Shown here piece after piece: positions 1 through 64,000 of a DNA stretch of 64,000 nt (position 1 is its first letter; the number at the start of each line of letters is the position of its first letter). Origin of the DNA: Fluviicola sp. (GTDB lineage: Bacteria; Bacteroidota; Bacteroidia; Flavobacteriales_D; Crocinitomicaceae); the NCBI GenBank assembly GCA_002734065.2, contig NVXU02000030.1, forward strand, positions 1 through 64,000, written 5' to 3'. A program made the position numbers and the translations under genes. The notes below the pieces were generated by a model. It was not told the origin of the DNA. It searched no databases and worked only from the letters and a program-made list of their open reading frames with translations.

Positions 1-3000
1 ACTCATCATTTCTTCAGAACGTTTGTCTGAATGAGAGACTTTGTAATCGTTCATTATTGCAGAATTTTCTGTGTAAACAGCTTCTTTCTCACCGTATTCA
101 AGCGCAGAACTTTCTGTAATATCATTCAACACCATCTGATCGCTGATATTCTCCGCTTTTTCAAATTGTAAATTTTCAGAATCTTGCATTTCCAATTCAA
201 ACCTCGCTTTTCTTAATGCCGCTGCAATCTCATCTTGATTCAAGTTGCTTTCTCCTGCATCACGTGAAATTCTCTTGTATGCCATGTAAATATCATTCGA
301 CGTATCGTAATGATCACTCATGTTATCGGTCGTCTTGGCCAAAGCACTTTCGTTAATTGCATTTAACTTTCGTTGAATTTTTATTTTCTTCAAAGCCCTT
401 CTTTCAGCATCTGCTTTTGCCAAAATAAATGGACCATCCATGATAGAACTGTCGAAAGGATCTCCTAAATCTTCTAAATCTGCCGAAGCAACACTTACAG
501 GATTTAAAATTGCTTCTATTTCTGCCAATTTCTGCTTTGGATAAGGATCAGCTGGTTTAAACATCAATGCACGCTCGTAATAACCTTTTGCCTTGTCATA
601 AGTTTCACTGTTGAAATTATTATCGGCCGCTGTAATTATTTTACGGTATTCTTTCTGTGCTTGAGCATTACTAACCATGCGTTCTTGACGAATACATTCC
701 TCAATTTGAGAAATTACATAGGAATTTCCTGGCATTAACGCCAATGCTTCTTCGTATTTATCTTTCGCAGGAATGTAAGACGATGATGCGAAAGATGCAT
801 CTGCAATTTTCACAATAGCATCAAATCTATTTTTCAATTCAATTTCTGCATCTTGTAAATTAGACAAATCATCTAAAATTTGTTGCACTTCATTGATTTT
901 GTTTTGTGCCACCACATCGCCTGGTTTTACAGACAATGCGTTTTGGTAGTGTGTCAACGCCATTGGGTAGCTTTCTGCGGCCAATTTAGAGTCCCCTTTC
1001 TCAATATAATCCTTGTAAAGTGCGTCTTTTTGTGCTACTGATTTAGAATCTGCAAGCAATCTCCTCATTTCCGCAATTCTCTCACCAGGTTCAATTGCTG
1101 TTGGTTTTTTTCTGCCTGCTTCCTCGAATTTGAGAATCGCATTTTCGTACTTTCTGCTACTTCCAAGAGAATTACCAGTATTCATTAAGGCAATAAAATC
1201 AGATTCTTGCTTCTTTAAAAGAACAATTCGAGTCAACATTTTCTCAGGTCTATCATCAGATGGTCGAAGTCCTTTGGCACGCTCCAACAACTCAATAGCC
1301 CGAACGTATTCTGCTGCATCAATTTTGGTCTGAGCAACCGTTATAATTTTCTCGTATTGTTTATCCGTATCATCGTCTTTCAATTTTTCCAACCTTACAG
1401 CCTCTGCTGCTTTATCAACGGGTTCTCTTTCATTCGGTTTAACGCCAAGTGCATTGTTATACTCCTTTATCGCCCCAAGATAATCCTTATGCGTCATTAG
1501 GTCATCCCCTTTGTCCATGAATTTCTGGTACTTCTCGTCGATCGTTTTTGCTTCGGACTCACTTTCAATGAGGCTTTTCAATTCTGCAATTTTTCGTATT
1601 GGCAATTCTTCATTCGGTTTCAACAACAATGCTTCCTCGAATTTGCCTATTGCACCTTGATAATCATGCGAAATTTCTTTCGTACTTGCCTGAGAAAGCA
1701 AAGCCGCATATTGTGCTTCTTTATTATTCGCCGCATTTTTTGCGGAGATTAGACCGTCAATCTCATTAATTTTAACGATTGCCTTATCATTTTCATCGTC
1801 CAGAAGCAAAACTTCCTGAAATTTCGTTTTTGCATCCTCTAATTGCTCATTAGAAAGTAGAACGATTCCTTCGCTCAACAATTTCTCAATATCTTCTTTC
1901 TTTTTTGCTTCTGCCGCCAACTGTTCAGCTTCTGATTGTTGATCTGCAATCATTTTCTCAGCCTTCGTAATTTGGTCCGTTGGATATGGCAAACTGTTAT
2001 CTACAAGCAGTGCTTCACGGTATTTAGAAATTGCATCTTCTAACTTGGAAGAATTGAAAAGCTTATCTGCAGCAGAAATAAGTGTATTGTATTTCTCTTT
2101 CGTTGCCAAATCTTCCGCTTCTTTCTCCGCTTTTGCCTTTTCTTCGGCAATTAACTCAAGTATCTTGGCCAATCGTTCGTTTGGATAGCTCTGTGAAGCA
2201 TCGAAAGTAATTGCTTCTCGGTATTTTTTCTGTGCTTCTTCCCAATTGGCTGTATTGAAAGAATTGTCCGCAGCTGTAATCGCAGCATCATACTTTGCCT
2301 TGTTCGCTTGTTGTCTTGCCAATTCCTCGGCCTCTTTATCTGCTTTTGCTTTTTCTTCGGCAACCAACTCTTCTATTTTTGATAATCGCTCAGATGGATA
2401 GCTCTGCGAAGCATCGAAAGTCATTGCTTCTCGGTATTTTCTTTCTGCCTCTTCCCAATTGGCAAGATTAAACGCATTGTCTGCCGCTGTAATTGCTTTT
2501 TCGTAATTCTCTTTTTTCAATTTCTCTGTTGCCTCTTGGTCTGCCAATTCTTTAATTTTGGCTTGTACTTCGTCAATTTTCGTCTGAACCTCAGGAGTTG
2601 CTTTGATGTTTTTTGCCTCGGTATACTTCGCCAATGCTTCTACGTATTTCTTGGCAGAATTCTCACTATCTCCTTCCTGAATTAGCTTGTTGTAATTCTC
2701 CTCTTGCAAAGCCAAATCGTTTAATTTCTCCAATTCAACTTCTACCAAAGCTAACTTTTCAATTGCAATGGCATTCGTACTCTCCATGGAAAGTACTTCT
2801 GTGAACTTGGATTTTGCATCCTCCCAAGCTTTGCTTGTCATGGCATCTTCTCCTTCTTGCAATAATTTTGCAATTTGCTCCGCTTGTTCTTTTGCAGCAT
2901 TTGCTTCTGCAATCGCTTTGTCACATAATTTAATTCGGTCTTTTGGATAAGTCGCAGAACTCTCAAAAGTCAATGCTTCTTTATATTTGGCTTTTGCATC

Positions 3001-4131
3001 TTCAAAATTCTCATTGGAGAATAACGCATCCGCAGCCGCAATTGCATCGTTGTATTTCTTCTTTAACGCTTCTTGCTCTTCCAAAGCGCCCATTTTACTC
3101 TCAATTTCCTTCAATTTATCTTTAGGATACTGTTCAGAAGGTTTCAACGTTGTTGCTTCAGTGTATTTATCCTTGGCTGCTCTTAAACTGTTTTGCTTGA
3201 AGAATCCATCCCCTTTTTTAATGGCTTCGTCATATTTCGCTTGGTTCTCTAATTCTCTTTTTCTGTCAATAATCGTTTTATTCAAGGTTGTTATTTGATC
3301 CTTTGGATATTGCTCCACTTTCTTGGTCAGTGCTTCTTTGTACTTGGAAACGGCTTGTTCTAACTGATCTTGGTCTCGCAAGTTGTCCGCAGCCTCAATT
3401 AAGTTGTAATATTCTTCATTCTCTTGCTTTTCTGCTAAATCAGCAGCTTGCTGTGCTTGCAATAAAGCATCCAGTGCCAATATTCTATCTGCAGGGTACT
3501 TTTCTGCAGGTTTATAGCCCAATGCTTCTTCATACTTCGCCAAAGACTGCTCATAATTCTCCTCATTGAAGAATTTATCCGCAGCAGTAATCGCTTTTTG
3601 GTAATTAATTTCGACTTCTGCCTTGTTTTTATCAGCTTCTGACAATAGTTTTAGAATACGAATTTTCATATTATTCGAAGCGACGGCATCGTTTCTAGGG
3701 AGCATTTGACGGGTATTCCAATCGAACTTACCAACGGGTTCTGTTTTTAGAAAAGAAAAATCAGCATTCTCCCTTTCTTTAAACAAGGAAATATCTAAAC
3801 TTTCTATCGGTCGAAAATCTCCTGCAGGGTAATCTTCTTCGTGCATTCTTGAGAAATCAAAAGAAACGAATTTAGATACCAATCCTGGTTTTGAAAAAAC
3901 AACTTTGTACGGTTTTGAAGCGTCAAAGTCGCCTCTAAGCGCATATTTTCCACTTGAGGCGGTCGTTGTACTGTATAAAGTTGCTCCGCCTTGCACAAAA
4001 GATACTTTTACGCCGCCTTCTCTTTTGCCCAAATCTGAATTTTCGATAACTCCTTTTGTCACAAACGGAATTATCTGTGTCCACGTGTGAGCGGACAAAA
4101 ACAGCGCAAATAAAAAGACAATATACCTCAT
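1..4131 (-). CDS. giant secreted TPR-like repeat protein, C-terminus beyond window
   Basis: The frame is open without a stop from an ATG at 4131 down to base 1, giving 1377 residues and running off the window. Residues 1-19 are a typical signal peptide. About residues 25-105 look like a small beta-sandwich (carboxypeptidase-regulatory-like; low certainty). From about residue 185 to 1200 I count 17 degenerate TPR-like units about 60 residues apart. Each has the pattern [AG]D..F....Y..A..KY.EAL..KP, then YPK.[RK][IL], followed by a Lys/Glu/Gln-rich helix likely to form coiled coil. After residue 1200 the sequence is acidic and unrepeated. Repeats 7 and 8 are nearly identical, so copy number probably changes by duplication. 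The protein is probably periplasmic or surface-exposed and scaffold-like. No enzymatic motif is visible and I do not recognise a characterised homologue. The next gene is divergent. Confidence 0.85.
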   Translation of the reverse strand, partial: MRYIVFLFALFLSAHTWTQIIPFVTKGVIENSDLGKREGGVKVSFVQGGATLYSTTTASSGKYALRGDFDASKPYKVVFSKPGLVSKFVSFDFSRMHEEDYPAGDFRPIESLDISLFKERENADFSFLKTEPVGKFDWNTRQMLPRNDAVASNNMKIRILKLLSEADKNKAEVEINYQKAITAADKFFNEENYEQSLAKYEEALGYKPAEKYPADRILALDALLQAQQAADLAEKQENEEYYNLIEAADNLRDQDQLEQAVSKYKEALTKKVEQYPKDQITTLNKTIIDRKRELENQAKYDEAIKKGDGFFKQNSLRAAKDKYTEATTLKPSEQYPKDKLKEIESKMGALEEQEALKKKYNDAIAAADALFSNENFEDAKAKYKEALTFESSATYPKDRIKLCDKAIAEANAAKEQAEQIAKLLQEGEDAMTSKAWEDAKSKFTEVLSMESTNAIAIEKLALVEVELEKLNDLALQEENYNKLIQEGDSENSAKKYVEALAKYTEAKNIKATPEVQTKIDEVQAKIKELADQEATEKLKKENYEKAITAADNAFNLANWEEAERKYREAMTFDASQSYPSERLSKIEELVAEEKAKADKEAEELARQQANKAKYDAAITAADNSFNTANWEEAQKKYREAITFDASQSYPNERLAKILELIAEEKAKAEKEAEDLATKEKYNTLISAADKLFNSSKLEDAISKYREALLVDNSLPYPTDQITKAEKMIADQQSEAEQLAAEAKKKEDIEKLLSEGIVLLSNEQLEDAKTKFQEVLLLDDENDKAIVKINEIDGLISAKNAANNKEAQYAALLSQASTKEISHDYQGAIGKFEEALLLKPNEELPIRKIAELKSLIESESEAKTIDEKYQKFMDKGDDLMTHKDYLGAIKEYNNALGVKPNEREPVDKAAEAVRLEKLKDDDTDKQYEKIITVAQTKIDAAEYVRAIELLERAKGLRPSDDRPEKMLTRIVLLKKQESDFIALMNTGNSLGSSRKYENAILKFEEAGRKKPTAIEPGERIAEMRRLLADSKSVAQKDALYKDYIEKGDSKLAAESYPMALTHYQNALSVKPGDVVAQNKINEVQQILDDLSNLQDAEIELKNRFDAIVKIADASFASSSYIPAKDKYEEALALMPGNSYVISQIEECIRQERMVSNAQAQKEYRKIITAADNNFNSETYDKAKGYYERALMFKPADPYPKQKLAEIEAILNPVSVASADLEDLGDPFDSSIMDGPFILAKADAERRALKKIKIQRKLNAINESALAKTTDNMSDHYDTSNDIYMAYKRISRDAGESNLNQDEIAAALRKARFELEMQDSENLQFEKAENISDQMVLNDITESSALEYGEKEAVYTENSAIMNDYKVSHSDKRSEEMMS
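2165..2513 (-). repeat. 213-bp near-identical direct repeat inside the TPR gene
   Basis: Bases about 2165-2300 and 2378-2513 are close copies at an offset of 213 bp (71 codons, in frame). They encode adjacent repeats that share NWEEA, KYREA and TFDASQSYP. The similarity at DNA level indicates a recent in-frame duplication within the repeat array. Confidence 0.8.
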
Positions 4132-4244
4132 ACAATATGTTTTAAACGTAATTCTGTACAACGAGTTACAGAAAAGGTTTAAATTTGATTGAATTATTTA
4201 TACAAATATCGTGAAAATAGTTCAGAATAACACACACAAAGACC

Positions 4245-5384
4245 ATGCTAGACATTAAAAAACTAAGTTATTGGGAAAGAAAGAGCTTTTTTGATGACAT
4301 TGACTACCTCATCATCGGAGCGGGAATCGTTGGTTACAGCACGGCATTGAGTCTTCGAGAATTAAACCCTGAAGCCAAAATTGTCGTCATTGAGAGAGGT
4401 TATTTGCCTTCGGGAGCAAGTTCTAAGAATGCTGGATTTGCTTGTTTTGGTAGTGCCACAGAATTAATTGCAGATTTGCAAACAATGCCCGAAAAAGAAG
4501 TTTGGGAAACGGTCGCTTTGCGGTGGAAAGGTTTGCAAAAATTAAAATCACTCATCGGCGAAAACGACCTTGGGTTAATAATCAATGGCTCATGGGATTT
4601 GATTGTAAATTCTGACACAAAACTCTACGATGAAGCTGTCGAAAAGTTAGATTATTTAAACGAAAATATTGAGATAATTACCGGAGAAAAAGAGGCGTAT
4701 TTAATTGATAATCAGTGTAATGAAAAATTTTCACTGAACGACATTCATTCCAGTATTTACAACCGATTAGAAGGACAAATAGACACTTCTCAAATGAACA
4801 GCGCCTTTCACAAAAAAGTGGTAGCAAAGAATATTTCTGTGCTTTTCGGCATCGAGGCAAAGGAAATTTCGAGCACTGAAGAAGGAGCAATCGTCACCAC
4901 GAATATTGGTGAAATTACGACCAAAAAAGTAGCTGTTTGCACCAATGGTTTTGCGAAACAATTCTTCCCAGAAGAGGACGTGCAACCTGCCAGAGCGCAA
5001 GTTCTTGTGACAAAACCGATCAAAGATTTAAAAATCAAAGGAACTTTTCATTACGACAGTGGTTATTACTATTTTAGAAACATCGACGGCAGAATTTTGC
5101 TCGGTGGTGGTCGGAATTTAGATTTTGAGGGCGAAACCACAACAGAATTGGAAAATTCGAGCAAAATCATGGAAAAACTGCACGAATTACTCAAAAACGT
5201 CATTCTCCCGAACACAGATTACGAAATTGACTACCAATGGGCAGGAATAATGGGCGTTGGAAAGTCAAAAAAACCGATTATCAAGGAATGCCAGAAGAAC
5301 GTTTTTTGTGGTATTCGACTGGGCGGAATGGGCGTTGCTATTGGTACGTTGGTTGGGGAAGAATTGGCGGGGATTTTAAGATAA
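4245..5384 (+). CDS. FAD-dependent oxidoreductase (DAO/glycine-oxidase-like fold)
   Basis: A 379-residue cytoplasmic flavoprotein of the D-amino-acid-oxidase superfamily. The FAD-binding Rossmann motif GAGIVG lies at residues 25-30, followed by the acidic end of strand 2 (VVIER) and the SGASSKNAGFACFG segment typical of DAO-family members. A C-terminal glycine-rich FAD contact (GGMGVAIGTLVGEELAG) is present. Family members oxidise amines or amino acids to imines with FAD; the substrate here cannot be read from the sequence. It stands alone, divergent from the giant repeat protein upstream and followed by an unrelated secreted protein. The start ATG at 4245 leaves about 20 residues before the Rossmann strand, somewhat long but normal for the family. 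Confidence 0.85.
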   Translation: MLDIKKLSYWERKSFFDDIDYLIIGAGIVGYSTALSLRELNPEAKIVVIERGYLPSGASSKNAGFACFGSATELIADLQTMPEKEVWETVALRWKGLQKLKSLIGENDLGLIINGSWDLIVNSDTKLYDEAVEKLDYLNENIEIITGEKEAYLIDNQCNEKFSLNDIHSSIYNRLEGQIDTSQMNSAFHKKVVAKNISVLFGIEAKEISSTEEGAIVTTNIGEITTKKVAVCTNGFAKQFFPEEDVQPARAQVLVTKPIKDLKIKGTFHYDSGYYYFRNIDGRILLGGGRNLDFEGETTTELENSSKIMEKLHELLKNVILPNTDYEIDYQWAGIMGVGKSKKPIIKECQKNVFCGIRLGGMGVAIGTLVGEELAGILR

Positions 5385-5520
5385 GTTAAAAATTACCAAT
5401 CTTTTCTCAAGAAAAGATAAAAGTTGGTCGTCGTGTTTGTAATGATATTTGGCATTTAATAGGTTCTGTTTGGTATAATTCAAAATTATTGCAGATATTT
5501 GCACTCAAATCCAAACTCAA

Positions 5521-6228
5521 ATGAAATCTATTTTAGTCACTTTATCGATGGTGTTTTTTGCGTGTTTCACCTTCGCTGGTTCCAAAGAAACAATAATTGA
5601 TAAGATCAATTCATCAGACTCAATACCTGTGTACATAAGTAAAGGCAATGTATCACCGGCTACATATCTACAAAGCGATCAAAAACCAAGATTATTGAGT
5701 AAAGAAGCACAGCAAACAAGGGTGAATAGTACCGTTTCTGATGGTGTAGATTCTCTATTAACTATGATTGTAAGTGAATTGAATAATGTATTTGAAACTT
5801 CCAAATTTTATGCTGCAGAAACAGGTACTCATGATGAAATAAAGGAATTAACCAAAAAAAAAATAGATGACTTTTTCATAGTTGCTGCTTTTCATGCAAG
5901 GTACAGTTATAGTATTAAGAGGATGCCTACTAGAGACACTCTCCATGTCCTACACTTGCCAATGGAATATCGATTTTATTCATCAATTGAATTTAAAAAA
6001 AAATCAGGTAAAGAAGGTAAATCAAAAAAAATGGAAGCTTCAATTTCTACAATACTTACTAGTTTTATCCAACATGGTTATACCATCAATGCTAATGACT
6101 TAATAAAAACTGAAAACCCATTTAAATATATAGCGAAACTTGGGAATCTCATAAAAGCTAACCTTCCTGTAACAGCTGAAAAAATAAAAGCTAAACATGA
6201 AAAAGTATTGAAAAAAAGAAACAAATAA
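5521..6228 (+). CDS. secreted protein of unknown function
   Basis: This 235-residue protein begins with a clear signal peptide (MKSILVTLSMVFFACFTFAG) and should be exported to the periplasm or surface. The rest is mixed alpha/beta and very Lys-rich, with a basic C-terminal helix (KIKAKHEKVLKKRNK). I see no domain, lipobox or T9SS tag that I recognise. The motif TFxG-box-like sequence GATATTTG about 20 bp upstream, with TTTG further upstream, is a plausible Bacteroidota promoter. The gene lies in a gene-poor AT-rich stretch between an oxidoreductase and a leucine-rich-repeat protein, and looks like lineage-specific accessory content. Confidence 0.7.
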   Translation: MKSILVTLSMVFFACFTFAGSKETIIDKINSSDSIPVYISKGNVSPATYLQSDQKPRLLSKEAQQTRVNSTVSDGVDSLLTMIVSELNNVFETSKFYAAETGTHDEIKELTKKKIDDFFIVAAFHARYSYSIKRMPTRDTLHVLHLPMEYRFYSSIEFKKKSGKEGKSKKMEASISTILTSFIQHGYTINANDLIKTENPFKYIAKLGNLIKANLPVTAEKIKAKHEKVLKKRNK

Positions 6229-6673
6229 AGTCCTTAGTTTACTTTAATGCTCTTAACCAAAGCAAATACTTTTATAATTATTTTTCTTTTTTCGTTATCA
6301 AATTTTTTGTTTAGTGGCTTCAATCGAAGCTTTAAACTAACGATTTACCACCAAAACCCCTATGTTTTTTAGCCATTGTTGGATTTTCGTATTTTTAGTT
6401 TCCACATATTTTAATTGCATAGTTGTATGTAAGTTCAATAGCTATTGCCAACCCAAAACTCAGCAAAGTTCTTATTAATATATTCCGTAAGCTTGCGGTC
6501 TTTTGCTTTCGAAAGGTCTCCAAATCGAAATTCCGATTTTGCTGCAGTTAGTACAATTAGTAGTCTTATCATTGACTAAATATGATAAAATTCTAATTTC
6601 TATATGAAACTCACCTATTAAGCTAAAAAACATAACCAACCCCGAAGGGCGGCTATGATTTTATAGATAATTG
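6229..6673. other. 445-bp gene-poor AT-rich intergenic region
   Basis: Apart from one short ORF on the minus strand (6435-6572, listed separately) this stretch holds no supported gene. A small hairpin (GCTTC, loop AATC, GAAGC, near 6318-6331) may end transcription of the preceding gene, although it has no T-tract. A short GC-rich patch near 6640-6655 (CCCCGAAGGGCGG) stands out from the AT-rich background. The region looks like degraded accessory DNA. Confidence 0.5.
6435..6572 (-). CDS. possible 45-residue small protein or gene remnant
   Basis: An ATG at 6572 opens a 45-codon frame ending in TGA at 6435. The product has protein-like composition, with the segments KSEFRFGDLSK, KDRKLTEYINK and NFAEFWVGNSY: aromatic and charged residues, no low complexity. 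It is isolated and I recognise no family. It could be a true small ORF or the surviving C-terminus of a lost gene. The lack of a clear promoter leaves this open. Confidence 0.3.
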   Translation of the reverse strand: MIRLLIVLTAAKSEFRFGDLSKAKDRKLTEYINKNFAEFWVGNSY

Positions 6674-7978
6674 TTACTTAGACTTAGGAAAAACGTTGAA
6701 TCCTAATTTTTTCAGTTTTTTATAGTCTTTGGATTTGTACATTCTATTTGGAAACGATACTTGAGCACTTTTTTTCAAGTAAGTTTCGAAATTTACAGGT
6801 AGTGATTCTCCGGTAAAAGGATAAAAATTAATTCTAGAAAGTTTTAATCCAGATAGGTCAGGAAATTCATTGAACGGGCCATGAAGTAACGTCAGGTCCC
6901 AAATATTACCAGAAATCTTTTTAGGTAACACAAAATTATTAATCGAAGCAAAAGATAATTTTCCTAATTTTTTAAATTCCGAAAAGTCACCACTTATTCC
7001 TTTGAGACCAGCAAGACTAGCAAAATACAGCACAGAAAGATTAGCTTTTGGTAGGGATTCAATAATTATTTCATTTTTGAAGCCCACTAACCCTAATGTC
7101 TGAAGATGTTCAAAACATGAAAAATCTTCAGGTATAATAACTTCACTGGTAATATAGAGTCTTAATTTTCTAAGATTTTTGAAGTTTGTTATTTTGCTTA
7201 GGTCAACAGGATTAATTGTTTGAGTTGCCGTCAACGAAATGTTTAATTCAAATAAATTCAATTGAAATATTGCATCTGGAATTCTTAATAAATTGTCAGT
7301 TTGAATCTTGAGACCTTTTAAATTTTTAAATTTTGCTATTTCTTCTAGTCCTTTATAATCTACTCCGTTAACAGCTATATTAAAAACATTAGTTGAGTCG
7401 TTTGTTTTAGAGAGGTCCTTGAAAAGCGTCTGTTTTTTGAATGTTTCATAGTCAATCTCTTTTACCTCCAAAGGAATCCCTTTGCGCTCAACAACCTCGA
7501 AGGTTAATTCTGTTTTAGAGTCAATTGACTTGTATTGTGTTGTCATTTTAGCAGGTTTATTAGCAGCGTTTAGCTTGAACTTAAACACCAATTTATAGGT
7601 TCCGGGTTCATTAAAGATTCTATAAAATGAGCGACTTCCAGCCTTACCTCCATTTGCTCTAATTAATTTTGCGGGATGCGAAACTCCGCTTGCAGTTCCT
7701 CCTCCAGGAAAGGATCTAATCTTAATTTCTTCCCCATCAGGACCAAACAACTCAAATTTATCATCAACAAAGGACTCAGGGTATTCAGTCAAGTTACGAG
7801 CAGGGATATAATAATTTTCATTAGAATTATTGATTAGATAACATCTGAATTCGATTCTTTCGTTTACGTAGATTTGACCCTTAACATTAGGTTCGATCAA
7901 CAACTCTATGTCATTATTTGATTGAGCTAAGCAGTAAAAATTTACTAAACTAAGGAAAAGTAATTTTAGGAAGTTCAT
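6674..7978 (-). CDS. secreted leucine-rich-repeat protein
   Basis: A 434-residue protein with a signal peptide (MNFLKLLFLSLVNFYCLAQ). Residues about 20-165 form a beta-rich module resembling Ig-like or intracellular-proteinase-inhibitor-type folds (NENYYIPARNLT, GTYKLVFKFKLN). From about residue 205 to the end there are irregular leucine-rich repeats of 22-24 residues (for example LKGLKIQTDNLLRIP, FKNLRKLRLYIT, FEHLQTLGLVGF). LRR surfaces usually bind other proteins, so a surface-binding role is an inference. There is no T9SS C-terminal domain and no lipobox. It lies convergent with the AT-rich region and divergent from gcvT, separated from conserved genes on both sides. Confidence 0.75.
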   Translation of the reverse strand: MNFLKLLFLSLVNFYCLAQSNNDIELLIEPNVKGQIYVNERIEFRCYLINNSNENYYIPARNLTEYPESFVDDKFELFGPDGEEIKIRSFPGGGTASGVSHPAKLIRANGGKAGSRSFYRIFNEPGTYKLVFKFKLNAANKPAKMTTQYKSIDSKTELTFEVVERKGIPLEVKEIDYETFKKQTLFKDLSKTNDSTNVFNIAVNGVDYKGLEEIAKFKNLKGLKIQTDNLLRIPDAIFQLNLFELNISLTATQTINPVDLSKITNFKNLRKLRLYITSEVIIPEDFSCFEHLQTLGLVGFKNEIIIESLPKANLSVLYFASLAGLKGISGDFSEFKKLGKLSFASINNFVLPKKISGNIWDLTLLHGPFNEFPDLSGLKLSRINFYPFTGESLPVNFETYLKKSAQVSFPNRMYKSKDYKKLKKLGFNVFPKSK

Positions 7979-8227
7979 AACGTATTTTAATTAAGGTTTA
8001 TTATCTATAACAACCGCATACAACACACTACCGCACACCATACCCAGCCAATTTACAGTAAATATAAGCAAATTCCGTTACACATTTTTCATTCTCCCTC
8101 AGATTTCTTTTTCTTACCACCAAGAACCTCAAAAGAGTCAAAAATTTACTTTACTATAGCACAAATATCGCTTTCCCTTCCGTGATAATTTTAATTCCAA
8201 TTTAGGCATTTTCGTTTCTTTTTTTTC

Positions 8228-8235
8228 TACATTTG
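8228..8235 (+). promoter_or_regulatory. -7 box of the gcvT promoter
   Basis: TACATTTG matches the Bacteroidota -7 consensus TAnnTTTG and lies 23 bp before the gcvT ATG. A T-rich stretch sits where the -33 element belongs, but no clean TTTG is visible. Confidence 0.6.
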
Positions 8236-8258
8236 ACCAAAATTATAACATCCTAGAA

Positions 8259-9350
8259 ATGAAAAAAACAGCACTCAACGATATACACGAAGCTCTTGGA
8301 GCAAAGATGGTTCCTTTTGCAGGGTACAACATGCCTGTGCAGTACGAAGGAGTAAAAGCCGAGCATGAAACTGTTAGAAATAGCGTTGGGGTTTTTGATG
8401 TTTCTCACATGGGAGAATTTCTGATTTCTGGTGAGAATGCACTTGATTTAATTCAAAAAATATCGTCTAACGATGCTTCTACGCTCACTATCGGTCGTGC
8501 ACAATACAGTTGCATGCCAAATGGCAAGGGCGGAATCGTTGATGATCTTATTATCTATAAAATTAAAGAGCAAGAATATTTACTCGTTGTAAATGCGTCT
8601 AATATTGACAAAGATTGGGAGTGGATTTCTTCTCACAATTCTTTCGGAGCAACGATGCGCAACTTGTCTGACGATTATTCTCTGCTTGCCATTCAAGGAC
8701 CAAAAGCAGTCGAAGCAATGCAATCACTTTCTTCCATTGATTTATCGGCGATAAAATACTATCATTTTGAGGTTGCCGACTTTGCAGGGATAGAACATAC
8801 CATTATTTCTGCCACAGGATACACTGGTTCTGGTGGATTCGAGATTTACTGCAAAAACAGTGAGGTGGAGCAAGTTTGGAAAAAAGTCATGGAAGCTGGA
8901 GCAGAATTTGGCATCAAAGCAATTGGTTTGGCTGCAAGAGATACATTGCGTTTAGAAATGGGATTCTGCTTGTATGGCAATGATATCGACGACACAACCT
9001 CTCCACTTGAAGCTGGTTTAGGCTGGATAACGAAACTTAAAAAAGAAGCTGATTTTATTGATAAAGATTTTTTAACAAAGCAAAAAGAAGAAGGCGTTTC
9101 TCGCAAATTAGTTGCTTTTGAAATGATTGATAGAGGTATTCCTCGTCATGATTACGAAATCGTAGATGTCAACGGAAATAAAATTGGCCACGTAACTTCG
9201 GGCACTATGGGACCTTCTGTTGAGAAAGCAATCGGTTTAGGCTATGTGGCCACTGATTTCACTGCCGTTGATAGTGATATTTACATCGCGGTAAGAAAAA
9301 AGCAGTTGAAAGCGAAAGTGGTGAAGTTGCCGTTTTTTAAGAAAGGCTAA
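8259..9350 (+). CDS. gcvT: glycine cleavage system aminomethyltransferase (T protein)
   Basis: A 363-residue T protein. It releases ammonia from the aminomethyl group on lipoyl-GcvH and passes the one-carbon unit to tetrahydrofolate, acting in the cytoplasm with GcvP, GcvH and Lpd. Family hallmarks are present in order: the N-terminal [10 protein letters not shown] and [10 protein letters not shown] segments, the folate-site region ([20 protein letters not shown]), [12 protein letters not shown], and the C-terminal barrel ending in [13 protein letters not shown]. Length and start fit the family. gcvP and gcvH are not in the window, so the genes are dispersed. The preceding gene is divergent; the next gene starts 13 bp downstream and may be cotranscribed. 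Confidence 0.97.
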
Positions 9351-9363
9351 AAGTGGAAGCGAA

Positions 9364-10060
9364 ATGAAAAACCTACTTCTTTCCATAACAATTGTACTTA
9401 GCACTGTATCATTTAGCCAAATTCATTATATCGAAACGAGCGGAGGAGTAAACATTTCTACAATTTATAATAGCTCTCCATTTAATAATACCAGCCCAAT
9501 CTATAGAGGTAGCTTTAGTTTTGGATATACGTATAAGTTTAGTAATAAATTAACTCTTGGAACAAATATAGCTTATGCTCAGTCTGGTTTCAAAGATCAA
9601 ATCATTTTTACAGATGTCTTGGGAAATGACCTTGGGGTTAATGATGTTTTCACCCTTTATTTAACTGAATATATTTCTATCCCTTTAAAGATTGGCATCG
9701 AAACTGGGAGCGATAAAATGACCTTTTCTGGCTCAATAGGAATTGTTCCTGCTTTCAATGTTGGTGCTCGTATTAAGTACCCCTATCGTTAATTCTGAAT
9801 TGAATGTAATAGATTATTCAGTTTGGAAATTTTCGGCAAACTCAATCCAATTTAGTGCTCAGTTAGATGCAGCTATTGGCTTTAGGGTTTCACCTAGGCT
9901 CACTCTTCTAGTTAAGGGAAAGGTCATTAACCTCGGTTTTACTAACATATTTTTGAACACTTCTACAGTCAGTGGTTTTAAAGCATACACCTATGAGAAT
10001 ACAATCTCTTTGGGAATTCGATATCAATTAAAAAAAAGTAAAAAATCAAATCAAAACTAG
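9364..10060 (+). pseudogene. outer-membrane beta-barrel protein (PorT-like) split by a one-base frameshift
   Basis: Two frames make one protein of about 230 residues. The first (9364-9792) has a signal peptide (MKNLLLSITIVLSTVSFSQ) and amphipathic barrel strands, but stops just after GARIKYP. The second frame picks up at about 9783 with IVNSELNVIDYSVW and ends in the strand ISLGIRYQLKK, a normal barrel C-terminus. Removing one C from the CCCC run at 9780-9783 joins them smoothly. This is either a real inactivating frameshift or a base-calling error. The family is an 8-stranded outer-membrane barrel common in Bacteroidota, with unknown cargo. Its TAG stop (10058-10060) overlaps the first unit of an intergenic 8-bp repeat. 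Confidence 0.75.
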
Positions 10061-10098
10061 GTCTAATGCTCGAATGCTCCAACACTCCAAAGCTCTAA
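10059..10098 (-). repeat. 8-bp phased repeat, locus A (five units)
   Basis: On the minus strand five contiguous 8-base units read TTAGAGCT, TTGGAGTG, TTGGAGCA, TTCGAGCA and TTAGACCT with no slippage. They fill the gap between two convergent genes, overlap the stop codon of the barrel gene and end 2 bp from the dnaE stop. Confidence 0.85.
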
Positions 10099-10100
10099 AC

Positions 10101-13100
10101 CTACTTTATCCTATACTCCAAATCCAACGCACTCAATCCTGTGAATAATTCCTTGCTTAAATCGACTTTTATGGTTTTTGAAGGCATTCTTACCTCTACT
10201 CCATCGAGAGAATCGTAAACAGTGAAGTGCAAAGTGCAATTCCCGGTGTTTTCGGAGAATAATGCGTTTAAATCGGTAATCATTCGTTGGTCTAAGGCAG
10301 AATTTGCCACCTTTAAATGAATGGCATTCGCTCGGGTTTCTTTGAGATTGTGCAGTAAATCAATGGAGCCAATGTTAAATTCTAACTTATTCCATCTCGA
10401 TAAATCAATTCTCCCTTTGATAGAAATAAAGGTGTTGGGGTTCAAAAAATGTTTGTATTTTAGGTAATCTTCTCGCCACAAAAATATTTTGGTAGAATCG
10501 TTGTAATCTTCAATGATAATGGTTCCAAAAGGGTCTCCTTTACGCGTTGTTCTATGCTCTCCTTCGGTGATTACTCCGGCAATAAGTAGGTCTTTGCCTC
10601 TGTTTTCTTCAATATTGTTCAACATTCCGACATTTCCATTGCAGAATGCATCAATTTCCATCTTAAAATCATTCAATGGATGCCCAGAAATGTAAATTCC
10701 AACCACTTCTTTCTCTTTGTTGAGCGCATAAATATTCCCCCATTCTTCAGCAATCGGAATGATAGGTGGAGGCAATTCAGACCCCGAATTTTCTCCAAAC
10801 AAGGAACCTTGATTTGAATTAACACTGTCTTGAAAGCCAGAACCGAACTTCATGACATTCTCCATAAAAGTTCTGCCATTGCTGTCTTCTTGGAAATATT
10901 GTGCTCGATGAACTCCTCCAAAAGAGTCAAAACCGCCAGAAAAAGCCAAACTTTCGAATGCTTTCTTCGTGACGATTCTAAGGTTGATGCGTTTTGCAAA
11001 ATCAAAGATGTCTTTGTAATCTCCTTCTTTAGAACGACCTTCAATAATAGCCTCTACGGGAGAAGCTCCGAGTCCTTTTACGGCACCCAAACCAAAACGG
11101 ACAGCACCTGCTTTGTTGACGGTAAAATGATAGTTCGACTCATTGACATCAGGACCGAGAACCTCGATTCCCATGCGCTTGCATTCTTCCATAAAGAAAG
11201 AAACTTGCTTGATGTCATTCATGTTATTACTCAGCACAGACGCCATGTATTCTGCCGCATAATTTGCTTTGAGATAAGCCGTTTGGTAAGCAATCCAGGC
11301 GTAGCAAGTAGAGTGAGATTTATTAAAAGCGTAGGATGCAAATGCTTCCCAATCTTTCCAAATTTTCTCCAATTTTACCGAATCATGCCCTTTTTCTCCT
11401 CCTCGCTCAATGAAAGCAGGTTTCATTTTATCCAGTGTTGCCTTTTGCTTCTTCCCCATTGCTTTACGCAAGGTATCGGCTTCACCTTTTGTAAATCCAG
11501 CTAATTTTTGAGAAAGCAACATCACTTGCTCTTGGTAAACCGTAATTCCGTAGGTTTCTCCTAAATATTCTTCGCAATCATCGACATCGTAAACAATTTC
11601 TTCTTCGCCGTGTTTTCTTTTAATGAAAGAAGGAATATACTCAATCGGTCCAGGTCGATACAAGGCATTCATGGCAATTAAATCGGCAAAAACGGTTGGT
11701 TTCAACTCCCGCATGTACTTTTGCATTCCCGCGGACTCATACTGAAAAATTCCGACGGTTTCTCCTCGTTGAAAGAGTTCGTAGGTCTTCTCATCGTCGA
11801 TTGGAAAAGTATCAGGATCTAATTTCTCTCCTTTTGTTTGCTCAATGTTGGCAACCGCATGCTTGATTAAGGTCAGGGTTTTCAATCCCAAGAAATCCAT
11901 TTTCAACAATCCTGCATCTTCTGCCACAGAATTATCGAATTGCGTGCAGAACATCCCTGTGTCTTTCGCCAAGGCAACAGGAACGTAATTAGTAATGTCG
12001 TCTGGCGTGATAATCACACCGCAAGCATGAATTCCCGTATTTCTAACAGAACCTTCTAACTGAATGGCTTGATTCAACACTCTGGAAGGTAAATCATTCC
12101 CCGAAGCAATGGTTTTCAGTTCATTTGCTCGGTTAATATCGTCTTGATTGTTGTTTAATTTCTCTCTTAATTCAAGATCAGAAAGTCCAAATATTTTATT
12201 GAGTTTTATGTCAGGAACCAACTTTGCAATTCTATCAGCGTCTGACAATGGCAAGTCCATAACCCTTGATACATCTCGGATTGAAGACTTTGCAGCCATT
12301 GTTCCGTAAGTAATTATCTGTGCAACTTGGCTAGAACCGTACTTTTCAATCACCCAATCAATGACCTTTCCACGACCTTCATCATCGAAATCAATATCGA
12401 TATCGGGCATGGAAACACGGTCAGGATTTAGGAAACGCTCAAATAGCAAATCGTAGGCAATAGGATCGATGTTGGTTATCCATGTACAATATGCAACGGC
12501 AGAACCTGCGGCAGAACCACGACCTGGACCAACGGATACCCCCATGTCTCGTGCCGCCTGAATGAAATCTTGCACAATGAGAAAATAACCCGGATAGCCC
12601 GTGTTCGCAATGACAGACAATTCAAAATCCAAACGTTCGCGAATTTCATCTGTGATTTCTTCGTAGCGTTTTTTTGCTCCCTCGTAAGTTAAATGACGCA
12701 AATAGTTGTTCTCCCCTCTTTTTCCACCGTCTTTTGCATCTTCTGGGTCGGTAAATTCTTTAGGAATCTCAAAAGCAGGTAGCAAAACCTCTCTTGCCAG
12801 CGGATAATGTTCTACTTGGTCAATAATTTCATCTATCGACATGATTGCTTCTGGAATATCCAAAAACAACTCCTTCATTTCGTCTGGCGACTTGAAATAA
12901 TATTCTTCATTCTCCAAAGCATATCGAAAACCTCTGCCTCTCCCCTTTGGTGTTTCTACGAGCTCATTGTCCTTGATGCAAAGCAATAAATCATGTGATT
13001 CAGCATCCTCTTTATCAATATAATAGGTATTATTGGTGGCAATGAGTTTTACAGAATGCTTTCTCGCCAATTCTATCAAAGTTGCGTTAACACGGCGCTC

Positions 13101-14456
13101 ATTTTCTTGCCCGTGACGCATTATTTCAACGTATAGATTCTCTTTGAAGATAGATTTCCACCAAATCAATGCTTCTTCCGCTTGTTTTTCACCAACATTT
13201 AGGACCAAACTCGGGACTTCTCCGTAGAGGTTTCCTGTGAGAACAAAAATATCTTCGCTGTATTGTTCAATTAACTTTTTGTCAATTCTTGGAACGTAAT
13301 ACATTCCTTCGGTGTAGGCAATTGACGCTAATTTTATCAGGTTTTGGTAACCGTTTTTATTCTTCGCAAGAAAAACAACTTGGTAACCATTGTCTTTTAC
13401 ACTTTTGTTGTTATGGTCTCCGCAAACATTGAATTCACAACCAATAATAGGCTTCATTTCTGTGAATTCATAGGTCTCGCCATTCTCTTCCGCTTCCTTT
13501 TGTTTTTCTTTCTGCGCTTTGTTGAAATCAGTGACTGCTTTCTCAAAATGAAAAGCCGCCATCATGTTTCCGGTATCTGTAACTGCAACGGCGCGCATGT
13601 TCATTTTTCCAGCAGTAGCAACGAGCGATTTTACATCTATTGTAGATTGCAGAATTGAATATTGCGTATGGTTGTGAAGATGTGCAAAGCTATAATCGGC
13701 AAGTACACCAAGGGCTTCAGACTTGTCTATGCTTTCTATTTCTTCTTCAACCTCTTCAAGAAGCTTTGCACTTTCTTCTTTAAGATTGAGGTGCTTCAAC
13801 CCTATTAAACCAATTGGCGCAGGGTTAAATTCTTTAAAATCTTCTAAGTATTTATCCTCTTGCTGTAATTCTGCTGGAGAAAAAACTCCGCGTCTGAGCA
13901 ACTCTAAAAAACACCTTGTTGTTGCCTCTACATCGGCAGTAGCATTGTGTGCTTCTGCAAAATCTTGCTGAAAAAGATGCGTATGTAGTTCTGATAAAGT
14001 CGGTAATTTAAAACGTCCACCTCTCCCCCCTGGTAATTGACATAAATTTGCCGTAACTTCTGTACAGGTGTCCAAAACAGGCATTTCAAACATAGGAGAA
14101 TCCATCTCGAAGCGGTAATATTCACACCCCCAAACACTGGTGTCAAATTTCACATTCTGTCCAATAACAAATTTTGCTTTGCCGAGGTCGGTATTGAATT
14201 CTTCAAGAATTGTCTTTAAATCATGTCCTTGTTCTACGGCTAATTGCGTAGAAATTCCATGAATTTGTTCTGCATCGTACGGAATATTGTACCCTACTGG
14301 CTTGATAAGGTAGTCTTTGCTTTCTAGCAAACGTCCCATATCATCATGCAGTTGCCATGCAATTTGAACCACGCGCGGCCAATTGTCTGTGTCAGAGACA
14401 GGCGCTTTCCAACTTCGAGGAAGTCCGGTTGTTTCGGTATCAAAAATGATGTACAT
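10101..14456 (-). CDS. dnaE: DNA polymerase III alpha subunit with fused N-terminal 3'-5' exonuclease
   Basis: A 1451-residue replicative polymerase. Residues 1 to about 190 form a DEDD exonuclease (epsilon-like): ExoI DTETTGLP at 6-13 and an ExoIII-like HNATADVEATT. A PHP domain follows from about residue 260 (FAHLHNHTQYSIL). The C-family polymerase palm carries the catalytic PDIDIDFDDEGRGK near residue 680, then the finger and beta-clamp regions and a C-terminal OB-fold (about 1290-1390). It acts in the replisome. The fusion makes it about 250-300 residues longer than typical DnaE and would supply proofreading in cis; similar fused forms are, as far as I recall, usual in flavobacteria. No intein is present. 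The ATG at 14456 starts directly on the exonuclease strand. Confidence 0.96.
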   Translation of the reverse strand: MYIIFDTETTGLPRSWKAPVSDTDNWPRVVQIAWQLHDDMGRLLESKDYLIKPVGYNIPYDAEQIHGISTQLAVEQGHDLKTILEEFNTDLGKAKFVIGQNVKFDTSVWGCEYYRFEMDSPMFEMPVLDTCTEVTANLCQLPGGRGGRFKLPTLSELHTHLFQQDFAEAHNATADVEATTRCFLELLRRGVFSPAELQQEDKYLEDFKEFNPAPIGLIGLKHLNLKEESAKLLEEVEEEIESIDKSEALGVLADYSFAHLHNHTQYSILQSTIDVKSLVATAGKMNMRAVAVTDTGNMMAAFHFEKAVTDFNKAQKEKQKEAEENGETYEFTEMKPIIGCEFNVCGDHNNKSVKDNGYQVVFLAKNKNGYQNLIKLASIAYTEGMYYVPRIDKKLIEQYSEDIFVLTGNLYGEVPSLVLNVGEKQAEEALIWWKSIFKENLYVEIMRHGQENERRVNATLIELARKHSVKLIATNNTYYIDKEDAESHDLLLCIKDNELVETPKGRGRGFRYALENEEYYFKSPDEMKELFLDIPEAIMSIDEIIDQVEHYPLAREVLLPAFEIPKEFTDPEDAKDGGKRGENNYLRHLTYEGAKKRYEEITDEIRERLDFELSVIANTGYPGYFLIVQDFIQAARDMGVSVGPGRGSAAGSAVAYCTWITNIDPIAYDLLFERFLNPDRVSMPDIDIDFDDEGRGKVIDWVIEKYGSSQVAQIITYGTMAAKSSIRDVSRVMDLPLSDADRIAKLVPDIKLNKIFGLSDLELREKLNNNQDDINRANELKTIASGNDLPSRVLNQAIQLEGSVRNTGIHACGVIITPDDITNYVPVALAKDTGMFCTQFDNSVAEDAGLLKMDFLGLKTLTLIKHAVANIEQTKGEKLDPDTFPIDDEKTYELFQRGETVGIFQYESAGMQKYMRELKPTVFADLIAMNALYRPGPIEYIPSFIKRKHGEEEIVYDVDDCEEYLGETYGITVYQEQVMLLSQKLAGFTKGEADTLRKAMGKKQKATLDKMKPAFIERGGEKGHDSVKLEKIWKDWEAFASYAFNKSHSTCYAWIAYQTAYLKANYAAEYMASVLSNNMNDIKQVSFFMEECKRMGIEVLGPDVNESNYHFTVNKAGAVRFGLGAVKGLGASPVEAIIEGRSKEGDYKDIFDFAKRINLRIVTKKAFESLAFSGGFDSFGGVHRAQYFQEDSNGRTFMENVMKFGSGFQDSVNSNQGSLFGENSGSELPPPIIPIAEEWGNIYALNKEKEVVGIYISGHPLNDFKMEIDAFCNGNVGMLNNIEENRGKDLLIAGVITEGEHRTTRKGDPFGTIIIEDYNDSTKIFLWREDYLKYKHFLNPNTFISIKGRIDLSRWNKLEFNIGSIDLLHNLKETRANAIHLKVANSALDQRMITDLNALFSENTGNCTLHFTVYDSLDGVEVRMPSKTIKVDLSKELFTGLSALDLEYRIK

Positions 14457-14561
14457 GCAACTAATTTATTGGGAGTATAAAAATAGAGAAATAAGGGGTA
14501 GCAAATGCAGATTGTGGATTACTTTTGAAAAAAACATTAATTTAGGACAAAATTAGGGGCA

Positions 14562-15176
14562 ATGACAAAGAGAAAAGTGAAAAAAGCGATTTACCAATCC
14601 ATTTTTGTAGAGCAAAAATCTCACAAGGAGACATTTGATGAGTTTAGAGGGGAAAGTGATTTGACTCCCGACGAATTAGCGGACGAGGTCGCAAAAGTTC
14701 CATCACGGCAGAAAAACGAAGAGTTACTGACTCTGCGCATCGTTTTTATCATTTCGTTGTGCTTGGTTATTCTCTTGAGAATTGGTGGAATATATGCCTT
14801 AACTCTCACGGAAAACCTTCCAATATTTGTTCTTTTAATCGCTTTGGTTTTTGGTTTGGTGATACCAGCTATGGGAATATTCGCTGCCATAAAAGGGCGC
14901 GTTGAGTTGTATTATTTAACCGGTATTTTTTTAGTTGTGGGAACTTTACGCTCATTCACAAAAGGATTAGACACGAGTAATTTACTCATTATCGGAGCTG
15001 TTTTAATTCCATTCTTCATTGCTGTCATTTTGGCTTTTTACATTCCCAAAAAAATGAAAACCAAGTTCACCAAGAAAGTCGTGTCAGACACGGTTGATGG
15101 GCAAGCAAGTAAAAAATTAGTCTATCAGTTCGAATCAATGGCGCCCGCCAATGATATACTAGACGGGGGCTTGTGA
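14562..15176 (+). CDS. multi-pass membrane protein of unknown function
   Basis: A 204-residue protein with a hydrophilic N-terminal arm (about 60 residues, rich in Lys and Glu) followed by four hydrophobic segments near residues 62-84, 87-110, 116-136 and 143-163, then a basic cytoplasmic-looking tail. No catalytic motif is recognised. It is divergent from dnaE and 31 bp upstream of the FkbM-type methyltransferase in the same direction, so the two may form a transcription unit, but no functional link is obvious. Confidence 0.75.
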   Translation: MTKRKVKKAIYQSIFVEQKSHKETFDEFRGESDLTPDELADEVAKVPSRQKNEELLTLRIVFIISLCLVILLRIGGIYALTLTENLPIFVLLIALVFGLVIPAMGIFAAIKGRVELYYLTGIFLVVGTLRSFTKGLDTSNLLIIGAVLIPFFIAVILAFYIPKKMKTKFTKKVVSDTVDGQASKKLVYQFESMAPANDILDGGL

Positions 15177-15207
15177 GCTTTGCAAAGAATTAAACGAAGA
15201 AAATAAA

Positions 15208-16047
15208 ATGTCATTGACACACAGCATCGTACAGAAATTATTAGGTTCGCCGAAGTTCTTTGGGCGTGATTTTCTGATCGAAAAACTACCCTCATGGTTC
15301 ATCAAAAAGCCAACAGAAAATGAAATCGTGCAGACCAATTTTGGCTTTAAAATAAAAGTGAATCCGCTGTTTGACAAGAACATTGAGAACGTAATTTATG
15401 AACGTGGCGTTTATGAATTGGGAACGCTTACTGTTTTGCGAGAATTTTTAAAACCCAATGACACTTTCGTAGATGTTGGCGCAAATATTGGTTTTCTAAG
15501 TCTTGCCGGAGCACATTCTGTCGGTGAGAATGGAAGAATACACTGCTTTGAACCTGTTCCTTCTACCTTTGAGATTCTGCAAAAGAACAAGGAACTCAAC
15601 AACTTTTCACAAATAGAATTGCACGAATTTGCCTTGGGCGAAAGAACTGAAGAGGCAACAATTTATGCTGAAAAAGAGAATCGTGGTGGCGCATCCATTG
15701 TGAATCAACATTCTTCTGATGGAATTATAATTCAAGTGAAAAAATTAGATGACCTAGCGTTGAAAAGCACGGTTAACGTAATGAAAATTGATGTTGAAGG
15801 CTTTGAATTGGACGTTTTAAAAGGTGCTAAAGAAACGATTCGCAAAGACAGACCAAAATTAATCATTGAATACAGTACGGAACGGAATAATTCTGGAGAA
15901 AAGCATGAGTTGTATCAGTGGTTGGTAGAGTTAGGCATTTACCGAGTTTTCAAATTGAAAAAAGGCAAGGAGCGCAAGTCAGAGTTGGTAGAAATTCTTT
16001 CAGTGGAAGATTTACCGGTGCATGATAATATTTTTTGTATGGAGTAG
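15208..16047 (+). CDS. FkbM-family SAM-dependent methyltransferase
   Basis: A 279-residue class I methyltransferase. Motif I (FVDVGANIGFLSLAG, residues about 88-102) binds SAM, with the acidic CFEPVPS at the end of strand 2. The FkbM-type motif MKIDVEGFELDVLKGA (about residues 191-206) is also present. FkbM proteins O-methylate sugars or polyketides; in Bacteroidota they often act on surface glycans, but the substrate here is unknown because there are no glycosyltransferases nearby. It follows the membrane protein at 14562-15176 and is convergent with the NTF2-like gene across a repeat-filled gap. Confidence 0.88.
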   Translation: MSLTHSIVQKLLGSPKFFGRDFLIEKLPSWFIKKPTENEIVQTNFGFKIKVNPLFDKNIENVIYERGVYELGTLTVLREFLKPNDTFVDVGANIGFLSLAGAHSVGENGRIHCFEPVPSTFEILQKNKELNNFSQIELHEFALGERTEEATIYAEKENRGGASIVNQHSSDGIIIQVKKLDDLALKSTVNVMKIDVEGFELDVLKGAKETIRKDRPKLIIEYSTERNNSGEKHELYQWLVELGIYRVFKLKKGKERKSELVEILSVEDLPVHDNIFCME

Positions 16048-16068
16048 GTGTGTGTATTGGAACGCAGA

Positions 16069-16090
16069 TACTTCGACAGGCTCAGCACAA
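16069..16090 (+). repeat. dispersed repeat with TTCGACAGGCTCAG core
   Basis: The sequence TACTTCGACAGGCTCAGCAC belongs to a dispersed family (core TTCGACAAGCTC) also seen at 21341, 29351, 54281 and, more diverged, 29265, 31119 and 58783. Here it lies just downstream of the FkbM gene. It is followed by an imperfect TTCGCTGAT/TTACGCTGAT stretch that is also repeat-like. Confidence 0.6.
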
Positions 16091-16147
16091 ATTCGCTGAT
16101 TTTTATGATTTACGCTGATAGATGTGCATTCGTAAATATGTTTTTTT

Positions 16148-16227
16148 TCGATAAGTTGTCGAGTAGTCAAGAAGTCGAACGCTCGAAAGCTCCAAAACTC
16201 TAAAACTCTAACGATCTAATGCTCTAA
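16148..16227 (-). repeat. 8-bp phased repeat, locus B (up to ten units)
   Basis: On the minus strand 8-base units read TTAGAGCA, TTAGATCG, TTAGAGTT, TTAGAGTT, TTGGAGCT, TTCGAGCG, TTCGACTT and then decay (CTTGACTA, CTCGACAA, CTTATCGA) while keeping the 8-bp phase. The first units encode the last residues (RALDR) and the TAG stop of the NTF2-like gene. Confidence 0.85.
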
Positions 16228-16672
16228 GTTCAATAAACTCCTTAATCTTCTCATTCTCAATCAGCACCGTTAAGTTATAATAGACCAATTTCCATTGTCC
16301 TTTTTTGCGAACGAGAATTCCACTACCTCTGCAACCTTGCATCCATGTTTCGAGGTCTTCATCGAACCAAGCCATTTTCTTGTTTTTGGAGAATTGCCAA
16401 TTGCGATTTGACGCTTTAAAATCCCAAGCCTTGCCTTTCTCGAAATAGGGCTTAGAAAAGGATGCAAATTCGGATTTTGCCCAACGTTCGCCTGGTGCAG
16501 TGCCTAGAAATATAAAGGATTCGTCCATTGCTCCAAAATAGGCATCGAAATCAGCATCGCTTGCCGCTTGATGCCACGATGTCATTAGCTGATTGAGTTC
16601 GTCGATTCTCCCATCACTTTTAACAAAAGAAAAGCTCACAAAAATGAACAGCGCAAAGATTATCTTCTTCAT
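16208..16672 (-). CDS. secreted NTF2-like (SnoaL/DUF4440-type) protein
   Basis: A 154-residue protein with a signal peptide (MKKIIFALFIFVSFSFVKS) and one NTF2-like cone fold. The family signature is visible in IDELNQLMTSWHQAASDADFD, FIFLGTAPGERW, and the beta strands WFDEDLET, SGILVRKKGQWKLVYYNLTV. Such proteins bind small ligands or act as SnoaL-like cyclases; without known catalytic residues the function is undefined. The C-terminal residues ELRALDR and the stop codon fall inside an intergenic 8-bp repeat, so the natural C-terminus may have been extended or replaced. A terminator separates it from the subtilase gene upstream on the same strand. Confidence 0.8.
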   Translation of the reverse strand: MKKIIFALFIFVSFSFVKSDGRIDELNQLMTSWHQAASDADFDAYFGAMDESFIFLGTAPGERWAKSEFASFSKPYFEKGKAWDFKASNRNWQFSKNKKMAWFDEDLETWMQGCRGSGILVRKKGQWKLVYYNLTVLIENEKIKEFIELRALDR

Positions 16673-16691
16673 ATTCTTGTTTTTTTTGTAT

Positions 16692-16721
16692 AAAAAAAGG
16701 ATTGAAAAACTTCAATCCTTT
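16692..16721 (-). terminator. rho-independent terminator after the 16744-18426 peptidase
   Basis: An 11-bp stem (AAAGGATTGAA / TTCAATCCTTT at 16696-16721) with a 4-base loop is followed, reading on the minus strand, by a run of T. It sits 22 bp after the stop of the subtilase gene. Confidence 0.85.
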
Positions 16722-16743
16722 CTACTATCAATTCATTTCTAAA

Positions 16744-18426
16744 TTATTCTGCAACTGCTGCGTGAGAATGATTTTTAGAAGTATTTGTTCTTACTTTTTT
16801 AGTCGTCGTTGTTTTTTCTGTGGCAACATTCTCTTTCGATTTCTTTACTGAAGAACTGCTATTATCAGCTTTTGCTTTCGCCTTTTCTAAAACCATAAGT
16901 GCTTTTACAGCATTCAATACATTGACAACGCCACCAGTTACAGATAAAGTTGCAAAATCAGTCATTTTCTTCGTCTCAGGATGCGTTTGTTCAACACCTT
17001 TGTAAGATTTAGCAGAAGAAAGCATCACATCTTTGATTTCTTTCATTGTAAAATCAGGAAAGTACGATTTCAACATTGCTGCAACACCAGCAACCATTGG
17101 AGATGCCATTGACGTTCCTTGTAGAATTTGATATTCACTTTGTGGAACCGTATTGTAAATTTCAGAACCTGGAGCAAAAACATCTACTCCCTCTTGTCCA
17201 TAGTTAGAAAAAGAAGAAGGTAATTTTTCTTTGCTATCTTTCGTTGAAGAACCAATTGTTAAGAAATGATCCAATTTTTGTGATTGAAAAGAATACTTAT
17301 ACGTTGGAAAGTTTTTTTCCGTATCAACATTCTTAGAATCATTACCAGCAGCGTGCACCATTAACACACCTTTAGAATCTGCATAAGCAAATGCTTCGTA
17401 AACTTCTTTTTGATGAGGAGAGTAAGACTTTCCAAAAGACATATTGATTACTTTCGCACCATTATCAACTGCATAGCGGATTGCTAAGGCAATGTCTTTA
17501 TCAAACTCATCTCCATTTGGTACAGCACGTAAAGACATTAACAAAACATCATTTGCGACACCGTCTCCACCTAAATCATTTCCTCTGATTGCACCAACGA
17601 TTCCACCAACGTGCGTTCCGTGCAGTGCATCTGGACCTTCTACATCGTTGTTTCCATAAACTACATCGCTAAAGTCATCTGGGTTATCACCTACTAATTC
17701 ACGACCGTTAAAATCTTTGTTAAGATGTGTATCTAACATTCCTTGAACTTGTTTTTTCTGAGCTTCAATCGCTTCCATAGACAATTGTCCAGAAAGAATA
17801 GCCATTGCGATTTGTTTTGTCTGTGCTTTATCGCCTTCTGCTTTCCACTTTTTCAAATCATCCATTGTGTAATCTTCTTTACCCAATTCTTTTGCAACTT
17901 GCGCAGGAACAGCCTCAATCATTGGTGCCATCATGCCCATTTGCATCAAATAACCTTCGTATTGTGCTCTTTCATCTTCAACTGCTTTTTTTACTTCTTC
18001 AAGCAATGCTGTCTCCTCATCTGAAAGGTTCTCTTTTGCAGAAAGTTGTGCATAGATCCGAGTCATTTCAAGACGCATATCATTCGCGTTCTCTCCGTCT
18101 TTGTTTCCTAAGAAGTTCCATCCGTGAATATCATCGATGTAACCATTGTTGTCATCATCAATTCCATTTCCTGCAATCTCGCCAGTGTTTGTCCAGATTT
18201 TACCTTTTAAATCCTCATGTTCGATATCAATTCCAGAATCAATAATCGCAACAATTACTGTCGTCGTTTTACGTTTCTTCAATTTCTTGTAAGCTTTATC
18301 TGTTTGCATTCCTGCTTTACTTACATTGTACCAATTCAATATATCTTTATCTACTTGACCGTGGCTGAAACCTGTCAAAGCAATTGCAAAAAGACTTAAT
18401 GCTAATTTGATTACGATTTTATTCAT
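16744..18426 (-). CDS. secreted S8 family serine peptidase (subtilase)
   Basis: A 560-residue subtilisin-like protease with a signal peptide (first 23 residues). The catalytic triad is readable: Asp63 in AIIDSGID, His272 in HGTHVGG and Ser439 in GTSMASPMVAG, with the oxyanion Asn in AAGND. An unusual insertion of about 170 residues, mostly helical and Met/Glu-rich, separates the Asp and His blocks. The C-terminal tail (about 515-560) is Lys/Ser/Thr-rich and has no T9SS domain, so the enzyme probably stays periplasmic or is released by another route. It is divergent from a second, T9SS-tagged subtilase 115 bp away. Similar insertion-bearing subtilases are common in Bacteroidota. Confidence 0.93.
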   Translation of the reverse strand: MNKIVIKLALSLFAIALTGFSHGQVDKDILNWYNVSKAGMQTDKAYKKLKKRKTTTVIVAIIDSGIDIEHEDLKGKIWTNTGEIAGNGIDDDNNGYIDDIHGWNFLGNKDGENANDMRLEMTRIYAQLSAKENLSDEETALLEEVKKAVEDERAQYEGYLMQMGMMAPMIEAVPAQVAKELGKEDYTMDDLKKWKAEGDKAQTKQIAMAILSGQLSMEAIEAQKKQVQGMLDTHLNKDFNGRELVGDNPDDFSDVVYGNNDVEGPDALHGTHVGGIVGAIRGNDLGGDGVANDVLLMSLRAVPNGDEFDKDIALAIRYAVDNGAKVINMSFGKSYSPHQKEVYEAFAYADSKGVLMVHAAGNDSKNVDTEKNFPTYKYSFQSQKLDHFLTIGSSTKDSKEKLPSSFSNYGQEGVDVFAPGSEIYNTVPQSEYQILQGTSMASPMVAGVAAMLKSYFPDFTMKEIKDVMLSSAKSYKGVEQTHPETKKMTDFATLSVTGGVVNVLNAVKALMVLEKAKAKADNSSSSVKKSKENVATEKTTTTKKVRTNTSKNHSHAAVAE

Positions 18427-18541
18427 CTATTTCTAATGTTAAGGTTATTATACGGTAAAAATATAAATATTCTTTCAATTAGTGTGCCAATAATTAACCT
18501 TTCGGTGTATATTTACGTCTATTGGTATATAAAGATGACAA

Positions 18542-20872
18542 ATGGTAAAACAACTTAAAACTGCAACTACACTTCTTTTTCTATTCTTTTTATCGCTTCA
18601 CTCTTACGGACAGAAGCTTGGCTTTAGTGAAGTTTTGGTAGAATCTCCAGATAGAATAACAACATTTTGTGTAACAAACGATGAAAAAAGCCTTTCACTT
18701 TTAAAAAAAAGTGGGATTGCAATTAAATACACCACCAAAGACTGGTTATTCATTTCTGCGACTCCTTCTTGGATAGATTTAGCAAAAAAAAATGGAGAAT
18801 TAAACGACTTCTATTTTGAATTTGCTCCACCTTCATTATTGGCAGATTCTGTACGCGTTTTTCATTTTGTGAATGATGTTCACTCAGGAACAGGAGGATT
18901 AGGTTCTTCCTATACGGGTAAGAATGTTGTTCTTGGTTTAGTTGACACAGGTATAGAATGGCGTCATCCTGATTTTAAAGATTCTCTTGGGAGAACAAGA
19001 GTTTTACGCTATTGGGATCAATCAATGCCAGATGATATTAATTCTCCCCAACCCTATGGCTATGGATATGCTTGGGACAGTACAGCTATTAACAATTTGA
19101 CAATCACAAGTGATGACGCAGGCGGCCATGGCTCTACGGTTACGGGGCAAGCAACGGGAAACGGCTTGGCAAACGGAAGCAATAAAGGAATGGCACCAGA
19201 TGCAAACATTGTAGTTGTAGAAACTGACTTTTCTCGCTCTAATTGGACTTTAACAGTCGTTGATGCCGTTGATTTTATTTTTAAAGTTGCTGATTCGCTC
19301 AACATGCCGGCTGTGGTGAATATCAGTCTCGGTTCTTATTTTGGAAGTCATGATGGCAATGACCCCGCTGCAGAAGCAATTGAAGTGATGCTCGATGCCA
19401 AACCAGGAAGAATTGTTGTCTCTGCGGCAGGCAATTCTGGCAACATTGGCAATTATCACCTACGTGGCACACCAAATAGCGATACAAACTTTGTTTGGTT
19501 TCAAAACAACCCTTCAGGGGCTATTGGGGCGAATACAATTTTCTTCGATTCATGGTCGGACAATGCGGATACAACCTTTCGTTTTGCTTTTGGAGCGAAT
19601 GATTTAGGTCCAACATGGTCAGACAGAGGACGTACCAACTTTTACGCCGCTACTTCATCTATCGGCACAACTATTTTTGACACAATTTGGAACGGGAGCA
19701 ATAAGATTGCAAATATTGAGGTCTACACAGAAATAGTCGGTGGAAATTATCACTTGCAAATTTTGGCGTATATTGATTCTACTTCCTATTACTATCGTTT
19801 TGAGACAACTGGTTCAGGTATGTTTGACTTATGGAGCGGTACAGCTTTTGGGTACAATAGTATGATACAAAATGCTCCTCCATTGAGTCAGTTTCCAGAT
19901 TCTATCTACTATATTTCACCAGATGCGGAACAATCTGTCGTTTCTTCTTGGAACTGCTCAGAGAAAGTAATTTCGGTCGGAAACATGAGAAATCGAGCTT
20001 CTTTTATTGATTTCAATGGAAATCCTTATACAACTCCTGACACAACACCGCCAGAAATGCTCAGTCCGAATTCTAGCAAAGGTCCAAATAGACATAATGT
20101 TATCAAACCTAATGTCACCGCAGCAGGAGATGTCTCTCTTTGTGCTGTGCCTTTTACATTTTTAGCAGCTCCTGCCAATTATCCTAAAATTGACTCTGGA
20201 GGATGGCATGCTACCAATGGGGGAACATCGATGGCGTCTCCAGTTATTTCAGGAATTGCTGCGCTTTATCTAGAAAGATGCAATCGCGCAACTTATCAAG
20301 ACTTCATGAATGATTTGCAGGCAACTGCTTATCCCGATGCAAATACAGGAACTGTTCCGAACAATGCTTACGGTTACGGAAAAGCACATGCACTTAACAC
20401 GCTTTTGCAAACAACTGTCCCTGCAATACCAACAATCACAAACGATTGGCAAACTTCTACCTTGACTTCTTCAGAAAGCACTGGTAACGAGTGGTATTTG
20501 GACGGCAACGTACTCCCTGGGGAAACGAATCAGACACTTGCAGCGACACCTCCTTATGGAAGCTATCAAGTTCTCTACGTTAATCCTGACGGTTGCACGG
20601 CGATTTCTGCGCCTTTGATTTTGTCTGTTGGTCTCGAAGAAATTGATGGAAATGAATTCACCACTTTTCCGAATCCTACGAAATCTGTCATTAGAATAGA
20701 TTATGAACAATCAATCGATGAAGTTGTGTTAATTAATAATGAGGGAAAAGAAGTTACCATTGAGAAAGTAAAAAACAAGGTTTATTCTTTAGAAAACTTG
20801 CCAAAAGGCACATATATTCTTAAAATTAAGACAGAAAGTGGAATTTACTCATCAAAAATTGTAAGAATATAG
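18542..20872 (+). CDS. secreted S8 serine peptidase with T9SS type A sorting domain
   Basis: A 776-residue subtilase. After a signal peptide (about residues 1-24) comes a short propeptide-like segment, then the catalytic domain with Asp135 (GLVDTGIEW), His196 (GGHGSTVTG) and Ser563 (GGTSMASP). The His-to-Ser distance is long because of an inserted beta-rich region at about 300-470. The last 70 residues form a type A T9SS C-terminal domain: FPNPTKSVIRID, VVLINNEGKEV, LPKGTYILKI, SGIYSSKIVRI. It should therefore be exported across the outer membrane and anchored or released. It reads divergently from the untagged subtilase at 16744-18426; a shared control region of 115 bp is possible. Confidence 0.95.
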   Translation: MVKQLKTATTLLFLFFLSLHSYGQKLGFSEVLVESPDRITTFCVTNDEKSLSLLKKSGIAIKYTTKDWLFISATPSWIDLAKKNGELNDFYFEFAPPSLLADSVRVFHFVNDVHSGTGGLGSSYTGKNVVLGLVDTGIEWRHPDFKDSLGRTRVLRYWDQSMPDDINSPQPYGYGYAWDSTAINNLTITSDDAGGHGSTVTGQATGNGLANGSNKGMAPDANIVVVETDFSRSNWTLTVVDAVDFIFKVADSLNMPAVVNISLGSYFGSHDGNDPAAEAIEVMLDAKPGRIVVSAAGNSGNIGNYHLRGTPNSDTNFVWFQNNPSGAIGANTIFFDSWSDNADTTFRFAFGANDLGPTWSDRGRTNFYAATSSIGTTIFDTIWNGSNKIANIEVYTEIVGGNYHLQILAYIDSTSYYYRFETTGSGMFDLWSGTAFGYNSMIQNAPPLSQFPDSIYYISPDAEQSVVSSWNCSEKVISVGNMRNRASFIDFNGNPYTTPDTTPPEMLSPNSSKGPNRHNVIKPNVTAAGDVSLCAVPFTFLAAPANYPKIDSGGWHATNGGTSMASPVISGIAALYLERCNRATYQDFMNDLQATAYPDANTGTVPNNAYGYGKAHALNTLLQTTVPAIPTITNDWQTSTLTSSESTGNEWYLDGNVLPGETNQTLAATPPYGSYQVLYVNPDGCTAISAPLILSVGLEEIDGNEFTTFPNPTKSVIRIDYEQSIDEVVLINNEGKEVTIEKVKNKVYSLENLPKGTYILKIKTESGIYSSKIVRI

Positions 20873-20919
20873 TGTCGAGTTAAAAGAATTTATATTTTTA
20901 CGCTTTCAAAAAATAAAGA

Positions 20920-21459
20920 ATGGATTTATCAGGTATCATTTCAATTTCAGGTCGCCCAGGATTGTATAAAGTAATTGCTCAAGGCAAGAATAGTATCATC
21001 GTAGAATCATTGATCGACAAAAAAAGGTTTCCAGCCTATTCTTCGGACAGAATTTCTGCGTTAGAAGATATTAGCATATACACAATGGAAGAAGACAAAC
21101 CTTTGAAAGATATTTACACAGATATTCTTGCGAAAATTGGTAATTCTGAAGCACCTTCTCACAAGGAGGACATCACAACATTACAAGAATTCTTAGTGGA
21201 TATTCTACCTAATTACGATGACGAACGTGTCTATCCTTCTGATATTAAGAAGCTGTTTCAATGGTATAACCAATTGTTTAAAGCAGGGGTTATCAAGCAA
21301 GAAGAGAAAAAGGAAGAAAAGAAAGCACCTGCTAAAAAAGGTACTTCGACAAGCTCGGCAACTGCTCCTAAGAAAAAAACTTCTGCAACAACTAAGAAGA
21401 CCGCCGCAAAAAAAGCTCCAGCAAAGAAAGCTCCAGCAAAAAAGAAAGAAACTAAATAG
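20920..21459 (+). CDS. DUF5606 domain protein with lysine/alanine-rich histone-like tail
   Basis: A 179-residue protein. Residues 1-135 match the Bacteroidota-specific DUF5606 family: an SH3-like N-terminus (MDLSGIISISGRPGLYKVI, RFPAYSSDRISALEDISIYT) and a helical part (YPSDIKKLFQWYNQL). Residues about 136-179 are a Lys/Ala/Pro-rich tail with KKAPAKK repeats, like histone-H1-like proteins, suggesting nucleic-acid contact (inference). Function is unknown. The codons for GTSTSSA in the tail linker are a copy of a dispersed intergenic repeat (21341-21361). The gene ends at a strong terminator and is close to the downstream peptidase. Confidence 0.85.
   Translation: MDLSGIISISGRPGLYKVIAQGKNSIIVESLIDKKRFPAYSSDRISALEDISIYTMEEDKPLKDIYTDILAKIGNSEAPSHKEDITTLQEFLVDILPNYDDERVYPSDIKKLFQWYNQLFKAGVIKQEEKKEEKKAPAKKGTSTSSATAPKKKTSATTKKTAAKKAPAKKAPAKKKETK
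21341..21361 (+). repeat. dispersed TTCGACAAGCTC repeat inside a coding sequence
   Basis: GTACTTCGACAAGCTCGGCA is a good copy of the dispersed family found in intergenic DNA at 16069, 29351 and 54281. Here it lies in frame in the DUF5606 gene and encodes the GTSTSSA linker before the basic tail. Confidence 0.6.
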
Positions 21460-21477
21460 TTCAACTATAAATTAACT

Positions 21478-21505
21478 AAAATCTCGATTCGTCGAGATTT
21501 TTTTT
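21478..21505 (+). terminator. rho-independent terminator after the DUF5606 gene
   Basis: A 9-bp stem AAATCTCGA / TCGAGATTT with a TTCG tetraloop is followed by seven or more T. It ends 11 bp before the ATG of the M3 peptidase, so that gene must be read by read-through or from a promoter within the DUF5606 gene. Confidence 0.9.
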
Positions 21506-21515
21506 GCCCAAAGAA

Positions 21516-23231
21516 ATGAAAATATCACGCCCTACCCGATCGTTTGTAGATCAAACCTTGAGAATTGAGAATTGGAATTCTATCGCTCCTTACTTTAAAA
21601 ATTTGGTAGAAAGAAACATTGAAACCAAAGAAGATTTTCTTCAGTGGCTAAAAGATCAAAGTGAATTGGAAGCCATTTTGGAAGAAGATGCTGCTTGGAG
21701 GTACATCAAAATGACCATCAATACAAAGGATGAAGAATTGAGTAAGGCTTACACCTTTTTCACTTCTGAAATCCAGCCTAAAATCGCTCCTTTTGATGAT
21801 CAATTGAATCGAAAACTAAATGATTCTCCCTTTACTTCAGAATTAGAGGATGACGATGCTTTTAAAATTCTTTTCAGAAAGGTAAAAACTTCTATTCAAT
21901 TATACAGAGAAGAGAACATTACCTTATTTTCTGAAGTTTCAGAAGAAAGTCAAAAATTTGGAGCTCTTTCTGCACAGCAAAGCATTGAGCATGACGGTGA
22001 GAAATTAACCATGCAAAAAGCGGCAAGTTTGCTCAAAGAAACGGACGAAGATTTACGAAAAACTGTTTTTAATAAAATTGCCAACCGTCGGAGAGAGGAC
22101 GTTGAGAAATTCAACGAATTATTTAATACACTTCTCAAAAAAAGACATCAGATTGCAATTAATGCAGGTTTTGACAACTTTCGCGATTATAAAATGCTTG
22201 CAATGGGGCGTTTTGACTATTCTGTGAAAGATTGTGAGGATTTTCATTCTTCAGTGAAAACAGAAATTGTGCCTTTGGTCAAGAAAATTCAAGAAGAACG
22301 ATTGGCAAAATTAGGCAAAGACAAATTCATGCCGTGGGATACCGATGTTGACCCAGAAGGCAAGCAACCTCTAAAACCCTTTGAAAAAGGGGACGATTTA
22401 TTGGAGGGGACTATCAAAATGCTCCATGACATCGATCCTTATTTTGGCGACTGCTTGGCAACTATGCGAGAAATGAACCATTTGGATTTAGATTCTAAAG
22501 AAGGCAAAGCTCCTGGTGGATACAACTACCCTCTTTACGAAATTGGAGTCCCATTTATTTTCATGAATGCGGTTGGTTCTCACAGAGATTTAGTGACGAT
22601 GGTTCACGAAGGCGGTCATGCCATCCATTCTTTTCTGTCAAGAGAATTAGAACTCACAGGATTTAAAAATCTTCCTTCGGAGGTTGCAGAATTGGCTTCT
22701 ATGTCGATGGAACTTCTTTCTATGGAAAAATGGGGCGAGTTTTATGCAAGCGAAGATGATTTAAAACGAGCAAAGAAAGAACAATTGGAAACAACCATTC
22801 GTTTATTGCCTTGGATTGCGCAAGTGGATGAGTTTCAGCATTGGTTGTACGTAAATCATTCTCACAGCGATGAGGAGAGAACTGAAAAATGGTTGTCTTT
22901 GTCTTCAGAATATGGCACAGGCCTAACTGACTGGACTGGCAATGAAGATATTCTTGCTACATCTTGGCAACGACAATTGCATATTTTTGAGGTTCCTTTT
23001 TATTACATCGAATATGGAATTTCTCAATTGGGCGCGCTCAGCGTTTGGAAAAACAGTTTAGAGAACAAAGAATTGGCTATTTCACAGTACAAAAGTGCAT
23101 TGAAATTGGCTTATACAAAGAGTATTCCTGAAATTTACAAGACGGCGGGTGTTGAATTTAATTTCTCGACCAAGTACATTAAAAACTTGTCCTTATTTAT
23201 TGGAGAGCAGCTGAAAGAATTACAGTCGTAA
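21516..23231 (+). CDS. M3 family oligoendopeptidase (PepF-like)
   Basis: A cytoplasmic zinc metallopeptidase of 571 residues counted from the ATG at 21516; a TTG at 21504 in the same frame lies in the terminator T-tract and is unlikely. The catalytic HEGGH motif (TMVHEGGHAIHSF) is near residue 364, followed by the downstream Glu-containing helix (EVAELASMSMELLS). N-terminal helices match the thimet/PepF fold. M3 peptidases degrade short peptides in the cytosol. The start codon is only 11 bp past a strong terminator, leaving no obvious room for its own promoter. The tRNA gene follows in the same direction 75 bp downstream. Confidence 0.94.
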   Translation: MKISRPTRSFVDQTLRIENWNSIAPYFKNLVERNIETKEDFLQWLKDQSELEAILEEDAAWRYIKMTINTKDEELSKAYTFFTSEIQPKIAPFDDQLNRKLNDSPFTSELEDDDAFKILFRKVKTSIQLYREENITLFSEVSEESQKFGALSAQQSIEHDGEKLTMQKAASLLKETDEDLRKTVFNKIANRRREDVEKFNELFNTLLKKRHQIAINAGFDNFRDYKMLAMGRFDYSVKDCEDFHSSVKTEIVPLVKKIQEERLAKLGKDKFMPWDTDVDPEGKQPLKPFEKGDDLLEGTIKMLHDIDPYFGDCLATMREMNHLDLDSKEGKAPGGYNYPLYEIGVPFIFMNAVGSHRDLVTMVHEGGHAIHSFLSRELELTGFKNLPSEVAELASMSMELLSMEKWGEFYASEDDLKRAKKEQLETTIRLLPWIAQVDEFQHWLYVNHSHSDEERTEKWLSLSSEYGTGLTDWTGNEDILATSWQRQLHIFEVPFYYIEYGISQLGALSVWKNSLENKELAISQYKSALKLAYTKSIPEIYKTAGVEFNFSTKYIKNLSLFIGEQLKELQS

Positions 23232-23248
23232 TAATCGCACTAATTCTC

Positions 23249-23278
23249 TTGTAAGAAATAAAATTACTGCTATATTTG
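23249..23278 (+). promoter_or_regulatory. promoter of the CAT-anticodon tRNA
   Basis: TATATTTG at 23271-23278 matches the TAnnTTTG -7 box exactly, with TTG at 23249-23251 19 bp upstream as the -33 element. The mature tRNA starts 28 bp downstream. Confidence 0.7.
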
Positions 23279-23306
23279 CACCCGCAATTGGATGATTGTG
23301 ATGAAT

Positions 23307-23380
23307 GGCGAGGTAGCTCAGTTGGTTAGAGCGCAGGATTCATAACCCTGAGGTCGGGAGTTCAAATCTCCCTCTCGCTA
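23307..23380 (+). tRNA. tRNA with CAT anticodon (elongator Met, or Ile2)
   Basis: A 74-nt cloverleaf: acceptor stem GGCGAGG / TCTCGCT (two G-U pairs), D arm GCTC...GAGC, anticodon loop TTCATAA with anticodon CAT, T arm GGGAG-TTCAAAT-CTCCC, and discriminator A. The 3' CCA is not encoded. CAT can be elongator Met or, with lysidine, Ile; the overall sequence looks like elongator Met, but this is not certain. The last anticodon-stem pair is A-C, a mild oddity. The 3' end of the gene is repeated twice downstream. Confidence 0.93.
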
Positions 23381-23386
23381 CAAAAA

Positions 23387-23412
23387 AGTAATCTTAACGG
23401 TTGCTTTTTTTT
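23387..23412 (+). terminator. tRNA terminator
   Basis: Stem AGTAATC / GGTTGCT (7 bp with two G-U pairs) and loop TTAAC, followed by a run of T. It starts 7 bp after the tRNA. Confidence 0.75.
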
Positions 23413-23487
23413 GCTTTCGGGAGATTAGCAACAGCACTAACGTTTGCTGCTCGAATGATAACTCATTCTCTTCTCTCGCTACAAAAA

Positions 23488-23514
23488 AGTAATCTTATCG
23501 ATTGCTTTTTTTTT
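23488..23514 (+). terminator. duplicated copy of the tRNA terminator
   Basis: Stem AGTAATC / GATTGCT with loop TTATC and nine T, the counterpart of the tRNA terminator in the second repeat unit. The stem is kept by a compensatory change (C-G then T-A), so its structure may have been preserved. Confidence 0.65.
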
Positions 23515-23592
23515 GATTTCGGGAGATTAGCAACAGCACTAACGTTTGTTGCTCGAATGATAACTCATTCTCTTCTCTCGCTACAAAAAAAA

Positions 23593-23847
23593 TTAATAAT
23601 GATACCTGCATCCAACGATTACCAACTCATCCACTTTAAAAGAATAGACTAACCGATGCTCCCCGTCTATTCGTCTTGACCAATATCCTTGTAAATCGTG
23701 TTTTAGAGCTTCTGGGTTTCCAATCCCATCAAAAGGCTCTCTGAGTGTTGCCTTTATTAAGTCGTTAATTCTTTTTAATTTTTTCTTATCAGTCGATTGC
23801 CAATAAAGATAGTCTTTCCAAGCTGTTTTGGTCCAAGTTGTCCTCAT
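23593..23847 (-). CDS. yoeB: YoeB-type mRNA interferase toxin
   Basis: An 84-residue RelE-superfamily toxin that in E. coli cleaves mRNA at the ribosomal A site. The YoeB catalytic residues fall at the same numbers as in E. coli: Glu46 (GNPEALK), Arg65 (GEHRLVY) and His83 in the C-terminal RYHY. Length is exactly that of the family. Its start overlaps the end of the antitoxin gene by 4 bp (ATGA), so the two are translationally coupled. It appears intact. The gene abuts the tandem repeat derived from the tRNA 3' end, which suggests acquisition at a tRNA locus. Confidence 0.96.
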   Translation of the reverse strand: MRTTWTKTAWKDYLYWQSTDKKKLKRINDLIKATLREPFDGIGNPEALKHDLQGYWSRRIDGEHRLVYSFKVDELVIVGCRYHY

Positions 23848-24095
23848 TCTTCAATTAAATTATGCTCCTCGGAATTTCCTTTTTTATATTCTTCTATTGA
23901 CTGCATCAGAACATCTCTGTTTTTACCTGATAATAAATAGCTTGTTTCCTTTAGTGAATTGTATTCTTCTAAAGAAATTAGAACCAAATCTTTATTGTTT
24001 TTTCGCTTGATAATCAATTCTTCAACATCATTAATTACTAAATCCATCCACTTTTTTAGATTAACCCTTAAATCTGTATAATTGACTACTCTCAT
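23844..24095 (-). CDS. yefM: YefM-type antitoxin
   Basis: An 83-residue Phd/YefM antitoxin. The N-terminal DNA-binding fold (YTDLRVNLKKWMDLV) is followed by LIIKRKNNKDLVLISLEEYNSLKET, the family core, and a flexible acidic C-terminus (EYKKGNSEEHNLIEE) that would wrap the toxin. It precedes yoeB in the operon, the usual order, and overlaps it by 4 bp. A TATATTTG box and a GTAC-centred palindrome lie upstream, where YefM-YoeB would be expected to repress its own transcription. Confidence 0.94.
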   Translation of the reverse strand: MRVVNYTDLRVNLKKWMDLVINDVEELIIKRKNNKDLVLISLEEYNSLKETSYLLSGKNRDVLMQSIEEYKKGNSEEHNLIEE

Positions 24096-24112
24096 AACGT
24101 TGTGTTTTTTTA

Positions 24113-24150
24113 CAAATATACAAAAAAAGTACCCAATTAAGTACTTTTTT
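24113..24150 (-). promoter_or_regulatory. promoter and putative operator of yefM-yoeB
   Basis: Reading toward yefM, TATATTTG (24113-24120) matches TAnnTTTG and lies 17 bp before the ATG. Immediately upstream is an inverted repeat AAAAAAGTAC (24123-24132) / GTACTTTTTT (24141-24150) with an 8-bp spacer, and a partial third half-site follows. E. coli YefM binds TGTACA-type palindromes, so the GTAC arms are a plausible operator; the same structure could also act as a terminator for the TonB-like gene region. Confidence 0.55.
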
Positions 24151-24175
24151 AAGTATTTTTTATATAGCTATTCTC

Positions 24176-25036
24176 CTACCTTACCCTAAACTGAAATGGC
24201 AAGGTCATATAGACTGCTTGTTTTTCTCCTGCGTTACTTCCAGGGTTCCAATTAGGCATCAAGTTTAAGACGCGCAAAACTTCTGCGTTGAAGTTTATAG
24301 ACTTTTCCACAGAACGAAGAATTTCAAAACGAGTAAGCGAACCGTCTTTCTCTACCACAAAACGGACATAAACATTGCCTTGAATGTTCTTCTTCTTTTC
24401 ATACTCAGGATACTGCAAGTTGTCAAGAATGAACTTTTGCATTGCATCAATTCCGCCTATAAATTCTGGCATAACTTCTGCAAATTGTTTTACTTTCTCC
24501 ACAGAATCGACAGGAAACTCTTCAATAATGCCAATATTTCCCGCAATCGCAACATCGCCTAAAAGTTCATAAGCTATTTCTCCTTGATCTATAGAACAAT
24601 CTGTACTGTCGGGCTGAGCAACTTGACCAATAGTAGTGTCTAGTGAGTCCTTTACAATTGGTGCAAATTTGCCCATCTTGACAGGATGTTCAATGGCTGG
24701 AGGCGTTACAATAGTACTGTCTTTTTGTTCTTGCGCACAAGACGACAAACTTAAACTCACCAATGCTAAAATCAAAAAAGGATTGCTTGGACGTTGCGTT
24801 TTTAACGTTTCAATGAGAATTGGAATGTCTTCATGTCTAAAATCGAACTGATCTTTGGTCATTCTTCCGCAGGTTGTATCGTTTGGATTAGATAAGAGGT
24901 AGGTGATTATCTCCGCTCGGCTTTTCTTGGTGAAATCCATTACACTCTTCACGCAAACATCGCAGTGACGTGAATGAAGACCAATTTTCATCTTGCTCCA
25001 ATCTTCATGGCAAGGTTCTTTAATTTCGAGTTTCAT
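24176..25036 (-). CDS. TonB C-terminal domain protein with N-terminal Cys-rich module
   Basis: A 286-residue protein. The N-terminal 75 residues are cytoplasmic and Cys-rich (CHEDWSKM, HCDVCVKSVMDFTKK), a module often found at the start of Bacteroidota TonB-like proteins. A single hydrophobic segment (about residues 82-100, FLILALVSLSLSS) crosses the membrane. After a Pro/Asp-rich linker, residues about 200-286 are a TonB_C domain (YPEYEKKKNIQGNVYVRFVVEKDG, MPNWNPGSNAGEKQAVYMTLPFQFRVR). TonB domains contact the TonB box of outer-membrane receptors. No exbB or exbD is adjacent. The Cys-rich part may bind metal (inference). Confidence 0.85.
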   Translation of the reverse strand: MKLEIKEPCHEDWSKMKIGLHSRHCDVCVKSVMDFTKKSRAEIITYLLSNPNDTTCGRMTKDQFDFRHEDIPILIETLKTQRPSNPFLILALVSLSLSSCAQEQKDSTIVTPPAIEHPVKMGKFAPIVKDSLDTTIGQVAQPDSTDCSIDQGEIAYELLGDVAIAGNIGIIEEFPVDSVEKVKQFAEVMPEFIGGIDAMQKFILDNLQYPEYEKKKNIQGNVYVRFVVEKDGSLTRFEILRSVEKSINFNAEVLRVLNLMPNWNPGSNAGEKQAVYMTLPFQFRVR

Positions 25037-25174
25037 AGATGTTGTTTAGTGGGCTGTACAGTTGTGATTCGATTTCGTTCAATTTTGATGTTTTTGATTC
25101 CTTATAATATCCAACATTAAACACCCAACCGATAAATGATAAAATATGACTGAAAATTAAACCAAAAACTCCTT

Positions 25175-25182
25175 TACTTTTG
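25175..25182 (+). promoter_or_regulatory. orphan -7 box pointing antisense into the large OMP gene
   Basis: TACTTTTG followed by CA is a perfect TAnnTTTG box on the plus strand. No plus-strand gene follows; transcription would run antisense into the 3' end of the 25236-28670 gene. It may be fortuitous in AT-rich DNA. Confidence 0.3.
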
Positions 25183-25235
25183 CATTTAATGTTGATTATT
25201 TAATGTTTTTCATTCTTTTAAGACATTACTTTCAA

Positions 25236-28200
25236 CTAGAAAAACGCCCTCACTTCCATTCCGCCAGCGTGAATCGTTTTATTGCCTTCCGATTTCCGTC
25301 CATTGTACTGGAAAGACAGTTGCAAACTCTTAGAAATGGATCGTTGGTAACCAACATTCCACGTGTAGTTGACTCCAGGTTTTAGACCTTCCAGCATTTC
25401 AAATCCAAGGGCAGAATTCTGAACACCAACATATTCGATGCGAATCACATTAAAACCGCCTTGCAAACTTCCTTTTTCTAACTGATTGTATTTAAAAGTT
25501 GTACCAATCTCCAAAACCGATGCAACATCTCCTCCAAATAAATCACTGTTGCGTTTTTCCGAAATTCTACCGTCCAATGTGACTCTAAAAATCGTATTCG
25601 GCTGATAAATAAAACTGGGCTCAACGAAATAATATTTCAATTCATAATCTCTACCCGCAACATAATCTGCCCGTGCTGATTTATTTCCCAATTTAGAGGA
25701 TGCCTTTATGGAGAATTTCTTCCGAATATTCCAACGAAAGGACAGTTCATTGTATCTGTCTGAACGAGAATCAAAACCGCTTGCAAGTAAAGTTTTACTG
25801 TTCAAATCATTGAATTTATATTCTGCACTGAAAATACTGGATGTTCTGTTAAAGAAAAGGGTATTTCTAAGGTTAGAATTGGTCGAAATCAAGTTGGTGT
25901 CATTAATACTGGCAACAAAAGGATTAAATGCCTCATTTCCTTCAAAAAAACTTGTTTTATGCTTTATTCTTGCCCTTGCTTGATCAGAGAATCGAGACAG
26001 TAATTTTAAGATGCCTTTCTTTGAAGACCAGATACGTTCTGGCCTCCAGTAAATGGATTGATTGTACTCATTCGAGTAGGTCTTCACGTATTCATTGCTC
26101 GGAGTAAACACACGAATGTAACTGGCTTGGTCGGTAAATTGCGCTATTTCAAACTCATTGAGGTCTTTTACACCATCATTGTTGTAATCTATCCACGTGT
26201 AAATTCCCTGTCCTGCGTTGACTTGAATATACAGAAATTCTTTTCGCAATTCTAAGCCAGAACCAACCTCATAAAAAGTGTTAAACGACAAAGCATTCTT
26301 GAACAAGCGAATGTCATGCTCAATTCTACCTAAAAGAGTACTTTCTGGTGTTTGATTTGCAAGAACACTGTCGATAATTGCCAATTCTCGATAGCTCCCA
26401 ATAAGGTTCAATTTCTGATTCTTCCATTTCTTAAAACGGACCTCCCCTCCTACTGACCTCGCTTTAGCAATCGGTGTTAAACGAGTACTGTCTGATCGTT
26501 TGTCGTATCTTTCTCGGTAGAATATTCGGTATTGATTTTTTACAGAATCACCGCTCGCAACGTAAAGTTGGTAATCGTAAAACTGATAACTACTGGTCTG
26601 CAAAAAGCCTTTCTTAAAACGATTCACTTCAAAGTCGTCTTTGTAGCCCAGTTTGAATCGTCCCAATTTTTGCGAGAAATCTGATCTTAATCTTATGAAC
26701 TCATTTTGCTCAGTTGTTTTACTCGATAAATAACTCGCATCCCAAATACCACTGAATCCTTTCTGATTCCACTTGCCATTCAATCCTCCTCTCAACCCCT
26801 CATAGTCGCTACCAATGACAAAAGATTTCCCTTCAATGTTCAAGTTCCCGTATTTTCTATTGATAAAATCTGCACCGACTGTCGATTCTACTTGATGCCC
26901 TAAAAAACCTTTATTTCGAGTGTTCCAGTCTCTGTCAAATTCTACTGCTCGGTAATTCTCAATAGGATTAAAGTACTGATCTCTTGCTTCTATGGCCAAC
27001 TTCGTTCTGAGTATCCAAGACGGAATAGAATCTTTGCTCAAGCGTACATCACCCGTCAGTCTTACCTTTCCTGCGAAGCTGTTATTATCCTTTGCATCAA
27101 AACGAGAGAATGTATTGACGTCATTCTTAGAATAAGCCATCTCGGTAAACAGTTTCAATTGCTTGGTTAATTGAACATCAACGCCTGCCGTTACCATTTG
27201 TCGTTGCTTTGGCGTAATAATCAACCTTGATGGTGCAAAATCGCCTTGAGAAACGCCTGCAATTGGTTGCACCCACTTGTAAACTTTTCCTAAAGCATTG
27301 AAGTGACTAAAAACGTAATCTCCGTTTCCTGCTCCAACGAACTCAAAAGTTGCTCTAAAAAATCCGGAATCAACCGCTACTGTAAAAAGCAGTACAGAAT
27401 CAATGCCCAACGAATCTATCATTGCGTACAAGTTTTGATTCTCAAAATAACCGATAGAATCAATACTGGAAATTCTTGCCAAACTTAAAGTATCACCAAT
27501 ACTTGCCAATTGTTTTTTCTGACTGATGCTCAATTCCTGTTGCAAAGATTGATTTTTTGCATCCTGTTCAGAATAGGCGTTGAACCAAAAATTAATTTTT
27601 TTAGAAGAAAAAGTCGTTGACGTTTGAAACAGTGACCGTGCATAATTCTGGTCAGAATATTGAAACTCAATGACAATTCTCCTGTCCTTTGTAATGAGGT
27701 TTCGAGAGGTGAAAGTAACCTCAGAGGTGTTGTAATTGATTGTGTAATCATAAGCTTGACCTCTTTCGAGCAATTTCCCATCGATAAACACCTTTTCTGT
27801 CCCTGCAAGAACAATTATGAAGGGTTCATTTTCACGTCCAACCAAACGGTAAGGACCTTGATTTCCTTCCACTCCTTGAATAATTTGGCGTTGAAATTTC
27901 CCTTTCGAAAGCGCACCGCTCACTTGAGTTCTCCACACTTTTGCCGTATCTGCTGACCATTTATAATCAATGGTTAATCCTTGCGCTCGTTTATTGTACT
28001 TCAGAAAATGTCCTGTTGGTTTTTTGAGCCAAAAATTACCCGCAACCATCTTAAAACGGTCGTTGTAAACTTGAATAAACACCTGGTCGAATTCTTGCAA
28101 CTTATTAGTATTTCCATCCGCCTGAATAGGCAGATTGTCGTCTGTAACAGAGGCAAGCAACTTTAAATTGGGAGCGATATTTCCCGCCAATTCTAGGTTT

Positions 28201-28670
28201 AGCGAAGAATTAACGCCCAGATCTTGGTTGTTTCCGAAAGAAATTCCCCGAGAAATACTCCCCGACTTTCTCAATGATGAGCCACCAAAGACGTCTATTG
28301 ATTGGCTTGCCGTTGAGAACAAAAAACGGTCTTGAAATCCTTTTTCTTTGGAGAACATCATGGAAGTATCGCGTTTCTGATAAATTTTAGCCAAATTCAT
28401 TGGTAGAACACGGTATTTCGTTGTTAATTCTCCCCCACAATCAGCTTTCAAGAATAGTTTTGAAGAGGCGTAATCTATTTTGTAATCGCTTTCTGTAATC
28501 AATTTCCCATCGCAGCGAAGTTCAAATGAATTGGGAAAAATACTCAATGAATCTAACTGTATTGTATCTGACATCGCAATTACTTTCTCTCTCAGACTAG
28601 AGTTTTGCGCACGCGAAATGCTGACACTCATAAGTAGAATTAATAGTAATATGTGTTTTTTCAAATACAT
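25236..28670 (-). CDS. very large outer-membrane protein, probable beta-barrel
   Basis: A 1144-residue protein counted from the ATG at 28670, where a signal peptide begins (MYLKKHILLLILLMSVSISRAQ). The in-frame sequence upstream is not protein-like. An N-terminal region (about 25-130) is followed by a segment reminiscent of SprA-like proteins (VFIDGKLLERGQAYDYTINYNT, then VTFTSRNLITKDRRIVIEF) and then about 700 residues of alternating amphipathic strands, ending in an aromatic residue (VRAFF), as outer-membrane barrels do. An acidic EF-like loop (YNNDGVKDLNEFE) may bind calcium. The function is unknown; an export or assembly role is inference. It is divergent from the TrmH-type methylase. Confidence 0.75.
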   Translation of the reverse strand: MYLKKHILLLILLMSVSISRAQNSSLREKVIAMSDTIQLDSLSIFPNSFELRCDGKLITESDYKIDYASSKLFLKADCGGELTTKYRVLPMNLAKIYQKRDTSMMFSKEKGFQDRFLFSTASQSIDVFGGSSLRKSGSISRGISFGNNQDLGVNSSLNLELAGNIAPNLKLLASVTDDNLPIQADGNTNKLQEFDQVFIQVYNDRFKMVAGNFWLKKPTGHFLKYNKRAQGLTIDYKWSADTAKVWRTQVSGALSKGKFQRQIIQGVEGNQGPYRLVGRENEPFIIVLAGTEKVFIDGKLLERGQAYDYTINYNTSEVTFTSRNLITKDRRIVIEFQYSDQNYARSLFQTSTTFSSKKINFWFNAYSEQDAKNQSLQQELSISQKKQLASIGDTLSLARISSIDSIGYFENQNLYAMIDSLGIDSVLLFTVAVDSGFFRATFEFVGAGNGDYVFSHFNALGKVYKWVQPIAGVSQGDFAPSRLIITPKQRQMVTAGVDVQLTKQLKLFTEMAYSKNDVNTFSRFDAKDNNSFAGKVRLTGDVRLSKDSIPSWILRTKLAIEARDQYFNPIENYRAVEFDRDWNTRNKGFLGHQVESTVGADFINRKYGNLNIEGKSFVIGSDYEGLRGGLNGKWNQKGFSGIWDASYLSSKTTEQNEFIRLRSDFSQKLGRFKLGYKDDFEVNRFKKGFLQTSSYQFYDYQLYVASGDSVKNQYRIFYRERYDKRSDSTRLTPIAKARSVGGEVRFKKWKNQKLNLIGSYRELAIIDSVLANQTPESTLLGRIEHDIRLFKNALSFNTFYEVGSGLELRKEFLYIQVNAGQGIYTWIDYNNDGVKDLNEFEIAQFTDQASYIRVFTPSNEYVKTYSNEYNQSIYWRPERIWSSKKGILKLLSRFSDQARARIKHKTSFFEGNEAFNPFVASINDTNLISTNSNLRNTLFFNRTSSIFSAEYKFNDLNSKTLLASGFDSRSDRYNELSFRWNIRKKFSIKASSKLGNKSARADYVAGRDYELKYYFVEPSFIYQPNTIFRVTLDGRISEKRNSDLFGGDVASVLEIGTTFKYNQLEKGSLQGGFNVIRIEYVGVQNSALGFEMLEGLKPGVNYTWNVGYQRSISKSLQLSFQYNGRKSEGNKTIHAGGMEVRAFF

Positions 28671-28683
28671 TCGTACGAATGTA
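28666..28683. promoter_or_regulatory. 18-bp perfect palindrome over the OMP start codon
   Basis: TACATTCGTACGAATGTA reads the same on both strands. It contains the OMP start codon and, on the minus strand, TACATTCG, a near match to the -7 box, 5 bp before the ATG. It may be an operator or simply a promoter with chance symmetry. Confidence 0.4.
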
Positions 28684-28748
28684 CAACGGAGAAAAGAGAA
28701 TTTTCTTGTTTCTGTATTAAATATTGCAAAAAAATAAAATTGAATCAA

Positions 28749-28756
28749 TACCTTCG
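28749..28756 (+). promoter_or_regulatory. -7-like box 4 bp before the TrmH-type gene
   Basis: TACCTTCG is a one-mismatch TAnnTTTG box. Only CACC separates it from the ATG at 28761, so a transcript from it would have little or no leader. Confidence 0.45.
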
Positions 28757-28760
28757 CACC

Positions 28761-29240
28761 ATGAAAACCGTCAACAAAAAAGGATATTGCGCCATCGGAG
28801 TTTACAGAGGCAAAACTTCTCACAACATGGGAACTCTTTGGAGGTCTGCATTCATTCTTGGAGCTGCCTATATTTTCACCGTTGAAGGTCGCTACAAAAA
28901 ACAGTCTTCTGATGTTTTGAGAACGTGGTCACGCATTCCTTTGTTTAACTACAAATCTTTTGACGATTTACTCAATAATATCCCTTACGACTGTCGATTG
29001 GTCGGCGTGGAAATTGATGACAGAGCAGAAATGTTACATGAATTTGAGCATCCTAAAAGAGCCATCTATTTGTTAGGAGCAGAAGACACAGGTTTGCCCG
29101 AGTACATCAAAGAAAAATGCCATTTTCTTATTAAATTACCTGGAAACACCTCCTTAAATGTTGGTGTAACGGGCAGTATTGTCTTGCACGACAGAGCGAG
29201 TAAAGTGCCGACTGATTTTCCACCGAATCATAAGGAGTGA
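28761..29240 (+). CDS. TrmH/SpoU-family RNA 2'-O-methyltransferase
   Basis: A 159-residue SPOUT methyltransferase counted from the ATG at 28761 (the frame extends further upstream but without protein-like sequence). The SPOUT motifs are present: N-terminal NMGTLWRSAFILGA (motif 1), AIYLLGAEDTGLPEYI (motif 2) and IKLPGNTSLNVGVTGSIVLHDR (motif 3, the knotted SAM site). The family methylates ribose 2'-OH in tRNA or rRNA; the target cannot be told. It lacks any extra RNA-binding domain, as do TrmL-like enzymes. A repeat-rich gap separates it from the SulP gene. Confidence 0.92.
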   Translation: MKTVNKKGYCAIGVYRGKTSHNMGTLWRSAFILGAAYIFTVEGRYKKQSSDVLRTWSRIPLFNYKSFDDLLNNIPYDCRLVGVEIDDRAEMLHEFEHPKRAIYLLGAEDTGLPEYIKEKCHFLIKLPGNTSLNVGVTGSIVLHDRASKVPTDFPPNHKE

Positions 29241-29264
29241 GCGTTGAGCAAGAGGTTTGAGTGA

Positions 29265-29301
29265 GGAGTGTACCTCGACTGACGCTCGGCAACCAGTGTG
29301 G
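29265..29301 (+). repeat. 37-bp direct repeat, left of the SulP gene
   Basis: This block (beginning GGAGTGTACCTCGACT and ending GGCAACCAGTGTGG) recurs at 31119-31155 with 36 of 37 bases identical and in the same orientation, on the other side of the SulP gene. Its centre resembles the TTCGACAAGCTC family. Confidence 0.9.
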
Positions 29302-29350
29302 AGTGATGAGTGATGAGTGATGAGTTTTTTCGTAGGCAGGTGTTAGAATT

Positions 29351-29380
29351 ACTTGTGTTGAGCTTGTCGAAATATGAATT
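29351..29380 (-). repeat. dispersed TTCGACAAGCTC repeat
   Basis: On the minus strand it reads ATATTTCGACAAGCTCAACA followed by CAAGT. It is nearly identical to the start of the DUF4197 gene (54281-54310), where the same bases are coding. Confidence 0.75.
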
Positions 29381-29506
29381 ATTGAAGCTGTACCTCGACA
29401 TATTCGACAACTTACGAATCCTACTCAATTTCACGAACTACTGTACCTTCTCTGTGCATTAATAACGAATAGTATTATTAATTGATAATTATTAATTGAT
29501 AATTGA

Positions 29507-29514
29507 TACTTTTG
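29507..29514 (+). promoter_or_regulatory. -7 box of the SulP gene
   Basis: TACTTTTG matches TAnnTTTG exactly and lies 7 bp before the ATG at 29522, so the message would have a very short or no leader. The upstream ATTAATTGATAATT repeat occupies the -33 region. Confidence 0.6.
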
Positions 29515-29521
29515 CGCCTTT

Positions 29522-31096
29522 ATGAAAAAAATATTCAATCTTTTCGATTTAAAGCAAAAAGTCAACTATAAAAACGAAATTCTCTCGGGAATTACCGTTG
29601 CGTTGGCACTTGTTCCAGAGGCAATTGCCTTTGCAATTATCGCTGGTCTTTCTCCATTAACGGGATTGTACGCAGCATTCTCCATTGGGCTAATTACCTC
29701 AATTCTTGGAGGTCGTCCTGGAATGATTTCTGGAGCAACCGGTGCCATTGCTGTTATTTATGTTGGAATGATTGCTGTCCTTCGTGAAACAATACCCGGT
29801 ATTTCTATCGAGCAAATCACAGAATACGTTTTTGCAACTGTTGTTCTTGCGGGAGTTATCCAAATAGTCGTTGGTTTACTGAAATTGGGGAAATTCATCC
29901 GTTTAGTTCCGCATCCTGTGATGTTTGGATTCGTGAATGGTTTAGCCATTGTCATTTTTATGGCGCAATTCGATTCTTTTAAAGTAAATAAAGAATGGAT
30001 TGCAGGAATGGATATGTTGTTAATGCTCGGGCTAGTTTCTTTGACCATGCTCATTATTTGGGGTTTGCCAAAATTAACCAAAGCTGTTCCTTCTTCCTTG
30101 GTGGCAATAATTGTCGTTTCTGCAATTACCATTTTCGGAGGAATTGAGACAAAAACAGTCGTTGACACGCTGGTTGGAGATGTAAAATCATTGCAAGGTG
30201 GCTTCCCTCCTTTCAACGTTCCTTCGATTTCATTAACATGGGCAAATTTCATTTTAATCTTTCCTTATGCGCTAATTGTTGCTGGAGTTGGGTTGATTGA
30301 ATCGCTTTTAACCTTGAATTTAATTGATGAAATTACGCAAACAAGAGGTCGAAGTAACAAAGAATGCGTTGCGCAAGGAACGGCAAATATTGTTACTGGC
30401 TTTTTCTCAGGAATGGGAGGTTGCGCCATGATTGGGCAGAGTTTAATCAACATTTCTTCAGGAGCAAGAGCACGGCTTTCTGGAATTGTTGCCTCGGTCG
30501 GTTTGCTGTCATTTATTATGTGGGGAGCACCCGTAATTGAACAGCTTCCTATGGCAGCATTGGTTGGTGTGATGTTCATGGTGGCCATCGGAACCTTTGA
30601 ATGGGCAAGTCTCAAAGTATTCGGTAAAATGCCATTGACAGATGTGTTAGTAATGGTTGTTGTTACCTTAATCACTGTGTTTTTACACAACCTTGCCTTG
30701 GCGGTACTAATTGGAGTTATTATTTCTGCCCTTGCCTATGCTTGGGAGAATGCAAAACGAATTCGTGCAAGAAAACACATTGATGAGAACGGTTCTAAAC
30801 ACTACGAAATTTATGGACCTTTATTCTTCGGTTCAATAGCTGTTTTTAATGAGAAATTCGACGTGCAAGGCGACCCTGAAGATGTTATCATTGATTTTTC
30901 GGAAAGTAAAATTGTAGATATGTCTGCAATTGAGGCGTTAAATAGTCTAACTGAGCGTTATCTCAAAGCAGGAAAGAAAATTCACTTGCGTCATTTGAGT
31001 GCAGACTGTCAAACCTTGTTGAAAAATGCGGATAAGATCATCGAAGTCAATGTATTTGAAGATCCAACCTATCATATTGTGGCGGATAAGGTGTAG
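29522..31096 (+). CDS. SulP family inorganic anion transporter with STAS domain
   Basis: A 524-residue inner-membrane transporter. The first 415 residues carry about 12-14 hydrophobic segments. The SulP signature region is near the N-terminus (ALALVPEAIAFAIIAGLSPLTGLYAAF), with GGRPGMISGATGAIAVI and the conserved GGCAMIGQSLINISSGARARLSG loop. Residues about 430-524 form a cytoplasmic STAS domain (VIIDFSESKIVDMSAIEAL). SulP proteins move sulfate, bicarbonate or other anions; no sulfate-assimilation or carbonic anhydrase gene is near, so the substrate is open. The gene is bracketed by 37-bp direct repeats. Confidence 0.95.
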   Translation: MKKIFNLFDLKQKVNYKNEILSGITVALALVPEAIAFAIIAGLSPLTGLYAAFSIGLITSILGGRPGMISGATGAIAVIYVGMIAVLRETIPGISIEQITEYVFATVVLAGVIQIVVGLLKLGKFIRLVPHPVMFGFVNGLAIVIFMAQFDSFKVNKEWIAGMDMLLMLGLVSLTMLIIWGLPKLTKAVPSSLVAIIVVSAITIFGGIETKTVVDTLVGDVKSLQGGFPPFNVPSISLTWANFILIFPYALIVAGVGLIESLLTLNLIDEITQTRGRSNKECVAQGTANIVTGFFSGMGGCAMIGQSLINISSGARARLSGIVASVGLLSFIMWGAPVIEQLPMAALVGVMFMVAIGTFEWASLKVFGKMPLTDVLVMVVVTLITVFLHNLALAVLIGVIISALAYAWENAKRIRARKHIDENGSKHYEIYGPLFFGSIAVFNEKFDVQGDPEDVIIDFSESKIVDMSAIEALNSLTERYLKAGKKIHLRHLSADCQTLLKNADKIIEVNVFEDPTYHIVADKV

Positions 31097-31118
31097 GACG
31101 TAGGTTCTTGTTAAGTGC

Positions 31119-31155
31119 GGAGTGTACCTCGACTAACGCTCGGCAACCAGTGTGG
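31119..31155 (+). repeat. 37-bp direct repeat, right of the SulP gene
   Basis: The partner of 29265-29301 (36 of 37 identical, same orientation, 1854 bp apart). It lies just downstream of the SulP stop codon. No transposase or terminal inverted repeats accompany the pair. Confidence 0.9.
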
Positions 31156-31248
31156 GGTAACTTCTGATTTTTTGTCTTTTTAACTTCCTTTAAAAAAAAT
31201 ACCTATCTTTCTGCTTACAAAATAAAAACACGCAATCTCAATTTTCAC

Positions 31249-32295
31249 ATGTACATCACCGATTTAAAAGCAATTTCTCCGCAAAAATCATATACTGATG
31301 AACTCTTACAGGGTGAATTTCGTGTAATCAACGAGAAGACATTTACGGCAATAGAACCTGATTATTCTTCATTCATACCCAAAAGTCTCTTGCGAAGAAT
31401 GGGAAAGGCAGTAAGAATGGGAATTGGTGCAGGATTACCTCTCATAGAAAAACACAAAGACATTGACGGCATCCTCATTGGAACAGCAAACGGAGGGATT
31501 GATGACTGTTTTAAATTCTTGCACCAGATAATTGAATACGACGAGGGAAGATTAACTCCGACTAATTTTGTTCAGAGCACACCCAATGCTGTTGCTGGTC
31601 AATTGGCTTTGATCAATGAGAATCACGGTTACAATTCAACCTACACCAATGGCGGACTTTCTTTCGAGAGTGCATTACTTGATGCCTTGTTGCTCTTTGA
31701 AGAAGGAGGACATAATAAATTATTGGTCGGTGCGCTCGATGAATTCTCCGAGAAAAATTACAATATTGATTTTCTTACGGGAAAATACAAAAAGGAAATA
31801 GTGAGCAGTGATGAGCTGATTCAATCGAAAACAAAAGGAACAGTTTGCGGTGAAGGAGCAACCCTATTTGTATTGGAAAAAGAAGCGGAAGAATACCTAG
31901 CCAAAATTGTTGATGTGGCCCAAATTAGTCATGCAACGGAAGATGATTTACAATTAGCACTCAAAATTTTCCTTAAAAAAAATAACCTTGAAGCATCAGA
32001 AATCGATACCCTTATGTTAGGTTACAATGGAGATATAAATCACAATAAATGGTATGAGTTAGTTGCCAGTGATTCTTTAAAACACTGTAACTTGCTATTA
32101 TTCAAAAACTTATGCGGAGACTACAGAACTTGCTCCGCCTTTGCTACTTGGATTTCTGCTCACATTTTAAAAGGCAACTTATCCGACCTATCGTCCATTC
32201 AAGTAAAAAGTAAAAATAGTATTGAGAATAATTACATTTTAATTTACAATCACTTTGATGAAGTCAATCATAGTTTTATATTGTTGTCAAAATAA
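31249..32295 (+). CDS. beta-ketoacyl synthase-like protein lacking catalytic residues
   Basis: A 348-residue thiolase-fold protein resembling ketoacyl synthase N-terminal domains (PF13723 type). The alignment landmarks are readable: LIGTANGGIDDCFKFL, TPTNFVQSTPNAVAGQLAL, and GTVCGEGATLFVLEKE. The nucleophile elbow reads YTNGGLSFESALLDAL, with Gly where the active Cys belongs. The second His region is replaced (LGYNGDINHNKW), and GH in the last motif reads GD (LCGDYRTCSA). It therefore looks non-catalytic, like chain-length factors, which work paired with an active synthase. No partner, acyl carrier protein or other arylpolyene or flexirubin gene is near. It precedes the DUF2461 gene by 6 bp, so the two are probably cotranscribed. 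Confidence 0.75.
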   Translation: MYITDLKAISPQKSYTDELLQGEFRVINEKTFTAIEPDYSSFIPKSLLRRMGKAVRMGIGAGLPLIEKHKDIDGILIGTANGGIDDCFKFLHQIIEYDEGRLTPTNFVQSTPNAVAGQLALINENHGYNSTYTNGGLSFESALLDALLLFEEGGHNKLLVGALDEFSEKNYNIDFLTGKYKKEIVSSDELIQSKTKGTVCGEGATLFVLEKEAEEYLAKIVDVAQISHATEDDLQLALKIFLKKNNLEASEIDTLMLGYNGDINHNKWYELVASDSLKHCNLLLFKNLCGDYRTCSAFATWISAHILKGNLSDLSSIQVKSKNSIENNYILIYNHFDEVNHSFILLSK

Positions 32296-32301
32296 AGAAT
32301 A

Positions 32302-32988
32302 ATGAGTCAAATTAGCACAGAAAACTTTGCCTTTCTGAAGAAATTAAAAGCGAACAACAACAGAGATTGGTTTGCAGAAAACAAGCAAGAGTACATTACG
32401 CAGCATGAAAATACCATCTCTTTTGCGGACGAATTATTAGCAAACATCAACAAACACGACAACATCGAAACGATTAGCGGCAAGAAAAGTTTGTACCGTA
32501 TTTACCGAGATGTTCGATTCTCCAAAGACAAATCTCCTTACAAAAAACATTGGTCCGGTGGGTTCAAAAGAGCAACGAACTTATTGAGAGGCGGTTACTT
32601 TTTTCACATTGAACCTGGAAATAAATCAATGATAGCTGGAGGTTTTTGGGCACCCAACAAAGAAGATTTGCTCAGAATAAGAGAAGAAATTGCCTTAGAC
32701 GCGTCTGAATTGCGAACGATTATTACAGACAAAAAATTTATTGGAGAATTTGGAAGCTTACAAGGCGAACAACTTAAAACTGCTCCAAAAGGATTCCCAA
32801 AAGACCATAAGTCTATTGATTTATTGCGCTACAAGCAACTAATCGTTTGGAAAAGCTACTCGGACAAAGAAGTATTGAGCAAAGATTTCGCATCTAAAGT
32901 TGACAAGACTTTTAAAGCCATGCGTCCCTTCTTTGATTACATGAGTGATGTACTAACAACAGACGCAAATGGAGCTCCTCTTTTTTAA
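32302..32988 (+). CDS. DUF2461 domain protein
   Basis: A 228-residue cytoplasmic protein of the DUF2461 (TIGR02453) family. The signature is clear: FLKKLKANNNRDWFAENKQEY near the start, SLYRIYRDVRFSKDKSPYKKHW, and GGYFFHIEPGNKSMIAGGFW. The biochemical function of the family is unknown, although it is widespread in bacteria and some fungi. It starts 6 bp after the ketoacyl synthase-like gene in the same direction. The length is typical, and the C-terminal helix (KTFKAMRPFFDYMSDVL) also matches the family. Confidence 0.92.
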   Translation: MSQISTENFAFLKKLKANNNRDWFAENKQEYITQHENTISFADELLANINKHDNIETISGKKSLYRIYRDVRFSKDKSPYKKHWSGGFKRATNLLRGGYFFHIEPGNKSMIAGGFWAPNKEDLLRIREEIALDASELRTIITDKKFIGEFGSLQGEQLKTAPKGFPKDHKSIDLLRYKQLIVWKSYSDKEVLSKDFASKVDKTFKAMRPFFDYMSDVLTTDANGAPLF

Positions 32989-33014
32989 TCAGCTTTTTTC
33001 TCCAACTTATTTCG

Positions 33015-33022
33015 TAAATTTG
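33015..33022 (+). promoter_or_regulatory. -7 box of the histidine kinase gene
   Basis: TAAATTTG matches TAnnTTTG and lies 18 bp before the ATG at 33041. Confidence 0.5.
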
Positions 33023-33040
33023 TTGAAACAATTCTAACTG

Positions 33041-34252
33041 ATGAGTTTTCTTAAACCAGATGTTTCTGATATTAAAGACTTTTATAAAAGAGGTCATTAT
33101 CTTCTTGCTTGGAGAATTTGTGTCGCTTTTACAATCATTTTCGTTTTTTTGGGTGTTTTATATGGAGTAGCCAATCCTATTGGACTTATTCCTGTTATTG
33201 CTGTTTTGTCTGTCGCTCTTTTTGGCTTCTATTACCTTAAGAAAACTAAAAAAGTTCGAGCTGTTTTTTGGATTTTTGCTATTGGTGGTTCAATCATATC
33301 CAATTTCGCGATGAACACGATGTATGACTATACTCATTATGTTGATTTTCTATGGTTAACGTGCTGTATTTTAGTTGCATTCATCGGTCTTGGAAAAAAA
33401 GAAGGAGTGCTTTTTATCGTGATTAACAGTATCGGGATAGGAATTTTCTTTTTTGTATCTTTAAATAAGCACATTGAACTTCTACCACAACGTACTTTAA
33501 TAGAATTGATTGGAGATTTCATTGAAGTCCTTTTCGCCTTTTCTGTTATTGCTTATCTTTTAAAACAGTTTATTTCTATGCAAAAACACGCCGAAAAAAA
33601 ACTATTAGAAGTTAATGAAGATCTTGAAATTCAAAATAGCTTATTTCAAGCGAAAAGTAATGAAAATGAAATACTAATTAAAGAAATTCATCATCGCGTA
33701 AAAAATAATCTTCAAATAATTGTTTCATTGCTTAGGATGCAAAGCCAAGAAATGAAGACAGAAGAAGGTCGTGAACATTTTAAAGAGGCCATCAATAGAA
33801 TTATGACCATGTCCTTAATTCATGAGAAACTATACGCCGAAAAAGAACTTTCTAACATAGATTTACAGTCCTATATTGAAGAATTAACGCAAGAAATAAT
33901 CAACGTTTATTCCATCAATGAAAATGTTAACTTGACCATTCTCACTGACATCGAGAAAATAAATATCAACACCATCGTTCCAATTGGCTTACTAATTAAC
34001 GAATTGGTCTCAAATTCTCTAAAACACGGCTTAAAAGATGTTGCCAATGGAGAAATCAGTATTAATATTTCCAAAATAGCAAATCAGTATCAATTCTCCT
34101 ACTGCGACAATGGAACTTGGAAGGAAAGTCCTGAAGGAAGATTCAGTTTTGGGGTAGAATTAATTGACATTCTCACGGAACAAATGAATGGTGAAAAATC
34201 ATTGAACACCGATAACGGAACATGTTATTTGTTCATCTTGAATGATGTTTAA
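33041..34252 (+). CDS. membrane sensor histidine kinase (HisKA_2 type)
   Basis: A 403-residue kinase. About six hydrophobic segments occupy residues 20-175 with no large periplasmic domain, so sensing is probably within the membrane. A short coiled coil (about 180-210) leads to the dimerisation helix IKEIHHRVKNNLQIIVSLL; the phosphorylated His is 217 or 218, and HHRVKNN marks the HisKA_2 class. The ATP-binding domain follows (N box NELVSNSLKHGL; G boxes GTWKESPEGRFSFGVELI). No response regulator is adjacent, so it is an orphan kinase. Its stop overlaps that of the convergent pseudouridine synthase gene by 4 bp. Confidence 0.92.
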   Translation: MSFLKPDVSDIKDFYKRGHYLLAWRICVAFTIIFVFLGVLYGVANPIGLIPVIAVLSVALFGFYYLKKTKKVRAVFWIFAIGGSIISNFAMNTMYDYTHYVDFLWLTCCILVAFIGLGKKEGVLFIVINSIGIGIFFFVSLNKHIELLPQRTLIELIGDFIEVLFAFSVIAYLLKQFISMQKHAEKKLLEVNEDLEIQNSLFQAKSNENEILIKEIHHRVKNNLQIIVSLLRMQSQEMKTEEGREHFKEAINRIMTMSLIHEKLYAEKELSNIDLQSYIEELTQEIINVYSINENVNLTILTDIEKININTIVPIGLLINELVSNSLKHGLKDVANGEISINISKIANQYQFSYCDNGTWKESPEGRFSFGVELIDILTEQMNGEKSLNTDNGTCYLFILNDV

Positions 34253-35151
34253 TTCGTTCCAGAATTAAACATCCTCCATCTTCTCTCCTCTCTTTCTAAC
34301 AATGACGTGAATTTATACGGTAATTCAATCTTGACTTCTACATCTTCCCCCGCTATCGGATGCGGAAATTTCAATTGAGTCGCGGCAAGAAATAAACCCT
34401 TGTGCAACAATGTATTTCCTATTTCTCCATAGAGCGTATCACCAACAATTGGCGTTGAATTATTTGCACAGTGAATTCTCAACTGATGTGTTCTTCCTGT
34501 TTCTGGAGAAAGTTGAAGTAAGGTCAAAAACTGACTTCTCAAAGAAGGGATTTCTTGTAAAACTTCAACGGTTGTCTCTGCAAGCTGTTTATTTATTGGA
34601 GAATTAAAAACAGTCGAGTGTCTATCCATCTTTCCAGTAATTATTGCATGGTAGGTCTTAATTACTTCTCTATTCTCGAATGATTTCGCCAGAATTCGAT
34701 GGGCAGTTGCCGTCTTTGAAAGAATCACTAAACCACTCGTTGCTGCATCTAAACGGTGAACGGGTTTTACCCATTTTAACGCATCTTTCTGACTAGAAAC
34801 TTGAATTTTTCCAACCAATGCGTTCTCTAAAGTTTTATACAAATTCCCACTCGTTGAGATGCCCGAAGGTTTATTGACCACAACGAGGTAATCGTCCTCA
34901 AAAACAACTTCAATATCCAACGGAAAAGCCTTAGGAACTCTATTCTCTTGATCTACAAGACGAATTTCATCTCCTTTTTTCATCCATTGAGCAGAATCGG
35001 CAACATTTCCATTCAGCAACAGCTCATTTCGCTTTAATGCTTTTTTAACAGAATTTTTAGTCATCAATTGTGGGAAAATAGCAATAGCGTAATCTACAAA
35101 ACGAATTTCGTCTGTAACTTCTGCAACAATATGCTTATCAATTTCTATCAC
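34249..35151 (-). CDS. RluA-family pseudouridine synthase
   Basis: A 300-residue RNA pseudouridine synthase. Residues about 15-70 look like a degenerate S4 RNA-binding domain (MTKNSVKKALKRNELLLNG). The catalytic domain contains VNKPSGISTSG and the RluA motif HRLDAATSGLVILSKTA, whose Asp is the catalytic residue; RTHQLRIHCANNSTPIVGD near the C-terminus is also diagnostic. Targets in the family are 23S rRNA and tRNA uridines; the specific site is not known. Translation appears to begin at a GTG (35151), as no ATG lies ahead of the conserved region. It is convergent with the histidine kinase and divergent from the T9SS protein. Confidence 0.93.
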   Translation of the reverse strand: MIEIDKHIVAEVTDEIRFVDYAIAIFPQLMTKNSVKKALKRNELLLNGNVADSAQWMKKGDEIRLVDQENRVPKAFPLDIEVVFEDDYLVVVNKPSGISTSGNLYKTLENALVGKIQVSSQKDALKWVKPVHRLDAATSGLVILSKTATAHRILAKSFENREVIKTYHAIITGKMDRHSTVFNSPINKQLAETTVEVLQEIPSLRSQFLTLLQLSPETGRTHQLRIHCANNSTPIVGDTLYGEIGNTLLHKGLFLAATQLKFPHPIAGEDVEVKIELPYKFTSLLEREERRWRMFNSGTN

Positions 35152-35223
35152 TTCCCTAAAATTAACTCTAATTTTTTTCTTGACTCAAAATTTTGTACTT
35201 TTAGTTCCTAAAACTATTACTAC

Positions 35224-35682
35224 ATGAAAAAACTGGTTACAACAGGAGTATTCTCTTTGCTAACAATCCTTCTGTTTTCACAAAGCAATACCGTTGCCTC
35301 TGGTGGCGATGCAACAGGAACAGGGGGTTCTGTGAGTTATACAATTGGGCAAATTGACTATCAAACGAGCTCTAATGCAAACGGCACTGTTTCTCAAGGA
35401 GTGCAGCAACCTTATGAAATATATCCTCTTGGCATTAAAGAGAATGCTATTTTGATGTCCATTTATCCAAATCCAACGACAGACATTTTGAAGCTAGAAC
35501 TTTCTTCCATTGATCAAATATCCTATCAATTGGTGGATGCAAAGGGCAAAATTCTCATCAATAAAGCTGTTACAGAACTAAAAACAGACATTGAAATGAA
35601 AATTTATGCTTCTGGAACTTACTTTCTTACCTTATTAAAGAGCAACACAAAAATAGAATCAACAAAAATTATTAAACATTAG
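35224..35682 (+). CDS. small secreted protein with T9SS type A sorting domain
   Basis: A 152-residue protein: signal peptide (about 1-20, MKKLVTTGVFSLLTILLFS), a short glycine-rich stretch (SGGDATGTGGSVSYTIGQI) and a type A T9SS C-terminal domain (SIYPNPTTDILKLEL, QLVDAKGKILINK, SGTYFLTLL, STKIIKH). With only about 50 residues between signal and tag, it is close to a bare carrier. The motif SYTIGQIDYQTSSNANGT recurs in many Bacteroidota surface proteins. It is 4 bp upstream of the larger secreted protein and probably forms an operon with it, perhaps as a surface pair. Confidence 0.9.
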   Translation: MKKLVTTGVFSLLTILLFSQSNTVASGGDATGTGGSVSYTIGQIDYQTSSNANGTVSQGVQQPYEIYPLGIKENAILMSIYPNPTTDILKLELSSIDQISYQLVDAKGKILINKAVTELKTDIEMKIYASGTYFLTLLKSNTKIESTKIIKH

Positions 35683-35686
35683 AATT

Positions 35687-37309
35687 ATGAAAAATACTGG
35701 ACTTACACTTCTTTTTATCTTGAGCATCTTTTTTGTTTTTGCACAAGCACCACAGAAAATGACCTATCAAGCAGTCGTTCGAAATGCAACCGACGCTTTG
35801 GTTTCAAACACGACTGTTGGCATGCAGATTAGCATTCTGCAAACGACCTCAACAGGAACCGCTGTGTTCGTAGAGACTTTTACTCCTCTCACAAACACAA
35901 ATGGCTTGGTTAGCATTGAAATTGGAACAGGAGTTCCCGTTTCTGGAACTTTTAGTACCATTGACTGGTCCGCCGGTCCGTATTTTGTGAAATCAGAAAC
36001 CGATTTAAACGGTGGAACAACTTACACCATTTCTGGTACATCTGAGTTACTGAGTGTTCCTTATGCGTTGTATGCAGAGAATGCATTTAGTGGAGATTAC
36101 AATGATTTAATCAACGCACCTACAAATGTAAGCACGTTTACGAACGATGCGGGATACATTACAAGTCCTAATGATGCAGATTTTGATCCTCTAAATGAAA
36201 TTCAATCATTGCAATTAGTTGGACAATCATTAACAATCAGTGGTGGCAATACAGTAACTCTTCCATCGAGTGCAAATACCTTAGACCAAGCTTATGATCA
36301 AGGGGGCGCAGGCGCAGGGCGAACAATTACGGTCGATGCTGGGGAAGTTTCTATCACAACAGCAACTCCGAGTGGTATCGCTTTAAGAACAACAAACACA
36401 AACACAGGTGTTGCGATAATTGCTGACAATACCAGTTCGTTGAATACATTTTCGACCATTCAAGGTTCAACAAACTCAAATTCTATCAATGCTTCGGCAG
36501 TAATTGGAAATTCTAGTGGAGCAGCCTGGGGAGTATCAGGTCAAGTTCAAGCAGTTGGAACTGCAACCGCAGCGGTGTATGGTTCTAACCTCAGAACAAC
36601 TGGAGGTCACGGTGTTTATGGAATCGGAGTAAATGGAGTTGTCGGAGAAACAAATTACAGTCAAGGAAATGCAGTATGGGGAGAGAATTTTGATGCTGTT
36701 GCTCCTTTAGGGAATGGTGTTGGTGTTGCTGGTATTGGATACTATGGTGTTGTCGGACAAGACAGATACAATGGAACAGCAGCAGGTGCTTATGGTGTTC
36801 TTTCAAACGGAGATTTTGGTGCGACTGGAGTGAAAACCTTCTTAATTGACCACCCTGAAGATCCAGAAAATAAAATTTTGAGACATTTCTCTACAGAATC
36901 CAATGAAGTTCTGAATATTTACAGAGGTAATGCTGTTTTTGATGCCAATGGAGAGGCAATCGTTCAACTTCCAAACTATTATGATGCTATTAACAAGAAT
37001 CCAAGTTATAACTTAACGCCGGTTGGAGCATTTGCACAGCTGTATGTTAAAAAGGAAATTGCTGACGGTTCTTTTATCATTGGAGGCGGCCAAGCAGGAT
37101 TAAAAGTATCTTGGACGATCTATGCAGAAAGAAACGATGCTTATTTGCAACAGCATCCAGAAAAAAGAGATGTCGTTATTGAGAAAAGAGAAGGTCAGAA
37201 AGGCAAGTATTTCATGCCTCAGCTATATAATCAGCCAGTAGAGAAATCAATAATCAATTCTGGAGGAAAAGAGCAGATTGTTCAGCCGGTGATTGAGATT
37301 AAGAAGTAG
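35687..37309 (+). CDS. large secreted adhesin-like protein
   Basis: A 540-residue exported protein (signal peptide through about residue 19, ending VFAQ). Residues 20-130 form a beta-rich head of a kind frequent in Bacteroidota surface proteins (MTYQAVVRNATDALVSN, LLSVPYALYAENAF). A NDAGYITSPNDADF segment resembles phage-tail-fibre linkers. Residues about 280-400 hold glycine-rich pseudo-repeats built on GVYGIGVNGVVGE / GVAGIGYYGVVGQ / GAYGVLSNGDFG, likely a beta-helix. The C-terminal region is folded but has no T9SS tag. It follows the T9SS-tagged 152-residue protein by 4 bp, so co-expression and partnership are plausible. Confidence 0.8.
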   Translation: MKNTGLTLLFILSIFFVFAQAPQKMTYQAVVRNATDALVSNTTVGMQISILQTTSTGTAVFVETFTPLTNTNGLVSIEIGTGVPVSGTFSTIDWSAGPYFVKSETDLNGGTTYTISGTSELLSVPYALYAENAFSGDYNDLINAPTNVSTFTNDAGYITSPNDADFDPLNEIQSLQLVGQSLTISGGNTVTLPSSANTLDQAYDQGGAGAGRTITVDAGEVSITTATPSGIALRTTNTNTGVAIIADNTSSLNTFSTIQGSTNSNSINASAVIGNSSGAAWGVSGQVQAVGTATAAVYGSNLRTTGGHGVYGIGVNGVVGETNYSQGNAVWGENFDAVAPLGNGVGVAGIGYYGVVGQDRYNGTAAGAYGVLSNGDFGATGVKTFLIDHPEDPENKILRHFSTESNEVLNIYRGNAVFDANGEAIVQLPNYYDAINKNPSYNLTPVGAFAQLYVKKEIADGSFIIGGGQAGLKVSWTIYAERNDAYLQQHPEKRDVVIEKREGQKGKYFMPQLYNQPVEKSIINSGGKEQIVQPVIEIKK

Positions 37310-37318
37310 GGGTTGGAG

Positions 37319-37360
37319 AGCCAAGACCACACGAAAGGGTTCGTGCGGTAGCTTGGGGCT
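37319..37360 (+). terminator. large imperfect hairpin after the adhesin-like gene
   Basis: An outer stem AGCCAAG / CTTGGGGCT and an inner stem CCACACGAA / TTCGTGCGG enclose a short loop (AGGG). It is 9 bp after the stop codon. It lacks a clean T-tract, so it could be a terminator variant or a 3'-end stabilising structure. Confidence 0.5.
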
Positions 37361-37364
37361 ATAT

Positions 37365-37763
37365 TTACCCTGGTTTAGAAAAAAAAACTGCACTTACCCA
37401 AAGGACAAAGTAACCAAGCCAATAAATTAATTCATATTTAAAAAATAGAATCGTTCTAGACTGTCCATTAAAAATAGAATTATATAGTTTCATTTTTGAA
37501 TAATAATGGTTTTTTTTTAAAAATAAGTGAACAATTAAACAAACTACTGCATAATAAAAAAAAGCTGTTAGAATTGAAATAAAAGTATAATTCTTAATAA
37601 GAAAACTTAGTTTCATTGGTGATATTAAAGAAATTAGAATTAAATTCACAATACCTAAACTATAAGTAAATATTGACATTGAGATGAAATTTATGACATC
37701 CATTTTTCCAAATACAAAACCATTACGTCCCATACGCCAACATGCATATTCTATAATTCTCAT
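37365..37763 (-). CDS. small multi-pass membrane protein of unknown function
   Basis: A 132-residue hydrophobic protein counted from the ATG at 37763 (a longer frame reaches 37868, but its extra residues look unstructured). Four hydrophobic segments lie near residues 20-45, 50-75, 105-120 and the C-terminus, with a basic KKNHYYSKMKLYN loop. I do not recognise the family. Its ATG overlaps the TGA of a short upstream frame (ATGA), suggesting translational coupling. It is AT-rich compared with its neighbours and sits between two envelope genes, as horizontally acquired small membrane or immunity-type proteins often do (inference). Confidence 0.5.
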   Translation of the reverse strand: MRIIEYACWRMGRNGFVFGKMDVINFISMSIFTYSLGIVNLILISLISPMKLSFLIKNYTFISILTAFFYYAVVCLIVHLFLKKNHYYSKMKLYNSIFNGQSRTILFFKYELIYWLGYFVLWVSAVFFSKPG

Positions 37764-37846
37764 TCCCAAAATATTCTTGCAATAAAATAAATAGTTGAGA
37801 TTGCTGTACCAGTACCTGGTAGACCAACTGCTAACCCTGTCATCAT
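37760..37846 (-). CDS. 28-residue hydrophobic ORF, possible truncated C-terminus
   Basis: The frame from ATG 37846 to TGA 37760 encodes a Gly-rich hydrophobic peptide (MTGLAVGLPGTGTAISTIY then FIARIFWE). Its stop overlaps the start of the membrane protein downstream. The frame stays open a little upstream before a TAA, so it may be the tail of a lost gene such as a polymorphic-toxin C-terminus; that idea rests only on its position. Confidence 0.3.
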   Translation of the reverse strand: MMTGLAVGLPGTGTAISTIYFIARIFWE

Positions 37847-37907
37847 AAGATGCCATACTAGTGCACAATTACCTTAGGTGCTACTTCGTGGTGCATCCCA
37901 TGTAGTG

Positions 37908-37924
37908 CGCGATATTTTATCGCG
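37908..37924 (-). terminator. hairpin downstream of the OmpA-family gene
   Basis: CGCGATA / TATCGCG with a three-base TTT loop lies 8 bp past the stop of the gene at 37933. There is no T-tract, so termination is only probable. Confidence 0.45.
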
Positions 37925-37932
37925 TTCATTAC

Positions 37933-39105
37933 CTACCGAATCTTAAACGTCACCCTTCTATTCTTCGCCATCACCAATTCAGCGTCATCTTCTGCATCAG
38001 TTTCTTCGTTCTTCATTTCAGAACCTTTGGTAGAAGGAATCATTCGAGACTCAGGAATACCTTTTGCCATCAAATACTTCATCACAGCGCCAACTCTCTT
38101 ATTATCCATGTCTGCATAATAATCGTTGTCAACACCAACAGAATCTTCCATGCTATTGTTGTGACCTTGAATCTGCAATTTTGCTTCTGGATTTGCTTCT
38201 AATTCTTTCGCTATAAAATCCAATGATGTTTTTCCTTCAGAAGTTAATTTTGTCTTTCCAAAAGCAAAAAATACTTGTTGTATTTCGATTTTCTCTTTTG
38301 ATGTCATGTCTTCATTTGTCGTCACCACTTTTTGATAAATCAAGGTAGAATAAGAGTCATTTCCTTCATCAGCCAAGCAATCACACATGTCTCCTTCGTT
38401 CAATAACTTCACTTGTATGTCGTCCAAATAATAATACGCCGCAATGATTTGTTTTGTCTTTACGCGAGGATCTTTTTTCATTCTTGTTGACTTTGTATCA
38501 TCGTTTGATTCAAAATTTCCAATTGTGATAAACTTTTCACCACCTTTAGCTTCAAATTGACCGCAAACTTCTGTCCAATTGTATCTTCCAGTGAAAATCT
38601 TTTGATCATTATTGAAGTGCAATACGCTCGCATCTTCAATAATAGAAACTTTACCGTCTGTTCCGAAAGGTTTTTTGCTCAATTTTGCCCCAATATTATT
38701 CGATGCATATTTTGAAGCTTCTGCAAGAGAAACATAAAATTTAACACAATAACGCATCCCTTTTTTTAGTGGAGCATCTAATTTTGTCATCACGTAAGAA
38801 CGAGGGAGCTTGTTTCCGTAAGAAAAACCGACAAAACCAGCGTAATTGCCTCCATCTTTACCAACTTCTTTCCCGTAAATATTCATTGGAACATCAATAT
38901 CGGGCATTTTTGAAGATGTAAATAAGTCCGCACGAACGCCTGTTGGAGAAACCCAACCCGTTGCACTTTCTATCGAACCTAATCTTTTAGGCTTCTTTCC
39001 AACCGCTTCAAAGCTCCCGTTAGACACTAAATTCTGTGCTTCATCTTGCCCAAAAGAAATAACTGATAGCATTCCAAAAGCAACCGTTGCCAATAAAGTT
39101 CTCAT
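37933..39105 (-). CDS. OmpA-family protein with N-terminal carbohydrate-binding-like module
   Basis: A 390-residue exported protein counted from the ATG at 39105 (MRTLLATVAFGMLSVISFGQ is a clean signal peptide; longer starts would overlap hemE). Residues about 25-235 form a jelly-roll-like module (NLVSNGSFEAVGKKP, YYLDDIQVKL) as in carbohydrate-binding domains. Residues about 280-390 are an OmpA domain that would bind peptidoglycan (VFFAFGKTKLTSEGKTSLDFIA, LQIQGHNNS, NKRVGAVMKYLMAKGI, AKNRRVTFKIR). In the usual GHTD motif the Thr/Asp are replaced (GHNNS), as in some family members. It starts 4 bp after the hemE stop, so the two are likely cotranscribed. Confidence 0.88.
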   Translation of the reverse strand: MRTLLATVAFGMLSVISFGQDEAQNLVSNGSFEAVGKKPKRLGSIESATGWVSPTGVRADLFTSSKMPDIDVPMNIYGKEVGKDGGNYAGFVGFSYGNKLPRSYVMTKLDAPLKKGMRYCVKFYVSLAEASKYASNNIGAKLSKKPFGTDGKVSIIEDASVLHFNNDQKIFTGRYNWTEVCGQFEAKGGEKFITIGNFESNDDTKSTRMKKDPRVKTKQIIAAYYYLDDIQVKLLNEGDMCDCLADEGNDSYSTLIYQKVVTTNEDMTSKEKIEIQQVFFAFGKTKLTSEGKTSLDFIAKELEANPEAKLQIQGHNNSMEDSVGVDNDYYADMDNKRVGAVMKYLMAKGIPESRMIPSTKGSEMKNEETDAEDDAELVMAKNRRVTFKIR

Positions 39106-39109
39106 TTTT

Positions 39110-40147
39110 TTAGTACTTAATTTCATAATTCTTAACTGTTTTAATAAATGTTTTAACCTTCTCTGGATCAACATCAGGATAAACTCCGTGTCCTAAATTA
39201 ACAATATGTCGCTTACTTTCGAAAGAATTTAGCATATTATTTGTCAATCGTTCTATTTCTGCATGTGTTGAGTACAATGCACACGGGTCTAAATTGCCCT
39301 GTAATGTCTTGTTCTCACCAACCAAACTTCTTGTCTTAACTATATCTGTATTCCAGTCTAAACCGACCGCATTACAATCCATTTTCACAATTTTTGAAAG
39401 CGAATTATGCGCTCCTTTAGCAAATAAAGTCAATGGAACTTCAGTGATTGCTTGTGCAATTTTGTCCATGTACTTCAATCCAAATTCTGCATATTGTTCT
39501 TCTCCTAAAATACCTGCCCACGAATCAAAAACTTGAATCATGTGTGCACCGGCATTTATTTGAGCTTTCAAATATTTGATTGTTACATCTGTTATACGAT
39601 TAAGCAACTCGTGTGCCAAAGATGGATTTGTGTATAATATTTTACGTGATTCTGAAAATGTTTTGGACCCTTGACCCTCCGTCATATAACAGAAAATCGT
39701 CCATGGAGCACCTGCAAAACCAATCAATGGAACACGTCCGTTAATTTCTTTGTTAGCAATTTTTATTGCCTCCAAAACATAACTTAGTCTGTCTTCAATA
39801 TCAAAATCAGTGTTGGCATATTTCAATGCTTCTTCTGTGCGAATTGTTTTTTCAAACCAAGGTCCTTTTTTTTCGATCAATTGATATTCCAATCCCATTG
39901 CTTCAGGAACAACTAGGATGTCAGAAAAAATAATCGCAGCATCCACGCCGAGCAAATCGACAGGTTGAACCGTTACTTCGGCTGCTCTTTCAGGAGTTTC
40001 AACGAGTTCTTTAAATCCAGACAAAGAAGCTCTCACTTTTCTGTATTCTGGAAGAATACGACCCGCTTGTCTCATCAACCAAACAGGGTATCTTTCGATG
40101 TCCTCTCCCCTCGCAGCTCGTAAAATTAAATCATTCTGAAAAATCAT
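39110..40147 (-). CDS. hemE: uroporphyrinogen decarboxylase
   Basis: A 345-residue cytoplasmic enzyme that decarboxylates the four acetate side chains of uroporphyrinogen III to coproporphyrinogen III in haem synthesis. Hallmarks are present: [21 protein letters not shown] (substrate-binding Arg residues), the catalytic Asp in [16 protein letters not shown], and [16 protein letters not shown]. The length is typical. No other haem gene is in the window. The ATG at 40147 is only 5 bp after a TATCTTTG box. The OmpA-family gene follows almost without a gap. Confidence 0.97.
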
Positions 40148-40152
40148 GATGC

Positions 40153-40160
40153 AAAGATAG
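40153..40160 (-). promoter_or_regulatory. -7 box 5 bp before hemE
   Basis: On the minus strand TATCTTTG matches TAnnTTTG and is followed by CATC and the ATG region. A transcript started here would be leaderless or nearly so. A clear -33 element is missing. Confidence 0.5.
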
Positions 40161-40161
40161 G

Positions 40162-40280
40162 AAGATTTTAGAAGATTTGGAGATTGACGTGGTTGTTTGT
40201 TCGGATTTGAAGATTAAAGAACACCTACAATGGGCATCAATCTTCAAATCTCCGAATTTCCAAATCTCCAAATCTCTACT
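40162..40280. repeat. inverted 8-bp phased repeat, locus C
   Basis: Between ung and hemE. On the right (40240-40279) minus-strand units read TTGGAGAT, TTGGAAAT, TCGGAGAT and TTGAAGAT, in phase. On the left (40170-40185) plus-strand units read TAGAAGAT and TTGGAGAT. The two arms can pair as a long imperfect hairpin. Confidence 0.7.
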
Positions 40281-40286
40281 TCTCCA

Positions 40287-40958
40287 CTACCAATTAATCT
40301 TCGCCTTCCCGTTTGCTACCAAATAATCATTCGTTTTAGAAAATGGTTTTGAGTCAAAGAATCCTCTGTAAGAAGATAAAGGAGAGGGATGCGGCGATTT
40401 TAAGACTAAATTCTTGCTTTCATCCACGAAACTTGCTTTTTTTTGTGCCTTTGCCCCCCAAAGAATGTAAACGATGCTTTCCGAGTGTGTATTTAAGGAC
40501 TGAATAATTGCATCTGTAAATTGTTCCCACCCTTTGCCAGAATGACTGTCTGCTTCTCCTTCTTTGACTGTCAAAACAGAATTCAGCAGCAATACACCTT
40601 GCTTTGCCCAATGACTTAAACTTCCATTTTTTGGCTGTTTTATATTCAAGTCTGATTGAAGCTCCTTGTAGATGTTTTGCAAACTCTTTGGCAAAGGTTT
40701 AACATCTTCTTCTACAGAGAAACACAAACCGTGAGCATGACCTCTTGTTGGATAGGGGTCTTGACCGAGAATAACAACTTTTACATCCTCAAAATCACAA
40801 CTATTAATGGCTCGGAAAATTTGTTCTTCCTTTGGAAAAATGGCGCCTGGATATTTATCATTCTCCGAATCTAAAAACTGCCCCAATGATTTAAAATATT
40901 CTTTTTCAAATTCATCGCCTATAAATTGCCTCCAAGAATCATTGATTCTGATTTCCAT
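40287..40958 (-). CDS. ung: uracil-DNA glycosylase
   Basis: A 223-residue family 1 UDG that removes uracil from DNA in base-excision repair. The water-activating motif is VVILGQDPY (Asp67), the uracil-specificity Asn is in LLLNSVLTV, and the DNA-intercalation loop is HPSPLSSYRGF. The motif reads GQDPYP rather than the usual GQDPYH, a mild variant followed by TRGHAHGLCFSV. Its length matches E. coli Ung. It lies upstream of hemE on the same strand across a repeat-rich 139-bp gap, and is divergent from the lipoprotein gene. Confidence 0.96.
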   Translation of the reverse strand: MEIRINDSWRQFIGDEFEKEYFKSLGQFLDSENDKYPGAIFPKEEQIFRAINSCDFEDVKVVILGQDPYPTRGHAHGLCFSVEEDVKPLPKSLQNIYKELQSDLNIKQPKNGSLSHWAKQGVLLLNSVLTVKEGEADSHSGKGWEQFTDAIIQSLNTHSESIVYILWGAKAQKKASFVDESKNLVLKSPHPSPLSSYRGFFDSKPFSKTNDYLVANGKAKINW

Positions 40959-40992
40959 AGTGTAAAAATAACTGTTTTTAGTTCAGAATCAT

Positions 40993-41000
40993 TAATTTTG
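40993..41000 (+). promoter_or_regulatory. -7 box 4 bp before the lipoprotein gene
   Basis: TAATTTTG matches TAnnTTTG; only AAAC separates it from the ATG at 41005, implying a leaderless transcript. Confidence 0.5.
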
Positions 41001-41004
41001 AAAC

Positions 41005-41763
41005 ATGAAGTATTTCCAATTCTTAGTTTTAAGTATCCTTTTATTTTCTTGCGGTGAAGAAATTGTTGATAATGTCGTTCCAGACGATAAAGAAGATGTC
41101 GTTGAAACCTTGGAGCAAAAAATCACGCATCACATAGAAGCAACTCTGCAAATTCCCGCCACTGAAAAATATACGTACGAAACTTTTTCGGAACACATAA
41201 ACGGTGATGATAGCTTGGATTTAGTAATTACAGTAAATCTTCTTGAAAGAGCAGTCAACAAAGCAATTGCTGGAGACCGGTTGGCAAAACGTGCAGAAAC
41301 TGGATTTTCCGGACGTTATAATTATTTCTTCATCATGGATGGCGCAAGCAAAGAAATCACAGAAGCATTTCCTGTTCCATCGAGCGCGAAGGCAAAAATA
41401 AAGGTTCAATTTGAGAACATCAGAACGGAGGCTTACAAAGACATTTTATTAGATTACAGAGTAGATAACGCTTGTTTTAGAAGGTATTTTACGATGTATA
41501 ACTCTATCCCCAAAGAAACTTTTGAAATAATGTTATTCGATGGATTGGGGGACATAGAAAATCATGCAATCGTTACAGAATATGTTCAAGGAAGCTATTC
41601 TTTAGCAAAGGACATTCTAATTTATTCAGGAGAATTGGAAAAAGTAAAATTCGACGACCCTTCAAAGGTTTATGATTATGAGCCTGAGATTAAAAAGACA
41701 AATATTCTTGAGAGAAGATGGTTTTACAATGACAATCAACGGAAGTATTTTACGAAGAAGTGA
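41005..41763 (+). CDS. lipoprotein of unknown function
   Basis: A 252-residue protein with a lipoprotein signal peptide: MKYFQFLVLSILLFSCGEE, where Cys16 follows a lipobox-like LLFS. An acidic linker (DNVVPDDKEDVVETLEQ) follows, then a mixed alpha/beta domain with HINGDDSLDLVITVNLLERA and two Cys residues (Cys16 apart). The phrase YFIMDGASKEITEAF-like beta pattern does not match a family I know. In Bacteroidota such lipoproteins usually sit in the outer membrane. It is divergent from ung and convergent with the TonB-dependent receptor; no operon partner is visible. Confidence 0.8.
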   Translation: MKYFQFLVLSILLFSCGEEIVDNVVPDDKEDVVETLEQKITHHIEATLQIPATEKYTYETFSEHINGDDSLDLVITVNLLERAVNKAIAGDRLAKRAETGFSGRYNYFFIMDGASKEITEAFPVPSSAKAKIKVQFENIRTEAYKDILLDYRVDNACFRRYFTMYNSIPKETFEIMLFDGLGDIENHAIVTEYVQGSYSLAKDILIYSGELEKVKFDDPSKVYDYEPEIKKTNILERRWFYNDNQRKYFTKK

Positions 41764-41919
41764 GGGACGTGGTTGCCTGTTAGAATTATTGATTATGAAT
41801 TATTAAAGTTTCACCTTCTCTGCGTCTATCTGCAAAATCTGCGCGAGAAGAAGAAAGTGTATCATGCAAACGGAAAATGGAAGTGAAACTAATCAGCTAA
41901 TTACTAATTTACTGTCAAT

Positions 41920-41959
41920 TTTTCTAACGCTCGAAAGCTCCAACTCTCCAATAATCTAA
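41920..41959 (-). repeat. 8-bp phased repeat, locus D (five units)
   Basis: Minus-strand units TTAGATTA, TTGGAGAG, TTGGAGCT, TTCGAGCG and TTAGAAAA are contiguous. The TAG stop codon of the TonB-dependent receptor lies in the first unit. The adjacent 41776-41850 stretch holds other repeat-like pieces (GTTAGAATTATTG; CTCTGCGTC, TATCTGCAA, AATCTGCGC with a 9-bp period). Confidence 0.85.
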
Positions 41960-44376
41960 AAAACAACCTTCACTGAAACCGTAACATTAATTCCTGGTGA
42001 GGAGATTCCAGAACCGAATGTTCGATACAATTGATTGGTGATATTCTCGACTCCAGCGTTCAAGGAAATGTGTTTATTGAAGAAATAAGCTCCTTTAAAA
42101 TTAACCGTGTACCAAGAAGGTGTGTAACGCTTTCCATTCTCGTCTTTTGCATAAACAATGTCATTGCGTTCTTGCAGAGGCAAATCATCGGGCTTCATTT
42201 CTCCCTGATAAACAACATACGCTTCTAAATGTATATGTCGCCTCTTCAAGACAAGGCTTGTTCTTCCAAAAATAGGCGCGACATGAGCTTTTGGAAAGTA
42301 AGCGGCACTGTCTAGGTTGTACTCAAAGCCTTTTTGATAGTTCAAGGTGCTTTTAAGGCTAAAACCTTTGCCAATTACAAGTTCAACTCCCCCTTGAACG
42401 CCATAAACATAAGCATTACTCACGTTCTGAATGGCCAAAACTTGACTCAACGAACCTTCGTATAAAATGCTGTCTTGTCCATTGAACTGAAACGAAGATC
42501 TTGCCAAAGCGTCTCTTAAATAAGTGTAATAAATGGCACCGTCAAACTTGGCAATGCTCTTGATTGCTTTCACAAATCCCAATTCGGCGTTGTACGCATA
42601 TTCTGGTTTCAAATCAATATTTGGAACAATGACGCTTCCCGGTTCTGAGTCAAAAACTTTACCAATATCATCGATATTTGGTGCACGATAACCTGTCGAA
42701 GCATTGATGTAGATTTGAGAATTAGTGGATGGATTAAAAGCTAGTCCTATGCTTCCGTTCAAGGCGCTATTAGAATTTTCAAGGCTTGTCACAGGAAAGG
42801 AAAACAGAGAAGTATCAAATTTTGCAACGATGTCATAAACACTGAATCTCACCCCTGTTGTTAGGGTCCATTTTTCAGAAAAAGAATGTCTTAAACTAAG
42901 ATATGCTCCATAAGTCTGCCAGGTGCTGCCGTCTGGATAGCGAGGGTTTATAGGTGTTGTAGCGTTCGCTGTGATTGTCTCTTTGTAGGCAACTGATCCA
43001 ACTCGGTTTAGAACACCTTCCAATCCATAGACTAACTTTGTCATTTTGGAAAACTCTTTTCTGAAGTCAATATTGACTGAAAAAGCATTCACTTCTTCAA
43101 ATTGCCTTCGAATCGAATTGCTTCCGGTCTTTCTATCGTTTCGACTTTCTTTGTACCTCTGGTAAGCTAAATTTATACGCATTTGATTGTAAAAACGCTT
43201 TTTCGTGGGCGTGTTTTTTATTGAGAATTTGTGCATCATCCATTCTTGCGGACCGTAATACCATTCTGCATTATCCAAGACTCCATCTTCGTCTTGGTCT
43301 AAAATTAAACGGTCGTATCTTGGAGCATCTGATGATTTAGAGAAGTTGAAATCATAACCAATAAGCCATTTTTCGTTGGGCTTAAAATATGTTTTGTGAA
43401 GAATGTTAAACTGCGAATAACCAGAATTAATTTGTTTTCTTGAATCAGAATTAATCAAAGTTGTGTCAACACCATTGATTGTTGACTGATAAGTAGGTCG
43501 CAAGAAATAATCATTGCCGTATTTCCCCGTTTTTAAATCGCCAAATCTGGAGAATGTCAAAGCAGTAACCGTTGCCCATTTTTTCTTTCCGTAGTTAAAG
43601 CTCAAATGTGAAGTTGACTCGTTGCTTGCCGAAGAATAGCGCGAGAAAACGGTTGTTTTAATGTTTGCTTTTGAAGAATCTTCAGAGAATTTCGGCAGTT
43701 TTGTGGTGAAATTCATCACTCCGCCAATGGCATCGCTTCCGTAGAGAACAGAACCAGGTCCGAACTGAATTTCTACTGATTCTAAGGAATTGGCATCCAA
43801 TGAAATGATATTTTGCAAGTTTCCAGACCTAAAAATGGCATTGTTCATTCGAATACCGTCCACAACAATCATTACCCTGTTGGTTCCGAAACCTCTCAAC
43901 TGTGGAGAACCTCCTGCCAATTGACTTTTTTGGATAAAAACATAACCACTTGCATCCAATAAGTCAGCAGCTGTTTGCGGTTCAAGTAAACTCAAATCTT
44001 TCAGGTGCAACTTCGTAATTCTCGCAGGAGTTTTCGACTTATCTTGCTCCCATCGAGAGGCAGAAACAACCATTTCAGAAACGGCAAGATGATCTTCAGA
44101 AAGCTCTACCCCTCTCAGTTTTACTAATTCTCCATAACTAAAAATCAAGGTTTTATATTCTGGATAAGAAATATAAATCGTATCACATCCAATGAATGCT
44201 TCCACTCGGAAACGCCCTTCGATATTTGCAATTATTTGCACTTTCGGGTTTTTTGAGTAAATTTTCACACTTGGAATTCTTTCTTGCGTAACTTTATCTG
44301 TAATGGTGATTTCTTGCGCAAGAACACGCGTAGCACCAGCAAAAAGAAGCAAAAAGAGAATAGAAATTCTAAGCAT
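41956..44376 (-). CDS. TonB-dependent outer-membrane receptor
   Basis: An 806-residue receptor counted from the ATG at 44376, where the signal peptide begins (MLRISILFLLLFAGATRVLAQ). Residues about 22-105 are a carboxypeptidase-regulatory-like domain, as in many Bacteroidota receptors. The plug follows (ADLLDASGYVFIQKSQLAGG, LRGFGTNRVMIVVDGIRMNN, FGPGSVLYGSDAIGGVMNF), and then the 22-strand barrel, ending VTVSVKVVF. The plug is closest in style to haem/haemoglobin-type receptors, but the ligand is not certain. Uptake would be energised by TonB-ExbBD encoded elsewhere. Its stop codon lies within an 8-bp repeat array. Confidence 0.94.
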   Translation of the reverse strand: MLRISILFLLLFAGATRVLAQEITITDKVTQERIPSVKIYSKNPKVQIIANIEGRFRVEAFIGCDTIYISYPEYKTLIFSYGELVKLRGVELSEDHLAVSEMVVSASRWEQDKSKTPARITKLHLKDLSLLEPQTAADLLDASGYVFIQKSQLAGGSPQLRGFGTNRVMIVVDGIRMNNAIFRSGNLQNIISLDANSLESVEIQFGPGSVLYGSDAIGGVMNFTTKLPKFSEDSSKANIKTTVFSRYSSASNESTSHLSFNYGKKKWATVTALTFSRFGDLKTGKYGNDYFLRPTYQSTINGVDTTLINSDSRKQINSGYSQFNILHKTYFKPNEKWLIGYDFNFSKSSDAPRYDRLILDQDEDGVLDNAEWYYGPQEWMMHKFSIKNTPTKKRFYNQMRINLAYQRYKESRNDRKTGSNSIRRQFEEVNAFSVNIDFRKEFSKMTKLVYGLEGVLNRVGSVAYKETITANATTPINPRYPDGSTWQTYGAYLSLRHSFSEKWTLTTGVRFSVYDIVAKFDTSLFSFPVTSLENSNSALNGSIGLAFNPSTNSQIYINASTGYRAPNIDDIGKVFDSEPGSVIVPNIDLKPEYAYNAELGFVKAIKSIAKFDGAIYYTYLRDALARSSFQFNGQDSILYEGSLSQVLAIQNVSNAYVYGVQGGVELVIGKGFSLKSTLNYQKGFEYNLDSAAYFPKAHVAPIFGRTSLVLKRRHIHLEAYVVYQGEMKPDDLPLQERNDIVYAKDENGKRYTPSWYTVNFKGAYFFNKHISLNAGVENITNQLYRTFGSGISSPGINVTVSVKVVF

Positions 44377-44464
44377 GATGGTAAATGTACATTTTTGGAT
44401 AATCAATGAATTCGCTTTTAAGCAAAAATCGTGCAAAGAATAGATAAAAGTAAGAAGTGAAGAA

Positions 44465-44845
44465 TTAACTCAAGCTATGCTTCTTTCTCAAGGATGAAAT
44501 AATTTCCTCTTCACTCAATTTATCTTCAGCGGTTTTATTAGTTATGATTAACCAATTGTATTCATTTTGAATCTTTACGGCCAAAAATGTATTTTCCCAA
44601 TTTATAGTATTGTCCGCTGCGTATTTTTGAACTGCATCTTTAAACTGTTTGATGTAGTTTTCTTGGGTCATCTTTTTCGTAAACAGCTGCAGCATCCATG
44701 TTGAAACATTTTTAATAACAATGCCTTTAGTGCCTATTTTCCAATCAATCGTACTTCCAATTTTTTTCACTGGTATTCTGTATGAAAAATCCTTTTTATC
44801 GATGGAAACATGAATTTGATTGTCTTTGAGTGAGTGTTTTAACAT
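44465..44845 (-). CDS. conserved-looking small protein of unknown function
   Basis: A 126-residue cytoplasmic protein, mixed alpha/beta, without a signal peptide or membrane segment. Visible features are a Lys-rich N-terminal sheet (HVSIDKKDFSYRIPVKKIG), a central helix (ENYIKQFKDAVQKYAADN) and an acidic C-terminus (EDKLSEEEIISSLRKKHSLS). No family is recognised. It starts 4 bp after the stop of the 104-residue gene at 44850, so the two form an operon and probably act together. The downstream neighbour is the TonB-dependent receptor, 89 bp away on the same strand. Confidence 0.65.
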   Translation of the reverse strand: MLKHSLKDNQIHVSIDKKDFSYRIPVKKIGSTIDWKIGTKGIVIKNVSTWMLQLFTKKMTQENYIKQFKDAVQKYAADNTINWENTFLAVKIQNEYNWLIITNKTAEDKLSEEEIISSLRKKHSLS

Positions 44846-44849
44846 AATA

Positions 44850-45164
44850 CTACTTTTGTTTCAGAATTTTATTGGCTACTTCTTTAGCATCCATGCAGTA
44901 TTTATCATCGCCTTCTAATTTCCATTCACCAGTTTTTTCGATGTAAAACTGAACCGTTTTCTCTAGAACTTCAGAATAACCACCTAGCGACGTTAACATA
45001 TCTTCAACCTCTTTTACGTAATCTTCATGACTCAGACCTCCTGACTTGACAAGTTCCCATTGCTTGTTAATTCGTCGAGATTTATCCTTACAAACAGGAT
45101 CTTCTTTCTTATAAGCCATTAAGAAAAGAGAAAGTGCTTTTGCTTCTGGAGATGGTTTTTTCAT
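44850..45164 (-). CDS. small helical protein of unknown function
   Basis: A 104-residue, Lys/Glu-rich, mostly helical protein (LFLMAYKKEDPVCKDKSRR, LSHEDYVKEVEDMLTSLGG, NKILKQK at the end). It is cytoplasmic by composition. I do not recognise a family. It is the first gene of a two-gene unit with the 126-residue protein, separated by 4 bp. Confidence 0.65.
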   Translation of the reverse strand: MKKPSPEAKALSLFLMAYKKEDPVCKDKSRRINKQWELVKSGGLSHEDYVKEVEDMLTSLGGYSEVLEKTVQFYIEKTGEWKLEGDDKYCMDAKEVANKILKQK

Positions 45165-45265
45165 TGTTTTAATTTTAGTTGGGCAAATTTACGGAATCAA
45201 TACGGAATTGGCTATGTTTGAGGATTATATTTGAAGAGGCTGAATTATGGAAGATGATATTCAGG

Positions 45266-46306
45266 TCATTCAATAATCATTATCATTTTACCCATTCCAC
45301 CATCACCGTCAAGTTCGATTTCAAACAGACCGTAATCATTACTAAAATCATAAAGTTCATCGTCATTTGTCCACAGTTCTACTTTTAGAATCATTCCGTA
45401 TTCGCGAGAAGAAATTGTGAAATTATTTTCAGAACCCGGAGCGTGAAACCTTAGGAACAATTTAGAATTTTTCTTAATTCTCAAGGTATCTGAATAATTT
45501 TTGCCAAGAAAGCGTTCTGAGCCAATACTTACCACTTGAAAATTGGCTTCATTTTGTGAAATGACTTCGAGGGTTGTTTTTTCCTCAACAACTTCGTCCG
45601 AAATCACTTTTATCGTTTTTAGAACTGAGAGTTTTTTTCTTATATCATCAGGTCCAACATAGGTTAATATGAATGTAATCGGCGTTTCTTGATTGCAGGT
45701 TGCTATTTTTTGAAGAACTTCAGATGAAATTATTGCATCATTAATAATGAATGCTTTCCCTTTGAATTGAACCTCTGCCCCTACAATTTTCCATTGATGA
45801 TTTCTGCTGTCATGCCAACCACTTGTCAAAAAAATATGAGTTTGTCTCATTAAACTATCTTTGGTGAGCTCAATATTCTCCCAAGAATAACTATCTAATT
45901 TCCCCCAAGTAAACTTCGGTTTTGGCATAGAAACAACATCAAAATGTTCTCTTTTCATGAAAGTTGTATCGTTATTTCTAACTTCAAAAAGGTCTATGTA
46001 ATATTCCTTCGCATAGGTTGCTTTAATGATATAGGAATTGCCTTTGTTAATTACTTTTCTGACAGAAATACCATTTCCACGAAGAATAATTTTTCTGTTT
46101 GAAACAGAAATCGGATATTCAATGCTCTTTATTAGAACTTTTTCTGATAAAAAACCTATTCCAGCATCCTTGTTCTGTGCATTAACAGAATTTGCTAAAA
46201 CAAATAAGGCGAATATAAAAACGTTTTTAATCAAAGAATTATATTTGTTACTAAGATAATTAAATCTTTGAGAGTAATGAGAAATAAAAAATCCAAAAGT
46301 TTTCAC
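45266..46306 (-). CDS. secreted protein with GldM C-terminal-like domain
   Basis: Up to 346 residues. The frame opens at a GTG (46306), but the signal peptide begins only at residue 25 (LIKNVFIFALFVLANSVNAQ), so a TTG at 46234 is an alternative start. The beta-rich body has two features recalling the GldM C-terminal domain of the T9SS motor: GAEVQFKGKAFIINDAII and TFILTYVGPDDIRKKLS, the latter near the GldM ITYSGPDG pattern. It has no gldKLN neighbours, so it is at most a paralogue of GldM's periplasmic part. It follows mtaB by 14 bp on the same strand. Confidence 0.6.
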   Translation of the reverse strand: MKTFGFFISHYSQRFNYLSNKYNSLIKNVFIFALFVLANSVNAQNKDAGIGFLSEKVLIKSIEYPISVSNRKIILRGNGISVRKVINKGNSYIIKATYAKEYYIDLFEVRNNDTTFMKREHFDVVSMPKPKFTWGKLDSYSWENIELTKDSLMRQTHIFLTSGWHDSRNHQWKIVGAEVQFKGKAFIINDAIISSEVLQKIATCNQETPITFILTYVGPDDIRKKLSVLKTIKVISDEVVEEKTTLEVISQNEANFQVVSIGSERFLGKNYSDTLRIKKNSKLFLRFHAPGSENNFTISSREYGMILKVELWTNDDELYDFSNDYGLFEIELDGDGGMGKMIMIIE

Positions 46307-46320
46307 TTCGAAGCAAATTC

Positions 46321-47649
46321 TTAATTTTTAATTTTTAATTCTTCATTGCTCTCCAAAATCCTACACTTAAAAACCCCGTCCCTATCAATCTCCTCTAAAA
46401 CTACCTTCTGAAAAGTGTTTGCCAGACTTCTATCAAAAGCAGTCTTGACTTTTATATAATTAGACGTGAAACCATGCATTACCCCATGATTTTCTTCATT
46501 TTCAAAAAGAACTGTCTCTGTTTTTCCGATTTGGGACTCATAAAACGCTCTTTTTTTCTTTGCTGATAGAATGTGCAACTGCTTGCTTCGTTCTTTCCGC
46601 TTTTGCATCGGGACAGAATCACCTAATTTTATTGCCGTCGTGTTTGCTCTTTCAGAATAAGTAAACACATGCAAATAAGACACTTCCAAATCTTTGATGA
46701 AGTTGACCGTATCTAAAAAGTCTTCGTCTGTTTCTCCCGGAAAACCAACAATTACATCGACACCAATGCACGCATCTGGACGCAGTGATTTTATTTTTTT
46801 TACTCTATCAGCAAAAACTTCACGTTTGTATTTTCTACGCATTGCTTTCAATAATCGGTCGTTTCCAACCTGCAACGGAATGTGAAAGTGGGGAACAAAT
46901 CGTTGTGATTCTTCCAAGCAAAACTCAATAATTTCATCAGAAAGTAAGTTCGGTTCAATGGAAGAAATTCTAAAACGATCGACACCCTCTACTTTATCCA
47001 AAGCTTTAACCAAATCGAAGAAATTCTCATCTCCACCTTGCCCAAAATCACCAATATTGACTCCCGTCAAAACAACCTCTTTTACATCTGTTTCTGCAAT
47101 CTTTTTCGCTTCTGTTATTGTTTCAGCAATGGTTGCGTTTCTACTTTTACCTCTCGCGAGTGGAATGGTGCAAAAGGTACAAAAGTAATCGCAACCGTCT
47201 TGAATTTTCAAGAAAGAACGAGTTCTGTCACCCATAGAAAAAGCAGGGACAAATTCTTTAGTATTCTTTATGCTTTCGTTAGAAATGACAACATCCTCCG
47301 AATCAAATGCTTCAACGTGTTCTACAATGTTGAACTTCTCATTGGCACCCAAAACAATGTTCACACCTAGAATTGATGCAATTTCTTTTGGTTTTAACTG
47401 CGCAAAGCATCCAATAATCGCCACAAAACAATTCGGATTGATTTTCTTCGCTTTTTTGACCAATTGTCGACACTTTTTATCCGCATTCTCGGTAACAGAA
47501 CACGTATTAATGACAAAAATATCAGGCGTATCATCAAAGTTGACCTTTGCATAACCTGCATCCACAAAAGATCTGCCAATGGTAGAAGTTTCGGAGAAAT
47601 TTAGCTTGCAACCAAGCGTGTAAAATGCGACTTTTTTGTATTGATTCAT
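46321..47649 (-). CDS. mtaB: tRNA t6A37 methylthiotransferase MtaB
   Basis: A 442-residue radical-SAM methylthiotransferase that converts t6A to ms2t6A at tRNA position 37. The N-terminal UPF0004 domain has the three cluster cysteines (TLGCKLN, NTCSVTE, IIGCFAQ); the radical-SAM cluster motif is CDYFCTFC; and a TRAM-like C-terminus follows. The length and the YTLGCK start fit MtaB rather than MiaB (YTxGCQMN). The ATG at 47649 is 7 bp after a TACTTTTG box. The last residues (ELKIKN) and the stop lie in an ATTAAAA heptamer repeat. It is divergent from icmF. Confidence 0.95.
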   Translation of the reverse strand: MNQYKKVAFYTLGCKLNFSETSTIGRSFVDAGYAKVNFDDTPDIFVINTCSVTENADKKCRQLVKKAKKINPNCFVAIIGCFAQLKPKEIASILGVNIVLGANEKFNIVEHVEAFDSEDVVISNESIKNTKEFVPAFSMGDRTRSFLKIQDGCDYFCTFCTIPLARGKSRNATIAETITEAKKIAETDVKEVVLTGVNIGDFGQGGDENFFDLVKALDKVEGVDRFRISSIEPNLLSDEIIEFCLEESQRFVPHFHIPLQVGNDRLLKAMRRKYKREVFADRVKKIKSLRPDACIGVDVIVGFPGETDEDFLDTVNFIKDLEVSYLHVFTYSERANTTAIKLGDSVPMQKRKERSKQLHILSAKKKRAFYESQIGKTETVLFENEENHGVMHGFTSNYIKVKTAFDRSLANTFQKVVLEEIDRDGVFKCRILESNEELKIKN

Positions 47650-47656
47650 TGCGGTG

Positions 47657-47664
47657 CAAAAGTA
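47657..47664 (-). promoter_or_regulatory. -7 box 7 bp before mtaB
   Basis: TACTTTTG on the minus strand matches TAnnTTTG, with only seven bases before the ATG, so the leader would be at most a few bases. Confidence 0.55.
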
Positions 47665-47681
47665 GAAATTTAATTGGTAAA

Positions 47682-47793
47682 AAGGAGCATTGGAGCATTA
47701 GAGTATTGGAGCGTTAGAGTTTTAGAAACGCCAAGATGATTTTATCACAAGAAATGTCTAAAAATCGAACACTCCAAGGCTCTAAAAATCTAA
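47682..47793. repeat. 8-bp phased repeat, locus E, as an inverted pair
   Basis: On the plus strand six units run in phase at 47682-47729 (AAGGAGCA, TTGGAGCA, TTAGAGTA, TTGGAGCG, TTAGAGTT, TTAGAAAC). On the minus strand four more lie at 47762-47793 (TTAGATTT, TTAGAGCC, TTGGAGTG, TTCGATTT). The arms face each other between the divergent mtaB and icmF and could pair. Confidence 0.85.
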
Positions 47794-47831
47794 AAAAATG
47801 CTTACTTTCGCATCGCAATAAATCACACCTT

Positions 47832-50800
47832 ATGATGGAGAAAATAGAACCTTACAAACCGCAGAATAAAGTTAGAATTGTAACCGCAGCATCTTTATTT
47901 GATGGGCACGACGCTGCAATTAACATCATGCGAAGAATTATTCAAAGTACCGGTTGTGAGGTGATTCATTTAGGTCACGACAGGTCGGTTGAGGAGGTTG
48001 TGAATTGTGCCATTCAAGAGGATGTACAAGCGATTGCAATGACTTCTTACCAAGGTGGACATACGGAATACTTGAAATTCATGTATGATTTATTGAATGA
48101 GAAAGGAGGAGGTCATATCAAAATATTTGCAGGTGGTGGCGGAACTATTCTCCCCGTAGAAATCGAAGAATTAGAGGCTTACGGTATTGAAAGAATTTAC
48201 CATCCAGACGATGGGAGAGCAATGGGATTGCAAGGAATGATTAATGATTTGGTGCAACGAGCTGATTTTCCTGTTGGAGATGAGTTAATTGGAAATAATT
48301 CGACAGACTCAGTAACAGAAAGCTTGGAGAAAAAATCAGTTCCTTCAATTGCTCGATTGATTTCTGCAGCCGAAAATTTTCCTGAAGAATCGAAAGCCAT
48401 TTTGGAGGATGTCCGCAATTTAGCGTCGAAAAGCAAAACACCAGTTTTGGGAATCACTGGAACGGGGGGTTCTGGAAAATCATCTTTGGTCGATGAGTTA
48501 GTTCGTCGTTTTTTGATTGATTTTCCAACAAAAGAAATAGCAATCGTATCGGTAGATCCATCAAAACGAAAAACAGGTGGCGCACTTTTAGGAGACAGAA
48601 TTAGAATGAATGCCATTAATAATAAACGTGTGTATATGCGTTCTTTGGCTACTCGTCAATCTAATTTAGCATTGAGTAAGCATGTTTCTACTGCATTGGA
48701 AATTCTAAAAGCAGCCAATTACGACTTAATCATTCTCGAAACTTCTGGAATTGGTCAGTCTGATACAGAAATCATGGATCATTCTGACGTTTCTCTATAT
48801 GTAATGACACCAGAATTTGGTGCTGCGACGCAATTAGAGAAAATTGACATGCTTGATTTTGCTGATTTAGTTGCTCTTAATAAATTTGACAAGCGAGGTG
48901 CCTTAGATGCCTTACGCGATGTGAAAAAGCAATACATGCGCAACCATAATTTATGGGATGTCAATCAAGACGATTTGCCAGTTTTCGGAACCATTGCTTC
49001 ACAGTTCAATGATCCTGGAATGAATACGCTCTACAAGAATATCATGGATAAATTGGTAGAGAAAACGGAAGCGAAAGATTTAGTTTCCAAAATTTTGATT
49101 ACCAAAGAGATGTCTGAGAAGATATATGTCATTCCGCCAGCAAGAATTCGTTATTTATCTGAAATTTCCGAGAATAATAGAGGGTATGACGAGTGGAGTA
49201 AAGAGCAATCGGAAACGGCTCAAAAACTATTCGGAATTTTCAAAGCAATTGAATCTGTTTCTGGTCAAACATTAGAATTGACTAAGATTGGAATCAATGA
49301 TGATAACCTAGATGCGAATGATGAATTTTTGTCTCTTCTTCTAAAAGAATTTGACAGAGTGAAAATGGATTTGGATCCTCACAATTTAGAGCACATTCTA
49401 AATTGGGCAGACAAAGTCAAAAAGTACAAAGATCCTGTTTACATCTTTAAAGTAAGGGACAAAGAAATTAAAATAGACACGCATTCTGAATCTTTATCAC
49501 ATTCTCAAATTCCAAAAATTTCATTGCCTAAGTACACAGCTTGGGGTGATTTATTAACGTGGATTTTGCAAGAGAATGTACCGGGAGAATTTCCTTATGC
49601 GTCAGGATTGTATCCTTTTAAGAGAACAGGTGAAGACCCTTCTAGAATGTTTGCCGGAGAAGGAGGACCAGAAAGAACCAACAAGCGTTTTCATTATGTG
49701 AGTGAGGGAATGCCAGCAAAAAGATTGTCAACAGCATTTGATTCTGTTACACTTTACGGAAATGATCCTGCAGAACGTCCTGATATTTATGGAAAGGTCG
49801 GTAATTCAGGTGTTTCTATTTGCTGTTTAGACGATGCCAAGAAGTTGTATTCTGGCTTTGATTTAACACATGCGATGACTTCTGTGTCAATGACAATCAA
49901 TGGTCCAGCACCTATGATGCTTGGATTCTTTATGAATGCTGCCATTGATCAGAATTGTGAAAAGTACATCAAAGCTAATGGTCTGGAGAAAGAAGTTGAA
50001 GCAAAGATTGTTGCGAAATATAAAAAGGCAGGTACTAAACGTCCAGCTTATCAAGGTGATTTACCAAAAGGAAACGATGGTTTAGGTTTAATGCTTCTTG
50101 GTGTCACAGGAGATGAAGTTCTCCCAGCAGATGTTTACGAGAAGATTAAAAAAGAAACCTTAACGCAAGTTAGAGGAACCGTTCAGGCGGATATTCTAAA
50201 AGAAGATCAAGCGCAGAACACGTGTATATTCTCCACAGAATTTGCTTTGCGATTAATGGGAGATGTGCAAGAATACTTTATTGAGAATGGTGTTAGAAAT
50301 TTCTATTCTGTCTCCATTTCAGGTTATCACATTGCAGAAGCAGGTTCCAATCCGATTACGCAATTGGCATTGACCTTGGCAAATGGATTTACCTACGTTG
50401 AGTATTATTTAAGCAGAGGAATGGACATCAACAAATTCGGACCGAACTTATCTTTCTTTTTCTCCAATGGAATTGATCCAGAATATGCGGTAATTGGTCG
50501 AGTTGCTCGGAAAATTTGGGCAAAAGCCATGAAATTGAAGTACAAAGCAAGTCCACGAGCGCAAATGTTAAAATACCATATTCAAACTTCAGGTCGCTCT
50601 TTGCATGCTCAAGAGATTGATTTTAATGACATTAGAACTTCTTTGCAAGCATTGTACGCGATATATGATAACTGTAATTCATTGCACACCAATGCATACG
50701 ATGAGGCAATTACCACACCAACGGAAGAGTCTGTGCGTCGAGCAATGGCGATTCAGTTAATCATTAACAAAGAATTAGGTTTAACGAAGAATGAGAACCC

Positions 50801-51272
50801 GATTCAAGGTTCATTCATCATTGAAGAATTAACAGATTTGGTCGAAGAAGCGGTTTTGTTGGAGTTCGATAGAATTACAGAAAGAGGTGGCGTTTTAGGA
50901 GCAATGGAAACCATGTATCAACGTTCTAAAATTCAAGAAGAAAGTTTATACTACGAAACACTAAAACACAACGGAGAATTTCCAATTATTGGTGTAAATA
51001 CCTTCTTAAGTAAGAATGGCTCACCAACTATAATTCCTAAAGAAGTGGTAAGAGCAACGGAAGAAGAGAAGCAATATCAGTTAGATATGTTGGTAGACTT
51101 CCACAAGACAAATGCACATCATTTAGAACCACAAATTAAGAAGATACAGCATGCAGCGATTAACAATGAGAATATTTTCGCTTATTTAATGGAAGCTTCG
51201 AAATATTGCTCTTTGGGTCAGATAACCAATTCGTTGTTTGAAGTCGGAGGACAGTATAGGAGGAATATGTAA
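47832..51272 (+). CDS. icmF: fused isobutyryl-CoA mutase (IcmF-type, adenosylcobalamin-dependent)
   Basis: A 1146-residue fusion counted from the ATG at 47832; the in-frame bases upstream are repeat DNA. In order: a B12-binding domain (residues about 10-150, [12 protein letters not shown] with the cobalt-ligand His), a MeaI-like GTPase chaperone (P-loop [12 protein letters not shown] near 208) and a methylmalonyl-CoA-mutase-type TIM barrel (from about 550; [29 protein letters not shown]). This order defines IcmF, which interconverts isobutyryl- and n-butyryl-CoA, and pivalyl- or isovaleryl-CoA in some members. The G-domain loads and guards the cofactor. No B12 riboswitch is visible. A TACTTTCG box sits about 17 bp upstream. 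Confidence 0.95.
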
Positions 51273-51289
51273 ATTCTAGTGGAGATAGT

Positions 51290-51565
51290 ATGAAAAATAG
51301 AATAACCGATATCATATTTATAACTTATATATTACAGACATCTCTAATTTATTTTCTCCTTAAAGGAGGTGTTTTAACGACAGGGACGGGTATGGGAGAT
51401 TTTTTTGTTTCTAAGTTTCATGTGTATGCAATTTCTATTGCTTCCTTTTTATATTTGATTAGCCGAGCATCGGACCATAAAAGTTTCAAGATTTTCAGAA
51501 TTGTTTTATCTATTATTTATGTAGCATTCTTTTTTATGAACTTTATTGACTTAACGTTTATATAA
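51290..51565 (+). CDS. small membrane protein of unknown function
   Basis: A 91-residue protein with three hydrophobic segments (about residues 7-26, 40-58 and 68-88). It has no recognised family. It starts 17 bp after icmF in the same direction and is probably cotranscribed. A hairpin follows the stop codon. Confidence 0.6.
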   Translation: MKNRITDIIFITYILQTSLIYFLLKGGVLTTGTGMGDFFVSKFHVYAISIASFLYLISRASDHKSFKIFRIVLSIIYVAFFFMNFIDLTFI

Positions 51566-51580
51566 TAATTATTCCGCACT

Positions 51581-51599
51581 GTTGGATTTACAATCCAAC
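51581..51599. terminator. hairpin between convergent genes
   Basis: GTTGGATT / AATCCAAC with a three-base loop lies between the ends of the 51290 and 51610 genes. It lacks a T-tract and may serve both strands weakly. Confidence 0.5.
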
Positions 51600-51609
51600 G
51601 ATTAAGTAA

Positions 51610-52314
51610 CTAATCTTCCCTTAAAAACTCCCCACTTTCTCCTTGCAAATCTCTATAAGCCTTACTGTAAAAGACAATCCGACTTAGCTGTGATTCTTCA
51701 ATAAGATTATAAATTTGATGTTCATTACCATTTTCTATCAATGAAAGAATTGTTTCCGCAACCTTTTTAAAGTGAATTAAATTGACTCGACCATCAGGAT
51801 TTTTAATGATTGCGCCTTTTTTGAAGAAGTTACCCGGTTGTCGATTATCGCCAATTAAACCACCGCATCTAAGGATGCATGATTTTTTTGAATTTCGATA
51901 CACTTTCTCCACCTCAACTAGAGCCGAAGTGACTAATCGAGAATCAACAGATAATTCTTCTTTCGTTTTCTCATAAACAGAAGTCGAACTGACAAAAAAG
52001 ATCCTCTTAATGGTACTTTTATCAATCAATTCTACTAATTCTTGATGAACTTGATGATTTTTATTCGTCGTTGCCACAATTAAGATGTCGACATCAAAAA
52101 ATGCTTCATTGATTTCAGAAAGTTCCTCTAAATCTACCTTGAAAGGCTCGATTCCCATGGGTTTCAATTCTCCAAGACGTTTTTCACTTCTAGAAGAACC
52201 TCTGATAGAGAGTCCTTTCTCCAAAAATAACTTCCCAATCCTCTCTCCCAACCAACCACAACCCAAAATAGAGATGGAGGTATTAACTGAATCTATCGAA
52301 ATCGGGCTTTTCAC
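51610..52314 (-). CDS. NAD(P)-binding SDR/epimerase-like protein
   Basis: A 234-residue Rossmann protein of the extended SDR (YeeZ-like) group. The nucleotide-binding motif is ISILGCGWLGERI (GxGxxG form near residues 18-23). FFVSSTSVYEKT resembles the SDR strand 5 with Ser, and the expected YxxxK is poorly conserved (VEKVYRNSKK). The C-terminal lid is short. Such proteins are often annotated as NAD-dependent epimerases, but the substrate is unknown and the weak active site leaves a non-enzymatic role open. It starts at a GTG (52314). Confidence 0.8.
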   Translation of the reverse strand: MKSPISIDSVNTSISILGCGWLGERIGKLFLEKGLSIRGSSRSEKRLGELKPMGIEPFKVDLEELSEINEAFFDVDILIVATTNKNHQVHQELVELIDKSTIKRIFFVSSTSVYEKTKEELSVDSRLVTSALVEVEKVYRNSKKSCILRCGGLIGDNRQPGNFFKKGAIIKNPDGRVNLIHFKKVAETILSLIENGNEHQIYNLIEESQLSRIVFYSKAYRDLQGESGEFLRED

Positions 52315-52524
52315 GCTTGAAATTTACGAAGAAATGCTAAATTTTATATAAATAGTTGGAATTAATAAGAGTATTCAGGTGGCATTCAATTGAAAACAAA
52401 TGAATCGAACTGAGAACCGTCAACACTAGAGATAGCTTTGAAGTATGAAAAGATCATCGAAAGTGTCGGTTTTCAGAAAGATGATTGCCGTTTGAAATTG
52501 TGGCCACGAGCTTTTTCTTTGCGA

Positions 52525-52553
52525 ACTTTCTTTTTTGCGGAAAAAAAGAAAGT
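52525..52553. terminator. A/T-rich bidirectional hairpin
   Basis: ACTTTCTTTTTT / AAAAAAAGAAAGT with a GCGG loop lies 17 bp past the stop of the nucleoside phosphorylase gene (minus strand). The rest of 52315-52569 shows no gene. A plus-strand frame through here would read AFSLRTFFFAEKKK, a by-product of this repeat-like element. Confidence 0.6.
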
Positions 52554-52569
52554 GGATAATATGATAAAA

Positions 52570-53433
52570 TTAAATTCTCTCCAACACATACTCTATCAAC
52601 CCCATCATATGCGGATGATAATCTTTCGAAAAATCTTTCGTTGGACGATTCGCAATTCCCAAGCAAATAGTCGCACAGTTATGCCCCATTGCTTTCCCCA
52701 ACGCAAAAAGAGCCGAACTTTCCATTTCAAAATTGGTTATTCGATGCCCCTCATGAGAGAATGTTGTTAATTTATCTCCCAAAGCTTCTGTGCTATTCTT
52801 TAAACGTAATTGACGACCTTGAGGACCGTAAAAACCACTGCTTGTAACTGTTACACCTTCTACTGTTTTGTCAGATGATAGTTTATTGAATAAACCTTCG
52901 GATGCTTTCGTTGTGTAGGTTACAATTTGCTCAGGAAGATTGATGTAATCATTGATGGCTTTATTCAAAGCAACTTCATCCTCCTTATGTTGTATATCGT
53001 AGAAATGTGCCACGTTGTCCAAACCAAAAGCATGTGTTGTTAGGATGTATGAATGAATTGGCACTTCCGGTTGCAAAATCCCACAAGTCCCAATTCTAAT
53101 GAGGTCTAGCGATGTCAGTGATTCTTTATCTTCCCTTGCATCAAGGTCTATATTGACCAACGCATCCAGCTCATTAATGGTAATATCAATGTTATCCGTT
53201 CCGATACCTGTTGAAACAACAGAGATTCTTTTCCCTTTATAAGTTCCAGTTTTACAAGCGAATTCTCTATGTTGTGAACCATGCTCCACATTATCGAAAA
53301 ACGATGCCACCAAATCTACGCGATCTTGGTCGCCTACTAAAATTATTTTATGTGAAATCTGGTCTGGAGAAAGTCCCAAATGATAAACTTGGCCTTTGTC
53401 GTTTAATACAAGTTCTGATGGAGGATATTGCAT
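52570..53433 (-). CDS. nucleoside phosphorylase (uridine phosphorylase-like)
   Basis: A 287-residue PNP/UDP-superfamily enzyme counted from the ATG at 53433 (MQYPPSELVLNDKGQVYHL). Phosphate-binding and sugar-binding motifs are visible: IILVGDQDRV, VSTGIGTDNIDITINEL, RIGTCGILQPEVP, and the C-terminal ITNFEMESSALFALGKAMGH, whose Glu-Met-Glu recognises ribose. It splits a nucleoside with phosphate to base and ribose-1-phosphate for salvage; uridine is the likeliest substrate by overall similarity. It is followed by an AT-rich hairpin and preceded by a terminator shared with DUF4197. Confidence 0.92.
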   Translation of the reverse strand: MQYPPSELVLNDKGQVYHLGLSPDQISHKIILVGDQDRVDLVASFFDNVEHGSQHREFACKTGTYKGKRISVVSTGIGTDNIDITINELDALVNIDLDAREDKESLTSLDLIRIGTCGILQPEVPIHSYILTTHAFGLDNVAHFYDIQHKEDEVALNKAINDYINLPEQIVTYTTKASEGLFNKLSSDKTVEGVTVTSSGFYGPQGRQLRLKNSTEALGDKLTTFSHEGHRITNFEMESSALFALGKAMGHNCATICLGIANRPTKDFSKDYHPHMMGLIEYVLERI

Positions 53434-53486
53434 AATAATGTTTGTTTTAAATTTTAATCTAAAAAAATTAGAGAAGAACAATATAC

Positions 53487-53520
53487 ACAAAAAAAGGCGT
53501 TATCACAGTGACAACGCCTT
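53487..53520 (-). terminator. rho-independent terminator after the DUF4197 gene
   Basis: Stem AAGGCGTTATCAC / AGTGACAACGCCTT (one mismatch) at 53494-53520, followed on the minus strand by seven T. It is 22 bp past the DUF4197 stop. Confidence 0.9.
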
Positions 53521-53541
53521 GTTAAATATTACTAAATCGAA

Positions 53542-54309
53542 TTATTGACCGATACTTCCGAATACTTTCTGAAGTAAATCACTCACACGAGCCAAGGGGT
53601 CCTTTCTGATTTTATTTTCTTCCAATGCAACCATTTTAAACATTCCAATAATCGCTCTTTCTGTTACATACTGGTTCAAATCGGGATTCAATTTATTACC
53701 TCCAGTAAAATTCATTGCCGTATTGTACTTTGTGATAATAGGATTCCATACTTCTGTTAATTTAACCTTCGAAATCGCTGCTTCTACCTTTGGAGCGAAT
53801 GCCGCTGTAAGAGCAGAAGTAGTATTGTCAGCTAAGAATTTAGTTGCAGCACCTTCTCCCCCATTCAAAATAGCAAAACCATCTTGCACACTCATCTTCA
53901 TGATAGCATCCTTGAAAATCGGCAATGCTTCTTTTGATGCTTCTTCTGCCGCTCTGTTAAGAGTTGTTTCGAATTTTGTTACCTGTCCATCTAAGCCCCA
54001 ATCCAATGCTTTTTGCTTCACTTTAATTGCTTCTTCTGGAAAAGGTAATTTGATTGAACTGTTCTTTAAGAATCCATCCGTAACGGAGGTTAAATTCACA
54101 GAATTCGTAATTCCAACGGTCAATGCTTCTTTTAGACCTGAGATTACTTCTGTATTTGTCAATGCCGGTGCAGAAGTTCCTGAGTCATCCGCAAGAACAA
54201 CTCCCGCTGCTTCACTCAATACATCACAAGAGGATAATAATCCTAACGATGCAATAATGCCTATAGATAAAAATACTTTTCTTGTGTTGAGCTTTGTCGA
54301 AATATTCAT
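53542..54309 (-). CDS. DUF4197 domain lipoprotein
   Basis: A 255-residue protein. A lipoprotein signal (VFLSIGIIASLGLLSSCDVLS, Cys about 28) follows an unusually long n-region MNISTKLNTRK. The mature part is the DUF4197 family: LKEALTVGITNSV, KLPFPEEAIKVKQKAL, FKDAIMKMSVQDGFAILNGG, LNQYVTERAIIGMFKMVALEE. The family is periplasmic or outer-membrane and of unknown function. The first eleven codons are made of the dispersed TTCGACAAGCTCAAC repeat (54281-54310), so this start may have been supplied by repeat insertion. A strong terminator follows. Confidence 0.88.
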   Translation of the reverse strand: MNISTKLNTRKVFLSIGIIASLGLLSSCDVLSEAAGVVLADDSGTSAPALTNTEVISGLKEALTVGITNSVNLTSVTDGFLKNSSIKLPFPEEAIKVKQKALDWGLDGQVTKFETTLNRAAEEASKEALPIFKDAIMKMSVQDGFAILNGGEGAATKFLADNTTSALTAAFAPKVEAAISKVKLTEVWNPIITKYNTAMNFTGGNKLNPDLNQYVTERAIIGMFKMVALEENKIRKDPLARVSDLLQKVFGSIGQ

Positions 54310-54310
54310 G
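54281..54310 (-). repeat. dispersed repeat forming the start of the DUF4197 gene
   Basis: On the minus strand ATGAATATTTCGACAAAGCT followed by CAACACAAG nearly equals the intergenic copy at 29351-29380; the only indel is one A. It supplies the ATG and the codons for NISTKLNTR. Confidence 0.75.
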
Positions 54311-54381
54311 CTTTTGATTTTTTTGTAAACTTAATAACTATTTCTTATTGAATAGCAATTATGGGACCAAAAGCAAATTAT

Positions 54382-57129
54382 TTACTCAGTAACAAAGTTT
54401 TGTTCACCTTTAAGAATTGAGACATGCCCGCTAAAATTGATGCGTTCATCCGCATAAGGGTTCTTAACAGTAGCTGTCCAGATGTAAGTATCGTTCTTAA
54501 TGATTCTTCCTTTGTACGTTCCATCCCAACCTTGTGAAGGGTCATGACTTTCCCAAATCAATTCTCCCCAGCGATTGTAAACGAATAAGTCATAATCATA
54601 AATGTCAATTCCTGTAACGATAGGTCTCCACGTATTATTCAACTCATTTCCATCAGGCGTAAACGCTGTTGGCGCGTAGAACAAAATATCTTCGACGATA
54701 CTAACATACATTGTTAGGGTGTCCAAACATCCTTGTTGATTGGTTACAATTAAAGTCACTGGATAATCTTTGACAACATCTTCTGGGAATTGAAAAATAG
54801 GATTCTGCAAATTACTTGAAGTCGGCTGAGAACCTGGACTGTACCATTGCCAGTCAACAATTCCGGTAACTGACTTATCAAACATTTGAACAGTTGTCTC
54901 GAAAATTGTAGAAGGGTTGCTTGAGAAATTCCAATTCGCCGTTGGAGAAGGAACAACCTCGATAAGGCTTTTCATTGTATCCACATAGACACAACCGAAA
55001 ATAGAAGTAACGGTCATTGTTATGTCTTGAGGACCTGTAGTTGTATAGTAGTGTTCAACTGGATTCAACCCCGTTGAAATATCAACATGCGTAATGTTGT
55101 CACCGAACTCCCAAAACGTAGAAGCCACTTCTAAACCATTCGTAGAAATATTACTAAAGAAAAAGGTGTCTGGAACACATTTTGCAGTCATATCAGGAGA
55201 AGCCAATGGCTCAATAGGCGTTGGGAAATACACCAAAACGCACGCCTGTATTGATGGTGAGCCACATTCTTCTGTTAATTCAACACAATAATTGGTATTC
55301 GTAACATCTGGGTCAACTTCGATATTGTCTCCTATTCCAATTTCAATTCCGCCTTGAAACCAAGTATATTTGTAAGGAGATGAACCTCCAGCACCAGCTG
55401 CAGTGAGAATAATTTTATCTTCTGGACATATTTGTGTATCAGGCGTAATATTAACAATACTCAATGGTGTTGGTTCACCTAAATTTCCAGTTATGGTAAT
55501 AGTACAGCCATTTGCATCCGTCACGGTTACTGTATGAGCTCCAACAACTAAATCAGTTGCAATGCTCTGTGTGGAAGTAGAATTATCCCATGAATACGTA
55601 TAAGGTGGAGTTCCTTGTATTACATTGACTTCAATCATTCCATCATTACCAGAATTACAAGTAACATCCGATTGAGCGATGATAACGCCTGTCATTCCTG
55701 GTATCTCTGTTATAATGACTGTTAACGTATTAGAGCAGCCAATATCTGATGTGATCACACAATTGTACGTCCCTGCTGTAAGACCAACAGCCGTTTGAGT
55801 CGTTTGTGCCATAGGATCATCCCATAAATAGGTAATGTTACCAAGTGGTGGAATCATTTCAACGAAAGCTGTTCCATCATTACCGCCAGGGCAGGAGATA
55901 ATTGTAGTTGAACTGTTATATGATGCTGGAGTATCTCCAATTGTAACCATTGCATTGGAACCGCAACCCATTGCATCAATCATCTGAACCTGATAAGTCC
56001 CTGCTGTCACATTACTAACCGTTTGCGTTGTCGCATTTCCTAAAGTCGGCCATAAAAAGGTGTATGGAGGTGAACCGCTAGTAGGTGTCGCTGTGACACT
56101 GCCAATTCCAGCCGAGCATATATCATCTATACCGGTAGCGACCACTGACGACGAAACCCCAGTAATAAATGTTGTATCAGAAGCTCCTCCAATTGGACCA
56201 CAACCTGTAGCTGCTGCAGTTAAGAAATAACCTGTCGTTCCCGGTAAAACAGGATTAACGACCAAAATTCCATTGTTATAAGGTTGTGTTGTGTTGTTCA
56301 ACGTATTTCCCCAAGCAAATGTCGATGTTGGACTAATAATAGTCATATAAGGTATGTTGCTTATCGCATAATTCGCGGTATTTGCAGGTGTAGTTGGCGT
56401 CCAAATCTTAGCCTCTTGAAAGGCAGTCCAAACAGAATTATTTCTTCCAGGGGTAATATGAGCAACTGTTCCCGTAATGTTCTGAGAACCTTGAATCGCA
56501 AGACCACTGTTCCATGATGCTACAACAGGTTTACTTCCCAAATGAAACTCAAAACTGTTCGTAGATTCATTCATTATAACAGCTATATAATTACATTCTC
56601 CCGCTTGAGCACCAAAAGCAATTATGTCTTTAAACAAAATAATAAATCTTCTATTTGGAGCTACACCAATAGTTTCAGACCTTACTTCTCCAACGGGAGA
56701 AGCAAATGCAGAAGGGTTCATGTCTTGATATGCAGGCATTTGGGTGTTTAAAGCGTCGCCAAAAGCAGAATTTGGAAGTGGAGCAACTGCACCCAAAGAC
56801 CAAGGACAATAAGCCCCCGCTTTTGATAAATCAAAAGTGATTACACCATTTGAACCGATAACACATTGATTATAGGTGTTTCCGTAAAAACTAAAAGGGA
56901 AACCTATATTGACCACGTTTGAATAAACGTCATCAGAAAGTGTATGTAAAATTGAATTATTTGTAAGAGAAATGTAATTTCCTGCTCCATTTCCTGGGTT
57001 ACAATCTTCTATTGTCACCGTCGAGCCTATACAAACAGTCGCATCTGTACCTAAACAGATATTCCCTGGTACTTGTGAAAACACATTTCCAGCAATAAGT
57101 AGTAGTGTTAAACTGATATAGTTTTTCAT
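54382..57129 (-). CDS. secreted adhesin-like protein with T9SS type B sorting domain
   Basis: A 915-residue surface protein. A signal peptide (ending NVFSQ, about residue 19) is followed by a beta-rich N-terminal region (NNSILHTLSDDVYSNVVNIG, then FPFSFYGNTYNQ). Residues about 335-560 hold three SprB-type repeats with SPPYTFLW / GTYQVQMIDAMGC / SNTLTVIITE patterns, and PKD-like domains lie at about 640-800. The last 95 residues are the gliding-associated (CHU_C) type B domain: AFTPDGNELNNTWRP, YDYDLFVYNRWGELIWES, WDGTYKGRIIKNDTYIW. The SprB-type repeats suggest adhesion or gliding. Its length and repeats are normal for flavobacteria. Confidence 0.93.
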   Translation of the reverse strand: MKNYISLTLLLIAGNVFSQVPGNICLGTDATVCIGSTVTIEDCNPGNGAGNYISLTNNSILHTLSDDVYSNVVNIGFPFSFYGNTYNQCVIGSNGVITFDLSKAGAYCPWSLGAVAPLPNSAFGDALNTQMPAYQDMNPSAFASPVGEVRSETIGVAPNRRFIILFKDIIAFGAQAGECNYIAVIMNESTNSFEFHLGSKPVVASWNSGLAIQGSQNITGTVAHITPGRNNSVWTAFQEAKIWTPTTPANTANYAISNIPYMTIISPTSTFAWGNTLNNTTQPYNNGILVVNPVLPGTTGYFLTAAATGCGPIGGASDTTFITGVSSSVVATGIDDICSAGIGSVTATPTSGSPPYTFLWPTLGNATTQTVSNVTAGTYQVQMIDAMGCGSNAMVTIGDTPASYNSSTTIISCPGGNDGTAFVEMIPPLGNITYLWDDPMAQTTQTAVGLTAGTYNCVITSDIGCSNTLTVIITEIPGMTGVIIAQSDVTCNSGNDGMIEVNVIQGTPPYTYSWDNSTSTQSIATDLVVGAHTVTVTDANGCTITITGNLGEPTPLSIVNITPDTQICPEDKIILTAAGAGGSSPYKYTWFQGGIEIGIGDNIEVDPDVTNTNYCVELTEECGSPSIQACVLVYFPTPIEPLASPDMTAKCVPDTFFFSNISTNGLEVASTFWEFGDNITHVDISTGLNPVEHYYTTTGPQDITMTVTSIFGCVYVDTMKSLIEVVPSPTANWNFSSNPSTIFETTVQMFDKSVTGIVDWQWYSPGSQPTSSNLQNPIFQFPEDVVKDYPVTLIVTNQQGCLDTLTMYVSIVEDILFYAPTAFTPDGNELNNTWRPIVTGIDIYDYDLFVYNRWGELIWESHDPSQGWDGTYKGRIIKNDTYIWTATVKNPYADERINFSGHVSILKGEQNFVTE

Positions 57130-57311
57130 ATATGTAATTTCGTTAATTCGTACAATAGACGTTATAGTTTTGGTTAAGGTTGTCTATTCTTAAAATATTA
57201 GACAAAGAAAATAAAAAAAGCAGGAAAGTCAACAACCTTAGGGTCATTTATTTATTTTCTGTTTCTAATAATTATCAATTCAAAATATTACTTTTTATTT
57301 CAAAAAAAATA

Positions 57312-57319
57312 TACCTTTG
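57312..57319 (+). promoter_or_regulatory. -7 box of gdhA
   Basis: TACCTTTG matches TAnnTTTG and lies 24 bp before the ATG at 57344, behind a T-rich tract. Confidence 0.65.
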
Positions 57320-57343
57320 TCGGCATAATTTAAATAAACTATA

Positions 57344-58696
57344 ATGTCAGATAAATACCAAGCACAGATTGACGCATTCATGGAAAAAGTGAAAGCTTCA
57401 AATGGACATGAAACTGAATTTATACAGGCCGTTCATGAAGTAGCTGAAGCAGTTATTCCAGTGATTGAAGAGAATACTAAATACAAGGATGCAAAGATTC
57501 TAGAGCGAATGGTAGAACCAGAAAGAACAATCATGTTCAGAGTTCCTTGGATTGATGATAAAGGAGAAGTTCAAATTAACAGAGGCTATAGAGTAGAATT
57601 TAATTCTGCAATTGGTCCTTACAAAGGTGGTTTGAGATTTCACCCATCTGTTAATTTATCCATTCTTAAATTTTTAGGATTCGAGCAGGTGTTTAAAAAT
57701 TCCTTGACAACATTGCCAATGGGTGGTGGTAAAGGTGGGTCTGATTTCAACCCAAAAGGAAAATCAGACAACGAAGTAATGAAATTTTGCCAATCATTTA
57801 TGACAGAATTGTGTCGCCATATTGGTCCTAATACTGATGTTCCTGCGGGAGATATTGGTGTTGGCGGTCGTGAAATCGGCTATATGTTTGGTCAATACAA
57901 GAGAATTAGAAACGAATTCACCGGAATTCTTACTGGAAAAGGAAGAAACTGGGGAGGATCATTGATTCGTCCAGAAGCAACTGGATACGGTACCGTTTAT
58001 TTCGCCAAAGAAATGTTAGCAACAAAAGACGAGGATTTCCACGGGAAAGACGTTGTTATTTCTGGTTCAGGAAACGTAGCACAATATGCTTTGCAAAAAG
58101 TAATTCACCTAGGAGGAAAGGTGTTAACAGTCTCTGATTCTTCAGGATATGTTTACGCACCTAAAGGATTACATTCTGAACATTTAGATTTCATTATGGA
58201 ATTAAAGAATGTTCGTAGAGGAAGAATTAAAGAATTAGCTGATAAATTTGAAACAATCGAATTCTTCCCAGGAGAAAGACCTTGGGGCGTTAAATGTGAT
58301 GTAGCTCTTCCTTGCGCAACGCAAAACGAATTAAACGGTGACGAAGCAGCAACTTTATTAGCTAACGGCTGCACTTGTGTGGTTGAAGGTGCTAATATGC
58401 CAACGACACCTGAAGCAATTGAAAAATTTGCCGAAGCAAAAATATTATTTGCTCCTGGTAAAGCATCCAATGCAGGCGGAGTTGCAACTTCTGGTTTAGA
58501 AATGTCGCAAAATTCTTTACGCCTTTCTTGGACTGCAGAAGAAGTGGATAACAAATTACAGGCTATCATGATTTCTATTCATGAAGCATGTGTAAAATAC
58601 GGAACAGAAGGTGGATACACCGACTACGTGAAAGGAGCGAACATTGCTGGATTCATTAAAGTAGCAGATTCAATGTTAGACCAAGGATTGGTTTAA
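57344..58696 (+). CDS. gdhA: NADP-type glutamate dehydrogenase
   Basis: A 450-residue hexameric-class glutamate dehydrogenase that aminates 2-oxoglutarate (or the reverse) in the cytoplasm. The substrate lysine region [18 protein letters not shown], the glutamate pocket ([23 protein letters not shown]), and the dinucleotide fold ([13 protein letters not shown]) are all present. The Ser/Asp pattern after strand 2 (VSDSSG) and the short 450-residue length fit the NADP-dependent biosynthetic group. A terminator follows 20 bp after the stop. It is monocistronic. Confidence 0.97.
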
Positions 58697-58716
58697 TTAA
58701 AAACATAACAAATAAA

Positions 58717-58752
58717 GAAAAGGTCGGCATTACAATAATGTCGACCTTTTTT
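58717..58752 (+). terminator. rho-independent terminator after gdhA
   Basis: Stem AAAGGTCGGCATTA / TAATGTCGACCTTTT with a CAA loop and one mismatch, ending in T6. It starts 21 bp past the stop codon. Confidence 0.9.
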
Positions 58753-58782
58753 GTAAAAAAGTGACACAACTAATTCTTTATT

Positions 58783-58810
58783 TCTTGCATTGAGTTTATC
58801 GAAATGTTCA
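58783..58810 (-). repeat. diverged dispersed repeat before the E1 gene
   Basis: On the minus strand AACATTTCGATAAACTCAAT followed by GCAAG is a diverged copy of the TTCGACAAGCTCAACACAAG family, 25 bp upstream of the E1 start. Confidence 0.5.
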
Positions 58811-58835
58811 TTTTTTATTCTTAATTTTATAATCT

Positions 58836-60836
58836 ATGCCAGTACTAGATAAACGAAAAATTGAATACAATCGTCAAGGGTTTGATGATGCAGAATTACT
58901 TTCTATTTACGAGCAAATACTACGACCTCGACTAATCGAAGAAAAAATGCTCATTCTCCTGAGACAAGGGAAAATATCTAAATGGTTTTCTGGATGGGGG
59001 CAAGAAGCAATTTCTGTGGGTACAACAATCGCTATGGATCAAAAAGAGTACATCTTTCCAATGCACCGAAATTTAGGGGTATTTACCACAAGAGAAATCC
59101 CATTAAGTCGATTATTTGCTCAATTTCAAGGAAAAGAACTCGGTTTTACCAAAGGAAGAGACCGATCTTTCCATTTTGGAACGCAAGAATACAATATTGT
59201 TGGAATGATTTCTCATTTAGGTCCTCAACTAGCACTTGCCGGAGGGGTCGGATTGGCATCCAATGTGAGAAATGAAAAGAAAGCAACCTTGGTTTTCACA
59301 GGAGACGGAGGAGCAAGTGAAGGCGACTTCCACGAAGCGTTAAACGTTGCTTCCGTTTGGGATTTACCCGTGATTTTTGCCATTGAAAATAACAGATGGG
59401 GACTTTCAACGCCTTCTGAAGAACAATATAAATGCGAGCAGTTTATTGACAAAGGAATTGGCTACGGCATGAAAGCTGTGCAAATCAATGGCAATAATAT
59501 CTTGGAGGTCATTTCTACCGTCAGAGAATTAGCGGAAGAAATGCGAGAGAATCCTAAACCGGTCTTGTTAGAATTGATGACCTTCAGAATGAGAGGTCAC
59601 GAAGAAGCATCGGGAACGAAATATTATCCGGAAGGAATTCAAGATGAGTGGGAAGAATTTGATCCGCTGACGAATTACACCGATTTCCTCAAAAAAGAAA
59701 GCATTCTTTCTGATGAAGTTGAAGAAGAATACAGAAAAGAAATTAAGAAAGAAATCCAAGACGGCTTGGACATTGCATATGCAGAACCTGATGTTGTTCC
59801 AAATATTGCGTCTGAATTTGAAGATTTATATGCACCTTTTGTACAGAAAGTGCAAGTTGCAACGGGAGCAAAAACAGAAAAACGTTTCGTAGATGCCATT
59901 CAAGATGGATTGCGCCAATCGATGGAGAAATACGACGACCTCATCATTATGGGGCAAGATATTGCCGATTATGGAGGTGTTTTTAAGATTACAGAAGGTT
60001 TCGTTGAGCAATTTGGTAAAGAAAGAGTGAGAAATACACCCATTTGCGAATCTGCGATTGTCGGTGCAGGACTTGGACTTTCTATTGCAGGAATGAAAGC
60101 AGTGGTTGAAATGCAATTCGCAGATTTTGTTACTTGCGGATTCAACCAAATAGTCAATAACTTGGCAAAAATGCACTGGCGATGGGGTCAGAACGCAGAT
60201 GTTGTCATAAGGATGCCAACAGGTGCAGGTGCCGCAGCAGGACCTTTTCATTCTCAAAGCAATGAAGCGTGGTTCTTTCATACGCCCGGTTTAAAAATCG
60301 TTTATCCTTCTTCGCCTTATGAAGCAAAAGGCTTACTAACAGCTGCCATCGAAGATCCAAATCCAGTGCTGGTTTTTGAGCATAAATTCTTGTACAGAAG
60401 TATCCGAGAAGATATTCCTGATGATTATTACACAGTGGAAATCGGCAAGGCAAACACCATCACAGAAGGCAATGATTTGACTATTATCACTTACGGAATG
60501 GGCGTCCATTGGGCAAAATCTTATGCCGAAAAGCATCCTGGTTTAAGCTTAGAAATTCTTGATTTAAGAACTTTACTTCCATTAGACAAAGAAGCCATTT
60601 ACGCAGCCGCAAAGAAAACAGGAAAGGTAATTGTTCTTCACGAAGATTGCATGACTGGAGGAATTGGCGGAGAAATTGTCGCATTAATTTCTGAGCATTG
60701 CTTCGAGTTTTTAGATGCTCCTGTAAAAAGAGTCGCGTCTTTGGATACACCCATCCCTTTTGCTGGGCAATTAGAAGAACAGTTCTTAGCAAAAAATAGA
60801 TTGGATGAAGCTGTGGAGCTTTTGATGAAGTATTAA
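58836..60836 (+). CDS. 2-oxoacid dehydrogenase E1, fused alpha and beta subunits
   Basis: A 666-residue fusion. Residues 1 to about 335 are the E1 alpha part, with the thiamine diphosphate motif GDGGASEGDFHEALN...NN around residues 152-180. Residues about 345-666 are E1 beta (MGQDIADYGGVFKITEGF, EMQFADFVTCGFNQIVNNLAK, HEDCMTGGIGGEI). With E2 and lipoamide dehydrogenase encoded elsewhere it would decarboxylate a 2-oxoacid. Length and linkage resemble the single-chain branched-chain or pyruvate E1 of Bacteroidota; the branched-chain assignment is likely but not proven. icmF, also handling branched-chain acyl-CoA, is 7 kb away. It follows gdhA after a terminator. Confidence 0.93.
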   Translation: MPVLDKRKIEYNRQGFDDAELLSIYEQILRPRLIEEKMLILLRQGKISKWFSGWGQEAISVGTTIAMDQKEYIFPMHRNLGVFTTREIPLSRLFAQFQGKELGFTKGRDRSFHFGTQEYNIVGMISHLGPQLALAGGVGLASNVRNEKKATLVFTGDGGASEGDFHEALNVASVWDLPVIFAIENNRWGLSTPSEEQYKCEQFIDKGIGYGMKAVQINGNNILEVISTVRELAEEMRENPKPVLLELMTFRMRGHEEASGTKYYPEGIQDEWEEFDPLTNYTDFLKKESILSDEVEEEYRKEIKKEIQDGLDIAYAEPDVVPNIASEFEDLYAPFVQKVQVATGAKTEKRFVDAIQDGLRQSMEKYDDLIIMGQDIADYGGVFKITEGFVEQFGKERVRNTPICESAIVGAGLGLSIAGMKAVVEMQFADFVTCGFNQIVNNLAKMHWRWGQNADVVIRMPTGAGAAAGPFHSQSNEAWFFHTPGLKIVYPSSPYEAKGLLTAAIEDPNPVLVFEHKFLYRSIREDIPDDYYTVEIGKANTITEGNDLTIITYGMGVHWAKSYAEKHPGLSLEILDLRTLLPLDKEAIYAAAKKTGKVIVLHEDCMTGGIGGEIVALISEHCFEFLDAPVKRVASLDTPIPFAGQLEEQFLAKNRLDEAVELLMKY

Positions 60837-60856
60837 ACCACTCAATAATTCAAAAA

Positions 60857-61417
60857 ATGACTAGAGAAGAATATTTAACGTTTTGTTCTGTTTGCAAAAA
60901 CAGAGCCTTCGACCCGAAAAAAGGAATAATCTGTAAAATCACTTCTGAGGTTGCTGCATTTGAAGGTAATTGCTCAAATTATATTGTAGACGATCGAGAA
61001 GTGGCGATTGCAGAACAGCAACAACAATCCAATAAAAATGAAGTTAAAAAAGAAATAAACAACGGTCGATACGCCCTATTAATCATTGGTGGTCTTTATA
61101 TCATCGCTGGTTTTGCAGAATCATTTATCATTGAAGGTCATGATATTATTTTTGGTATAATCGATTGGGGAGTTGCTGCGATATTTATTGGGCTTGGTAT
61201 TTGGTCATTTAGAAAACCTTATATCGCTCTGATTATTGGCTTGTCATTTTACATCTTTATAATCGCATTGCTAGCCTTTGCTGACCCTTCTACTATTTTG
61301 AGTGGAATAATTTGGAAAATTTTAATCATTTTCTACCTGATTAGTAGTATTAAAACAGCAAAAGATCAAAAACCAAAGACGCAAATCAAGTCCGATGATT
61401 TGTTGGATCAAGTTTGA
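60857..61417 (+). CDS. membrane protein with N-terminal Cys-rich (zinc-ribbon-like) module
   Basis: A 186-residue protein. The N-terminus resembles a small zinc-binding module found before membrane segments in Bacteroidota (FCSVCKNRAFDPKKGIICKI then FEGNCSNY; four Cys). Residues about 75-165 contain four hydrophobic segments (LLIIGGLYIIAGF, GIIDWGVAAIFIGLGIW, ALIIGLSFYIFIIALLAFA, IWKILIIFYLIS). It lies 20 bp downstream of the E1 gene, so read-through is possible, but no functional link is known. Confidence 0.7.
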   Translation: MTREEYLTFCSVCKNRAFDPKKGIICKITSEVAAFEGNCSNYIVDDREVAIAEQQQQSNKNEVKKEINNGRYALLIIGGLYIIAGFAESFIIEGHDIIFGIIDWGVAAIFIGLGIWSFRKPYIALIIGLSFYIFIIALLAFADPSTILSGIIWKILIIFYLISSIKTAKDQKPKTQIKSDDLLDQV

Positions 61418-61456
61418 TTATGGAAGAAAACCAAGAATTATTTAGAAATAAATGGA

Positions 61457-61693
61457 ATGAGTATTTTATTAATTAACAAATCTCGCTTTGCAAATGATAT
61501 TAAATTCTCTGCAAACAGAATGACTATCTTCTTTGAAGATGGCAGAGAACTGTCAGTTCCATTGGAATGGTTCCCGAGGTTAAAAAAAGCAACTCTTTCT
61601 CAATTAAAAAAATGGCGCTTTATCGGTGATGGAGAAGGTATTCATTGGGAAGAATTGGATGAAGACATTTCTATTGAAAATTTGTTGAAATAA
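61457..61693 (+). CDS. DUF2442 domain protein
   Basis: A 78-residue protein matching the DUF2442 family: MTIFFEDGRELSVPLEWFPRL and WEELDEDISIENLL are characteristic. DUF2442 proteins often sit next to DUF4160 partners and have been linked to toxin-antitoxin-like pairs; no full DUF4160 gene is here. An 18-codon ORF (61420-61476, MEENQELFRNKWNEYFIN) overlaps its start in another frame and may be a remnant. The gene may be cotranscribed with the preceding membrane protein (39-bp gap). Confidence 0.85.
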   Translation: MSILLINKSRFANDIKFSANRMTIFFEDGRELSVPLEWFPRLKKATLSQLKKWRFIGDGEGIHWEELDEDISIENLLK

Positions 61694-61724
61694 AAAAAAG
61701 CTTCCATCACTGAAAGCTTTCTTT
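61692..61724. terminator. bidirectional terminator between DUF2442 and the LolA-like gene
   Basis: AAAGCTT / AAGCTTT with a 10-base loop. On the minus strand it is followed by eight T, on the plus strand by CTTTT, so it can end both convergent genes. Confidence 0.7.
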
Positions 61725-61739
61725 TCTGGTTGAATCCAC

Positions 61740-62390
61740 CTAGTCTTTAATCAATGTATAACCAGGATATTTTTTAGGGTTGTAAACAAACTTTGAATCT
61801 GCAATTTCAGGATTTGCTTTATATACCTTCAAACGATACGTCATTACAGTTGCATCCTTTGTTTTAATAATTACTTTCTTCAAATCTTCCGTTGTTTTAG
61901 AGATGTAAAGAATAACTGTGTGGTATTCTACATCCGCCGGATTTTTTGGGTACAAATAAATAACGTGTACCTTTTCTCCATTGATAGTTGTTTCTTTTCC
62001 AAGCTTATTCTTAAAACCATCTTCCCAAATCGTCATCAATTTACGAGGATTGATCATATCGTCGTCCTCATCGGCGTCTGAAACATATACTGATTTCTCT
62101 TCCTTAACAATCATCCATGTTTTTAGTCCGTTAGAAATAATGGTATTATCTCCAAAAGAAGCGTAATATTTATCGCCTTTCACCCAACCTTTTCCTGTTT
62201 CACTTGTATTGGCACCCGTTGTTGCGTTTTTTGTTGTCGCGCTAAACTCGATGTAAAAAGATTTATGCGTCTTCATTTTCTTTGACAGACGGTCCAATAT
62301 TGCCTGTGAGCCACTTTGTCCAAAAGAGATTGTGGTTAAAGATAGAAGTGTTAAAAGTGTGATAATTATTTTCATTTTTGTTATTTTCAA
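61740..62390 (-). CDS. LolA-like periplasmic outer-membrane lipoprotein carrier
   Basis: A 216-residue exported protein (signal peptide MKIIITLLTLLSLTTISFGQ; the start at 62375 would remove five N-terminal residues). The half-barrel of LolA is recognisable: AILDRLSKKMKTHKSFYIEFSAT, GKGWVKGDKYYASF, TWMIVKEEKSVYVSD, YLYPKNPADVEYHTVILYIS. LolA carries lipoproteins from the inner to the outer membrane, but Bacteroidota have several paralogues, so this one may have another role. It is convergent with DUF2442 and upstream of the esterase on the same strand. Confidence 0.82.
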   Translation of the reverse strand: MKITKMKIIITLLTLLSLTTISFGQSGSQAILDRLSKKMKTHKSFYIEFSATTKNATTGANTSETGKGWVKGDKYYASFGDNTIISNGLKTWMIVKEEKSVYVSDADEDDDMINPRKLMTIWEDGFKNKLGKETTINGEKVHVIYLYPKNPADVEYHTVILYISKTTEDLKKVIIKTKDATVMTYRLKVYKANPEIADSKFVYNPKKYPGYTLIKD

Positions 62391-62420
62391 TTACTTAATC
62401 AGAAACTGTGCCAAAAGCGA

Positions 62421-63050
62421 TCATTCTGCAATCCTTTTCAATATTCTTTTCAAAGTTGCAGTCTCAATGTCGTGAGTTCCTTCAAACTGTTCAATTTTAT
62501 AACCCAAAGATAAAAATTGCTGACAAACTTCAGATGTTTTTTCTGCATTAAAGAATTCATCATTTTTGCCTATTGCAAAATAATTTTGCTTTTCTCCATA
62601 AAACTCCTCGTGCCAAACAACATCTGGCGGAAAATCACTCGCCCAAACGATGAGTGAATTAAAAGCGACTTTCTTGTCCAATTTCCAGCGAATTGCCGTA
62701 GATGCACCCTGTGAAAAGCCTAACAATATTCTATTCTTTATAGGATATTTCTTAGAAATCAGAACATCTAATTCTGTAAGATAGCCCATGTTGTCGGCGA
62801 TGTCGGTTTCTCTTGCTTCCTTCGTCATCCAAGACGCACCAACCCTTCCAGCGTTGCCATTGCGATAAAATCGATGCATTCCTTCAGGGGCAACCACCAA
62901 AATAGGTGAATCCAATTCCTTAAATTTCTGAATAAAAAACTTTACCAATTGACCGTATCCATGCAGAACATACAATACAGTTGTAGCGTTTGCATTCTCA
63001 TTGAGAATTTGATATCGATAAGTTTTTGAAAATTTGAAAGTAGCTTCCAT
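62421..63050 (-). CDS. alpha/beta hydrolase (carboxylesterase-like)
   Basis: A 209-residue cytoplasmic hydrolase of the phospholipase/carboxylesterase group. The oxyanion LHGYG, the nucleophile elbow GFSQGAS and the catalytic His in EGTHDIETATL are visible; the Asp is in AIGKNDEFF. No signal peptide is present. It is a compact member without a cap domain. The substrate is unknown. The LolA-like gene follows on the same strand, 30 bp downstream. A strong inverted repeat separates this gene from mnmD. Confidence 0.88.
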   Translation of the reverse strand: MEATFKFSKTYRYQILNENANATTVLYVLHGYGQLVKFFIQKFKELDSPILVVAPEGMHRFYRNGNAGRVGASWMTKEARETDIADNMGYLTELDVLISKKYPIKNRILLGFSQGASTAIRWKLDKKVAFNSLIVWASDFPPDVVWHEEFYGEKQNYFAIGKNDEFFNAEKTSEVCQQFLSLGYKIEQFEGTHDIETATLKRILKRIAE

Positions 63051-63120
63051 TAAAGTTAAATCATTAGGCTTGCAAGTTAAAAATTAATTTTGATTGGAAA
63101 ATTTCTTGAAGTTGCACTAA

Positions 63121-63232
63121 GTCCTCCCCTCAATCCCCCTCCAAAGGGGGAAGCTAAACACCTATAAAAATCATTGAAAAAATTTCGCGTATCGACGTCT
63201 TCCCCCTTTGGAGGGGGATTGAGGGGGAGGAC
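63121..63232. repeat. near-perfect 33-bp inverted repeat (GGGGGA-rich)
   Basis: The left arm 63121-63153 and right arm 63199-63232 are reverse complements apart from one indel in a C-run. Each arm contains CCCCCTTTGGAGGGGGATTG or its complement, and the arms enclose 45 bp. It lies between mnmD (minus) and the esterase (minus). Similar G-rich palindromes are, as far as I recall, common in Bacteroidota genomes. Confidence 0.9.
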
Positions 63233-63243
63233 CTGACGACTGA

Positions 63244-63900
63244 TTACTTCTCCCCCACCGTCATTTCTCTTTTCCCTGGTGGACCTGGCATTGCTTTCAC
63301 ACTAAAACCTAGTGCCTTTAAATTCCGTTTAAACTGTCCTTGAGCACAATAAGTAACCAGCTTGCCTCCTGTTTTTAGTCCTCTATACATTTTTTCTAAA
63401 ATATCCGTTTCCCACAATTCTGACTGCGCTCTCGGTCCAAAAGCATCGTAAAATACAAGGTCGTAGAAATTCTCTTGCAACTCATAATCTTCAATTTTCG
63501 AGTGAATCTTTTTTAGAGAGAATGTATCCGAAATATCACAGTCTTTTTCCCACTCGCACGAATGCATTAAATCGAAGGAGCTCTGGTGGTTGCTCCCTAA
63601 TAGGTTGCAATAATTGACGTCTTTAATCAATTCATTATCAACAGGGTATGCTTCTATCGAGTGATAATTTATTTCCTCTGTACTTGAAGAATGTATCAAA
63701 GAAATCAATGCGTTCAACCCCGTTCCAAAGCCCAACTCAAAGATGTTCAATTCTTCCGCTTCAACGAGCTTAATTCCATTTTCCAAAAACACATGCAGTG
63801 CCTCTTGAACAGCTCCATTCGACGAATGATAATGTTCATCCATTTCTGGAATGTAAATGCTCGAAGAACCATCGGCAGTTATTACGAGGTGTTTTTTCAT
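63244..63900 (-). CDS. mnmD: tRNA 5-methylaminomethyl-2-thiouridine methyltransferase domain protein MnmD
   Basis: A 218-residue stand-alone version of the N-terminal half of MnmC, counted from the ATG at 63900 (MKKHLVITADGSSSIY). It methylates nm5s2U34 of tRNA using SAM. The SAM site is NIFELGFGTGLNALI, then the acidic IEAYPVD; the DUF752 active-site region reads LVFYDAFGPRAQSELW, and the C-terminus FSVKAMPGPPGKREMTVG is diagnostic. The FAD-dependent half of MnmC is absent, as in many Bacteroidota. The upstream in-frame bases are repeat DNA, not coding. Confidence 0.9.
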   Translation of the reverse strand: MKKHLVITADGSSSIYIPEMDEHYHSSNGAVQEALHVFLENGIKLVEAEELNIFELGFGTGLNALISLIHSSSTEEINYHSIEAYPVDNELIKDVNYCNLLGSNHQSSFDLMHSCEWEKDCDISDTFSLKKIHSKIEDYELQENFYDLVFYDAFGPRAQSELWETDILEKMYRGLKTGGKLVTYCAQGQFKRNLKALGFSVKAMPGPPGKREMTVGEK

Positions 63901-63918
63901 GGGGTGAAGATAGTGAAA

Positions 63919-63978
63919 TTGGAGCTTTGGAGCATTAGAGTGTTGGAGCGTTGGAAAACCAAAGCTCCAATACTCCCC
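63919..63978. repeat. 8-bp phased repeat, locus F, as an inverted pair
   Basis: On the plus strand five units run in phase at 63919-63958 (TTGGAGCT, TTGGAGCA, TTAGAGTG, TTGGAGCG, TTGGAAAA). On the minus strand TTGGAGCT and GGGGAGTA lie at 63963-63978. It sits 18 bp upstream of the mnmD start. Confidence 0.85.
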
Positions 63979-64000
63979 CAAATGTCTGCTTGTCAACATT

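Follow-up and report, generated by a model that had tools for sequence, protein, structure and literature searches.

The octamer arrays of the window

The window, a stretch of 64,000 nucleotides from Fluviicola sp., contains strings of 8-bp units at the ends of genes or in the spacers between them. The genes that neighbor these arrays are ordinary ones, encoding DNA polymerase III alpha, a SnoaL-like protein, an FkbM methyltransferase, a TonB receptor, methylmalonyl-CoA mutase, a radical SAM protein, and uracil-DNA glycosylase. The arrays, in window coordinates, are as follows.

Array A, 10059..10098, minus strand: units TTAGAGCT TTGGAGTG TTGGAGCA TTCGAGCA TTAGACCT; begins 2 nt past the stop of the minus-strand DNA polymerase III alpha gene, in a convergent gap.
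Array B, 16156..16227, minus strand: nine units, TTAGAGCA ... TTCGACTT CTTGACTA CTCGACAA; its start overlaps the 3' end of the SnoaL-like gene, and GAG units give way to GAC units.
Locus C, 40162..40287, no single strand: facing arms of a sister octamer family, TTGGAGAT/TTGAAGAT, with the loop TACAATGGGC.
Array D, 41912..41959, minus strand: units TTAGATTA TTGGAGAG TTGGAGCT TTCGAGCG TTAGAAAA ATTGACAG; the stop codon of the TonB receptor gene lies within unit 1.
Array E, left arm, 47682..47729, plus strand: in a divergent gap.
Array E, right arm, 47754..47793, minus strand: faces the left arm.
Array F, left arm, 63919..63958, plus strand: units TTGGAGCT TTGGAGCA TTAGAGTG TTGGAGCG TTGGAAAA; upstream of a minus-strand methyltransferase gene.
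Array F, short facing arm, 63959..63978, minus strand: CCAAAGCTCCAATACTCCCC.

Direct inspection of the sequences finds phased 8-bp units at all six of the loci (6/6) reported by a first-pass annotation, and the phase is strictly 8 bp, as that annotation had stated. Its assignment of all six to a single word, TTRGAGYN, holds in part: A, B, D, E, and F fit TTVGAGYD (where V is not T and D is not C), but locus C is built of the sister word TTGGAGAT/TTGAAGAT (complement, ATCTCCAA), which is not TTRGAGYN. A four-unit profile that scores T, T, G, A, and G at positions 1, 2, 4, 5, and 6, with a cut-off of at least 17/20, matches 21 positions of the window, every one inside the six loci, and has no match in 20 first-order Markov shuffles of the window.

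Abundance and spelling of the units

In the genome from which the window comes (the home genome), the arrays are abundant. The first-pass annotation had set beforehand, as a refutation of the repeat, a genome scan in which arrays would be no more frequent than in control sequence; the arrays lie well above control, with 309 matches to TNGANNNTTNGANNNTTNGANNNT versus 16 for the same pattern read backwards, 190 versus 11 for TTNGAGNNTTNGAGNNTTNGAG, and 391 versus 23 for TTNGANNNTTNGANNNTTNGA, which is three TTNGA units in phase. In 828,636 home-genome bases, a pattern-free scan for five units with at least half of the columns unanimous recovers 46 arrays at period 8 and 21 at period 7, versus 0 to 7 at each remaining period between 5 and 16; one order-3 Markov shuffle yields no array at either period 7 or period 8. 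The profile scan, the reversed controls, and the pattern-free scan together rule out chance as the origin. Three contigs contain 13 arrays in 400,000 contiguous bases and the window contains 6; scaled from these, the home genome holds roughly 110 to 140 arrays, an estimate based on contigs already known to contain some matches. Much of the 364,636 home-genome bases sampled was likewise aimed at pattern matches.

Other short-period repeats are present in the same genome. Further period-8 families are GTTAAGNA, TTGGAGAT, and ATTRAAHC, and period-7 families are AAGAATT and GTGGAGT/GATGAGT. Arrays of the last kind lie at window positions 29279-29333, L199 9023-9121, and L203 10200-10283; outside of ORFs their G-rich strand is co-oriented with the gene on the 5' side in 9/9 cases. 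The loop of locus C, TACAATGGGC, is seen again at L147:3089, and the stem-loops at locus C, L147 3089, and L147 7800 have a common loop (TACAYCTACAATGGGC or close to it) on unrelated octamer stems, as if the loop were the constant part and the stem replaceable. A composite intergenic element of about 290 bp occurs twice within 5 kb of L147 (2859-3152 and 7590-7863), the two copies being alike in layout and different in octamer copy numbers and letters. Recurring mosaic modules lie beside arrays in L197, L203, L205, L209, L210, and L214; the modules CTCTGCGAACCTCTGCGCCTTCTCTG, ATCAGCGT..ATCAGCG, and TGAGCCTGTCGAA have 8, 4, and 14 pattern matches, respectively, in the 828,636 bases. Within the window, a tRNA gene (23307-23380) is followed, in the region 23307-23590, by 2.2 copies of a 102-bp tandem repeat that starts at the tRNA 3' end.

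The unit profile of the home genome derives from 135 internal units of 49 arrays. Positions 1, 2, 4, and 5 are near-invariant as T, T, G, and A (134, 135, 132, and 135 of 135), letters that the array definition itself favors. Position 3 is A in 31, C in 30, G in 68, and T in 6 units; position 7 is C in 68, T in 60, G in 4, and A in 3; and position 8 is A in 41, G in 42, T in 49, and C in 3. Thus, positions 3, 7, and 8 do vary, as had been claimed, and they do so within narrow alphabets, but position 6, which is G in 116 units and T in 15, varies too. Diversity-generating reverse transcription was dropped as an origin given these restricted letters at positions 3, 7, and 8. So was a function as all-frame stop signals, since a stop codon arises only when position 3 is A (TAG) or T (TGA), as in 37/135 units.

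Neighboring units within a home-genome array are barely more alike than shuffled ones, with a likeness of 0.490 versus 0.469 (p 0.15); a cruder count, which keeps the terminal units, gives 0.435 for neighbors and 0.386 between arrays. Some dependence is present. Position 6 is alike in neighbors at 0.789 versus 0.719 shuffled (p 0.004), position 7 of neighboring units is associated (p 0.001), and within units there is weak association between positions 6 and 7, 3 and 7, and 7 and 8. Among 54 arrays with 204 units, runs of units common to different loci do not exceed chance: 30 two-unit runs versus 26.1 expected, 1 three-unit run versus 0.5, and 0 four-unit runs versus 0.007. For both neighbor likeness and shared runs the terminal unit of each array was dropped and L211, a duplicate of L197, was left out. 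Because units are near-independent, loci share no runs, and facing arms are not matched (see below), the arrays look like separate strings from one profile.

These results bear on one account of such repeats, which is that they are neutral slippage microsatellites, mutating and expanding in place and bounded by the neighboring genes. Slippage clearly adds units in some arrays. Orthologs can differ by single units: L155:5849 differs from its G031 counterpart by exactly one, and the G031 ortholog of L210:14250 has an extra 5' unit, CTGGAGCA. Identical neighbors are in excess in five genomes (18 of 146-147 versus 7.2-7.7 expected in the home genome, 13/42 versus 3.2 in G014, 31/57 versus 5.4 in G028, 7/38 versus 1.4 in G012, and 7/31 versus 2.9 in G013), and in G028 and G014 neighbors are clearly more similar to each other than shuffled units. 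Intergenic tandem heptamers are common in prokaryotes (PMC6344855). The first-pass annotation had named uniform tracts of one unit as the mark of slippage. The home genome as a whole is not of this kind, although single uniform runs occur at L199:11315 and L214:1872; among relatives, some arrays of G028, G014, G022, G032, G085, and G129 are uniform, and in G085 and G129 almost all are, among the matches listed. Against slippage as the sole cause are the low likeness of home-genome neighbors and the arrays of G094, a member of another genus, in which neighbors are less alike than shuffled (similarity p 0.002) and 0/47 are identical where 3.4 are expected. Nor would slippage be expected to yield a restricted profile that is common to loci and changes between species. 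Slippage thus acts on some arrays and genomes but does not write most home-genome arrays, and as a full explanation we consider it unlikely. By shuffles, profile, neighbor likeness, and unit runs, the pattern in the home genome is neither chance nor plain slippage, in line with the earlier reading. Arrays in that genome resemble neither the product of simple copying stutter nor duplicates of each other, suggesting that they are recognized or built by something.

The core TTNGANNN is common to relatives, including other genera of the family, while its spelling is species-specific, mostly GAG, GGAT, CGAT, or GAC. When GAG is required, 5/60 genomes match, home genome included; TTNGA alone matches in 28/34 genus genomes at very uneven levels, with three or fewer matches in 17 of the 34. 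Matches versus control number 136/0 in G028, 53/10 in G003, 47/0 in G013, 44/15 in G014, 41/8 in G022, 40/2 in G012, 31/2 in G032, and 30/2 in G031. The commonest spelling is GAG in the home genome, G014, and G031, GGAT in G028 and G013, CGAT in G012, and GAC, mixed with GAT, in G020 and G025. An order-level scan with four units matches 24/150 genomes, again counting the home genome, and in other genera G094 and G139 spell TTRGATND and G172 spells TTAGAYNN. The stretches from relatives were chosen for holding pattern matches, and the density of arrays in them is therefore not a sample. More widely, at least 116 stretches of named genomes match; among the matches listed, these are mostly uniform octamers, from many phyla. 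A scan of viral contigs gives two stretches, one uniform and one in blocks of two spellings. In G079, of the same order, the reversed control pattern matches 44 times, and phased octamers of an AGNTT type may exist there.

Placement, facing arms, and turnover

By type of gap, 17 home-genome arrays are convergent, 19 tandem, and 6 divergent, while 4 lie at stretch edges and 3 inside ORFs; in the background, 70/428 gaps of at least 30 bases are convergent. The claim that arrays never lie deep inside a gene therefore stands for 46/49 arrays but not for three in predicted ORFs (two in L203 and one in L204), as called by a crude ORF caller. When the counts are limited to arrays outside ORFs with genes on either flank, the arrays prove to be polar: the 5' end, on the TTNGA strand, tends toward a gene boundary and the 3' end does not. 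In the home genome the 5' end is at a boundary, either overlapping it or no more than 5 nt away, in 20/42 arrays (random, 7.7), in eight genus relatives in 34/102 (random, 13.4), and in three genomes of other genera in 15/42 (random, 1.3), versus 7/42, 9/102, and 1/42, respectively, for the 3' end, for which the random values are identical. Of five genus relatives tested singly, G028 has no such preference, and a held-out home-genome sample of 271,319 bases has 6 arrays, 4 of them usable, too few for polarity. The strand of the array relative to that of its genes is mixed, since tandem gaps contain 12 co-oriented and 7 anti-oriented arrays in the home genome and 23 and 41 in genus relatives. 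For this reason, a link to Rho through rut sites, with TC every 8 nt on the complement, was not adopted.

The first-pass annotation described loci C, E, and F as facing arms, and facing arms are both real and polar. A facing partner, sought within 120 bp, is present for 36/166 arrays and a back-to-back partner for 4/166; in other genera the numbers are 24/43 and 3/43. However, the two arms match each other at 0.74 (28 scored of 30 pairs), no better than the 0.752 of 160 swapped arms, which weakens inverted duplication or pairing-driven arms as an origin.

One possible role for the facing arms is that of terminators or of 3' barriers shielding mRNA. The RNA folds of E (z -4.1) and F (z -5.0) and of two G139 facing pairs (z -2.3 and -3.2) are consistent with such hairpins, as are z values below -2 in 12/22 G013 arrays and the 36 arrays that face a partner. 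In addition, 17/42 home-genome arrays follow within 5 nt, or overlap, the stop of a co-oriented gene (null, 5.1), and at two gaps where G014 has arrays (L362:1154-1283 and L155:19742-19872) the home genome has, by eye, another inverted repeat, as if a stem were wanted. Yet a partner is lacking for most arrays, only 12/49 home-genome arrays have z below -2 on the sense strand (median, -0.34) and 14/49 on the other, and array E lies between divergent genes. The folds of L373 (z +1.7) and L376 (z -1.5) are uninformative about those stems, as a 150-base limit removed the partner arm. Because the two arms of a pair match no more closely than arms taken from separate loci, the transcript-end structure proposed earlier fails as a general role, and we regard hairpins as an improbable explanation of the arrays. 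In three window regions (9000-17000, 39500-48500, and 62000-64000), scanned for intrinsic terminators with a G+C-containing stem, a loop of 3-8, and a following T-run, 0/9 terminator-like sites overlap an array, which rejects or weakens classical terminators. A known RNA is rejected as well: at gathering score, the sole Rfam match in the window is a tRNA located outside the arrays, and no family covers an array.

Comparison with orthologous sites reveals constraint together with turnover. Of 13 comparisons between the home genome and G014 or G031, the array is retained in seven: both arms of E, D twice (G014 and G031 both carry an array at the matching place), L155:5849, and both parts of L201. 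At the left arm of E, G014 has an in-phase array with different units. Across these seven, a set picked after inspection, TT-GA positions differ at 4/119 sites, other array positions at 44/116, and flanks at 223/744, the flank of one L201 part being inflated by a home-genome-specific insert. The other six comparisons are absent, decayed, or shifted by one unit; the shifted one, L210:14250, differs at 5/24 TT-GA sites and 13/24 others. When the sum is taken over the 11/13 comparisons in which gaps make up no more than 30% of the array, the contrast is smaller, with differences at 40/210 sites for TT-GA, 96/205 for other positions, and 366/1164 for flanks. In the sister species used for comparison, five arrays are absent or degraded (B, which has none at the matching gap in G014, L200:8518, L156:1950, L210:11438, and L362:2358), and many sites are thus dispensable.

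This presence and absence is what might be expected of composite mobile or spreading intergenic repeats, similar to REP, MITE, or ERIC elements, whose arms happen to be octamer arrays and whose lineage-specific bursts would give rise to the spellings. Other observations point the same way. At L201:7099-7286, the home genome has a composite insert where G031 has a single array, and facing partners far outnumber back-to-back ones. The last unit is also distinct, with A or C at position 6 in 28/55 home-genome arrays versus 4/201 inner units and in 27/35 arrays of G094 and G139 versus 5/122; positions 6-8 of the last unit may fall outside the repeat proper, so that only the excess over base composition counts. 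Finally, 3' flanks are alike in 3/9 G172 arrays, and G094 and G139 contribute one such pair apiece, each confined to a single locus. Nevertheless, apart from the duplicated locus L197/L211, loci have no unit runs in common beyond chance, which weakens a copy-paste of arrays, and by eye no common core lies beside the home-genome arrays. The special last unit is absent from G028 (A or C in 4/26) and G013 (4/22). Y1 transposases (PF01797) do not track the arrays: they are found in 13/34 genomes, among them G000 (weakly), G003, G014, G028, and G031, and are not found in the array-bearing G012, G013, G022, G032 (72% complete), G020, and G025, which weakens a Y1/RAYT mobilizer. Mobile repeats would account for the gain and loss of arrays and for their facing order, but not for unit orders that are unrelated; this account is possible, and we lean against it.

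The polarity could also mean that arrays are made, by a unit-adding process with a loose template that extends toward the gene-proximal 5' end. In its favor are the abutment of 5' ends in several genera, the distinct 3'-terminal unit in several genomes, the near-independence of units, the position of the two ortholog unit differences at or beside the 5' end, and GAC-type units that lie 3' of GAG units in several arrays of the home genome, G014, and G031. But growth checked by selection at the coding sequence would produce abutment too, two indels are too few for a direction, and we know of no enzyme that would add loosely templated 8-base units. We rate such synthesis as highly improbable. Its fuller form, in which a dedicated process would add units gene-proximally, new before old, so that an array would record time order and the current spelling of its species, we take to be very doubtful.

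A putative cooperative binder and comparison with known systems

Our tentative preference, held with rather less than even confidence, is that the arrays are motif arrays kept by a putative cooperative binder. They would act in cis as runs of a short nucleic-acid motif set head to tail at 8-bp steps, with the core TTNGA on one strand and TCNAA on the other. A putative oligomeric protein would bind adjacent units in a row, probably at the boundaries of genes, and so keep the phase. Positions 3 and 6-8 would carry the letters that a given species favors, a pattern to be expected when a binder and its motif change in concert; a slowly changing preference of the binder would keep TT-GA and the 8-bp step and let the other letters vary within a species-specific set. 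Single units would come and go by slippage and whole arrays would be gained and lost, with selection keeping TT-GA for as long as an array is used. Whatever agent is required, it would not mainly copy units from neighbors or from other loci. What the arrays themselves display is their phase, column constraint, species spellings, polarity to gene boundaries, and turnover and, in the home genome, near-independent units; from these we infer a binder that would act cooperatively and may influence transcription, the 3' ends of mRNAs, or the structure of the chromosome. One motif-specific binder would not explain the unrelated 7- and 8-bp families, some of which likewise follow stop codons. Such similarly placed families argue for a more general process and keep confidence in the binder low.

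The arrays offer handles that most short intergenic repeats lack, in that they combine a core found across several genera with a spelling particular to each species, with units that in several genomes are nearly independent, and with a polar placement at gene boundaries. A binder, if there is one, would amount to a new system at gene boundaries with a code that changes between species; if none exists, the data still call for a mutation process beyond standard slippage.

The first-pass annotation knew of no named family for this repeat, and searches of open-licence papers agree, with none on octamers of this kind among the papers listed. REPs are described as palindromes, most with GTAG or CGTC motifs, that lie mainly downstream of coding regions (PMC3733652), and REPs within 15 nt of stop codons are described as stalling ribosomes (PMC12306157). 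The present arrays resemble REPs and BIMEs in their extragenic location, high copy number, frequent position downstream of genes or directly behind stops, frequent facing pairs, and, for some families, species specificity (PMC3733652; PMC12306157). However, REPs and BIMEs are palindromes of 20-40 bp, most with an unpaired GTAG or CGTC at one end, and the GTAG type is linked to RAYT transposases, whereas the arrays are direct 8-bp repeats, often single, with no constant tag and no link to PF01797. A palindrome is not present in each copy; a facing partner lies within 120 bp in 36/166 arrays and the rest are direct repeats. A GTAG or CGTC tag is absent from the TTVGAGYD profile and, by eye, as a constant neighbor of the 49 home-genome arrays.

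The STAR elements of staphylococci are also intergenic direct repeats with a degenerate consensus, with no known function or way of spread (PMC3532100). They differ from the arrays in both unit length and sequence: a STAR element consists of a 14-bp GC-rich repeat, TNTGTTGNGGCCC, whose copies alternate with recurring sequence of 40 bp or more, whereas the arrays have 8-bp units, no spacer, and another sequence, and do not belong to that family.

Cyanobacterial STRR heptamers, the nearest analogue in the first-pass annotation, are short, phased, intergenic tandem units. Short intergenic tandem repeats in general are reported to be abundant in a wide range of prokaryotes and to have no known function (PMC6344855); the present arrays are like the prokaryotic heptamers in consisting of short phased intergenic units with no known function. 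Compared with both, the arrays are set apart by their period of 8, their loose spelling, a core common to several genera, and, in several genomes, the low likeness of neighboring units.
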